Part shown: piece by piece, positions 1-37,652 of the stretch
How positions within the stretch are numbered: position 1 is the first letter of the stretch
Layout: each line of letters starts with the position of its first letter
Assembly (NCBI GenBank): GCA_020425125.1
Contig: JAGQRV010000023.1
Coordinates: 1-37,652 of the forward strand
Length of the DNA stretch: 37,652 nucleotides
Reading direction: 5' to 3'
Origin: Paracoccaceae bacterium
GTDB taxonomy: Bacteria; Pseudomonadota; Alphaproteobacteria; Rhodobacterales; Rhodobacteraceae
Position numbers and translations under genes: made by a program
The notes under the pieces: generated by a model
What the model was told of the DNA's origin: nothing
Seen by the model: the letters and a program-made list of their open reading frames with translations, nothing else
The model's database searches: none

Positions 1-310
1 TGCGCGAAATGTGGCTGTCGAGATTGACGCGCCCGCAGGGCCAGTTCAGCCGCGCCGCCACCTGCTGGATATGGGTCGACTTGCCGGTGCCGTGGTAGCC
101 TTGGATCATCACCCTCCGATTGTGGGCAAAGCCCGCCAGGATCGCCAGGGTGGTGTCGGGGTCGAACTTGTAGGTGGAATCGATGTCGGGAACCCGTTCA
201 GTGCGGGTCGCGAAGCCTTTCACCACCATGTTGGTGTCGATGCCGAAGACATCACGGACGGAAACCTCCTCCGTCGGTTTCGCCATCACGTCCAGCATCC
301 CGTCCGCCAT
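1..310 (-). CDS. cobS: Cobaltochelatase subunit CobS, N-terminal part (runs off the window)
   Basis: Reading the minus strand from an ATG at 310 gives MADGMLDVMAKPTEEVSVRD and onward, with the Walker A motif GYHGTGKST near residue 75, and stays open to base 1. CobS is the AAA+ ATPase that works with CobT to drive CobN, inserting cobalt into hydrogenobyrinate diamide in aerobic cobalamin synthesis. Only about 103 residues are in the window; the rest of the AAA+ module and the C-terminus are missing. A GAGGGCGAG stretch lies a few bases before the ATG and serves as ribosome binding site. The start fits the family's usual N-terminus. In Rhodobacterales this gene commonly lies beside a J-domain gene and bolA, which appear at 1564-2550 with one extra gene in between. 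Confidence 0.93.
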   Translation of the reverse strand, partial: MADGMLDVMAKPTEEVSVRDVFGIDTNMVVKGFATRTERVPDIDSTYKFDPDTTLAILAGFAHNRRVMIQGYHGTGKSTHIQQVAARLNWPCGRVNLDSHISR

Positions 311-567
311 CGTCTCGCCCTCACTCGCTTCGCGCGTGGTGCAACATATCGCGTCGCGGTGCAAGGGGACGGCAGGTCAGCAATGCCGTCCAGGTCAGGC
401 ACGCTGATATCTCGTTGGTTGTGGTGCGCCCGGAGTTGGCGTATTTCTTGAGTATTTTCAGAGTTGGTCGGCGCACCCCGTATCAAGGGACCAGCAGGGC
501 TTCATTCCACGTTGATGCCATTTCTGACGCCAGACGCGCTTTCGTGCGTGGCGTCGTCGGGGGACAG

Positions 568-1563
568 ATGATGAAGGATTTTCCCGGGGTATTCCGCCGC
601 AACAGTCTTGAGATCCAGTTCTGGGGCTACGAGTCCGGAAACGTGTTGGCATCAATCACCGGCTCGGGCGGACCTAAGGCGTTTGCCGAAAGCCTGCTGT
701 CGGCGTGGGCCGGTTCCGGCGGGTCGCTGCCCGACATGATCCTCTGGCTGGCGCGAGACTATCCGGAGACATTCGCAACATTGGGTGTCCTTTTGCTGGT
801 GGCGCTTGCCCATCCGGTCAGCCGCCTTGCCCAAAGCGTGGCAGGCAGCCGGGCCTCCGATGCCGTCAATCTTCTTGCGGTGCCACTGGCGCTCGGGCTG
901 CTCGGCTATGTCCTCGTCCGTTCGGCCAACCTGTTCACGGTGTCGGCCTGCGCCTTCGTCGTGGCGTCCTGCTTCCTCCGCGGGGCGGCGCTGTTTCCGC
1001 TTCTCCTGAAGATCGGGGGGCTTTGCCTTGTTCTGGGCGGTCTCGCCCTTTCGGCAGCCGGAGCGTCGGTGTTTCAGGCCCATCTGTTCGGTGCCAGCAC
1101 CCTCAATGCCGCGGTCAGTCTGATCACCGTTCTGACCGGCCTCTATGTCGCGGGAGCGGGGGCGCTGACCTATATCGGCGGCATCTTCGAGTCCGAGTCC
1201 GCGGTGCCGAGCGGGAGGAGCGGTTTGCTCGACAGGGTACTGGATCCGCGCGGGTCCCTTCTCGCTGCATCTCTGGTCACCCGGGTGGATCCAGTCGTAC
1301 GCAGCTTGGTGCGGCGCGTGATCCTTCCGGCGGTCTTCTGGGTCGATGCAGATACCAAGACTTGCCGGCCATTCCGGACCAGCATGATGGCCCGTCTGCC
1401 CTGGCGCCTCCTGGCCGGGACGGCAGCACTCGCAACCGGTACCGATGCCGGCCTGTGCTTTGCGATTGCCAACCTGCTCTGGGCTTTGGGAGACGTCGCA
1501 ATCGGTGCCCTGGACGGTCCGCTCGAGCGTCCCGAACCGCTCCGATCAAGCGGTCCGCAATGA
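568..1563 (+). CDS. Unrecognised multi-pass membrane protein
   Basis: I do not recognise a family. The frame is open from 415, but the ATG pair at 568/571 is preceded by GGGGGA, so I start there (331 residues). Visible features are a polar N-terminus of about 60 residues, then repeated hydrophobic stretches: TLGVLLLVALAHPVS, VNLLAVPLALGLLGYVLV, FTVSACAFVVASCF, LLLKIGGLCLVLGGLAL and LNAAVSLITVLTGLYVAGAG. A second soluble patch (FWVDADTKTCRPF) is followed by a last hydrophobic segment, so five or six membrane passes are likely. It sits divergent from cobS and convergent with the J-domain gene; its stop (1561-1563) directly abuts the neighbour's stop. It separates genes that are often adjacent, so it may be an insertion in this lineage (inference). 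That it is coding is supported by the ribosome binding site, length and coherent hydrophobic pattern. Confidence 0.72.
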   Translation: MMKDFPGVFRRNSLEIQFWGYESGNVLASITGSGGPKAFAESLLSAWAGSGGSLPDMILWLARDYPETFATLGVLLLVALAHPVSRLAQSVAGSRASDAVNLLAVPLALGLLGYVLVRSANLFTVSACAFVVASCFLRGAALFPLLLKIGGLCLVLGGLALSAAGASVFQAHLFGASTLNAAVSLITVLTGLYVAGAGALTYIGGIFESESAVPSGRSGLLDRVLDPRGSLLAASLVTRVDPVVRSLVRRVILPAVFWVDADTKTCRPFRTSMMARLPWRLLAGTAALATGTDAGLCFAIANLLWALGDVAIGALDGPLERPEPLRSSGPQ

Positions 1564-2193
1564 TCAATCCTTGAAGCTGCGGCTTTCGCGGATCTGCTCC
1601 CAGGCCCAGACGACTTCCTGCAGGCGATCCTCGTCCGACCGGTCGCCGCCGTTCATGTCCGGGTGCAGCACCTTGATGAGGCTCCGGTACTGCTTGCGAA
1701 TCTCCACTTTCGACCAGGTGTCCTTGGCGTCGAGGATTTCGAGAGCGCGACGTTCCGTCGGGGGCAACCGGCGCGATCCGGTCGTGGCCTTGCCCGGGTT
1801 CTGGGTCGCCTTCTCGCCCAGAACCTGGTGGGGGTCGTCAACACCCAGGCGCGCCCAGGCCCGTTGCTCGTCCGATGCCTTCGCAAACGGCTTCGTTTCC
1901 CGTCCCCAGACACGATCCTTGTCGATCTGGGCCTCCATCTCTTCCTCGGTCGCGCCGTGGAAGAAATTCCATTTCAGATTGTACTCCCGGACATGCGTCT
2001 TGCAGAACCAGTAGAACTCGTCGAGGTTGTCGGGAGATTTCGGCGCCCGGTACTGTCCGGCCTCCTTGCAGCCCTCATGCTCACACAGTCGCGTCGAGGT
2101 CTCGAAGGCGCCCGACATGCCGCGCTTGCCCCGGTTCTTCTTCTTGGCCGCCGACACCGAGATGTCGAAACCGAAGGGATCGCTTTTGGGCAT
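1564..2193 (-). CDS. J-domain (DnaJ-class) protein, C-terminal J domain
   Basis: A 209-residue protein whose last 65 residues form a J domain: RRALEILDAKDTWSKVEIRK leads into QYRSLIKVLHPDMNGGD, with the HPD tripeptide needed to stimulate DnaK ATPase near residue 179. There is no Gly/Phe region and no DnaJ zinc centre, so this is a class C co-chaperone. The N-terminal part has four Cys/His-rich positions (CEHEGCKEAGQYRAP, FYWFCKTHV) that may bind a metal. It is divergent from bolA and lies near cobS; this trio recurs in Rhodobacterales, which hints at a role in Fe-S or cobaltochelatase complex assembly, though that is inference. The ATG at 2193 is the first in frame and gives the expected MPKSDPFGFDISV start. 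Confidence 0.88.
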   Translation of the reverse strand: MPKSDPFGFDISVSAAKKKNRGKRGMSGAFETSTRLCEHEGCKEAGQYRAPKSPDNLDEFYWFCKTHVREYNLKWNFFHGATEEEMEAQIDKDRVWGRETKPFAKASDEQRAWARLGVDDPHQVLGEKATQNPGKATTGSRRLPPTERRALEILDAKDTWSKVEIRKQYRSLIKVLHPDMNGGDRSDEDRLQEVVWAWEQIRESRSFKD

Positions 2194-2226
2194 CTGCTTG
2201 ACCTTTCCGACTGGTGCAAACGGGGT

Positions 2227-2254
2227 TTGAACTGCGGGCGGCGAAGTCTAACCT
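2227..2254 (+). promoter_or_regulatory. Possible bolA promoter
   Basis: TTGAAC (2227-2232) and TAACCT (2249-2254) are separated by 16 bases, about 35 bases before the bolA start. The -35 match is good and the -10 match is poor, so this is a weak prediction made from position and spacing only. Confidence 0.25.
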
Positions 2255-2289
2255 TTCTGCGGCGAAGAAAAAGAGGGACGCGGGCAAAA

Positions 2290-2550
2290 ATGAGTGTTGC
2301 AGACGAGATTAAGGCGCGACTCGAAGGCGCGTTCTCGCCGACGCGGCTGGTTGTCGTGGACGAGAGCGACGCCCATCGCGGTCATGCCGGCCATTCGGGG
2401 AGCGGCGAAAGCCACTTCCGGGTCGCGATCGCGGCCCCGGGTTTCGCGCCGATGTCGCGGGTCGAACGGCACCGAGCCGTCCACGCGGCGCTGGGAGCCG
2501 ACCTGACCGGGCGTATTCATGCGCTCGCACTGGAGATTTCCCTCGAATAG
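2290..2550 (+). CDS. bolA: BolA family protein
   Basis: An 86-residue protein with the BolA fold signature: SGESHFRVAI carries the conserved His that coordinates Fe-S clusters shared with monothiol glutaredoxins, and VERHRAVHAAL matches the family's RHR helix. The ATG at 2290 follows AGAGGGACG and gives MSVADEIKARLEGAF, the usual BolA beginning. BolA proteins act in the cytoplasm with glutaredoxin-4-type proteins in iron homeostasis and Fe-S trafficking, and in some bacteria as transcription factors. It is divergent from the J-domain gene, with about 96 bases between the two starts to hold both promoters. Which BolA subfamily it belongs to is not settled by eye. Confidence 0.9.
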   Translation: MSVADEIKARLEGAFSPTRLVVVDESDAHRGHAGHSGSGESHFRVAIAAPGFAPMSRVERHRAVHAALGADLTGRIHALALEISLE

Positions 2551-2713
2551 GCGAAGGAGAAGCCATCGCGGGCAGGAGCGCAAACGCTGTCGCTGGAAAC
2601 CGCGGGCCGAGCGTTGTATCGGGGGCGCAGGACGGAGCCCGGTTCCGACATCCCCATTGCGCGGGGGAGGTGGTCCAGAATCGCGCCGGCCACGAGGAGC
2701 AACGAACTCTGCG

Positions 2714-3829
2714 ATGACTGACGGCAGCCCCCCTCCGGTGAACGCTCCGTTCGATGGCCAGCGGATCGAGGCACGGGTGACGGACTTCGTCGTCCGTCTC
2801 ACGGTTCTCGGACTGTTCGTCTTCTGGTCGATCGAGTTGGTCCATCCCTTCGTGCCGCTGGTCGTGTGGGCGATCCTGCTGTCCGTCGCACTTCATCCGG
2901 CCCATCTGGTGTTGACCCGATGGCTCGGCGCCCGCCCGGGACTTGCGGCCGCGATCATCACCGTACTGGCTCTCATGGTCGTGCTTGGCCCGATAAGCCT
3001 TCTGACGGCAAGCGTCGTCGAGAACGTGCAATGGCTTCTGAGCGCGCTTCGCGAAGGCAGCTTGAAAATTCCGCCTCCGGGTCCGGGCGTCAAGTCCTGG
3101 CCACTGATCGGAGCAAGGGTGAGCGAGATCTGGTCACTGGCCTCGGCCAATCTCGAGGATGCGCTGGCCCGCTACGGGCCGGCCATGCTCCCGGCCGGCA
3201 GCACGATCCTGGGCAAGGCGGCGGCGATCGGAACCGACCTTGTGTTCTTCGTTCTCTCGGTCATCATCTCAGGCTTCCTGTTCGTTCCCGGACCGCGGCT
3301 TGCGGCCGGCGCTCGCGCCTTCGCCGAACGGCTGATCGCACCTCGCGGCGCGCATTTCGTCGATCTGGCCGGGGCGACGATCCGAAACGTTTCTCGTGGA
3401 GTGGTGGGTGTGGCCCTGATCCAGGCGCTTCTCGCCGGGATCGTGCTGATGGCCTTCGGCGTACCCGCAGCAGGCCTGATCACATTTGCAGCGCTGATCC
3501 TGTGCATCGTCCAGATCGGTCCGGCCCCGGTTCTGCTGCCCGTTATCGTCTGGGCATGGTTCACCATGTCCGCGACGCTGGCTTTCTTCCTGACCGTCTT
3601 GCTGGTTCCGGTGGTCGTCATCGACAATGTGTTGCGGCCGCTGCTGATGGCGCGCGGTCTCACGACCCCGCTGCTGGTGATCCTGACCGGCGTGATCGGC
3701 GGGACATTGACGCATGGGCTGATCGGGCTTTTCCTCGGGCCGATCGTGCTGGCCGTGTTCTACGACCTGGTCGTGGCCTGGGTGCAGATCGGCGGCGGGT
3801 CCGCAACTGGCGTGAAGCCGCCGCCCTGA
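2714..3829 (+). CDS. AI-2E family transporter (PerM/TqsA-like permease)
   Basis: A 371-residue membrane protein with the layout of the AI-2E transporter family: two N-terminal hydrophobic hairpins (VRLTVLGLFVFWSIELVHPF, VWAILLSVALHPAHLV, AAAIITVLALMVVLGPISLL), a central amphipathic soluble region (about 110-170), then hydrophobic segments containing the family-typical FGVPAAGLITFAALILCIV and VIDNVLRPLLMARGL, ending in GVIGGTLTHGLIGLFLGP. Family members export small molecules or act as Na+/H+ antiporters; the substrate here is unknown. I chose ATG 2714 (MTDGSPPPVN) because the family consensus starts close to there and GAGGAG lies upstream, though spaced rather far. It precedes two further plus-strand membrane genes after a 164-base gap, so co-transcription is possible. 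Confidence 0.87.
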   Translation: MTDGSPPPVNAPFDGQRIEARVTDFVVRLTVLGLFVFWSIELVHPFVPLVVWAILLSVALHPAHLVLTRWLGARPGLAAAIITVLALMVVLGPISLLTASVVENVQWLLSALREGSLKIPPPGPGVKSWPLIGARVSEIWSLASANLEDALARYGPAMLPAGSTILGKAAAIGTDLVFFVLSVIISGFLFVPGPRLAAGARAFAERLIAPRGAHFVDLAGATIRNVSRGVVGVALIQALLAGIVLMAFGVPAAGLITFAALILCIVQIGPAPVLLPVIVWAWFTMSATLAFFLTVLLVPVVVIDNVLRPLLMARGLTTPLLVILTGVIGGTLTHGLIGLFLGPIVLAVFYDLVVAWVQIGGGSATGVKPPP

Positions 3830-3993
3830 CTTCCGGGCGCAGCGCGGCTCGGCACCGAAACCCGGACCGGCGCAAATCCGCTGCGAGAGCAGAAACCGTT
3901 GGTTCAATCGACACCCGGAAATCCCATGTCCACATCGTCCTTCCGACACAACACCGCGCCGAGACCGACCGGCCGCGCGTCCGACGGAAACCT

Positions 3994-4449
3994 ATGATGC
4001 AGTCCGTCACTCCGATGCACCCTGCGGCCCCCGCGCATCTCCCGTCCTTCATCACCGCACCGGGAAGCGCGGACTGGTTGATGCAGGGAACGGCGGTCTT
4101 CCTGATCCTCACCGTCTTGTCGGTCGGACTGGTCTATCTGCGTCTCCACGCGCTGCCCGAGCACATGGCACACCGCGCCAACAAGGTGCAGCTGCAGGTG
4201 GTGGCGGTGCTGACACTGCTGGCTCTCTTTACACACAACCACCTGTTCTGGGTGGCCGCATTGCTGCTCGCCCTTGTGGAGCTGCCCGATTTCGGCAGGC
4301 CGGTCGGTTCGATGGCGCGCTCGCTGGAGAAGCTTGCGGGCCGCGACGTCGCCGACCCCGACGAATTGACCGACAACGGCGAAACCGATGCCGAGGCGCG
4401 GAGGCGTGAGGCCGGCGTGACCCCGCAGACCAGCGGCGGAGGCGCCTGA
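3994..4449 (+). CDS. Small three-helix membrane protein paired with HlyD-type gene
   Basis: A 151-residue protein starting at the ATG pair 3994/3997, preceded by GACGGAA. After a Pro/Ala-rich N-terminus there are three hydrophobic segments: GTAVFLILTVLSVGLVYL (about 32-49), VVAVLTLLALF (about 68-78) and LFWVAALLLALVEL (about 84-97). The C-terminal 50 residues are acidic and probably cytoplasmic. I do not recognise a named family. The stop codon is one base before the ATG of the HlyD-like gene, so the two are almost certainly translated together. This resembles the pairing of a small inner-membrane protein with an HlyD-like protein seen for YiaW/YiaV of E. coli, but I see no sequence identity strong enough to claim homology. 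Confidence 0.8.
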   Translation: MMQSVTPMHPAAPAHLPSFITAPGSADWLMQGTAVFLILTVLSVGLVYLRLHALPEHMAHRANKVQLQVVAVLTLLALFTHNHLFWVAALLLALVELPDFGRPVGSMARSLEKLAGRDVADPDELTDNGETDAEARRREAGVTPQTSGGGA

Positions 4450-4450
4450 C

Positions 4451-5683
4451 ATGCTGGAACTTCTGCTGTGCTCGGCTGTCACCGTACTGCCGGATTACCT
4501 GTTCCGGCGATATGTACAGGGCAAACGCCTGGGGCACGAGATCACGCTGTTCTCAGTCTGGTACGAACTGAGGTGGGGGATCACGCTTTGTCTGATCCTG
4601 ACCGTCGCGCTGATCACGACGATCTTCTATTTCCATCCGTCCAGCACCAGCGCGGTCTCGTTCTATCGCACGATCTCGATCCTTCCGGAAGGCTACGGAC
4701 GCGTCACAGAAGTCTATGTGAACTACCGCGACGAGGTCCATGCCGGCGATCCGCTGTTCCGCATGGACAGCACGCAGCAGCAGGCGGCGGTCGACACCGC
4801 GAAATACAAGGTGGCCGAGATCGATGCCGAGATGGAGGTCGCGAAATCCCACCTCGCCGAGGCGGATGGCAAGATCGCCCAGGCGAAAGGCATGCTCCAG
4901 CAGGCGACGGACGAATACAATACTCGGGCAGAACTGCTGAAGCGCAGTCAGAGCGCTGTGTCGCAGCGCGACGTGGAAAAGGCGCAGGTTGCCGTCGACA
5001 CCCAGCAAGGGATGGTGGACGCCGCGGTCGCCGCGAAGGCAGCGATGCAGACCGAGATCGACTACCAGCTTCCGGCCGAGAAGAAGAGCGCCGAGGCTGC
5101 GCTGCGCGAGGCCGAGGTGGCGCTTTCCAAGACGACGGTCTATGCCGGCGTCGATGGCTGGGTCGAACAGTTCACCCTGCGCCCCGGCGACGTGGTCAAC
5201 CAGATGATGCGGCCGGCCGGGATCCTGGTGCCCTCGAATGCCGGTCGCATCGGCCTGGAGGCCGGCTTCGACCAGATCGAGGCCCAGGTGATCAAGCCCG
5301 GCATGGTCGGCGAAGTCGCCTGCGCGGCGCTCCCGTTCAGCGTCGTGCCGGTCGTGGTCACTCAGGTTCAAAGCGTGATCGCGTCGGGGCAAGTCCGCCC
5401 GACCGATGCGTTGCTCGATCCGCAATCCACCGCACCGGGCACGCTGCTCGCCTATCTGGAGCCGCTCTATCCCGGCGCGCTCGACAAGCTGCCACCAGGT
5501 AGCAGCTGCATCGCCAATGCCTATACCAGCAATTACGAAGCACTGCATTCGGGGCAGGTCGGAGGCGTCCATGCCTTTCTCCTCCACGCGATCGACACTG
5601 TCGGGCTGGTCCATGCCGCGCTTCTGCGGATCCAGGCCTTGCTGATGCCGGTGAAGACACTTGTGCTTAGCGGTGGCCACTGA
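4451..5683 (+). CDS. HlyD/EmrA-type membrane fusion protein
   Basis: A 410-residue periplasmic adaptor-type protein. Residues 1-60 hold two hydrophobic stretches (LELLLCSAVTVLPDYLF, and a stronger one around ITLCLILTVALITTIFYF), which is longer than the usual single anchor. Then comes a split biotinyl-lipoyl domain (ILPEGYGRVTEVYVNYRDEV with GDPLFRMDSTQQQ, and TTVYAGVDGWVEQFTLRPGD) flanking a long coiled-coil hairpin (about 100-220, rich in Ala/Glu/Gln). The beta-barrel follows, and a hydrophobic C-terminal tail (ALLRIQALLMPVKTLVL) is unusual. Such proteins link an inner-membrane pump to a TolC channel. No ABC, MFS or RND pump is adjacent; the neighbours are a small membrane protein and an AI-2E permease, with a TolC gene 1 kb downstream in another unit. 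Confidence 0.88.
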   Translation: MLELLLCSAVTVLPDYLFRRYVQGKRLGHEITLFSVWYELRWGITLCLILTVALITTIFYFHPSSTSAVSFYRTISILPEGYGRVTEVYVNYRDEVHAGDPLFRMDSTQQQAAVDTAKYKVAEIDAEMEVAKSHLAEADGKIAQAKGMLQQATDEYNTRAELLKRSQSAVSQRDVEKAQVAVDTQQGMVDAAVAAKAAMQTEIDYQLPAEKKSAEAALREAEVALSKTTVYAGVDGWVEQFTLRPGDVVNQMMRPAGILVPSNAGRIGLEAGFDQIEAQVIKPGMVGEVACAALPFSVVPVVVTQVQSVIASGQVRPTDALLDPQSTAPGTLLAYLEPLYPGALDKLPPGSSCIANAYTSNYEALHSGQVGGVHAFLLHAIDTVGLVHAALLRIQALLMPVKTLVLSGGH

Positions 5684-5771
5684 AATGTCGCGGGCCGGCG
5701 CGTCGGAGAGCGCGCAGTGCCGCGCGCCTGCGCAGCGCCGGACTCTGAGATATGCAAGGTCAGGAAGAACC

Positions 5772-5845
5772 TGGAGGCGAGTAGGAGAATCGAACTCCTG
5801 TACACGGATTTGCAATCCGCTGCGTCACCACTCCGCCAACTCGCC
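5772..5845 (-). tRNA. tRNA-Cys (anticodon GCA)
   Basis: On the minus strand the molecule begins GGCGAGT at 5845 and its 3' arm ACTCGCC pairs with it over 7 bp. The anticodon stem-loop reads CGGATTGCAAATCCG, giving anticodon GCA for cysteine. The T arm contains GTTCGATTC. The discriminator base is U (5775), as expected for cysteine tRNA, and CCA is encoded (5774-5772). The total of 74 bases matches the family. It lies alone between the HlyD-type gene and the methyltransferase gene. Confidence 0.97.
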
Positions 5846-5861
5846 GAACCGGTGCGGACGG

Positions 5862-5890
5862 GTGATAACCCAAGGCGTATGGTCGCGCAA
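5862..5890 (-). promoter_or_regulatory. Possible tRNA-Cys promoter
   Basis: On the minus strand TTGCGC (5890-5885) and TATCAC (5867-5862) are 17 bases apart. Transcription would begin near 5855, about 10 bases before the tRNA 5' end. The -10 matches the consensus at 4 of 6 positions and the -35 at 3 of 6. The spacing and position are good; the hexamers are only fair. Confidence 0.4.
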
Positions 5891-5967
5891 GGCGGATTGG
5901 CCGGTTGCCGGACAAGGTCTTCTGTGCCAATTCAGGGTGACGAGATCCGTAGCTCAGAGTGCCGCCC

Positions 5968-6621
5968 ATGCCTGATTTCACTGCCCGGCGCCGGATGATG
6001 GTCGATACGCAGGTGCGGCCATCGGATGTCACCAAGTTTCCCATCATCGACGCCATGCTCCGCGTCCCGCGCGAGGTCTACGTTCCGGCCGACCGGATTG
6101 AGGCCGCCTATGTCGGCGAGAACATGTCGCTGGCCGACGGACGGGTGATCCTCGAGCCGCGGACGCTGGCGAAGATGCTCGACGCGCTCAACCTCCATCG
6201 CAGCGACGCGGTGCTCGATCTGGGCTGCGCGTATGGCTATTCCGCAGCCGTCATCGCCGACATGGTCGAGGCCGTGGTGGCGATCGAGGAGGACGAGGCC
6301 ATGGCGCGGGAGAGCGAGACGGCGCTCGGGGACCAGGGCGTGGCCAATGTCGCGGTGCTGCAGGCTCCGCTCGCCGAGGGTGCGCCGAAGCACGGGCCGT
6401 ACGATGCCATCGTGATCGAAGGTGCCGTCGAAATCGTGCCTGATGCAATTCTGGCACAATTGAAGGACGGCGGACGGATCGCGGCGATCTTCGCTGAAGG
6501 CGCGCTTGGCGTGGTGCGGATCGGATATAAGATCGACGGCGCCATGTCCTGGCGCTTCGCATTCAATGCAGGCGCTCCGGTCTTGCCGGGGTTTGCGAAG
6601 GCACAGGCATTCGCGTTTTGA
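5968..6621 (+). CDS. Divergent protein-L-isoaspartate O-methyltransferase family protein
   Basis: A 217-residue Rossmann-fold methyltransferase of the PCMT family. The N-terminus ([20 protein letters not shown], then VPREVYVP) and SAM-binding motif I ([16 protein letters not shown]) place it there. Motif I has CAYGY where true repair enzymes have a GTGSGY-type loop. The substrate loop is [20 protein letters not shown], lacking the usual TIS(Q/A)P motif. A true isoaspartyl repair activity is therefore doubtful. I start at ATG 5968; an in-frame GTG at 5959 is possible but no better supported. The stop lies 39 bases before the TolC start, so the two form an operon, an arrangement common in Rhodobacterales. 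A link to envelope or export function is inferred from that context. Confidence 0.83.
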
Positions 6622-6659
6622 TCTGCCCGGCGAGACCCGGGCAAAGAGGGAGCAGGCGA

Positions 6660-8069
6660 GTGACCGATCGGGTATCGAGACGCAGCCGGCCGCTGGTCGC
6701 GGCCTTGGCCATTTTTGCATGCCATTCCGCTACGGCGGAGACCCTGACGGACGCGCTCGTCTCCGCGTACAACAACAGTCACCTCCTGGAGCAGAACCGC
6801 GCCGTGCTGCGGGCCGCGGACGAGGACGTCGCACAGGCCGTGGCGGCGCTGCGGCCGACGCTCGAATATCGAGCGATCGGTGATTACGAACACCTTGACG
6901 ATCCCAAGTTCAGCCAGGTGCCTGACGCTTACACCACGTCACTCGAACTCTTCTCGCAGCTGGCGATCTGGACCGGCGGGCGCAACCGCATGGCCGTGAG
7001 TGCCCAGAAGGAAGCGGTTCTGGCGGCGCGTGAAGGCCTGCTGGCGCAGGAGCAGCAGGTTCTGTTCGACGCGGTCACCGCCTACATGAACCTCATCGCC
7101 GCGCGCGAGACTGTCGACCTGCAGCAGAACAGCGTTCGCGTGCTGCAGGAAGAGGTGCGCGCGGCGCGCGACCGGTTCGATGTGGGCGAGGTCACCCGGA
7201 CCGACGTCGCCCAGGCCGAGGCGCGGCAGGCGCAGGCCGATGCCGACTTGGTTTCGGCACAAGGCAGCTATCAGATCGCGCGCGAAGATTACAAGCTGAA
7301 GGTGGGCCGCTATCCCGGTAACCTCGCTCCCGCGCCGCCTCTGCCTGCGACGGCGACCTCGCTCGACCAGGCGCGCACCGTTGCGCTCGGGAACCATCCG
7401 CTGATCCAGCAGGCGCAGCACAGTGTCAGCTTCAGCGAAATGAATGTGGCGATTGCCGAGGCGGCGGTGCTTCCGACGCTGTCGGCGCGGGTCGGCGCGA
7501 ACTACAGCAATGCCGACACCAATGCGTTCCGCACCGACGGCTATGATTGGGGCGCGTCCGCCGCGGTTCAACTCAGCGGCCCGATCTATCAGGGTGGCGC
7601 GCTGAACTCCGCCTTCCGCCAGTCGAAGGCCAACCGGGACAATTCCCGCGCCGCGCTGTTGCAGCAGACGGCGCAGATCTCCGAACAGGTCGGGCGTGCC
7701 TGGGCGGTCCGGGAAAGCGCGGGGGCCAGCCTTGCGGCGACCGAGCGCGAGATTCAGGCAGCGCAGATCGCGTTCGACGGAACCCGCGAAGAGGCGACGC
7801 TCGGTGCGCGGACGACACTCGACGTGCTCGACTCGGAGCAGGACCTGCTGAACGCGCGGACCAGCCGGGTGGATGCCGCAGCTCAGGAACAGATCGCGGT
7901 CTACGGTGTGCTTGCCTCGATGGGCCGGCTGACAGTCGATTACCTGAAGCTTCCGGTGACGGCCTACGACCCCAGCGTCTATTACAATGCCGTGCGAAAT
8001 GCGCCGCCGGTCTCCAGCGAGCAGGGGATCAAGCTGGACCGGGTTCTGAAAAGCATCGGCAAGTACTGA
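6660..8069 (+). CDS. tolC: TolC family outer membrane channel
   Basis: A 469-residue outer membrane efflux protein. The start is GTG 6660, with AGAGGGAG about 8 bases upstream; an earlier TTG at 6618 overlaps the previous stop and has no ribosome binding site. A signal peptide (RPLVAALAIFACHSATA) is cleaved before ETLTDAL. Two OEP repeats follow: TLTDALVSAYNNSHLLEQNR begins the first and SLDQARTVALGNHPLIQQAQ the second. Typical elements are FSQLAIWTGGRNR, the YMNLIAARE helix, FDVGEVTRTDVAQAEAR and, in repeat two, EEATLGARTTLDVLDSEQDL. It forms a trimeric channel with membrane fusion proteins for type I secretion and drug efflux. It meets cobQ tail to tail with nine bases between stops. Confidence 0.93.
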   Translation: MTDRVSRRSRPLVAALAIFACHSATAETLTDALVSAYNNSHLLEQNRAVLRAADEDVAQAVAALRPTLEYRAIGDYEHLDDPKFSQVPDAYTTSLELFSQLAIWTGGRNRMAVSAQKEAVLAAREGLLAQEQQVLFDAVTAYMNLIAARETVDLQQNSVRVLQEEVRAARDRFDVGEVTRTDVAQAEARQAQADADLVSAQGSYQIAREDYKLKVGRYPGNLAPAPPLPATATSLDQARTVALGNHPLIQQAQHSVSFSEMNVAIAEAAVLPTLSARVGANYSNADTNAFRTDGYDWGASAAVQLSGPIYQGGALNSAFRQSKANRDNSRAALLQQTAQISEQVGRAWAVRESAGASLAATEREIQAAQIAFDGTREEATLGARTTLDVLDSEQDLLNARTSRVDAAAQEQIAVYGVLASMGRLTVDYLKLPVTAYDPSVYYNAVRNAPPVSSEQGIKLDRVLKSIGKY

Positions 8070-8078
8070 GCCGGCCCG

Positions 8079-9539
<1,461 letters not shown>

Positions 9540-9587
9540 GCGGGGCTCCTTCGCTGGCGGCAAATGGATGTGGCAGGCCTGATACGG

Positions 9588-9618
9588 CAAAAGAAAACGC
9601 GCGCCGGAGGGCGCGCGT
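9588..9618 (-). terminator. Rho-independent terminator of the 9642-9962 gene
   Basis: A perfect 9-bp stem, ACGCGCGCC (9597-9605) and GGCGCGCGT (9610-9618) with a 4-base loop, is followed on the minus strand by TTTTCTTTTG. It lies 24 bases after the stop of the small conserved gene and separates it from cobQ. This is the clearest intrinsic terminator in the window. Confidence 0.85.
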
Positions 9619-9641
9619 CCGGTCGGGAGGAGGGCGCGCCG

Positions 9642-9962
9642 TCAGGCCGCTTCGGCCTCGGCCTCTGCGAGCCGCCGTTCGCTTTCCTCGCGCGACAGAG
9701 CCACAGACGTGCGCACGCCGCGGCCGACGAATTCCATCAGGCCGTTGACCACCCGTTCGTTCGGGTCGATGCCGGCACAGGTCAGCACCTCACGGCCGTC
9801 ACGCGACCGTGCCCACCGGGCAATCTGCTCGGGGCCATTGCCGTATTTCTTGTCGTCCGCGATTGCGTCGTCGAGTGCTGCCAGTACCACGGCTGCGAAC
9901 AACTTACGCGCACGGGAGCCTTGCTCGTAGTTGAAGGCCGTCGCGTCAACATATTCGCCCAT
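9642..9962 (-). CDS. Small conserved Rhodobacterales protein (DUF6280-like)
   Basis: A 106-residue soluble protein, [20 protein letters not shown] and onward, ending in an acidic Ala/Glu tail ([17 protein letters not shown]). It is predicted to be mostly helical with no membrane segment or recognised catalytic motif. I recall near-identical proteins in many Rhodobacterales as DUF6280, but that family name is from memory and should be treated as tentative. AAAGGAACC lies just before the ATG. It is a single-gene unit with its own terminator (9588-9618), divergent from efp across about 210 bases. Function unknown. Confidence 0.85.
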
Positions 9963-10015
9963 GAGGGTTCCTTTGTTCTTGCTCTTGTCAGTTCCGAAGT
10001 GCAGGGAATATGCCC

Positions 10016-10028
10016 ATCGGAATCCGAT
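10016..10028. repeat. 13-bp palindrome between divergent genes
   Basis: ATCGGA (10016-10021) and TCCGAT (10023-10028) form a perfect inverted repeat around one central base. It lies 54 bases upstream of the 9642-9962 gene and about 145 bases upstream of efp. It could be a dimeric regulator's site, but a single short palindrome can arise by chance. Confidence 0.3.
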
Positions 10029-10105
10029 TCTGTATTGCGGATTTCACATACCTGCTCTGCTTCTGCTGCATGGCTGTGGCGCGGATTCGATGCTTTCACG
10101 TCGGC

Positions 10106-10134
10106 TTGCGGGCCATTCCTCGCGCGGATATATG
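10106..10134 (+). promoter_or_regulatory. Likely efp promoter
   Basis: TTGCGG (10106-10111) and TATATG (10129-10134) are 17 bases apart and lie about 40 bases before the efp start. The -10 element matches 4 of 6 consensus bases and the -35 matches 3 of 6, with ideal spacing. Transcription would begin near 10141. Confidence 0.42.
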
Positions 10135-10173
10135 AGCGCTACCATATCTGTCAACCACAACCACGAGGGCGTG

Positions 10174-10737
10174 ATGCCTAAGATCAACGGAAACGAGATT
10201 CGGCCCGGGAACGTGCTGGAGCATAACGGCGGGTTGTGGGCGGCCGTGAAGGTGGATCATGTGAAGCCCGGCAAGGGCGGGGCCTTCGCGCAGGTGGAGC
10301 TCAGGAACCTCCGCAACGGGTCCAAGCTGAACGAGCGCTTCCGCTCGGCCGACAAGGTGGAGCGCGTCCGGCTGGAGCAGAAGGACCAGCAGTTCCTCTA
10401 TGAAACCGATGGCAGACTCGTGTTCATGGATGCCGAGACCTATGACCAGATCGAGCTTCCGGCCGACATCCTGGGCGAGCGCCGTCCGTTCCTGCAGGAC
10501 GGCATGACCATCGTGGTGGAGTTCTACGACAGCGAGGCGCTGAACGCGACGCTGCCGCAGAAGGTGACCTGCAAGGTGGTGGAGACCGAACCGGTGGTAA
10601 AAGGTCAGACAGCAGCGAACAGCTTCAAGCCGGCGATCCTCGACAACGGGGTCAAGGTGATGGTGCCGCCCTTCGTCGGACCGGACGAGGACATCGTCGT
10701 CAACACCGAGACGATGGAGTATTCCGAGCGGGCCTGA
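10174..10737 (+). CDS. efp: Elongation factor P
   Basis: A 187-residue EF-P, starting at ATG 10174 after GAGGGC. The N-terminal KOW-like domain carries [16 protein letters not shown] with the loop lysine at residue 34, the position modified in many bacteria. The two OB domains follow ([40 protein letters not shown], the EF-P signature region). EF-P binds next to the P-site tRNA and relieves stalling at polyproline stretches. The enzyme that modifies Lys34, if any, is not in this window. It is a standalone gene followed after 124 bases by an unrelated membrane protein gene. Confidence 0.97.
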
Positions 10738-10861
10738 TTGCGGCCCGCGGGGCGGTCGGACCCGCATCGGACTTCTATCGGAATTGCACCGGACATTCAT
10801 CGGGTCGCGGCCGGATTGCCGGCATCGGCCCCGAGATCGCCCGGCACAGGAGACAGCCGCC

Positions 10862-11575
10862 ATGTCGACACCCGTGGCGCCGGCCGAGGCGGTCCGGATG
10901 GCCCGGATCGCCGGGGCGCTTTACCTCGTCATCATCCTGTGCGGAATCTGGAGCGAAGCGGCCGTGCGCGGCGGTCTGGCGGTGCCGGGCGACCCGGCGG
11001 CGACTGCGGCGCACATCCTCGAAGCGGGTCCGCTGCTCCGGCTGAGCATCCTTGCCGATGCGCTGATGGCGCTGGCGGATGTGGGGCTGGCCGTGCTGCT
11101 CTATGTCCTGCTGCGCCCGGCGGGGCCGGTCCTGGCGCTGATGGCGATGGCCTTCCGGCTGGTGCAGGCAGCCGCCATCGCGGCGGCGCTGTCGTTCCAG
11201 TTCGCGGCGCTTCGGGTACTCGATCCGCCGTTTCCCGGAAATGACCCTCTCGCCGCCGTGTTCCTGTCGGTTCAGGCGCACGGCTACGATCTGGGGCTGA
11301 TCTTCTTTGGCGTGAACTGCCTGCTGGTTGCGGTCCTTCTGATCCGGGCGCCATTCGCCCCGGCCATGCTCGGCTGGCTGATCGCGGCCGCCGGCGCGGT
11401 CTATCTGACCGGCAGCATCCTGCGCTTTGCCGCGCCCGGCCTCTGGGCCGGTTTCCAGCCCGCCTATCTTGTGCCCCTGGTGGCCGAGGCGGCATTCTGT
11501 CTGTGGCTGCTGTTTCGCGGGCCGGACCGGGCGGGGTGGATGCGCGCCGCGGATTCTGCGGCGCGCCAGCGCTGA
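10862..11575 (+). CDS. DUF4386-type integral membrane protein
   Basis: A 237-residue protein starting at ATG 10862, with GGAGAC upstream (MSTPVAPAEAVRMARIAGAL). It has about six hydrophobic segments, including ALYLVIILCGIWSEAAV, LADALMALADVGLAVLLYVL, GPVLALMAMAFRLVQAAAI, GLIFFGVNCLLVAVLLI and LGWLIAAAGAVYLTGSI. The RIAGALYLxIIxxG start and the FRLVQAA and YDLGLIFFGVNCLLV blocks match DUF4386 proteins as I remember them. Function is unknown for the family. Its stop lies nine bases from the stop of the convergent DUF302 gene, so the two 3' ends face each other with no visible terminator. Confidence 0.82.
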   Translation: MSTPVAPAEAVRMARIAGALYLVIILCGIWSEAAVRGGLAVPGDPAATAAHILEAGPLLRLSILADALMALADVGLAVLLYVLLRPAGPVLALMAMAFRLVQAAAIAAALSFQFAALRVLDPPFPGNDPLAAVFLSVQAHGYDLGLIFFGVNCLLVAVLLIRAPFAPAMLGWLIAAAGAVYLTGSILRFAAPGLWAGFQPAYLVPLVAEAAFCLWLLFRGPDRAGWMRAADSAARQR

Positions 11576-11584
11576 GAGGGCGCG

Positions 11585-11986
11585 TCAGGCCGCCAGCGCG
11601 GCGCCAACCCGACCGAGCCGGGCGCGGGCATCCTCCGACAGCGCGCGGATCGCATCCGAGTCGTTCAGATCGCCGACAGAGAGCATCGCGGCGGCGTCGA
11701 CGATGCGCACGCGCGCAGCGTCTCCGCGTTCCTCGACGACGATGTTGCAGGGCAGGAGCAGGCCCACTTCGGGCCGTGCTTCCACCGCCATCTTGGCCAT
11801 CTTCGGATTGCAGGCGCCCAGAATCGCATAGCGGCGGAACTCGGCGCCCAGCTTGTCCCGGAACGCCTTGTCGAGATCGACGCGCGAGACGATGCCGAAG
11901 CCTTCGGCGGCAAGGGCCGCGGTGACCCGTTCCACGGCCGCGTCGAAGGACTCGGCGACGTCGATGGTTTGCCCGAGATCGCTCAT
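11585..11986 (-). CDS. DUF302 domain protein
   Basis: A 133-residue protein starting at ATG 11986, with a strong AAAGGAGAA just upstream. It has the DUF302 pattern: an N-terminal amphipathic segment (FDAAVERVTAALAAEGFGIV), the core YAILGACNPKMAKMAVEARP and LLLPCNIVVEE, with the conserved GACNP and LLPCN cysteines. No signal peptide is visible, so it should be cytoplasmic. DUF302 proteins are small heat-stable homodimers, often found near stress or redox genes, and their biochemical role is unclear. It lies downstream of the xylose operon on the same strand, but 212 bases and a hairpin separate them. Confidence 0.9.
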   Translation of the reverse strand: MSDLGQTIDVAESFDAAVERVTAALAAEGFGIVSRVDLDKAFRDKLGAEFRRYAILGACNPKMAKMAVEARPEVGLLLPCNIVVEERGDAARVRIVDAAAMLSVGDLNDSDAIRALSEDARARLGRVGAALAA

Positions 11987-12142
11987 CGCACTTCTCCTTT
12001 CATGGACGACAGATGCATGAAACGGGATATGTGGCGCGGCACGGGGCCGCGCAAGTGAAGCGGCGGCATCCGTGTCAATCTGACCCGAAGACGGGAAAGG
12101 ATGGACAGACGCCGCGCGACTGCGCCGGGCGGCCGGGGATAT

Positions 12143-12169
12143 GACAGGGGCGGGAGCGCCGTCCCTGTC
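12143..12169 (-). terminator. Hairpin after the xylose operon, possible terminator
   Basis: GACAGGG (12143-12149) pairs with CCCTGTC (12163-12169), and three inner pairs extend it around a short loop. It lies 30 bases past the xylA stop on the minus strand, but no U-rich run follows, so termination there would be weak or factor-dependent. Confidence 0.35.
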
Positions 12170-12198
12170 TTCGGCTTTCGCCACGGTCGCTGCGCCGG

Positions 12199-13500
12199 TC
12201 ATACGAAGCGGTTGACGATGTTTTCCAGGCGTTCCTGCCGCCCCGAGACAGGCCGCGGATTGACCCCTTCGGCCAGCACGCGGGCCGCGACGGTGGCAAG
12301 GTCTGACTGAAGCATCTGCTGGGCTTCCGGCGCGTCCCAGCCGGCATAGCGCTCGTCCCGCATCGCCTGCAGCGTACCGTCCTCGAGCATCCGGTAGGCG
12401 GCCTTGAGGCCCGCGGCGCAGGTATCCATCCCGCCGACATGCGCGGCGATCAGGTCCATCGGGTCGAGGCTCTGTCGGCGCAGCTTCGAGTCGAAGTTGG
12501 TGCCGCCGGTGGTGAACCCGCCCGCCTTGAGGATCTCGTAATAGGCCAGTGCCACCTCGGGTACGTTGTTGGGGAACTGGTCGGTATCCCAGCCCGACTG
12601 GTAATCGTTGCGGTTCATGTCGATCGAGCCGAGAATGCCCAGCGAGGCGGCCATCGCCAGTTCGTGCTCGAAGGAATGACCGGCGAGGATGGCATGGCCC
12701 TGCTCGATGTTGAGCTTGACCTCGCCTTCCAGCCCGTACTGCTTGAGGAAGCCGTAGATCGTGCCGACGTCGTAGTCGTACTGGTGCTTCGTCGGCTCCT
12801 GCGGTTTCGGCTCGATCAGCAGCGTGCCTTCGAAGCCGATCTTCCGGGCGTAGTCCACGACCATGTTGAGGAAGCGCCCGGCCTGCTCGCGCTCGCGCTT
12901 GAGGTCGGTGTTCAAGAGCGTCTCGTAGCCTTCCCGCCCGCCCCAGAGCACGTAGTTCTGCCCGCCCAGCCGGTGGGTCGCGTCGATGCAGGTCTTCACC
13001 GTTGCCGCCGCGAAGGCGAAGACCTCGGGGTCGGGATTGGTCGCAGCTCCGGCCATGAAACGGCGATGCGAAAAAAGGTTCGCCGTGCCCCAGAGCAGCC
13101 CGATGCCGGCCTTCTCCATCTTCTGGCCGATATAGTCGACGATCTCGTCGAGGTTGCGGGTGTTCTCGGCAAAACCGGCGCCTTCGGGGCGGATATCGGC
13201 ATCGTGGAAGCAGAAGTACGGCTGGCCGAGGATCGCGAACATCTCGAACGCCGCGTCGGCCTTCATCTTGGCATGGTCCATGTCGTCGCCGAACCACGGC
13301 CGCTCGAAGGTCTGGCCGCCGAACGGATCGCCCCCCGGCCAGGCGAAGCTGTGCCACCAGGCAATGGCGAAGCGGAGATGCTCTTCCAGCCGCTTTCCGC
13401 CCAGCATCTCGTCGGGATCGTAGTGGCGGTAGGCAAGCTCGCTGGTGGTGGCTGGACCCTCGAACTTGACGGGGGCGATACCGGCGAAGAAGTCGGTCAT
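12199..13500 (-). CDS. xylA: Xylose isomerase
   Basis: A 433-residue class II xylose isomerase converting D-xylose to D-xylulose. The catalytic His/Asp pair lies in [12 protein letters not shown] (His99, Asp102, by count). Metal-ligand regions are [39 protein letters not shown] and [20 protein letters not shown]. The NIEQGHA version, in place of the enteric NIEANHA, is common in alphaproteobacteria. Length and both ends fit the family. It is the last gene of the xylFHGBA operon; its ATG overlaps the xylB stop in an ATGA, so translation is coupled. Confidence 0.97.
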
Positions 13501-14936
13501 GAGAGATCCTTGAGGGCTTTGTAGGTCTGTCTGTAGCGGCCATGGGCGTCAGCGAAGGCCTGCGCGAGGCCCGCCTCGGGCGCGACCATGCGGGCGATGG
13601 CCGGCGGCGCGGCGATTTCGGGCCCGGCGCCCGTCGCGGCCATCAGGCCGAGCCGTGCCGCGCCGAACGCGGCGCCGAAATCCCCGGCCTCCGGAACTTC
13701 AACCGGCAGGCCGAGCGCGGTGGCGATGGCCGACAACCAGTAGGCCGAGCGGCTGCCGCCGCCGACGGCGATCAGGCTGTCGATATGGGTGCCGGTGGCG
13801 GTGAGCGCGTCGAGGCTGTCGCGAAGCGCGAACGCCACGCCCTCCAGGACCGCGCGGGTTCCGGCCTCGGTGTCGGTGGCGTGTTCGAGCCCGATCAGCG
13901 CGCCGCGGATGCGCGCGTCGTTGTGGGGCGTTCGCTCGCCGCCGAGATAGGGCAGGAAGAGCGTCCGCCCGGGCGCCTGCACCGCGCCGAGCTTTCCGGT
14001 CAGGTCGGCCGGGGTCTGGCCGGTGAAGCGGGCGAACCAGCTGAGGCTGTCGGCCGCCGACAGGATCACCCCCATCTGGTGCCAGGTTTCCGGCACGGCG
14101 TGGCAGAAGGTGTGCACCGAGCTGGCCGCGTCGGGGCTGTAGCGGGCGGTCGAGGCAAAGAGCACGCCCGATGTCCCGAGCGAGACGAAGCCCCTGCCGG
14201 GCGTGACTGCGCCGACGCCGACCGCCGAAGCCGCGTTGTCGCCGCCGCCGCCGGCCACGACCACGTCCGGGGCGAGGCCCCAGCGCTCGGCGATCTCGGA
14301 CCGGACCGTGCCCGAGACGGCCGAACCTTCGACCAGGGACGGCATCCGGGCGCGATCGAGCCCGGTCTTTGAGAGCAGCGTGTCCGACCAGTCCCGTGCG
14401 CCAACGTCGAGCCAGCTGGTTCCGGCCGCATCGGACATGTCCGACACGGCGTCGCCGGTCAGCCAGAGCCGCAGATAGTCCTTGGGCAGCAGGACCTGCG
14501 CGACCTTGCCGAAGATTTCGGGCTCGTTCCGCGCCACCCAGACCAGCTTCGGCGCAGTGAAGCCGGGGAAGACGATGTTGCCCGAGATGGCGCGGAACTC
14601 CGGATCGGCGTCGAGTTCCGCGGCTTCGGCATGCGAGCGGGTGTCGTTCCACAGGATGCAGGGCCGCAATACATTGTCGGCCTTGTCGAGGAGGGTGGCG
14701 CCGTGCATGTGGCCCGACAGGCCGATGCCGCGGACCTTGTCGAGCGGCTGCCGCGATGCCAGCGTGTCGAGGGTGGAGGAGACCGCGGTGACCCAGTCGG
14801 CGGGGCGCTGTTCGGACCAGCCGGGATGCGGGCGCTGAACGTCGAGCGCGGCATGCGCCTCGTCCACCACCTTCTGCGCCTCGTCGATCAGGAGCGCCTT
14901 GAGTCCCGACGTGCCGAGATCGAGTCCGATATACAT
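13497..14936 (-). CDS. xylB: Xylulokinase
   Basis: A 479-residue FGGY-family kinase phosphorylating D-xylulose to xylulose 5-phosphate for the pentose phosphate pathway. The N-terminus [18 protein letters not shown] is the first phosphate-binding loop with the conserved Asp. [27 protein letters not shown] and [16 protein letters not shown] (with the catalytic Asp) are xylulokinase hallmarks; [18 protein letters not shown] forms the adenosine site. The ATG at 14936 overlaps the xylG stop as TGATG, and the 3' end overlaps xylA by four bases. Longer open reading upstream is out of register with the real xylG product and is not part of this protein. Confidence 0.96.
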
Positions 14937-15682
14937 CACGCCGCCACCGCGGGCTTCTTGCCCATGATGATCATGCCGAGGATGTCGTCCTCGGTGACGT
15001 CCTCGACCCGGACCGTGGCGACGAGCTGGCCGTTCTTCATCACCGACACCCGGTCGCAGAGCGACATCATCTGTCGCGTGTCGTGGGAGATCAGGAAGAT
15101 GCCGAGGCCCTGGGCCTTGAGCTCCATGATCAGGTCGCAGACCATCTGGGTCTCGTGGACGCCGAGCGCCGCGGTCGGTTCGTCCATGATCAGGATCTTG
15201 GCGTTGAAGTAGACCGCGCGCGCGATCGCGACCGACTGGCGCTGTCCGCCCGAAAGCGCCTTCACCGGCGCCTTCAGCTTGCGGAAGTTGGGGTTGAGAC
15301 GCGCCATGATCTTGCGCGTCTCGGCTTCCATCTTGGCATCGTTCAGCATCCCGGTCCCGGTGACGATCTCGCGGCCCAGGAACAGGTTCGCGGGCGCGTC
15401 GAGATTGTCGGCCAGTGCGAGCGTCTGATAGATCGTCTCGATGTTCTGCTCGCGCGCGTCGCGGGGCGAGGCGATGGTGACCGGCTTGCCGTTGATCCGG
15501 ATCTCGCCCGAGTCGGCCTTGTAGGCGCCCGACAGGCATTTGATCAGGGTCGACTTGCCGGCACCGTTATGCCCCAGCAGCCCCACGACTTCGCCCGCGT
15601 GGAGGTCGATCGACACGTGGTCCACGGCCTGGACGCCGCCAAAGGCGATGGAGATGTCCTTCATTTCGACGAGCGGTGTCAT
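14936..15682 (-). CDS. xylG: Xylose ABC transporter ATPase, single-domain
   Basis: A 248-residue ABC ATPase with Walker [12 protein letters not shown], signature [13 protein letters not shown], Walker [13 protein letters not shown] and the H-loop ISHDTRQM. It has one nucleotide-binding domain, about half the length of E. coli XylG, which carries two in tandem. It would therefore work as a homodimer, as do FrcA-type ATPases of alphaproteobacteria. I start at ATG 15682, which overlaps the xylH stop as TGATG; an adjacent GTG at 15685 is an alternative. The xylose assignment comes from its neighbours. Confidence 0.93.
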
Positions 15683-16974
15683 CACAGCTCTCCCGTGCGC
15701 TTGCGATAGAGGATGTCGACGAGGACGGCGAGGACGAGGACGACGCCGACGACGATGTTCTGGAACGGCGCGTCGACGCCGACCATGGCCATGCCCGATT
15801 GCAGCGACTGCATGATCAGCGCGCCGAGGATGGCGCCGTGGATGGTGCCGAGCCCGCCCGAAAGCGCCGTGCCGCCGATCACCGCCGCGGCAATCACGCG
15901 AAGCTCGTCGAGCGTGCCGATGTCGTTCGAATGGAATGACAGACGCGCCGAGGCGACGACAGCGGAGAGAGCGCAGAGGATGCCCATGATCATGAAGATC
16001 TTTACGGTCAGAAGGCGCGTATTGATGCCCGAAAGCTCGGCCGCGTCGGGGTTGCCGCCGGTGGCGAAGATGTAGCGGCCCAGCCGGGTGCGGGTGGCGA
16101 TGATGGTCATCACCACGGCGATGGCGATCAGCAGGAGCACCGATATCGGAAGTCCGTAGGCTGCGGTGTAGCCCTCGGGCATGGTTTCGCCCCTTGCCTG
16201 GAAGGCGCGCTCCAGCACGCGGCTGGGCACGTCGTAGGCGTTGAGGATGGCGACGAAGCCGAAGATCACCAGCGCGGTCACGCCGCTCATCGCCAGTTCC
16301 GCCCAGGCCGGCTTCACCGGCTGCTCATGGGCAAGCTTGTTGCGACGGGCGCTCCATTGCGCGGCCACGGTGGCGGCAACGGCGAGAGCGGCGACGATCC
16401 ACGACCACGTGGCTCCGAGCGTGCCGCCGATGCCGCCGAAGGTCAGGAAGGTCGGGTCGAGCGGACCGATGGTCTGACCGGAGGTGATGTACCAGGCGAC
16501 GTTGCGCCAGACGAGCAGACCGCCCAGCGTCACGATGAAAGCCGGGATTCCGAGATAGCCGACGAGATAGCCGTGAAACGCGCCGATCAGTGCCCCCACG
16601 GCGATGCCGATCAGGATGGCCACCCAAGGGATCAGCGGGTTGCCAAGACCGAGACCGAGCGTGTCGGGCAGGAACCGCGTCTGGACGACGGCCATCACCG
16701 CCGAGCAGGTGGCCAGGATCGAGCCCACCGACAGGTCGATGTGCCGGGTGACGATGACGAAGACCATGCCGGTTGCCATGATTGCCACCGAGACAGTCTG
16801 GATCGTCAGGTTGAAGATGTTGCGCGGGGTAAGGAACTGTCCCCCGGTGATCACATTGAAGACGATGCAGACGACGGCGAAGGCGCCGACCATCCCGAGA
16901 AGCCGTGTGTCGATCTCGAGGGTCTGGATGAGGCTGCGCTTCGGAAGCGGCGATGCGGAAGCGGTGTCGGACAT
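15682..16974 (-). CDS. xylH: Xylose ABC transporter permease
   Basis: A 430-residue inner-membrane permease of the CUT2/RbsC-XylH class with about ten hydrophobic segments. Recognisable blocks are TARGET-like [36 protein letters not shown], the conserved [19 protein letters not shown] loop that contacts the ATPase, and [18 protein letters not shown]. Its length (longer than RbsC) and a hydrophilic insert around residues 205-225 ([15 protein letters not shown]) fit the XylH subgroup. It is preceded by xylF across an 87-base gap containing a strong hairpin and overlaps xylG by one base. Confidence 0.95.
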
Positions 16975-17016
16975 GAGGGCATGCTCCGGTGCGGGAGGGG
17001 TGTTCTAACCCGGAAT

Positions 17017-17042
17017 GCGCCCGCGCGTCGCGGCGCGGGCGC
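17017..17042 (-). other. Strong hairpin between xylF and xylH
   Basis: A perfect 10-bp inverted repeat, GCGCCCGCGC (17017-17026) and GCGCGGGCGC (17033-17042), with a 6-base loop. No U-run follows on the minus strand. In this position, just past a binding-protein gene, such a structure usually shields the upstream message from 3' decay or partly attenuates the downstream genes, so that far more binding protein than permease is made. The function is inferred from position. Confidence 0.6.
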
Positions 17043-17061
17043 GTTGATCAGACGGTGCCGA

Positions 17062-18087
17062 TCAGTTGCAGGGCGCGGGTCCGTTCGTCACGCCCTGGCA
17101 CAGCTCGTCTTTGCTGATCCAGCCGGCATCGACGACCACGCTGAGGTTGTCCTTCGTCACCGGGATCGGGGTCAGGAACTTCGCGAAAAGCTCCTTGCCG
17201 CTGGGAGAGGTCCATTTCACGGTGCCGGGGATGTCGGCCATCGCGGTGCCGCCGGCCAGCTCAACGGCGATCTCGCCCGCATTCTTGCCGAGCTCGCGCG
17301 CGTCCTTCCAGACGCTGACGGTCTGGGTGCCGAGCGCGATGCGGTTCAGGGCTGCCTTGTCGCCGTCCTGACCCGAAACCGGGATGCCCTGCATGCCTTG
17401 CGCCGCCAGCGCGGCCACGGCCCCGCCCGCGGTGCCGTCGTTCGATGCGACGACCGCATCCACGGCGTTGTTCTGCGCCGTCAGGATCTGTTCCATGTTG
17501 CGCTGCGCATTGGAGGGCAGCCACTGGTCGGTATAGGCTTCGGCGACGATGGTGATGTCGCCCTTGTCGATGGCATCCTGGAGAACTTCCTGCTGACCGC
17601 CGCGGAGGAAGTCGGCGTTCGGGTCCGTGGGCGATCCCTTGATCATCACGTAGTTGCCCTTGGGCGCCGCTTCGAGCACGGCACGGGCCTGCATCCGGCC
17701 AACCTCGACATTGTCGAAGGTCAGGTAGTAGGCGCGGGGATCGTCGATCAGCCGGTCATAGCCGAGAACCGGAATGCCGTTGTCGGTCGCGCTCTGCACC
17801 GCCGGGATGATCGCCTGGCTGTCCTGGGCGAGAATGATCAGCGCGTCGGCGCCCTGCGAGATCAGCGCCTCGACATCCGACAGCTGCTTCGAGGATGACG
17901 ACTGGGCGTCGGTGGAGATGTACTTGGCGCCGGCCGCGTCGAGTGCGGCCTTGATTGCGCCTTCATCGGTCTTCCAGCGCTCTTCCTGGAAGTTCGACCA
18001 GCTGACGCCCACCACGAGATCGTCGGCCACGGCAATCGCCGCCATGCCAACGGACATCGCCGCGGCGGCGAGTAGTGTCTTATACAT
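17062..18087 (-). CDS. xylF: Periplasmic D-xylose-binding protein
   Basis: A 341-residue type I periplasmic binding protein. A signal peptide (MYKTLLAAAAMSVGMAAIAV) ends before ADDLVVGVSW. The mature protein carries the XylF-like WSNFQEERWKTDEGAIKAAL, GADALIILAQDSQAI and IPVLGYDRLIDD (sugar-contacting Asp/Arg), AVVASNDGTAGGAVAAL and PVSGQDGDKAALN. Two C-terminal cysteines (ELCQGVTNGPAPC) probably form a disulfide. It delivers D-xylose to XylH. AAGGGAGG 7 bases before the ATG is among the strongest ribosome binding sites in the window, fitting high expression. It is the first gene of the operon and divergent from xylR. Confidence 0.96.
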   Translation of the reverse strand: MYKTLLAAAAMSVGMAAIAVADDLVVGVSWSNFQEERWKTDEGAIKAALDAAGAKYISTDAQSSSSKQLSDVEALISQGADALIILAQDSQAIIPAVQSATDNGIPVLGYDRLIDDPRAYYLTFDNVEVGRMQARAVLEAAPKGNYVMIKGSPTDPNADFLRGGQQEVLQDAIDKGDITIVAEAYTDQWLPSNAQRNMEQILTAQNNAVDAVVASNDGTAGGAVAALAAQGMQGIPVSGQDGDKAALNRIALGTQTVSVWKDARELGKNAGEIAVELAGGTAMADIPGTVKWTSPSGKELFAKFLTPIPVTKDNLSVVVDAGWISKDELCQGVTNGPAPCN

Positions 18088-18144
18088 GTAAAGCCTCCCT
18101 TGATTCGCCCGACGAGCGGGCCTCCAGCTTGACTGGATGGGTCA

Positions 18145-18173
18145 TCTATGGCGCACATTTTTTTAGTTGTCAA
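18145..18173 (-). promoter_or_regulatory. xylF operon promoter
   Basis: On the minus strand a consensus TTGACA (18173-18168) is followed after 17 bases by CATAGA (18150-18145). Transcription would start near 18138, about 50 bases before xylF. The -35 is perfect; the -10 matches about half. The -35 lies inside the 18157-18184 palindrome, which fits repression by the adjacent ROK regulator. Confidence 0.6.
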
Positions 18174-18184
18174 AATTAAAAAAT
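18157..18184. promoter_or_regulatory. AT-rich palindrome, likely XylR operator
   Basis: A 28-bp imperfect inverted repeat with 10 of 14 pairs matching. The left half begins ATTTTTTTAGTT and the right half ends AATTAAAAAAT. It is conspicuous in GC-rich DNA and lies between divergent xylF and xylR, as ROK-family operators with A/T arms do. It covers the xylF -35 and also a TTGTCA (18167-18172) that could be the -35 of xylR, so one bound dimer could block both genes. Confidence 0.6.
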
Positions 18185-18226
18185 CAGGATTAGGCTGCAA
18201 ATCGGGCTATGACCGCGTTTCCGAGG

Positions 18227-18255
18227 AATAATCTTGCGCTTGCAGCGAGATTATT
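18227..18255. repeat. Second inverted repeat in the xylF-xylR region
   Basis: AATAATCT (18227-18234) and AGATTATT (18248-18255) are perfect 8-base inverted arms separated by 13 bases. The site lies about 50 bases before the xylR start and about 70 bases from the centre of the first palindrome. It could be a second operator, allowing looping, or a hairpin in the xylR leader. Confidence 0.4.
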
Positions 18256-18302
18256 GCGGTGCGGCGAAGAAAAATATTCAGTCGGAGAACAAAGTCGGGC
18301 CG

Positions 18303-19562
18303 ATGGTGCGGATGGAGCGCAAGGACAGCATGATCCAGGGCTGCGGGCCCGTGCGGTCGCAGGTGGACCGTACGGCCAAGCCCCTGAGTCAGCAGGTCTT
18401 CGAGAAGATCCGTTCGGCAGGCCGGATCTCGCGCAGCGATGTCGCGAAGGATCTGGGGGTCAGTCCGGGCTCGGTGACCAGCGCGGTCGCGGCGCTGATG
18501 GAGGCGGGGCTGGTGCGCGAGGATCCGCGGCCGAACCGCGACACCGCGCGGGGGCGGCCGCCGGTGGACCTGACCATCGTGCCGGAAGCGCGCCACGTGG
18601 CCGGTCTGAACCTGCGCGAGGGGCTGCACAGCGCCGTCATCACCGATTTCGGCGGCACCGTCCTGGCCGAGGCCGAACTTCCCTGTGCGCCCGGCCGCAA
18701 GGATATCGGCGAACTCCTGACCGAGATCGACCTGCTGCTCGACCGCGCGTTGCGGCAGGCAGGGCTCGGGCGCGGCGATCTGGCGGCGGTCGGCGCGGGA
18801 CTGCCGGGATTTGTCGATTACGCTCAGGGCGTGGTCTTCTGGTCGCCGATCGTGCGCGAACGCCACGCGCCGCTGCGCGCGGTGCTGAACGACCGGCTGC
18901 CCTGCGCGGTGTATCTGGACAACGACGTCAACCTTCTGGCGCTGGCGGAATCCTGGTTCGGAATGGGGCGCCACATTGCCGATTTCGCGGTCGTAACGAT
19001 CGAGCACGGCGTCGGCATGGGGCTGGTCATAGACAATCAGCTGTATCGCGGCGCGCGAGGGATGGGGCTGGAAATCGGCCACACCACGGTTCAGCTCGAC
19101 GGCGCGCTGTGCCGGTGTGGCCAGCGCGGCTGCCTGGAGGCCTACATTGCCGATTACGCGCTGGTCCGGGAGGCCTCGACGGCGCTGGAGTGGGACGGGC
19201 GGGTCACCCGGTCGCCGCAGCAGACGCTGGAGGCGCTGTTCGACCAGGCGAAGGCCGGCAACGACGCGGCGCGGCTGATCTTTCACCGCGCCGGGCGCTA
19301 TCTGTCGGCGGCGCTGGCCAACACCATCCGCATCTTCGATCCCGAATTGCTGCTGATCTCGGGCGCGAGGCTGCGGTACGACCTGCTCTACGCCGAGGAG
19401 GTGCTGGCCGAGACCCACCGGTTCTCGGACCGGATCGGCCGGTCCCGCACCGAGATCGCGATCAATACCTGGGGTGATACCGTCTGGGCCCGCGGTGCCG
19501 CGGCGCTGGCGTTGGCCGAGGTGACCGACGCGCTGGCGCGCGATCCGCGCGGCGACGCCTGA
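18303..19562 (+). CDS. xylR: ROK-family xylose repressor
   Basis: A 419-residue regulator with an N-terminal winged helix (RISRSDVAKDLGVSPGSVTS, then EAGLVRED) and a C-terminal ROK sugar-kinase-like domain. The ROK zinc site is CRCGQRGCLEAY, with the conserved EIGHTTVQ His just before it; VGAGLPGFVDYAQG and TIEHGVGMGLVIDNQ form the sugar pocket. ROK repressors release DNA when sugar binds; xylose is inferred from the divergent xylFHGBA operon. I start at ATG 18303, the first ATG in frame. ATG 18330, preceded by AAGGA, is equally plausible and would shorten the protein by nine residues without touching the helix-turn-helix. Confidence 0.92.
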   Translation: MVRMERKDSMIQGCGPVRSQVDRTAKPLSQQVFEKIRSAGRISRSDVAKDLGVSPGSVTSAVAALMEAGLVREDPRPNRDTARGRPPVDLTIVPEARHVAGLNLREGLHSAVITDFGGTVLAEAELPCAPGRKDIGELLTEIDLLLDRALRQAGLGRGDLAAVGAGLPGFVDYAQGVVFWSPIVRERHAPLRAVLNDRLPCAVYLDNDVNLLALAESWFGMGRHIADFAVVTIEHGVGMGLVIDNQLYRGARGMGLEIGHTTVQLDGALCRCGQRGCLEAYIADYALVREASTALEWDGRVTRSPQQTLEALFDQAKAGNDAARLIFHRAGRYLSAALANTIRIFDPELLLISGARLRYDLLYAEEVLAETHRFSDRIGRSRTEIAINTWGDTVWARGAAALALAEVTDALARDPRGDA

Positions 19563-19567
19563 GGATG

Positions 19568-19588
19568 CGGCGGCAGCTCAGGCCGCCG
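19568..19588. terminator. Hairpin at the convergent xylR/ggpS junction
   Basis: CGGCGGC (19568-19574) pairs with GCCGCCG (19582-19588) around a 7-base loop that contains the ggpS stop codon. It sits where two transcripts converge and could help end both, but neither side has a U-run. Confidence 0.3.
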
Positions 19589-21086
19589 ACTGGTGATGCG
19601 CCTCGGCGTTCCGGAACAGGGCGGTCTGCGCTTCGGCCCAGGCCGTCAGATCGTGGCGGCGCACCCGCGCGCGCAGTTCGGCCATGCGGCCGCGGCGCTC
19701 CTCTTCTTCCATGTTCAGCGCCTGAAGGATCGCGCTGTCCATGGAGCGGTGCGAGAACGGATTGGTCATGACCGCAGGCGCCAGGTCGACCGCGGCGCCG
19801 GCGAATTCCGACAGGACGAGAACACCGTCACCGTCCGCGCGCGCCGCGCAGAATTCCTTGCAGACCAGATTCATCCCGTCCGCCAGCGGCGTGATCCAGG
19901 CGATATCCGCCGCCCGGTAATAGGCGACCAGTTCGGTGAACGGGATTGCGCGCGAGATCAGCGAGATCGGCTGCCAGTGGAAGCTGCCATAGGCACCGTT
20001 GATGCGCCCGGCCGCCTGCTCCAGTTCGTTCTGGATCTCCTCGTAGGCGGTCATGTTGCGGTTGGCGGCGACCGAGACATGCATCAGCCGGATCTTTCCC
20101 CGAAGTTCGGGATTGTCGCGCAGGACGCGGCCGAAGCTTTCCAGTTGCTCGATCCCGCCCTTGGTATAATCGGTGCGGCCGACCGACAGGATCAGCCGGC
20201 CCTCGCCGATTTCCTCGCGGATCCGGGTGAGGCGTTCTTCGGTCTCATCCGACGCGGCCTGGTCCTCGATGTAGCCCACGTTGACGCCAACCGGCGAGGC
20301 GCTGACCGCGATCCTGCGGCCCTCGTAGGCGATCTCGGTGACCTGGGTCCGTTCGTTGAGCGCGGTGCCTTCGTTGATCCAGTCCTCGGGCACCTTTTCC
20401 TGCCGCTGGATGGTGACGTCGAGCAGGCTTTTGACCACGGCCACGAAATTCTCGACATAGCGGGGAATGTGAAAGCCGACGATGTCGCAGCTCAGCAGGC
20501 TTTCGACGATCTCGCGCCGCCAGGGCAGCACGTTGAACATGTCGGCCGCCGGAAACGGCGTGTGGTGATAGAAGCTGATCTTCACGTCCGGGCGGAGCTG
20601 GCGGATATAGCCGGGCGCGAGCCACAGGTTGTAGTCGTGCACCCAGACCGAGGCGCCCGGTGCGGCCTCGTTCGCGGCGGCTTCGGCGAAGGCCCAGTTC
20701 ACCTCTCGGAAGGTTGGCCAGTCGACCGGGTCGTAATTGTAGCGTTCCTTGAAGGAATGCAGGATCGGCCAGAAGGCTTCCTTCGACGTGACGTGGTAGA
20801 AGCTCTTCACCTGGGCGGCCGTCAGCGGCAGGCGCGAGACCCGGTAGCTGCCGAACGAATCCTCGATTGTGACGACGCGCTCGAATTCGGGCTTGGCGAG
20901 ATCGTCCGCCAGCTTCCAGGCAACCCAGCTGCCCTGCTCGGCGCGGCCGAAGAAGCTTTTCAGCGTCGGCACGATGCCGTTCGGGCTGGTGTTCTCGCGC
21001 AGGATCACCCGTCCGTCTTCCTGTTCCACCTCCTCGTAGGGCTGGCGGTGATAGAGGATGACGAGATCGGATGTTTCAGATGGCAT
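19578..21086 (-). CDS. ggpS: Glucosylglycerol-phosphate synthase (GT20 family)
   Basis: A 502-residue GT20 glycosyltransferase. Close relatives include trehalose-phosphate synthase (OtsA), but the N-terminus LVILYHRQPYEEV with TSPNGIVPTLKSFF and QVKSFYHVTSKEAFWPILHS matches cyanobacterial GgpS as I remember it, not OtsA with its GGL-type nucleotide loop. Shared GT20 blocks are VWVHDYNLWLAPGYIRQL, SFYHHTPFPAADMFNVLPWR, LSVGRTDYTKGGIEQLESF and ITPLADGMNLVCKEF. It would join glucose from ADP-glucose to glycerol 3-phosphate, giving glucosylglycerol phosphate. The neighbouring HAD phosphatase and glycerol-3-phosphate dehydrogenase support this over trehalose synthesis. The ATG at 21086 has GGAG 7 bases upstream and overlaps the phosphatase gene by 11 bases. 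Confidence 0.9.
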   Translation of the reverse strand: MPSETSDLVILYHRQPYEEVEQEDGRVILRENTSPNGIVPTLKSFFGRAEQGSWVAWKLADDLAKPEFERVVTIEDSFGSYRVSRLPLTAAQVKSFYHVTSKEAFWPILHSFKERYNYDPVDWPTFREVNWAFAEAAANEAAPGASVWVHDYNLWLAPGYIRQLRPDVKISFYHHTPFPAADMFNVLPWRREIVESLLSCDIVGFHIPRYVENFVAVVKSLLDVTIQRQEKVPEDWINEGTALNERTQVTEIAYEGRRIAVSASPVGVNVGYIEDQAASDETEERLTRIREEIGEGRLILSVGRTDYTKGGIEQLESFGRVLRDNPELRGKIRLMHVSVAANRNMTAYEEIQNELEQAAGRINGAYGSFHWQPISLISRAIPFTELVAYYRAADIAWITPLADGMNLVCKEFCAARADGDGVLVLSEFAGAAVDLAPAVMTNPFSHRSMDSAILQALNMEEEERRGRMAELRARVRRHDLTAWAEAQTALFRNAEAHHQSAA

Positions 21087-21864
21087 GGTCGTACTCCGGT
21101 TTGCTCGGATGCAGGTTCTTGGCGGCGATCGCCTCGGCGATGCCCGCGGCGCCGATCGCCCGCGCCAGATAAACCTGCGGATGGTTGCGCACCTCTTCGA
21201 TGAGCGCGGGTTCGGAGCCGCCGACGGCCACCGCGGGAACGCCGCAGGTCAGCATGGAGAGGTCGTTCAGTGTGTCGCCTGCGGCGAGGACGTGCGCCGG
21301 ATCCATGCCGAGATGGTCGATCAGCCGCAACAGCGACGGCCCCTTGCTGACGCCCGGCGGCAGGACGTCGAAATACATGTCGGCCGAGACCAGCGGTTCC
21401 AGGCCCATGGCGCGGATCAGTTCCGCGCTCTGCGGATGGAATTCGTCGGGGTCCAAGTCGTAGCTGACGCGAAAACGGAAGTCGGTCGGCTGCAGCGTCA
21501 GTCCGGCATGGCCTTCGAGAGCGGATCGGACCTCGTCGCCGCGGTCATCCCAGAGCCGGGCGATCTCGGCCTCGAGCGCCGGAAGCGGATGGATCGTGGC
21601 ATCTGCGGCGACCTCGGCGATGGTGGTGCCGACATCGCCCACCACGTAGTCGGGGCGGGGCAGCCCGTCGCGCACCATGCCGGTGATGAAGTCCGGGTCG
21701 CGCCCGGTGACGAACACCAGTCCGACCGTGGCCCGGTTCGCCTCGATCCAGCCGTAGAGGTTGCGGCGGTCGGCGTCGGTCCCGCCGAGGAAGGTGCCGT
21801 CGAGATCGGTGGCGAGCGTGAAGGTCCGCTGCGCCAGGGCTGGCAGGGCGGCTGCGTCGGTCAT
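21076..21864 (-). CDS. HAD-superfamily phosphatase, probable glucosylglycerol-3-phosphatase
   Basis: A 262-residue HAD type IIB phosphatase like sucrose-phosphate and mannosylglycerate-phosphate phosphatases. Motif I is ATDLDGTF (Asp20 and Asp22 by count), motif II FVTGRD, motif III the Lys in PPGVSKGPSLLRL and motif IV AAGDTLNDLSMLTC. It probably dephosphorylates glucosylglycerol phosphate to glucosylglycerol. It is much shorter than, and in my reading not homologous to, cyanobacterial StpA, so this would be an unrelated enzyme for the same step. Substrate is inferred from context. It overlaps gpsA by four bases (ATGA) and ggpS by eleven, so all three are translationally coupled. Confidence 0.85.
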   Translation of the reverse strand: MTDAAALPALAQRTFTLATDLDGTFLGGTDADRRNLYGWIEANRATVGLVFVTGRDPDFITGMVRDGLPRPDYVVGDVGTTIAEVAADATIHPLPALEAEIARLWDDRGDEVRSALEGHAGLTLQPTDFRFRVSYDLDPDEFHPQSAELIRAMGLEPLVSADMYFDVLPPGVSKGPSLLRLIDHLGMDPAHVLAAGDTLNDLSMLTCGVPAVAVGGSEPALIEEVRNHPQVYLARAIGAAGIAEAIAAKNLHPSKPEYDHAI

Positions 21865-23003
21865 GACATCCTCTGGGTCAGGTCTTCTTCGGCGGCGCTG
21901 CCGCCGGGATGGTCGAGCGAGATCGAGAGGCTGCGCGGCTCGGCCTTCAGCGGGCGGGCCCAGAGCCGCGCGAAGGCTTCGGAGAGAGGGACGCCCTCAT
22001 GCAGCACCGCATGGACGCATTCACAGATCGGCATGCTGACCTTGACCTTGCGGGCAAGCTCGATCACCGACACGGCGTTGACCTCGCCTTCGACCACGAC
22101 GTCCTTGCCGTCGAAGCACTCGGCACGCGTCTTGCCGGCGCCCAGCTGTGCCCCGAGGGCGAAGTTCCGCGACGTGGTCGACGAGCAGGTCAGCGTCAGG
22201 TCGCCTGCGCCCGACAGGCCGGTCACTGTCTCGCGCCGTCCGCCCAGAACTTCGGCAAGGCGCTTCATCTCGTCCATGCCGCGGGTGATCAGCGCGGCGC
22301 GGGTATTCTCGGCGAAGCCGGCGCCGGTCATCATCCCGCAGGCGATGGCGATCACGTTCTTCACCGCGCCGCCGACCTCGACACCGATCGGATCGTCCGA
22401 GATGTAGGGGCGGAAGCCCTTGCCGCCGAGCGCGATGGCGAGGCGCGCGGCGGGGCTGTTCTCGGGGTGGAGCCGGTCCTGATAGGAAAACGGAAACGCG
22501 ATGGTCGCCGCGGTGGGATGGCCGAGCGCGGTTTCGCGCGCGAAGGTCGGCCCCGAAAGAACGCCGACCGGATGGTCGGGGATCTCCTCTTCGGCCACCT
22601 GGCTGAGCAGAAGCCCGGTGCCGCGCTCGATCCCCTTGCAGCACAGCACGACCGGGATGCCCGGGCGCAGATGCGGGCGGATCATCCGGCAGATGTCGCG
22701 CAGTGTCCGGGACGGCGTGACCACGAGGACCGTGTCTGCATCGCGGCAGGCCGCGGCGGCATCGGTGGTTGCGGTGATGCCGTCGGGCAGCGGGATGGCG
22801 TCGAGATATCGGCTGTTCAGGCGGTGCGTGTTGATGTCGTCGACCACGTCGTCGCGGCGTCCCCACAGGGTGACCGTGCGCCCGGCGCTCGCGGCGACCA
22901 CGGCAAGTGCGGTTCCCCAGGCTCCGGTGCCGATCACGGCGACCCGTGCAATTGCGGCATTGCCGCCGGACGGCAGCTCGTCAGGTGAGATGTCAAGTAC
23001 CAT
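21861..23003 (-). CDS. gpsA: Glycerol-3-phosphate dehydrogenase [NAD(P)+], pathway-dedicated
   Basis: A 380-residue GpsA-family enzyme reducing dihydroxyacetone phosphate to sn-glycerol 3-phosphate. The Rossmann loop is VAVIGTGAWGTALA; VLCCKGIERGTGLL and GVLSGPTFARETALGHPTAA follow, then VGGAVKNVIAIACGMMTG with the catalytic Lys, and GLSGAGDLTLTCSSTTSRN. The start at ATG 23003 has AAGGAG 8 bases upstream. It has an N-terminal extension of about 18 residues (MVLDISPDELPSGGNAAIA) before the usual start and a C-terminal tail of about 35. As first gene of the operon it would supply the glucosyl acceptor. A separate housekeeping gpsA probably exists elsewhere (inference). Confidence 0.92.
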   Translation of the reverse strand: MVLDISPDELPSGGNAAIARVAVIGTGAWGTALAVVAASAGRTVTLWGRRDDVVDDINTHRLNSRYLDAIPLPDGITATTDAAAACRDADTVLVVTPSRTLRDICRMIRPHLRPGIPVVLCCKGIERGTGLLLSQVAEEEIPDHPVGVLSGPTFARETALGHPTAATIAFPFSYQDRLHPENSPAARLAIALGGKGFRPYISDDPIGVEVGGAVKNVIAIACGMMTGAGFAENTRAALITRGMDEMKRLAEVLGGRRETVTGLSGAGDLTLTCSSTTSRNFALGAQLGAGKTRAECFDGKDVVVEGEVNAVSVIELARKVKVSMPICECVHAVLHEGVPLSEAFARLWARPLKAEPRSLSISLDHPGGSAAEEDLTQRMS

Positions 23004-23115
23004 GAGATGGCTCCTTGTACCGCAATAGAACACATTTTTTCAACCCGACGGGGCTTGCCGGGGCGATTTTGCGCTTGCAGCATCGTCGCGCGCGCCGATG
23101 GCCGCGCCGGGGGTC

Positions 23116-23190
23116 CAATTTTCGGTGGGACCGTCATCCGTTAGCGCAATCTCACCGACCTTCCGGGCCTGTCGCGTCTATCGAAAATTG
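23116..23190. repeat. Spaced 9-bp inverted repeat upstream of the glucosylglycerol operon
   Basis: CAATTTTCG (23116-23124) and CGAAAATTG (23182-23190) are perfect inverted copies, AT-rich in GC-rich DNA, 57 bases apart. They lie 113 and 179 bases upstream of the gpsA start. They may be two sites for one regulator. No clear -35/-10 pair can be placed with confidence here. Confidence 0.35.
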
Positions 23191-23283
23191 CACCGAATTC
23201 CGTGATTTCCCATCTGGCCTCACGAAACCGTGATCCGCAACATCGGGTGTGAATCGCCGTCCGGTTGTGTGTCGTGCTCGGAA

Positions 23284-24192
23284 CTATGCGCCGCTTCTCA
23301 GGATGCCGCCGTGCAGCGTTTCGGTCGGGAACGCCTGAAGCACGAGATCCATGAAGGCGCGAAGCCGGGCCGACAGCGCCTGGGGGCTCGGATAGACGAA
23401 GCAGACCTCTCTGGGCTGGCATTGCCAGCCGTCCAGCACCTCGACGAGGCGCCCCTCGGCCAGGTCCCGCTCCACCAGGAACAGCGGTAATTGCGCCACC
23501 CCGGCACCGCCGAGCGCGGCCTCCCGCAGCGCGAAGTAGCTCGTCATCGCCAGTCCGCCGGCCAGCCGGACCGAGCGGTCGCGGTGGCCGTCGCTGAAAT
23601 GCCAGCTCTGCACGAGCCCGACGCCGAAAAGCAGGATCGGCAGGTCGGACAGATCGGCGGGATCGGGCAACGGCGCCGGGATCAGTTCGGGCGCGGCGAC
23701 GGCGGCGCGGTGCGAAGCGGCGATCCGCCGCGCCACGAAGGGGCTGTCGACCGGACGCCCGACCCGGATCGCGGCGTCGAAGCCTTCCTCGATGAGATCC
23801 GGCTGACTGTCGGTCAGGACGATCTCGAGGGTGAGATCGGGATAGAGCGCGCGGCTGACCGCCACGATCTGGCCCATGAAGGCCTGCCCGAACAGGACCG
23901 GCGTCGCAATCCGCAAATGCCCGCGCACCGCGTCGTCCGCCTCTCCGAGCGCCCGGGCGATCTCGCTGGCATCGGCAAGGATGCGCTCGGCCCGTGCGAG
24001 GACCAGCGCGCCTTCCGCAGTCAGGCTCACCTTGCGCGTGGTGCGTTCGATCAGCCGGACGCCGAGCGCGGATTCGAGGTCCTGGATCCGCTTCGAGACG
24101 GTCGATTTCGGTGTGCCGAGCTTGCGCGCGGCTGCCGCGAAGGACCCTTCGGCCGCAATTGCGCTGAATTCCCTGAGTGCGTTGAGATCCAT
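23284..24192 (-). CDS. LysR-family transcriptional regulator
   Basis: A 302-residue LTTR, the standard length. The N-terminal helix-turn-helix is FSAIAAEGSFAAAARKLGTP with KSTVSKRIQDLESALGVRLIERTTRKVSLT; the effector domain begins about residue 90 (GHLRIATPVLFGQAFMGQIV). It belongs to the group that starts MDLNALREF, whose members include CrgA- and AaeR-type regulators. I start at ATG 24192, which gives the canonical beginning, with GGTGAGG just upstream. It lies downstream of nothing on its strand that is clearly coupled, and no gene is divergent from it within about 225 bases, so its target cannot be read from position. Confidence 0.92.
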   Translation of the reverse strand: MDLNALREFSAIAAEGSFAAAARKLGTPKSTVSKRIQDLESALGVRLIERTTRKVSLTAEGALVLARAERILADASEIARALGEADDAVRGHLRIATPVLFGQAFMGQIVAVSRALYPDLTLEIVLTDSQPDLIEEGFDAAIRVGRPVDSPFVARRIAASHRAAVAAPELIPAPLPDPADLSDLPILLFGVGLVQSWHFSDGHRDRSVRLAGGLAMTSYFALREAALGGAGVAQLPLFLVERDLAEGRLVEVLDGWQCQPREVCFVYPSPQALSARLRAFMDLVLQAFPTETLHGGILRSGA

Positions 24193-24416
24193 CCTCACCG
24201 TCCAGATTTTCGGACAAAGAAAACATGGCGCCGCGTCAATTCCAAGCCAAAAGCACCTGCTGCGGACGGGCTCGATACTCGGTGCCCGTCGCGTGGGCAG
24301 GTCGTGTGCGAACCGGCGATGATCGCGACGCAGGCCGCCATCCCGTTGCGGGTCGGGCTGCCTGCCCGTGGTCCCGCTTGGGTCGCACGGAGAACGGTCC
24401 TGACTTCTGCGGGGGG

Positions 24417-24866
24417 TCAGGCCGTGGCGGCGGTGTCGAACCAAATGGTCACCGGGCCGTCATTGACGAGGCTCACCGCCATGTCGGCGCCGAAGCGGCC
24501 GGTCGCGACGGGAATGCCTTCGGCAGCCAGTGCGTCGGCGAAGCCGAGGTACAGCCGCTCGCCCTCGTCTGGCGGCGCGGCGGCGGAAAATCCGGGGCGG
24601 TTGCCGCGCGAGGTGTCGGCGGCGAGGGTGAACTGACTCACGACGAGCGCCGCCCCGCCGATATCGCGGACGGACCGATTCATCTTGCCGTCCGCATCCT
24701 TGAAGATGCGCAGCTTGGCGATCTTCCGCGCCAGCGCGGTTCCGGCGGCATCCGCGTCGCCCGCCATGGCGCAGACGAGGATCAGCAGTCCCGGTCCGAT
24801 TTCCGAAATGTGCGCGCCCGCGACGGTGACATCTGCGCACGCCACCCGCTGGACCAGTGCCCGCAT
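24417..24866 (-). CDS. dtd: D-aminoacyl-tRNA deacylase
   Basis: A 149-residue DTD, starting [15 protein letters not shown]. The two signature motifs that form the cross-subunit active site are both present: [11 protein letters not shown] (SQxxL type) and [11 protein letters not shown] (GPxT type with Gly-cisPro). The enzyme is a cytoplasmic dimer that hydrolyses D-amino acids or glycine wrongly attached to tRNA. The ATG at 24866 overlaps the stop of the upstream sugar kinase gene as TGATG, so the two are co-translated although their functions are unrelated. Confidence 0.96.
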
Positions 24867-25789
24867 CAGGGCAGTTCGGCCCGCGTGGGCGGGTTTGCCC
24901 CCTCGCGCGAGACGGTGACGGCGGCGGCGCGGGTGGCAAGGCTGACGGCGTCGCGCAGCACATCCTCGCCGAGACTGCCGATGGCGGGTTTGATCAGGGC
25001 GCCGCGCTCATGCAGCGATGCGAGGATCCCGGCATTGAAGGTGTCGCCCGCACCGACGGTGTCGACCGGCTTGACCTTCGTCGCCTCCACGAAGACCTCG
25101 TGATCGGGGGCGATGCCCCAGGCGCCTTTCGCGCCCTCGGTGATGCAGACGAGCCGCGGGCCCTTGGTCAGCAGGGTGCGCGCCTGCTCGCGCGTGTCGC
25201 CCGGTCCCATCAGCCAGTGCAGATCCTCGTCCGACAGCTTCACGATGTCGGCCATCGCAAGCATCCGATCCATCCGCGCGCGATACGCAGGTTCGTCCGA
25301 AATGAAACCCGGCCGCACGTTCGGGTCCATCATCGCGACCCGTTTCGGCGCCTCACGCGCCATCAGCGCCTCGTAGGTATGGGCGCAGGGGATTACGGCG
25401 AGCGAGATGCCGCCGAAGAAGACCGCCTCGGTGTCGTCCGGCAGGGTCGGCAGATCCGTTTCCGACAGCAGCCGCCCGGCGGTGTTCTCGTCATAGAAGG
25501 CATAGCGCGCGTGGCCGTCGACAAGCTCCACGAAGGCGAGCGTGGTAGGCCGTCCGCTGACGGCGGCAAAGCGGGTGTCGACGCCGCTTTTTTCCATGGT
25601 CTCGCGCAGGATGCCGCCGAAGAGGTCGGTCGACAGCCCGGTAAAGAGCGCGGATGGTGCACCGAGCCGTGCCAGCGCAATCGCCGTGTTGAACACCGCC
25701 CCGCCGGCAAACGGCTGGAAACAGGCCGCACCGTCGACGGATTTCCGCGGCAGCATGTCGATCAGCGCTTCCCCGCAGCTCAGGATCAT
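24866..25789 (-). CDS. PfkB-family sugar kinase, probable fructokinase
   Basis: A 307-residue ribokinase-fold kinase. The N-terminus [13 protein letters not shown] and [18 protein letters not shown] hold the sugar-binding Asp and Gly motifs; [10 protein letters not shown] follows. The PfkB signature 2 [15 protein letters not shown] contains the catalytic Asp and anion hole. These features, [10 protein letters not shown] and the length best fit fructokinases, but ribose, 2-keto-3-deoxygluconate and other kinases look similar, so the substrate is open. GGGGGAG precedes the ATG. A LacI-type operator-like site lies about 55 bases upstream, which suggests sugar control. The stop overlaps dtd. Confidence 0.88.
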
Positions 25790-25841
25790 GGTCTCGCTCC
25801 CCCTTGGTTCTCAGGCGCATCGGTATCCGGCTTCGCCTCGC

Positions 25842-25855
25842 TGTGAGCGCTATCA
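25842..25855. promoter_or_regulatory. LacI-family operator-like site upstream of the sugar kinase
   Basis: TGTGAGCGCTATCA (25842-25855) has the central GC-CG dyad of LacI-family operators; the right half GCTATCA is consensus-like for alphaproteobacterial sugar regulators and the left half matches it at 5 of 7 positions. It lies 53-66 bases before the kinase start on the minus strand. No LacI-type gene is in the window. Confidence 0.45.
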
Positions 25856-25946
25856 TGCTGCGCCCGTTGTCGCCATGGCATTCTTTGGCCTCGCGAATGT
25901 CCAGCAAAAAAGCCGGCGCTCCGAGTCCCTCCCCCAATCGGACGGA

Positions 25947-27092
25947 TCAATAGGTCCGGATCGTCGAGAGGCTGTCCTGATTGAGGGCGACCCAGTAGCC
26001 GACCCCGCCGGCGACCAGCAGCCCGAGCAGGACCGCGGCCGCAATCTTTAAGGCTGACCAGGGCCGCTCTCCCTGAACCCGGCCGGTCTGGCCGTTGATG
26101 ACCACCCGATAGGCCTGCCCGCGATAGCGGTAGGCGGCGACCCAGATCGGCAGCAGGACATGCTTGAAGGTGACGTTGGCAACATCGGTGTCGATCCGGT
26201 GGATGCGCTGGTGGTCGCCGCCGATGTCGAACCGCACGTCGCGTTCGATGATGCGGTCCATCTGCGCGCGCGCTTCATGGAAGCCGTCGCCGATCTCGAC
26301 CGTGTAGGCTTCGGCCCGGAACCCCGCGAGGTATTCGGCCGCATAGGGGACCAGGCGGGACAGGTCCCAGGGCGGCAGCGCGGCGGTAAACCGGTCGGGA
26401 AGCGACCGCGAGGCCAGTACCAGGACGTCGTCGAAGAAGCGCTTGACCTGGCCCTGAACCGGCCGCCAGCGGATGTTCGCGACCTGGACGGTCTCCGGCT
26501 TGCCGTTCCGCATCACCGTGCGGGTCGTGTAATAGACGGTGCCGCGCTCGCCCGCATAATGGCTGCGCGTGTCGGCATCGAAGGTCCAGTAGGGCGTGTA
26601 GATCCCGTCCATCCGCCGCCCGCGCCGGGCGAATTCCTGCAGACCCGACGGAGCGAACCAGAGCCGGCCCAGCCAGCGCCCCATCGCATCCCGCGCCGCC
26701 GCCTCGCCGAGGGCGAAGGGCAGTACGCCGTGGGGGCGGATGTGGCGGTTGCGGCCGGTTTCCGTCACCACCGGCGTGGCACAGAACGGGCAGACCTGGG
26801 CGTGGATGCGTTCGTCGACCTCGACCTGTGCGCCGCAGCTCGGGCAGGTCAGGACGCGGGTCTCCTCGTAGTCGACCGCGCCGGGCGTGGCATCGAGCGC
26901 GGCGCGGAAATCCATCTCGCGCACCGAGGCGGCGGCACCCCAAGGCCCTTGCGCGCCGATCGCGGTCTCATGGCCGCAATGATCGCATTTCAGCTGCTGG
27001 CCGGTCGGGTCATACCGCAGATCGGCGCCGCAGCTCGGGCAGGGAAAGCGGTGCTGGGTCTCGCCCGGCGCCGCCACGGTCTCGGGCGCCAT
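25947..27092 (-). CDS. Double zinc-ribbon protein with C-terminal membrane anchor
   Basis: A 381-residue protein. Two zinc ribbons are at the N-terminus: CPSCG (18-22) with CDHCG (36-40), and CPSCG (83-87) with CPFC (101-104). A middle region of about 230 residues is rich in aromatic beta-type sequence (DGIYTPYWTFDADTRSHYAG, TVYYTTRTVM, HVLLPIWVAAYRYRGQAYRV). One hydrophobic helix near the end (KIAAAVLLGLLVAGGVGYWV) would anchor it in the inner membrane with the bulk in the cytoplasm. Relatives are often labelled primosomal-protein-N'-like or TFIIB-type zinc-ribbon proteins, which describes only the ribbons. It begins three bases after the SPFH gene and ends the cluster. Function unknown. Confidence 0.87.
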   Translation of the reverse strand: MAPETVAAPGETQHRFPCPSCGADLRYDPTGQQLKCDHCGHETAIGAQGPWGAAASVREMDFRAALDATPGAVDYEETRVLTCPSCGAQVEVDERIHAQVCPFCATPVVTETGRNRHIRPHGVLPFALGEAAARDAMGRWLGRLWFAPSGLQEFARRGRRMDGIYTPYWTFDADTRSHYAGERGTVYYTTRTVMRNGKPETVQVANIRWRPVQGQVKRFFDDVLVLASRSLPDRFTAALPPWDLSRLVPYAAEYLAGFRAEAYTVEIGDGFHEARAQMDRIIERDVRFDIGGDHQRIHRIDTDVANVTFKHVLLPIWVAAYRYRGQAYRVVINGQTGRVQGERPWSALKIAAAVLLGLLVAGGVGYWVALNQDSLSTIRTY

Positions 27093-27095
27093 GGC

Positions 27096-28220
27096 TCAGG
27101 TGTCTGCGGCCGGCGGCGGCGGCGGCATTACGGTGAAGAGCTGCGCCAGCTCGGCCACGTCCTCCGCCCGGATCCAGCCGTCCTGACCGGGCGTCCAGAC
27201 ATAGGTGGCCCGGGTCAGGCTTCCATCGGAGGCCATGCGGCCCAGTGCGGCCTTCGAGAACGGGCCCTTCGTCTGGCCGGCCTCGGCGAGGTGCCAGACC
27301 TTCTCGGCCGGGGGCGGCGGCGGAGGCGCCGGTGCGGCCGATGCAGGATGGGCCCCCCAGGGACCGGCCTGACGGGCGGCCTCGGCGCCCATGTTCATGC
27401 CCATCCCCATGCCCATGCCGGCGCCGATCCCGGCGCCCATGGCGCTGCCCGGCGTCGCTGCGGCGCGGCTCATCGCTTCGGCGGCGGAATACTGGGTGAA
27501 CCGCCCCAGGTCCCCTGCGATGCCGGCCGACGTCCGCTTGTCGAGCGCCGACTCGACCTCGGGCGGGAGCGAGATGTTCTCGATGTAGAGTTCGGGCAGC
27601 TCCAGCCCGTATCCCGCGATCGTGCCCGAAATCGGGCCGGCGATGAGCTTGCCCAGCTGGTCAGTATTCGCCGCCATGTCGAGCACCGGGATCCCCGATC
27701 CCGCCACGACCCGGCTGAATTCCTGCACGATGATGTTGCGGATCTGGAAGCTGATCTCGTCCATGGTGAATTCGCCGTCGGTTCCGACGATTTCGGTCAT
27801 GAACTTCGCCGGGTCGGTCACCCGCACCGCGTAGGTGCCGAAGGCCCTGAGCCGCAGCGGACCGAATTCCGGGTCGCGCAGCATGATCGGGTTCTTGGTG
27901 CCCCATTTCAGATCGGTGAAGCGGCGGGTGGCGACGAAATAGACCTCCGACTTGAACGGCGACTGAAAGCCGTGATCCCAGTGCTGCAGGGTCGTCAGCA
28001 CCGGCATGTTGTTGGTCTCCAGGATGTAGAGGCCGGGGGTGAACACGTCGGCCAGCTGGCCTTCGTGGACGAAGACCGCCGCCTGGCCTTCGCGCACGGT
28101 CAGCTTGGCGCCGTACTTGATCGCGTGCCCCTGGCGCTCGAAGCGCCAGACCATGGTGTCGCGGGTGTCATCGGTCCAGGCGATGACGTCGATGAATTCG
28201 CCCGAGAGAAATCCGAACAT
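27096..28220 (-). CDS. SPFH-domain protein with C-terminal GYF_2 domain (YdjI/virion core protein-like)
   Basis: A 374-residue protein. Residues 1 to about 220 form an SPFH/band-7 domain of the YdjI type: GAKLTVREGQAAVFVHEGQL, FTPGLYILETNNMPVL, FGTYAVRVTDPAKFMTEIVG and GLELPELYIENISLPPEVES. Next is a low-complexity Gly/Met/Ala linker (about 265-290, with GMGMGMGMNMG) and a proline run. The C-terminal 55 residues (EKVWHLAEAGQTKGPFSKAA, YVWTPGQDGWIRAEDV) form a GYF_2 domain, a peptide-binding module. No membrane helix is seen, so it would scaffold at the membrane through SPFH assembly. It is separated from the DUF2927 gene by 108 bases and from the zinc-ribbon gene by 3. Confidence 0.9.
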   Translation of the reverse strand: MFGFLSGEFIDVIAWTDDTRDTMVWRFERQGHAIKYGAKLTVREGQAAVFVHEGQLADVFTPGLYILETNNMPVLTTLQHWDHGFQSPFKSEVYFVATRRFTDLKWGTKNPIMLRDPEFGPLRLRAFGTYAVRVTDPAKFMTEIVGTDGEFTMDEISFQIRNIIVQEFSRVVAGSGIPVLDMAANTDQLGKLIAGPISGTIAGYGLELPELYIENISLPPEVESALDKRTSAGIAGDLGRFTQYSAAEAMSRAAATPGSAMGAGIGAGMGMGMGMNMGAEAARQAGPWGAHPASAAPAPPPPPPAEKVWHLAEAGQTKGPFSKAALGRMASDGSLTRATYVWTPGQDGWIRAEDVAELAQLFTVMPPPPPAADT

Positions 28221-28328
28221 GTCCTCACTCGCCGATCTTGCCAGGTTGCTTCCCTGATACGCTCTTTGAGCGCGGGTGTCATTGGCTGGTCTCGGCCCGG
28301 TCCGTCCGGGGCGCCGGGTCCGACTGCG

Positions 28329-29369
28329 CTATCCCTTTCCCTGCGCCGCAAGAACGTCCGGTTCGGGGCGCGGCTCGGCACTGGCCGAACTGGCGTCGGG
28401 CAGGAGCTCCTGTGCAATATCCTGCACGATGGGTTGGGCTTCGGCCGCATTCATCCCCGGACGGAGACGGGGGTCGTAGAGAATCCGGAGCATCAGTTCG
28501 TCCTGACGCGTGAGCAGCGCATATTCCTCGTCGTCGTTGAAGATCGACGGCCGGACCAGCGAGCTGTCATTGGCAAGCCCCAATCCCTGGGTGATCTCCT
28601 CGTCGAAGCAGGACCGGCGCAGGAGCGGCGGGTGTTCGGCACGGATCACCGCAACGGCCCGGCGGTAGACGTAGGGCTCGGATTCCGTCGAGAAGGCGAT
28701 GACGACGCAGAAGGTCGACGCCGGCATCTGCCGGATGTTCGAGATCACATCCGCGGTGATTCCCGGCATCGCCGCCCTGAGCCGCGGCCCGAGGGTCAGG
28801 CGCTCGTCCTCGTTGACGACGAAGACCGACATGTTGCCGCCCTCAGGCACGACGGAAATGTCGTGTCCGCTGGCCGAAGCCAGCCGGTGGATGAGGTCGG
28901 TGGCGGTTGTCGTGTCGGTCTTGCGTTGCGCGTCGCTGACCGAGTCGCCGAATTCCAGGTTGATCCGCACAGGATCCTGCCAGCGGCGCAGCCGGCTCGA
29001 CGTTTCCTGTGCGACCAGGTGGCCGGCGACCGGCACGAATTCGTCGAAAAGCGCAATGCGAATGAAGTTGTCCGCGAGAATCCGGGCATCGAACGGCGCG
29101 TCGGGGCCGCCGCGGTCGGTCCGCAGCAGGCCGCGGCCGCGCAGATCGGCCTCGACCTTCGCGAACTGCACTGCGAGTGCCTGGCTTTCGGGTGACGGCG
29201 GGGTCGGAAGCCGGGGCCGTTCCTCGGGCGACGGCACGCTGGCTCCGGCCGCAGCGTTGCCGGCTCCGGAACTGTCCGGGGCGGGACCGATCGCGGCACA
29301 GCCGCTCAGCACCGCCAGACAGAGACCGGCGGCGCTCCAGCCGAAAAGGGCGCGCGGGACCAGGCGCAT
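28329..29369 (-). CDS. DUF2927 lipoprotein
   Basis: A 346-residue protein starting at ATG 29369; the frame is open further upstream, but only this start puts a signal peptide at the N-terminus (MRLVPRALFGWSAAGLCLAV). LAVLSGC is a lipobox, so the mature protein is a lipoprotein beginning at that Cys. A Pro/Ser/Ala-rich linker follows, then a DUF2927-type domain (about 110-310) with DNFIRIALFDEF, ITADVISNIRQMPASTFCVV, SCFDEEITQGLGLANDS and SIFNDDEEYALLTRQDELML. DUF2927 has no known biochemical role; some relatives resemble proteases in having an acidic-His pattern, but I cannot show that here. It lies 7 bases after the TelA-like stop, so it belongs to the same operon. Confidence 0.87.
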   Translation of the reverse strand: MRLVPRALFGWSAAGLCLAVLSGCAAIGPAPDSSGAGNAAAGASVPSPEERPRLPTPPSPESQALAVQFAKVEADLRGRGLLRTDRGGPDAPFDARILADNFIRIALFDEFVPVAGHLVAQETSSRLRRWQDPVRINLEFGDSVSDAQRKTDTTTATDLIHRLASASGHDISVVPEGGNMSVFVVNEDERLTLGPRLRAAMPGITADVISNIRQMPASTFCVVIAFSTESEPYVYRRAVAVIRAEHPPLLRRSCFDEEITQGLGLANDSSLVRPSIFNDDEEYALLTRQDELMLRILYDPRLRPGMNAAEAQPIVQDIAQELLPDASSASAEPRPEPDVLAAQGKG

Positions 29370-29376
29370 GCCGCGG

Positions 29377-30546
29377 TCAGTTGCCCGCCACCGCGCCGGT
29401 TTCCCTCGCCTTGGCGGCTGACAGAGTCTGGCGCAACTCGCCTTCCATGCGCTGAAGCTCCGTCTCGGCGGCACGGCGTCTGGCCTTGCCCTGATCGGCA
29501 ATGGCCAGGCTTTCCTCGATCGTCGCGATCAGTTCGGCATTGGCGGCCTGGATGGCCTCGATGTCGAACACGCCCCGCTCGGTCTCCTCGCGCACTTGCC
29601 GATTGGCCTGACGCAGATTCTCGGCATTGGCCTTGAGCAGGTCGTTGGTCAGGTCGCTGGCTTCCATGACCGCCTTGGCGGCCTCCGCCGAGCGCTGGAT
29701 CGTCACCGCCTGGGCGAGCTGGGTTTCCCAGAGCGGCACGGTGTTCACGAGCGTCGAATTGATCTTGGTGACGAGAGACTTGTCGTTCTCCTGCACCAGA
29801 CGGATCGAGGGCAGGGACTGCATGGTGACCTGGCGGGTCAGTTTCAGATCGTGCACGCGGCGTTCCAGATCGTCGCGCGCCGCGCGGAGGTCGCGCAACT
29901 CCTGCGCCTTCAGGATCGCCTCGGATTCGGCCGCGCCGTTGGCTTCGCCCTCCTTGGCCGGGATGACGCTGCTGTCCAGGTCACGCAGCTTTGCCTCGCC
30001 CGCGGCAATGTAGAGCGCAAGCTCGTCATAGAAGTTCAGCGTCTTCTCGTAGAGCAGGTCCAGCCCCTTGATGTCCTTGAGAAGCTGGTGCTCGTGGGAA
30101 TCGAGATTGGCGGTGATCTTGTCGATCTGGTCGCGGACGGTCTCGTAGCGGGCCATGAATTGTGCCACCGGCGCGGCCTTGCCGGTCAGGCGTTCCCACC
30201 ACGACTGCTTGCGGTTCGGGTCAAGCTCCTCGACCGAAAATCCGCGGATCGTCGAGACGATCTCGCGCAGCGAGTCGCCGGCCGGACCAACATCCTTGTT
30301 GCGCACGTCCGCGAGCATCGACTGGCTGATTTCCTGAAGCTGCGCCTGCGCCGCCGAGCCGAAACCGATGATCGAACCGGACGAGGTGATGTCGATCTCG
30401 GCCATGCGCCGGTTGATCTCGTCCGCATAGGCCGGGTCGGCCGGATTGGGCACGGCCTCGAGGGCGGCGGGCTCGGGCAGCGGCGCCGCGGCGGCCGCGA
30501 CCAGAGCGGAATCCTGCGCGGCCTTCTGCTGAATTTCCTTCGACAT
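29377..30546 (-). CDS. TelA/KlaA-type toxic anion resistance family protein
   Basis: A 389-residue protein, almost entirely helical and charged. The TelA family pattern is clear: IIGFGSAAQAQLQEISQSML, LREIVSTIRGFSVEELDPNR, the KQSWWERLTGKAAPVAQFM block, and long coiled coils (EKTLNFYDELALYIAAGEAK, LVQENDKSLVTKINSTLVN, VPLWETQLAQAVTIQRSAEA). No membrane helix or signal peptide is seen, so it is cytoplasmic, probably membrane-associated. The family was named for tellurite resistance; mechanism is unknown and many members act in envelope stress. It follows XpaC by 24 bases, the standard XpaC-TelA pairing. Confidence 0.92.
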   Translation of the reverse strand: MSKEIQQKAAQDSALVAAAAAPLPEPAALEAVPNPADPAYADEINRRMAEIDITSSGSIIGFGSAAQAQLQEISQSMLADVRNKDVGPAGDSLREIVSTIRGFSVEELDPNRKQSWWERLTGKAAPVAQFMARYETVRDQIDKITANLDSHEHQLLKDIKGLDLLYEKTLNFYDELALYIAAGEAKLRDLDSSVIPAKEGEANGAAESEAILKAQELRDLRAARDDLERRVHDLKLTRQVTMQSLPSIRLVQENDKSLVTKINSTLVNTVPLWETQLAQAVTIQRSAEAAKAVMEASDLTNDLLKANAENLRQANRQVREETERGVFDIEAIQAANAELIATIEESLAIADQGKARRRAAETELQRMEGELRQTLSAAKARETGAVAGN

Positions 30547-30570
30547 GAATTCGGTGCTCCAGATAACGGA

Positions 30571-31452
30571 TCAGAGGTTCTCGCGTTCGAGACGTTCCCG
30601 CAGGACGCCGATCTCGATGTCGAGATCGGTCCGATTGTCCAGAAGCAGTGTCTCGGTCTTGGACGCGAAGTTGCGTTCGAGGTCATCCAGCAATGCAACA
30701 TAGTCGCTGCGGGCCCCGGCGTCCCGGGTGCGGGCGTAGAGTTCGGCAAATTTCAGCGTCGCGTCCCGTGCGCCGGTCAGATAGACGCCGAGGAAACGGC
30801 GCGCGGCGGTCAGATCCCGCGGATCCTCTTCGACGGTGCGGAACATCTTGCGCGCCGTGGCGGCGAATCGGTCCACCCGGCCTTCAAGCTGCGCATCGCG
30901 CGCCCGCTTGATGGCCGTTGCCATCTCGGTCAGGACCGATTCTGCCTCCCGCACGGCGCGCTCGGCGCGGTCCGCATCGAATCGCTGACCCGCGGCAAGC
31001 CCCTTGTCCTTCAAGGGGTCGAGGCCGAAGGACATCAGATGCAGCAGCCCGCCGAGTCCCGCGAAGATGACCCCGTGGAGGAGGCTTCCGTCGGCGATCC
31101 CCGCAAGCCCGAGACCGAGGCCCAGCGTCGCCGCGCCGAAGATCTTGCGGGGTATGGCCGGGCGGCGGGCGATGCTGCGCGCTTCGTACGCCTCTTCGGC
31201 GAGAAGCCCTTCGCGGGTCAGCCAAGCCGACAGCATCAGCGCGCCAAACGCCCCAAGATTGAGGGCAAGTCCGCCTGGTTCGGCCCGAAACGCGGAAACC
31301 AGAAACGGAAACGGCAACAGGAACAGCAGGTTCGACCTCAGGCCAACGCGGCTTGGCACCTTGCCGTCGAACGGGCGCTCTGCCGAAGCCGTCCCGCGCG
31401 CGTCCGCCGGATCGGAGCCCGGGCTGTATTTGCCCGCGTATCGCTTTGCCAT
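30571..31452 (-). CDS. XpaC-like (5-bromo-4-chloroindolyl phosphate hydrolysis family) membrane protein
   Basis: A 293-residue protein. Two pairs of hydrophobic segments fill the N-terminal half: SNLLFLLPFPFLVSAF, LALNLGAFGALMLSAWL, IFGAATLGLGLGLAGIA and LLHGVIFAGLGGLLHLMSF. The C-terminal half is helical and soluble (ERAVREAESVLTEMATAIKR, RKMFRTVEEDPRDLTAARRF, YVALLDDLERNFASKTETLL), which is the XpaC part and faces the cytoplasm. Despite the family name no phosphatase motif is visible. I start at ATG 31452, which overlaps the stop of a 27-residue upstream frame as TGATG; a GTG at 31455 is also in frame. It is always paired with a TelA-type gene, as here. Confidence 0.87.
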   Translation of the reverse strand: MAKRYAGKYSPGSDPADARGTASAERPFDGKVPSRVGLRSNLLFLLPFPFLVSAFRAEPGGLALNLGAFGALMLSAWLTREGLLAEEAYEARSIARRPAIPRKIFGAATLGLGLGLAGIADGSLLHGVIFAGLGGLLHLMSFGLDPLKDKGLAAGQRFDADRAERAVREAESVLTEMATAIKRARDAQLEGRVDRFAATARKMFRTVEEDPRDLTAARRFLGVYLTGARDATLKFAELYARTRDAGARSDYVALLDDLERNFASKTETLLLDNRTDLDIEIGVLRERLERENL

Positions 31453-31535
31453 CACACCGAGCCGGAGGCCGCGGCGTAAAGCACCAGTGCGACCAGAAGA
31501 AAATACGACAGGGTCTGCAGTCCCGAAGCCGACAT
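31452..31535 (-). CDS. Candidate 27-residue single-helix membrane peptide
   Basis: ATG at 31535 opens a frame reading MSASGLQTLSYFLLVALVLY then AAASGSV, ending at a TGA that overlaps the XpaC ATG as TGATG. It is a single hydrophobic helix with small polar ends. GAAAGGGA lies about 10 bases before the ATG. The stop-start overlap, the upstream ribosome binding site and the membrane-type composition argue that it is translated as the first cistron of the cluster; it is too short for statistics to prove it. It could instead serve only as a leader that couples ribosomes into XpaC. I know of no named family. Confidence 0.55.
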   Translation of the reverse strand: MSASGLQTLSYFLLVALVLYAAASGSV

Positions 31536-31625
31536 GGCGTGGATTCCCTTTCGCTGTCCCTCCTCATTAGGCGATACCGGCAGGACTGCAAAGGCCTGTA
31601 CGCGCCGCCGGGCGGGCTCCTGCCG

Positions 31626-32450
31626 TCAGCCGCGGTCTTTCCGTGGCGGCAGGTGGGCACTACCTGAGCGGGTGCGGAGGCCACGGCGCGGGGCGGTCTT
31701 GGCGGCGCCCGGCGACGTGCCAAGTCCCAACTGGTCGCGGACAATCCGGGGACGAACCTCCTCGACCGCGCCGGCGGCAAGATCGCCAAGCTGGAACGGG
31801 CCGTAACTGACCCGGATCAGCCGGTTGACGCTCAGACCGATCGCGCCGAGCGCCCGCCGGATCTCGCGGTTCTTGCCTTCGCGCAGGCCGATCGTCAGCC
31901 AGGCATTCGCCCCCTGCTGCCGGTCCAGCGTCACGGCCATCGGCTGGAACCGATCGCCATCGACGGTGATTCCCGCGCGCAGCGGCGCCAGCATGGTGTC
32001 CGACGGCGTTCCATTCACCCGGACGCGGTATTTCCGCACCCAGCCGGTCGAGGGCAGTTCCAGCCGCCGCTTGACGTCGCCGTCATTGGTTAGAAGCAGC
32101 AGTCCCTCGGAATTCAGGTCGAGCCTGCCGATCGACAGGACCCGCGGCATCTCCGGCGGCAGCCGGTCGAAGACCGTCGGGCGTCCCTTTTCGTCGCGGG
32201 TCGTGGTCACGAGTCCAACAGGCTTGTGATAGAGCCAGAGCCGGGGCGCGGCGGGCGCATCCAGCAGCTTGCCGTCGACCGCAATCCGGTCTGCGCCGGT
32301 CACGTTCAGCGCCGCGCTGTCGATGCGGCGTCCGTTCACCGTCACCCGGCCCTCGGCGATCAGCCGCTCGGCCTCGCGCCGCGACGCCACGCCGGCACGG
32401 GCGATGACCTTGGCCACGCGGGCGCCGTCTGAAGACTCCGATTCCGTCAT
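31626..32450 (-). CDS. rluB: Ribosomal large-subunit pseudouridine synthase, RsuA/RluB family
   Basis: A 274-residue enzyme starting at ATG 32450. Residues 9-60 form an S4 RNA-binding domain (RVAKVIARAGVASRREAERL, EGRVTVNGRRI). The catalytic domain contains the RsuA/RluB/E/F signature SIGRLDLNSEGLLLLTNDGD, whose Asp attacks the uridine, then LREGKNREIRRALGAIGLSV and NRLIRVSYGPFQLG. It modifies one uridine of rRNA, in E. coli RluB position 2605 of 23S; the exact subfamily (RluB rather than RluE/RsuA) is likely but not certain. A basic Pro/Arg tail ends the protein. It is divergent from tadA. Confidence 0.9.
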   Translation of the reverse strand: MTESESSDGARVAKVIARAGVASRREAERLIAEGRVTVNGRRIDSAALNVTGADRIAVDGKLLDAPAAPRLWLYHKPVGLVTTTRDEKGRPTVFDRLPPEMPRVLSIGRLDLNSEGLLLLTNDGDVKRRLELPSTGWVRKYRVRVNGTPSDTMLAPLRAGITVDGDRFQPMAVTLDRQQGANAWLTIGLREGKNREIRRALGAIGLSVNRLIRVSYGPFQLGDLAAGAVEEVRPRIVRDQLGLGTSPGAAKTAPRRGLRTRSGSAHLPPRKDRG

Positions 32451-32565
32451 GCCCACGCCTCTACCCCGGAGCGGCCTCCGGGGAAATCGGAATTGCCGAG
32501 GCGGTGCGTAAACGTGCGAGCGATCGCGGTCTTGCCGTTCGGTCGGGCGGCAGGCATGAGGCGGC

Positions 32566-33027
32566 ATGACATTCCGGTCCCACATGGATGAGGCGCTCGA
32601 GGAGGCGCGGGCTGCCGCGGCGCGCGGCGAGGTCCCGGTCGGTGCGGTGGTGGTGGCGCCGGACGGGCGAGTCGTCGCGCGGGACGGAAATCGCACTCGT
32701 GAACTGTCCGACCCGACCGCGCATGCCGAAATCCTCGCACTCCGCGCCGCTTGCCGCGCGGCCGGGTCGGAAAGGCTGCCAGGCCACACGCTCTGGGTGA
32801 CTTTGGAGCCCTGTGCGATGTGCGCGGCTGCCATGGCGAATGCGCGGATCGGCCGGCTGGTCTACGGTGCGGCGGATCCGAAATCGGGCGGCGTCGCCCA
32901 CGGCGCGCGGGTATTTCAGCATCCGCAGGCGCATCATCATCCCGAGATCCTGGCCGGAATCGGCGAACTCGAAGCCGAAGCGCTGCTTCAGTCCTTCTTC
33001 GGCGATCTCCGGACGCGCGCGGAGTGA
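32566..33027 (+). CDS. tadA: tRNA-specific adenosine deaminase TadA
   Basis: A 153-residue zinc deaminase. The active site has the proton-shuttle Glu and zinc His in DPTAHAEILALR, and the zinc cysteines in LEPCAMCAAAMANARIGRLV. VYGAADPKSGGVAHG follows, a block shared with TadA proteins. It deaminates A34 to inosine in tRNA-Arg(ACG), which is essential in most bacteria. ATG 32566 is preceded by GAGG; ATG 32584 (MDEALEEARAAA) is an alternative start. It is divergent from rluB across 115 bases and convergent with the metallophosphoesterase gene. Confidence 0.95.
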   Translation: MTFRSHMDEALEEARAAAARGEVPVGAVVVAPDGRVVARDGNRTRELSDPTAHAEILALRAACRAAGSERLPGHTLWVTLEPCAMCAAAMANARIGRLVYGAADPKSGGVAHGARVFQHPQAHHHPEILAGIGELEAEALLQSFFGDLRTRAE

Positions 33028-33049
33028 GGTCGCGCGTTCAGACCCGCGG

Positions 33050-33889
33050 TCAGGACGGTGCCGTTGCAAGATCGCGGCGCAGAGACGCCGCCCGGGCCGG
33101 TGCCGACCGGGTCCGGCGCCATTCGGTGCCGTCCCGGCGGAACCGGACTGGCTCGGCAGGCACGAACCGCACGCCTTTGGCTTCGTACGGGGTGATCGTG
33201 ATTCGATCCGGATCGGCGTCAACGAGGTTGAACATGTTCGACTCCCCCCGAAGCCGGCCGGAGAGTCCGGTTCCCGCCTGAACGAACAGGATCCCGGGCG
33301 CGGCGCTGAACGGCGCGATGACCGTGCTGTGCAGGTGGCCCGACAGGACGATGTCGGTGCCGCAGGCCCTGAGCCGGGCCAGCGCCGGGCCGGCGCCGCG
33401 CATCAGCCGCTTGGTTTCGTCCGGACCGTGTTCGAGCGGGTGGTGCAGGACCGCGACCTTCAGCCGGTCACCGGCATCCGCGAAGGCACGGCAGATCCGG
33501 TCTGCCGTATGCCCGGAAAACCGGCCGCGCTGCCAGGCAAAGCGGTTCACCGTATTGACCCCGGCCACCACCATCTCGTCGTCGCGGTGGACGGGCTCCA
33601 GCTCGGCGGCGATGGCGGCGCGGTAGCGCGCCCAGGGGCGCACCAGCCGGATCCAGAGATTGTCGAGCGGCGTGTCGTGATTGCCCGGAACCGCGAGCAT
33701 GTCAGGGCCGAGCCGGTCGAGGAAGGCGCGCGCCCGGTCGAACTGCCAGACCCGCGCACGCTGGGTGAAATCGCCCGAGATCGCGACCAGATCGGGGGCG
33801 AGCTGATGGATCGTCTCCAGCAGGGGCGCTTCGAGTTCGGGAAGGTCGCGGCCGTAATGAAGGTCCGACAGGTGCAGGATGCGCCTCAT
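33050..33889 (-). CDS. Calcineurin-like metallophosphoesterase
   Basis: A 279-residue metallophosphoesterase with all five metal motifs in order: HLSDLHYG, VAISGDFTQRA, LAVPGNHDTP, AVLHHPLEH and VLSGHLHST. These build a two-metal site for phosphoester hydrolysis, with the CpdA-like layout used on cyclic nucleotides or lipid-linked phosphates. The ATG at 33889 gives MRRILHLSDLHYG and overlaps the stop of the upstream lipid kinase gene by four bases (ATGA). Coupling to a lipid kinase makes a phospholipid-related substrate attractive, but that is inference; no membrane segment is visible. Confidence 0.92.
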   Translation of the reverse strand: MRRILHLSDLHYGRDLPELEAPLLETIHQLAPDLVAISGDFTQRARVWQFDRARAFLDRLGPDMLAVPGNHDTPLDNLWIRLVRPWARYRAAIAAELEPVHRDDEMVVAGVNTVNRFAWQRGRFSGHTADRICRAFADAGDRLKVAVLHHPLEHGPDETKRLMRGAGPALARLRACGTDIVLSGHLHSTVIAPFSAAPGILFVQAGTGLSGRLRGESNMFNLVDADPDRITITPYEAKGVRFVPAEPVRFRRDGTEWRRTRSAPARAASLRRDLATAPS

Positions 33890-34851
33890 CCCGACGCCTC
33901 GTCGGCGCGGTGCGGCGGCAGCATGATCTTCAGCGCGTCGGTCGACATGCTGAACCGGAACGGCCCGCGCGCGCGCCGCTTTTCGCCGTCGAAGGCCAGC
34001 AGGCTGGCGCCGCGACGGTGGATGTCGATGGTCAGATCGTCGGAGCTGAAGAAATCGTAGTCGCGGCCCGCCTCCACGCTGCCGATGGCCAACCGGAAGG
34101 CCATCCGCCACAGGTCCCGCCGGGTCGCGGCCCGGGCCACGAGGACGGCGAAATGGTCGTCCGAAATGGCGTCAGCGCCTTCGAGGCCGAACCGCTCCAA
34201 CTGGTATGCCGACCGGGCGACGAAGACAAGCGCGGTGCGCCGGGTCTCCTCGGTTCCGCCGAAGCGCAGCGTCACCTTCATCGGGCGGCGGAACCGCAGG
34301 AATGTGCGGATCAGCGACCAATGCGCGGCCAGCCGCCAGCGTCCCCAGCGCGAATAGACGGATTCGCGCGCCCTCAGCACGACGGGATAGATGCCGAGGC
34401 TGGCATTGTTCAGGAAACTCTGCCCGTTCACGACCCCGACCGAAATCGCGTGCGGCTCGCCGGATGCGATCTGCCTGGCGGCCTCGACCGGGTCCTCGTC
34501 AAATCCGAGCCCGCGGGCGAAATAGTTGAACGTGCCGAGCGGCAGCACCGCCATCGCCTGTGGCCGGCCGAGCATCGCCGCCGCGACGGCCGTTGCCGTT
34601 CCGTCGCCTCCGGCGGCCACGATCACATCTGCACCGTTCGTGCAGGCCCGGTCGACGAGGCGGCCGATCTCGTCCGGCGACGAGATCATTTCGAGTGTGG
34701 CGTCCTCGCCGAAGATCTTCAGGGACGACGCGATCGCATCCCGGTCGCGGGAGTTTCGCCCGGATTTCGGGTTCGCGATGATGGTGACCCTCCGCACCGG
34801 GCGGGCGGGGGAAGGGAAATCCGTGTCAGGGGCAGTGAAAGCAGTGTCCAT
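33886..34851 (-). CDS. Diacylglycerol kinase-like lipid kinase (DagK/YegS family)
   Basis: A 321-residue member of the DAGK catalytic family. The N-terminal nucleotide-binding domain has VTIIANPKSGRNSRDRDA, IVAAGGDGTATAVAAAMLG with the GGDGT motif and AVLPLGTFNYFARGLGFDED. The C-terminal beta domain has NASLGIYPVVLRARE and DISDDHFAVLVARA-type sequence (actual ADAISDDHFAVLVA). It would phosphorylate a lipid such as diacylglycerol, or a sphingoid-type base. I choose ATG 34851 (MDTAFTAPDTDFPSP); the open frame runs up to 34953, but the extra 34 basic residues have no family support, and neither start has a good ribosome binding site. Confidence 0.88.
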   Translation of the reverse strand: MDTAFTAPDTDFPSPARPVRRVTIIANPKSGRNSRDRDAIASSLKIFGEDATLEMISSPDEIGRLVDRACTNGADVIVAAGGDGTATAVAAAMLGRPQAMAVLPLGTFNYFARGLGFDEDPVEAARQIASGEPHAISVGVVNGQSFLNNASLGIYPVVLRARESVYSRWGRWRLAAHWSLIRTFLRFRRPMKVTLRFGGTEETRRTALVFVARSAYQLERFGLEGADAISDDHFAVLVARAATRRDLWRMAFRLAIGSVEAGRDYDFFSSDDLTIDIHRRGASLLAFDGEKRRARGPFRFSMSTDALKIMLPPHRADEASG

Positions 34852-35036
34852 CCGGCAGACCAGGGCTGTTGCGCACACGGGACAACGCGGCAGCACGAGA
34901 TTCGGTTTCCTGACATTGCGTCGGCGTTCTGCCGAGCGCCTGGTCGGCCGCACCGTCCGAAGAGATTTCTGTTTGCCTCACGCGTGGCCGGCGCCGGCCG
35001 GTGCCGCACCGTGCGGGAATCCCGTGGCGGCCCGGT

Positions 35037-35729
35037 TCAGAGATCGAGCGTTTCCATGACCTCCGGCGTCTTCACATCGACGTCGGGCAATGCGGCCACC
35101 AGCGCATCGGCCGACTGCTCCAGCAGCGGGAAGGTCCGGTAATGGCACGGAATCAGCGTCTTGAAGTCGAAGAAGGTCTTCGCGGCATAGGCGGCCCGCT
35201 TCATGTCCATGGTGAAATGGCCGCCGGCGCAAAGGATGCCGATCTCGGGGTGATGCAGCGCCTCGTAAAGCTCCATGTCCATGGTCACGTCCGTGTCGCC
35301 CGAAAAATAGATCGTGCGCCCGTCGTGTTCGATCATGTACCCGGCCTCGCCGCCGGTGTAGATCGGACCGCTGTCGCTGCCGATCGAGGACGAATGCAGC
35401 GCGTTGACCATGGTCACGCTGACCTCGCCCAGCCGTACTGTGCCGCCCTTGTTGAAGCCGACCCCGGCGATCCCTTGGGTGCTTTCCCACCAGGAGATCA
35501 GGTCGAAGATACCGACGACCGGGATCTCAAGCTCCTTCGCGATGGCGAGGATGTCGCCGGTATGGTCGAAATGGCCATGGCTCACGAGGATGTGCGTGGC
35601 CCCCGCGATGGCCTCGGCGCGGCGGTCGTCGGGAAACATCGGATTGCCCGCAAGCCAAGGGTCGACGAGCAGGATCTGATCGCCGATCTCGATGCGGAAC
35701 CCCGAATGTCCGAGCCATGTGATCTTCAT
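35037..35729 (-). CDS. Metallo-beta-lactamase-fold hydrolase, UPF0173 type
   Basis: A 230-residue hydrolase of the L-ascorbate-6-phosphate lactonase-like/UPF0173 group. It begins MKITWLGHSGFRIEIGDQIL, the family start, and has the metal motif HILVSHGHFDHTGD (HxHxDH), YFSGDTDVTMDMEL and the later metal His in TLIPCHYRTFPLL. The fold binds two metals; substrates are unknown for most members. GGAG lies 6 bases before the ATG at 35729; the open frame continues upstream to 35816 but enters the divergent ceramidase gene. It stands alone as a transcription unit. Confidence 0.93.
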   Translation of the reverse strand: MKITWLGHSGFRIEIGDQILLVDPWLAGNPMFPDDRRAEAIAGATHILVSHGHFDHTGDILAIAKELEIPVVGIFDLISWWESTQGIAGVGFNKGGTVRLGEVSVTMVNALHSSSIGSDSGPIYTGGEAGYMIEHDGRTIYFSGDTDVTMDMELYEALHHPEIGILCAGGHFTMDMKRAAYAAKTFFDFKTLIPCHYRTFPLLEQSADALVAALPDVDVKTPEVMETLDL

Positions 35730-35790
35730 GTGGCGCTCCGATTCTGCGTGTGTTTCTGTGTCCGTCTCGTGACTCCTAGCAGGCCAGCCG

Positions 35791-36462
35791 ATGGATCTCA
35801 CCCGCGCACTCGACATCTATTGCGAGCGCCTTGGCCCCGACTACTGGGCCGAGCCCCTGAACGCGGTCTCGAACGCGGCTTTCCTGCTCGCGGCCTACAT
35901 CATGTGGCGGCGGACGGCCGGACAGGGGCTGGAGCTCGCCCGCACGCTTTCGCTGATCCTCGCGGTTATCGGAGTGTCGTCCTTTCTTTGGCATACCCAT
36001 GCCCAGGTCTGGGCGGTGATCCTCGACAGCGGATCTATCGCAGTCTTCTCACTCGTCTACCTCTTCGCCGCAAATCGCGATTTCCTCGGCCTGCCGGTCT
36101 GGAAGGCGCTGGTCGCCACAGCGCTCTATCTGCCCTATGCGGCGGTGACGGGCGCGATCTTTGCGCGGCTCCCGTTCTTCTCGATCTCGGCGGAGTACTG
36201 GGGCCTTCCCGTTCTGATCCTGGCCTACGGGATCGGGTTGCGCCGCCAGGCGCCCGCAACTGCCTCGGGTCTCCTGATCGCCGCGGCGATGCTCTGCCTC
36301 TCGATCTCCGTTCGCAGCCTTGACAGTCCCCTCTGCAGCATCTGGCCCCATGGCACGCATTTCCTGTGGCACGTCCTGAACGGCGTGCTTCTGGGCTGGA
36401 TGATCGAGGTCTACCGCCGCCACATCCTGCGCCGGGTTCCGGTACGGGCAGCACAGCAATAG
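35791..36462 (+). CDS. Ceramidase-family (alkaline ceramidase-like) membrane hydrolase
   Basis: A 223-residue, seven-helix-type membrane protein. The N-terminus MDLTRALDIYCERLGPDYWA followed by EPLNAVSNAAFLLAAYI matches PF05875 ceramidases. The putative zinc ligands are SSFLWHTHAQ with the Asp of ILDSGSIAVF, and the C-terminal PHGTHFLWHVLNGVLLGW. These positions correspond to the conserved Ser, Asp and His residues of the family. In eukaryotes it cleaves ceramide to a sphingoid base and fatty acid; in bacteria the substrate is uncertain. It is divergent from the UPF0173 gene, with the two ATGs about 60 bases apart. Confidence 0.9.
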   Translation: MDLTRALDIYCERLGPDYWAEPLNAVSNAAFLLAAYIMWRRTAGQGLELARTLSLILAVIGVSSFLWHTHAQVWAVILDSGSIAVFSLVYLFAANRDFLGLPVWKALVATALYLPYAAVTGAIFARLPFFSISAEYWGLPVLILAYGIGLRRQAPATASGLLIAAAMLCLSISVRSLDSPLCSIWPHGTHFLWHVLNGVLLGWMIEVYRRHILRRVPVRAAQQ

Positions 36463-36755
36463 ATTGTGGCCGGTTACCTGCGATCCGGGCGCGCGGGGCT
36501 ACGGGGCGTGGCGGCACACCCGTCGTTGGCCTGCCCATTTGCAGCTCGCGCCGTGAATGCCGCAAGCGGACGCACACACTGACCCGATGGGTCTGCCTTT
36601 CCTGCGCGGTCGATGCCTTCGCCTCGGACGGCAGGCGCCGAAGGAATGCAAGCGGCATCTGCGCAAGACGCCACTCGGACCTCCGCGCCACATCCGGTTG
36701 CGGTGGCCGGGACGGGGCGGTATTGCCTCCGCTGACGGATCAGACGGAGACCGCC
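36463..36755. other. Intergenic region before gatCA
   Basis: A 293-base stretch between the ceramidase-like gene and gatC. It is GC-rich throughout. I found no convincing open reading frame, tRNA, terminator or repeat; the gatCA promoter is presumably here but no clear -35/-10 pair stands out. GGAG at its 3' end is the gatC ribosome binding site. Confidence 0.6.
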
Positions 36756-37043
36756 ATGTCGATCGATGAAGGCACCGCCGCCAAGGTGGCGAAGCTCGCC
36801 CGCATCCGGGTGGACCGGGCGGCGCTGCCCGCGCTGGCCGCGGAATTCAACACCATACTCGGTTTCATCGAGCAGCTTTCGGAAGTCGGTGTCGACGGTG
36901 TCGAGCCGATGACCAGCGTCACGCCGATGCGGCTCAAGCGGCGCGAGGACAAGGTGACCGACGGCAACCAGCAGGCCAAGGTTCTGGCCAATGCTCCCGA
37001 TGCGCGGGAAGGCTTCTTTGCCGTGCCGAAGGTGGTCGAATGA
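36756..37043 (+). CDS. gatC: Asp-tRNA(Asn)/Glu-tRNA(Gln) amidotransferase subunit C
   Basis: A 95-residue Gat[21 protein letters not shown] opens with the helical part that belts GatA and Gat[21 protein letters not shown] is the conserved middle, and [17 protein letters not shown] the conserved end. GatCAB amidates misacylated Glu-tRNA(Gln) or Asp-tRNA(Asn), GatC stabilising the complex. The ATG at 36756 has GGAG upstream and the length is normal. The stop overlaps the gatA start by four bases (ATGA), so gatC and gatA are coupled. Confidence 0.97.
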
Positions 37044-37652
37044 GCGTCGAGATCACCGAATTGACCATTGCGGCGGCACGCGATGCGCTGCGCAAGAGCG
37101 AGGTCAGCGCGCTGGAACTGACCGAAGGCTGCCTTCGCGCGATCGACGGTGCCGGAGCCCTGAACGCCTTCGTCCACATGACCCCGGACATTGCCCGCGA
37201 CCGTGCGAAGGACGCCGATGCGCGCCTGAAGGCGGGTGACGCGCCTGCCATGTGCGGCATCCCGATCGGGATCAAGGATCTGTTCTGCACCGAAGGCGTG
37301 GCATCGCAGGCGGCGTCGAAGATCCTCGACGGCTTCCTGCCGCCCTATGAAAGCACCGTGACAGCGCAGCTTCGCGAGGCCGGCGCTGTGATGCTGGGCA
37401 AGCTCAACATGGACGAATTCGCCATGGGGAGCAGCAACGAGACCTCGACCTATGGCCCCGCGGTCAGCCCCTGGCGGCGTAGCGGCGGGGACGCGCCGCT
37501 GACGCCCGGCGGGTCTTCGGGCGGGTCGGCGGCGGCGGTCTCGGCCGGGCTCTGCCTGGCTGCGACCGGCACCGACACGGGGGGCTCGATCCGCCAGCCG
37601 GCAGCCTTCACCGGCATCACCGGGCTGAAGCCGACCTATGGCCGCTGCTCGC
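37040..37652 (+). CDS. gatA: Asp-tRNA(Asn)/Glu-tRNA(Gln) amidotransferase subunit A, 5' part
   Basis: The frame opens at ATG 37040, overlapping the gatC stop, and stays open to the end of the window, about 204 residues of an expected 490. Amidase-signature residues are present: the catalytic Lys in [12 protein letters not shown], then [15 protein letters not shown], the Ser of the [14 protein letters not shown] block, and the nucleophilic Ser in [13 protein letters not shown]. GatA releases ammonia from glutamine for the transamidation. Only the C-terminal part is missing; nothing suggests it is broken. Confidence 0.96.

Follow-up and report, generated by a model that had tools for sequence, protein, structure and literature searches.

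The window, by which we mean the whole stretch of 37,652 nucleotides analyzed here from a Paracoccaceae bacterium, contains three open reading frames on the minus strand: gpsA, a gene for a HAD-IIB phosphatase and ggpS (Table 1). The gpsA and HAD genes overlap by 4 bp and the HAD and ggpS genes by 11 bp, which agrees with the first-pass annotation of the three as one overlapping unit. No sigma-70-like site was found upstream of gpsA in the window, and terminator-like sites at the locus were not above shuffled sequence. Comparison of 59 sequences upstream of gpsA returned only GC-rich words as common promoter motif candidates; some exceeded simple shuffles and none was convincing. In Phycocomes zhengii and Fluviibacterium aquatile, too, a LysR gene lies close to the cassette. 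On the other side, the ROK gene is the first of a xylose-transport neighbourhood.

Table 1. Genes and features at the gpsA-HAD-ggpS locus, in window coordinates.
Feature	Position	Strand	Description
gpsA	21861..23003	-	380 aa; operon-type isozyme, NAD(P)H-dependent glycerol-3-phosphate dehydrogenase
HAD-IIB phosphatase	21076..21864	-	262 aa; predicted glucosylglycerol-3-phosphate phosphatase
ggpS	19578..21086	-	502 aa; GT20 glucosylglycerol-phosphate synthase
280-bp stretch 5' of gpsA	23004..23283	-	presumed operon promoter region
ROK-family regulator/kinase	18234..19562	+	convergent with ggpS, 15 bp apart; context, outside the cassette
LysR-family regulator	23284..24300	-	upstream of gpsA on the same strand; start codon assumed; context

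A family scan assigned the ggpS product to PF00982 (E=5e-130). The protein scored 655.7 bits against the GgpS equivalog model TIGR02398, above the cut-off of 569, and 399.2 bits against the OtsA model TIGR02400, below the cut-off of 564.85. In a tree built by a quick method, without cyanobacterial GgpS and with a long-branch warning, GgpS was set apart from 18 OtsA-type rows (labeled OtsA for scoring below the GgpS cut-off) with an SH-aLRT of 99. The first-pass annotation had named a position of the GT20 protein inside the OtsA trehalose synthases as the outcome that would speak against its reading, and the tree places the protein elsewhere. An OtsA identity was rejected on the missed TIGR02400 cut-off and the separate clade. 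The predicted glucosylglycerol function is well supported, since the GgpS cut-off is passed and that of OtsA is missed.

The HAD protein matched PF05116 with E=6e-39 in the family scan and contains all four HAD motifs. It is 42% identical over 233 columns to the N-terminal domain of fused GgpPS-type proteins taken from genomes of the same phylum, with E-values of 1e-45 and 1e-43 (loci L247 and L246). An identity as a phosphatase of the cyanobacterial StpA type was rejected on the model scan: TIGR02399, which represents cyanobacterial GgpP/StpA, was not among the protein's 15 matches with E up to 0.001, and the protein resembles the N-terminal domain of fused GgpPS. TIGR02399 also matched 0 of 67 genomes in a genome-wide search that had no responding control genome.

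In the proposed pathway, GpsA would convert dihydroxyacetone phosphate to glycerol-3-phosphate, GgpS would join it to the glucose of a nucleotide sugar, and the HAD phosphatase would then yield glucosylglycerol, a compatible solute. The glucose donor is probably ADP-glucose, judging from the enzyme family, and glgC is present in the genome on another contig than the cassette. The description of the cassette as self-contained was thus too strong, as the donor would be made outside it. In 20 of 66 loci a GalU-like gene stands next to the cassette, a hint at UDP-glucose as a possible donor instead. From the predicted product we infer a saline habitat for the host, and the operon may be salt-induced. 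Ectoine synthase gave 0 matches in the window genome, in a search without a responding control. In Rhodovulum, presumably, glucosylglycerol is produced.

As the first-pass annotation had suggested, we searched other Rhodobacterales for the triplet. Among 66 other ggpS loci in the Rhodobacteraceae, at least 58 have the order gpsA-HAD-ggpS, and gpsA and the HAD gene overlap in 42 of these 58, counted with script-chosen start codons. This indicates an arrangement kept beyond chance. With 68 of 80 named loci also carrying it, the triplet is the common form in alphaproteobacteria and not the unusual one that had been supposed. It was present in all three plasmid loci examined and in orders beyond the Rhodobacterales, and phage copies were limited to four distant records. 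After removal of the TsaD distance, the pairwise protein distances of the three genes remained correlated, with a partial r of 0.66–0.76 in 41 genomes. The claim that the cassette moves as one piece is supported by its presence on plasmids and in other orders and by the correlated distances, but two of the three plasmids were typed as non-mobilizable. The flanking genes in the window are common to the sister Phycocomes zhengii (G341) and to Fluviibacterium aquatile. A recent insertion at this site is therefore unsupported, and the cassette is no recent arrival in this lineage.

Related systems are known. Fused GgpPS of gammaproteobacteria (Marinobacter, Pseudomonas, Stenotrophomonas), described in PMC10873239, contains a HAD phosphatase and a GT20 synthase homologous to those of the window; it is one protein, whereas the window has two separate overlapping genes plus gpsA. 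In the five fusions examined, a gpsA match was absent from the upstream ~0.7 kb or less. The cyanobacterial ggpS/ggpP (stpA)/glpD system shares the GT20 synthase family and the two-step route with the window, but its phosphatase belongs to another family. Linkage of ggpS to a glycerol-3-phosphate dehydrogenase is already known in cyanobacteria: according to PMC5862535, the two lie in operon-like proximity in 7 of 23 strains with both. The first-pass statement that they are usually not packed together thus holds for "usually", but the link itself is not new. In that count the dehydrogenase is EC 1.1.5.3, whereas that of the window is GpsA. A figure legend in PMC6753628 shows glpD, gpsA and glpK around ggpS/gghA; gghA and glpK belong to the cyanobacterial clusters, unlike the window cassette. 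In the open PMC literature, which misses most subscription journals, we found no description of the alphaproteobacterial triplet or of a replacement of housekeeping gpsA.

The window GpsA matched PF01210 and PF07479 and scored 383 bits against NF000942 (cut-off 257). Its predicted model (pLDDT 86.7) matches the fold of 3k96, and also shares the fold of the glycerol-3-phosphate dehydrogenase of Dunaliella salina (6iuy), a eukaryotic enzyme with a presumed role in osmolyte production, there of glycerol and not glucosylglycerol. The residues K123, K215, N216, D268, T272, R279 and N280, which we take to be catalytic, were invariant in operon and housekeeping GpsA. The phylogeny resolved these two forms as separate clades with an SH-aLRT of 100 (59 + 35 rows; 62 + 40 rows in an enlarged tree). 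The window gpsA falls inside the operon clade and lies away from the housekeeping position between tsaD and the YciI/EVE genes. Operon-type GpsA has insertions at 171–179 and 296–300 and a C-terminal tail, the latter of low confidence in the predicted model. On the trees, the insertions and the tail, a relocated housekeeping gpsA was rejected. The GpsA of the operon is an isozyme in its own right and moves together with the cassette.

Normally, gpsA supplies the backbone for membrane lipids, and glycerol-3-phosphate is common to membrane lipids and osmolytes in cells. PF07479 matched one protein in the window genome, the operon GpsA, which is likewise the only GpsA found in the sister Phycocomes zhengii and in 18 other members of the family. 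The gpsA slot after tsaD was empty in all 20 of these single-copy operon carriers. In the window genome, a single contig covers the intact tsaD region; the YciI gene follows tsaD after an estimated 122 bp, without a gpsA in the gap. Two PF07479 matches were found in 39 of 67 ggpS genomes, and all 7 ggpS genomes that lack an operon gpsA still have the housekeeping gene next to tsaD. Overall, the housekeeping gpsA was missing in 20 of 59 carriers vs 10 of 117 non-carriers (Fisher p=7e-5, uncorrected for kinship). On trees, 11–13 changes of state were counted, which cannot separate gain from loss. In the genomes G007 and G094, both ggpS-negative, the single PF07479 match is an operon-type gpsA, and neither a HAD nor a ggpS match adjoins it. 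The lone gene of G094 lies behind g25947-frk-dtd-LysR, the same genes as the upstream neighbours in the window.

Loss of gpsA is also seen outside the carriers. Any gpsA match was absent from 8 of 50 ggpS-negative genomes in one set and 6 of 80 in another, and from 8 of 111 high-quality ones. The slot after tsaD was empty in all five such genomes examined, which indicates that gpsA loss does not require the operon. In one genome, G222, the slot is empty, yet a housekeeping-type gpsA is located at a contig end elsewhere; an empty slot is thus by itself no proof of loss.

Taken together, we have good confidence that the locus is a glucosylglycerol operon whose GpsA, a distinct isozyme and the sole copy, most likely feeds phospholipid synthesis too, given that the tsaD-linked gene is missing. 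The operon copy would have been in place before the housekeeping gpsA was lost. It also seems probable, if less firmly so, that operon GpsA has repeatedly replaced housekeeping GpsA in many separate lineages. Phospholipid and osmolyte synthesis would then share a single enzyme, controlled as part of one operon, and a horizontally mobile cassette would become hard to lose; G094 and G007 would then have kept only the captured gpsA after losing the osmolyte genes.

The reverse order, in which housekeeping gpsA was lost first and the cassette was acquired later with its GpsA retained, strikes us as unlikely. The gpsA-less, ggpS-negative genomes of the family, the occurrence of the cassette on plasmids and in other orders, and tree counts that are blind to gain vs loss are all compatible with it. 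However, the 39 ggpS genomes with two PF07479 matches indicate that cassette and second gpsA are commonly found together ahead of any loss. Slightly less likely still, operon GpsA might serve glucosylglycerol only, with the glycerol-3-phosphate for phospholipids in single-copy genomes supplied in some other way, for example by glycerol kinase from scavenged glycerol. A glycerol kinase above its curated cut-off is encoded in the window genome, so external glycerol could bypass GpsA, and the gpsA-less relatives without the operon imply that another route must be workable. Against such a dedicated use stand G007 and G094, which keep the operon-type gene without ggpS and as their sole GpsA, the more frequent absence of housekeeping gpsA in carriers, and its retention wherever ggpS occurs without an operon gpsA. 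It is very improbable that the GT20 enzyme acts as a trehalose-phosphate synthase or takes a different acceptor, e.g. glycerate: the GT20 family is common to OtsA and the best matches among solved structures are OtsA-type entries, but the model scores and separate clade disagree, and the operon itself encodes an enzyme making glycerol-3-phosphate. We give hardly any credence to a housekeeping gpsA missing from the draft by artefact, as 109 contigs and the displaced gene of G222 might allow, against an intact tsaD region, a sister genome (Phycocomes zhengii) that likewise has one copy and an empty slot, and a listed completeness of 100.

A gene for a shared enzyme inside an osmolyte operon, present as the only copy found, suggests that growth and salt protection are hard-wired to each other. 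A mobile accessory cassette could also become indispensable in this manner, by bringing along another version of a core gene whose original is then lost. Since one- and two-copy strains occur in one family, alongside genomes with the isozyme and no osmolyte genes, the idea is directly testable. Dinoroseobacter shibae carries the same triplet as the window on plasmid pDSHI02, annotated there as NAD(P)H-dependent glycerol-3-phosphate dehydrogenase, HAD family hydrolase and ggpS, and, unlike the window genome, keeps the housekeeping gpsA beside tsaD (locus L140).

The first-pass annotation had placed three overlapping ORFs in the window, and their coordinates and overlaps were borne out by our analysis; all three lie on the minus strand (see table). 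Because the GC content of the cassette (0.66–0.68) falls within the range across the window (0.63–0.71), base composition gives no sign of a foreign origin. The xylose gene set on one side and a LysR-dtd-sugar kinase stretch on the other both recur in Phycocomes zhengii and Fluviibacterium aquatile.

Coordinates of the cassette genes and of comparison features
Feature	Sequence	Position	Strand	Remarks
gpsA	window	23003..21861	minus	ORF; passes NF000942 (383 bits, cut-off 257)
HAD gene	window	21864..21076	minus	ORF; 4-bp overlap with gpsA
ggpS	window	21086..19578	minus	ORF; 11-bp overlap with HAD gene
Xylose gene set (xylulokinase, xylF, permease, ROK regulator)	window	13497-19562		cassette flank
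Lone operon-type gpsA	L281 (genome G094)	2925-3998
Lone operon-type gpsA	L279 (genome G007)	about 2680-3810
TsaD match and gpsA-YciI-EVE, on separate contigs	L275 and L274 (genome G067)	2324-3235 of L275
HAD gene upstream of non-fused ggpS	L255 (genome G396)	about 752-1466		two tblastn pieces

The GT20 protein passed the GgpS model TIGR02398 (655.7 bits, cut-off 569). The annotation had named a position inside the OtsA trehalose synthases as a refuting outcome; the protein failed the OtsA model TIGR02400 (399.2 bits, cut-off 564.85), and GgpS rows split from 18 OtsA-type rows with an SH-aLRT of 99 in a 58-row tree that carries a long-branch warning and holds no cyanobacterial GgpS. Five residue blocks are conserved in 66–67 of 67 GgpS proteins. 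The window's own genome has no further matches to the GgpS model, in contrast to 44 of 394 family genomes (e.g. G004 and G006) with sub-cut-off matches only, which are probably OtsA-like. The predicted GpsA model (mean pLDDT 86.7) best matched Coxiella GpsA 3k96.

By model scan, the HAD protein is not StpA-like: TIGR02399, the model for cyanobacterial glucosylglycerol phosphatase, was absent from its NCBIfam matches. Sucrose-phosphatase-like models scored highest, and the cut-off was reached only for the general HAD-IIB model. In a phylum-wide sample of 398 genomes, 12 carried ggpS over the cut-off (own genome counted), and in five of these a HAD domain is fused ahead of GgpS; the fusion of G741 contains an in-frame TGA, and at locus L250 the script-chosen start codon removed part of the HAD domain. 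The window protein is 42% identical to the fusion N-terminal domain over 233 columns (E 1e-45 for L247 and 1e-43 for L246). Fused GgpPS enzymes of Marinobacter, Pseudomonas and Stenotrophomonas have the same HAD-GgpS layout (PMC10873239, excerpt), whereas the window has separate, overlapping genes. Based on this homology and the gene fusion, the window HAD protein is predicted to be a glucosylglycerol-3-phosphate phosphatase. In G396, a genome from outside the window's taxonomic class, the HAD gene at L255 may be broken or divergent.

In the proposed pathway, GpsA would convert dihydroxyacetone phosphate to glycerol-3-phosphate, GgpS would turn this into glucosylglycerol-3-phosphate, presumably with ADP-glucose as glucose donor, and the HAD protein would release glucosylglycerol. 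Contig C81 of the genome codes for GlgC (487.6 bits, cut-off 424.9). UDP-glucose is also a possible donor, because a divergent gene that we take to be GalU-like lies about 0.3–0.7 kb before gpsA in 20 of the 66 other family loci (e.g. L035, L037, L040, L047 and L049). Since no other GpsA was found in the own genome, the operon GpsA likely also supplies phospholipids there; the glycerol kinase of this genome (697 bits) offers a way around GpsA only where the cell has access to glycerol. In an engineered cyanobacterium, overexpression of glycerol-3-phosphate dehydrogenase raised glucosylglycerol output by 26–42% (PMC8168540, excerpt), which by analogy is a plausible reason for the cassette to carry a dedicated GpsA.

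To search relatives for the same triplet, 394 family genomes were surveyed, 67 of which had ggpS over the cut-off, and the loci of all 66 others were fetched. The complete triplet is present in 58 of the 66 and the HAD-ggpS pair in 64. The gpsA and HAD genes overlap in 42 of the 58 triplets, by 4 bp in 39. No gpsA adjoins ggpS in G233, G272, G002, G251, G196, G037, G303 and G179; in G233 a contig end cuts the cassette, and an operon-type gpsA with adjoining HAD gene lies on another contig. Among named genomes (best 80 of 487 confirmed loci, including Rhodovulum, Hoeflea, Palleronia, Celeribacter and Roseobacter), 68 of 80 carried the triplet, as did three of three plasmid loci, and the HAD gene was found in all 83; at least two of the 12 named loci without gpsA (L201, L242) start <1.5 kb before ggpS. 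Two of the plasmids, pDSHI02 of Dinoroseobacter shibae and one of Falsirhodobacter algicola, are typed non-mobilizable, and the third, the Tistrella mobilis megaplasmid pTM3, is typed conjugative. In the 58-row tree, GgpS of Hoeflea, Oricola and Aquisalinus is nested in the Rhodobacteraceae branch. Locus L214, titled Enemella evansiae TN21-6, agrees in length and position with contig C1 of G002. That genome is assigned to the same family as the window, whereas Enemella evansiae belongs to Propionibacteriaceae, so that mislabelling or contamination of the record is probable.

The annotation had called the packing of ggpS with a glycerol-3-phosphate dehydrogenase unusual by cyanobacterial standards. 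This holds in so far as the genes are linked in 7 of 23 strains (PMC5862535, excerpt), but the link itself is already published, also in a cyanobacterial figure legend (PMC6753628, excerpt). In Synechococcus 7002, transcripts of ggpS, stpA and glpD rise when salinity is high (PMC3468840, excerpt), and ggpS of the alphaproteobacterium Paraoceanicella profunda appears in a published gene table (PMC7002103, excerpt). In searches of the open-access literature, we found no report of the alphaproteobacterial triplet or of housekeeping gpsA replacement. The glucosylglycerol pathway is known; new is the arrangement with a dedicated isozyme as the sole GpsA.

The single match to PF07479, the GpsA domain, in the own genome is the operon gpsA. 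Two matches occur in 39 of the 67 ggpS genomes. The 28 with a single match divide into 20 operon-only genomes, 7 housekeeping-only genomes and the operon-type G233, which was omitted from copy-type counts (87% complete, no tsaD found). In a quick-method tree, GpsA proteins of the operon type (59) and of the housekeeping type (35) separated perfectly (SH-aLRT 100) with the window protein in the operon clade, and adding 8 rows (62 + 40) left the split unchanged. The operon type is distinguished by insertions at 171–179 and 296–300, a C-terminal tail and nine near-fixed residue differences from the housekeeping type.

The tsaD region was read in 35 genomes that carry a housekeeping gpsA, and this gene directly follows tsaD in all of them; the set consists of 21 of the 39 genomes with two copies, 7 housekeeping-only and 7 ggpS-negative genomes. 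In the other 18 two-copy genomes, the second gpsA lies beside tsaD in 16, by coordinates. In the remaining two it is housekeeping-type: in G067 it stands ahead of YciI-EVE, where no adjoining tsaD was detected, and in G222 it lies elsewhere and the tsaD-YciI-EVE slot is empty. The TsaD match of G067 shares just 44% identity with the D. shibae protein and is on a contig other than that of gpsA-YciI-EVE (L275 and L274); tsaD may have been replaced there. The slot is empty in 20 of 20 operon-only genomes, with YciI or EVE within about 125 bp of tsaD in 19, as extrapolated from tblastn ends, and neither found after tsaD in G318. It is empty too in five of five ggpS-negative genomes without PF07479 match whose tsaD region was read (L159–L163, from G014, G017, G056, G059 and G063), which argues against a need for the operon in gpsA loss.

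A PF07479 match is present in 116 of the ggpS-negative genomes (42 + 74), and the five longest of these matches (417 bp or more) were typed. In G033, G122 and G169, gpsA lies beside tsaD and is housekeeping-like. The gene of G007 and G094 falls inside the operon clade (69% and 65% identity vs 42–43% to the housekeeping type) and is the only PF07479 match in each genome; no HAD or ggpS match was found beside it, and neither genome is among those listed with a TIGR02398 match. In G094 it stands behind g25947-frk-dtd-LysR, the same order as in the window, which is most simply explained by a cassette that was formerly present there, took over and later lost its osmolyte genes. Alternatively, a lone operon-type gpsA may be the ancestral state. 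Under either history, the operon-type isozyme seems capable of the housekeeping role.

In high-quality genomes, housekeeping gpsA is absent from 20 of 59 operon carriers and 10 of 117 non-carriers (Fisher p=7e-5, kinship ignored). The latter count sums 6 of 44 and 2 of 67 genomes without PF07479 match, the operon-type-only G007 and G094, and 0 of 6 genomes that have ggpS but lack an operon gpsA. The ggpS-negative set (n=130) comprises genomes without TIGR02398 match, many so assigned by absence among the matches listed. When genomes are instead grouped by whether they have the operon-type gene, the values are 22 of 61 and 8 of 115 (p=3e-6, kinship ignored). Mapped on the tree of operon GpsA the pattern requires 13 changes, and on the TsaD tree 11 (41 carriers read); it thus arose many times, with either direction possible.

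The proposal that the cassette moves as one piece agrees with the co-varying distances of its proteins: after removal of the TsaD distance, those of GgpS, HAD and operon GpsA were correlated in 41 genomes with partial r of 0.68, 0.76 and 0.66, and 0 of 500 permutations were as high. The control against housekeeping GpsA (partial r 0.40–0.46, 21 genomes) was lower, yet above zero. In the sister genome G341 (P. zhengii), the cassette has LysR, dtd and frk on its upstream side and ROK, xylF and xylH on its downstream side; F. aquatile shows matches to these genes around its cassette as well. Because these neighbours are shared, the cassette site is old in the window's own lineage.
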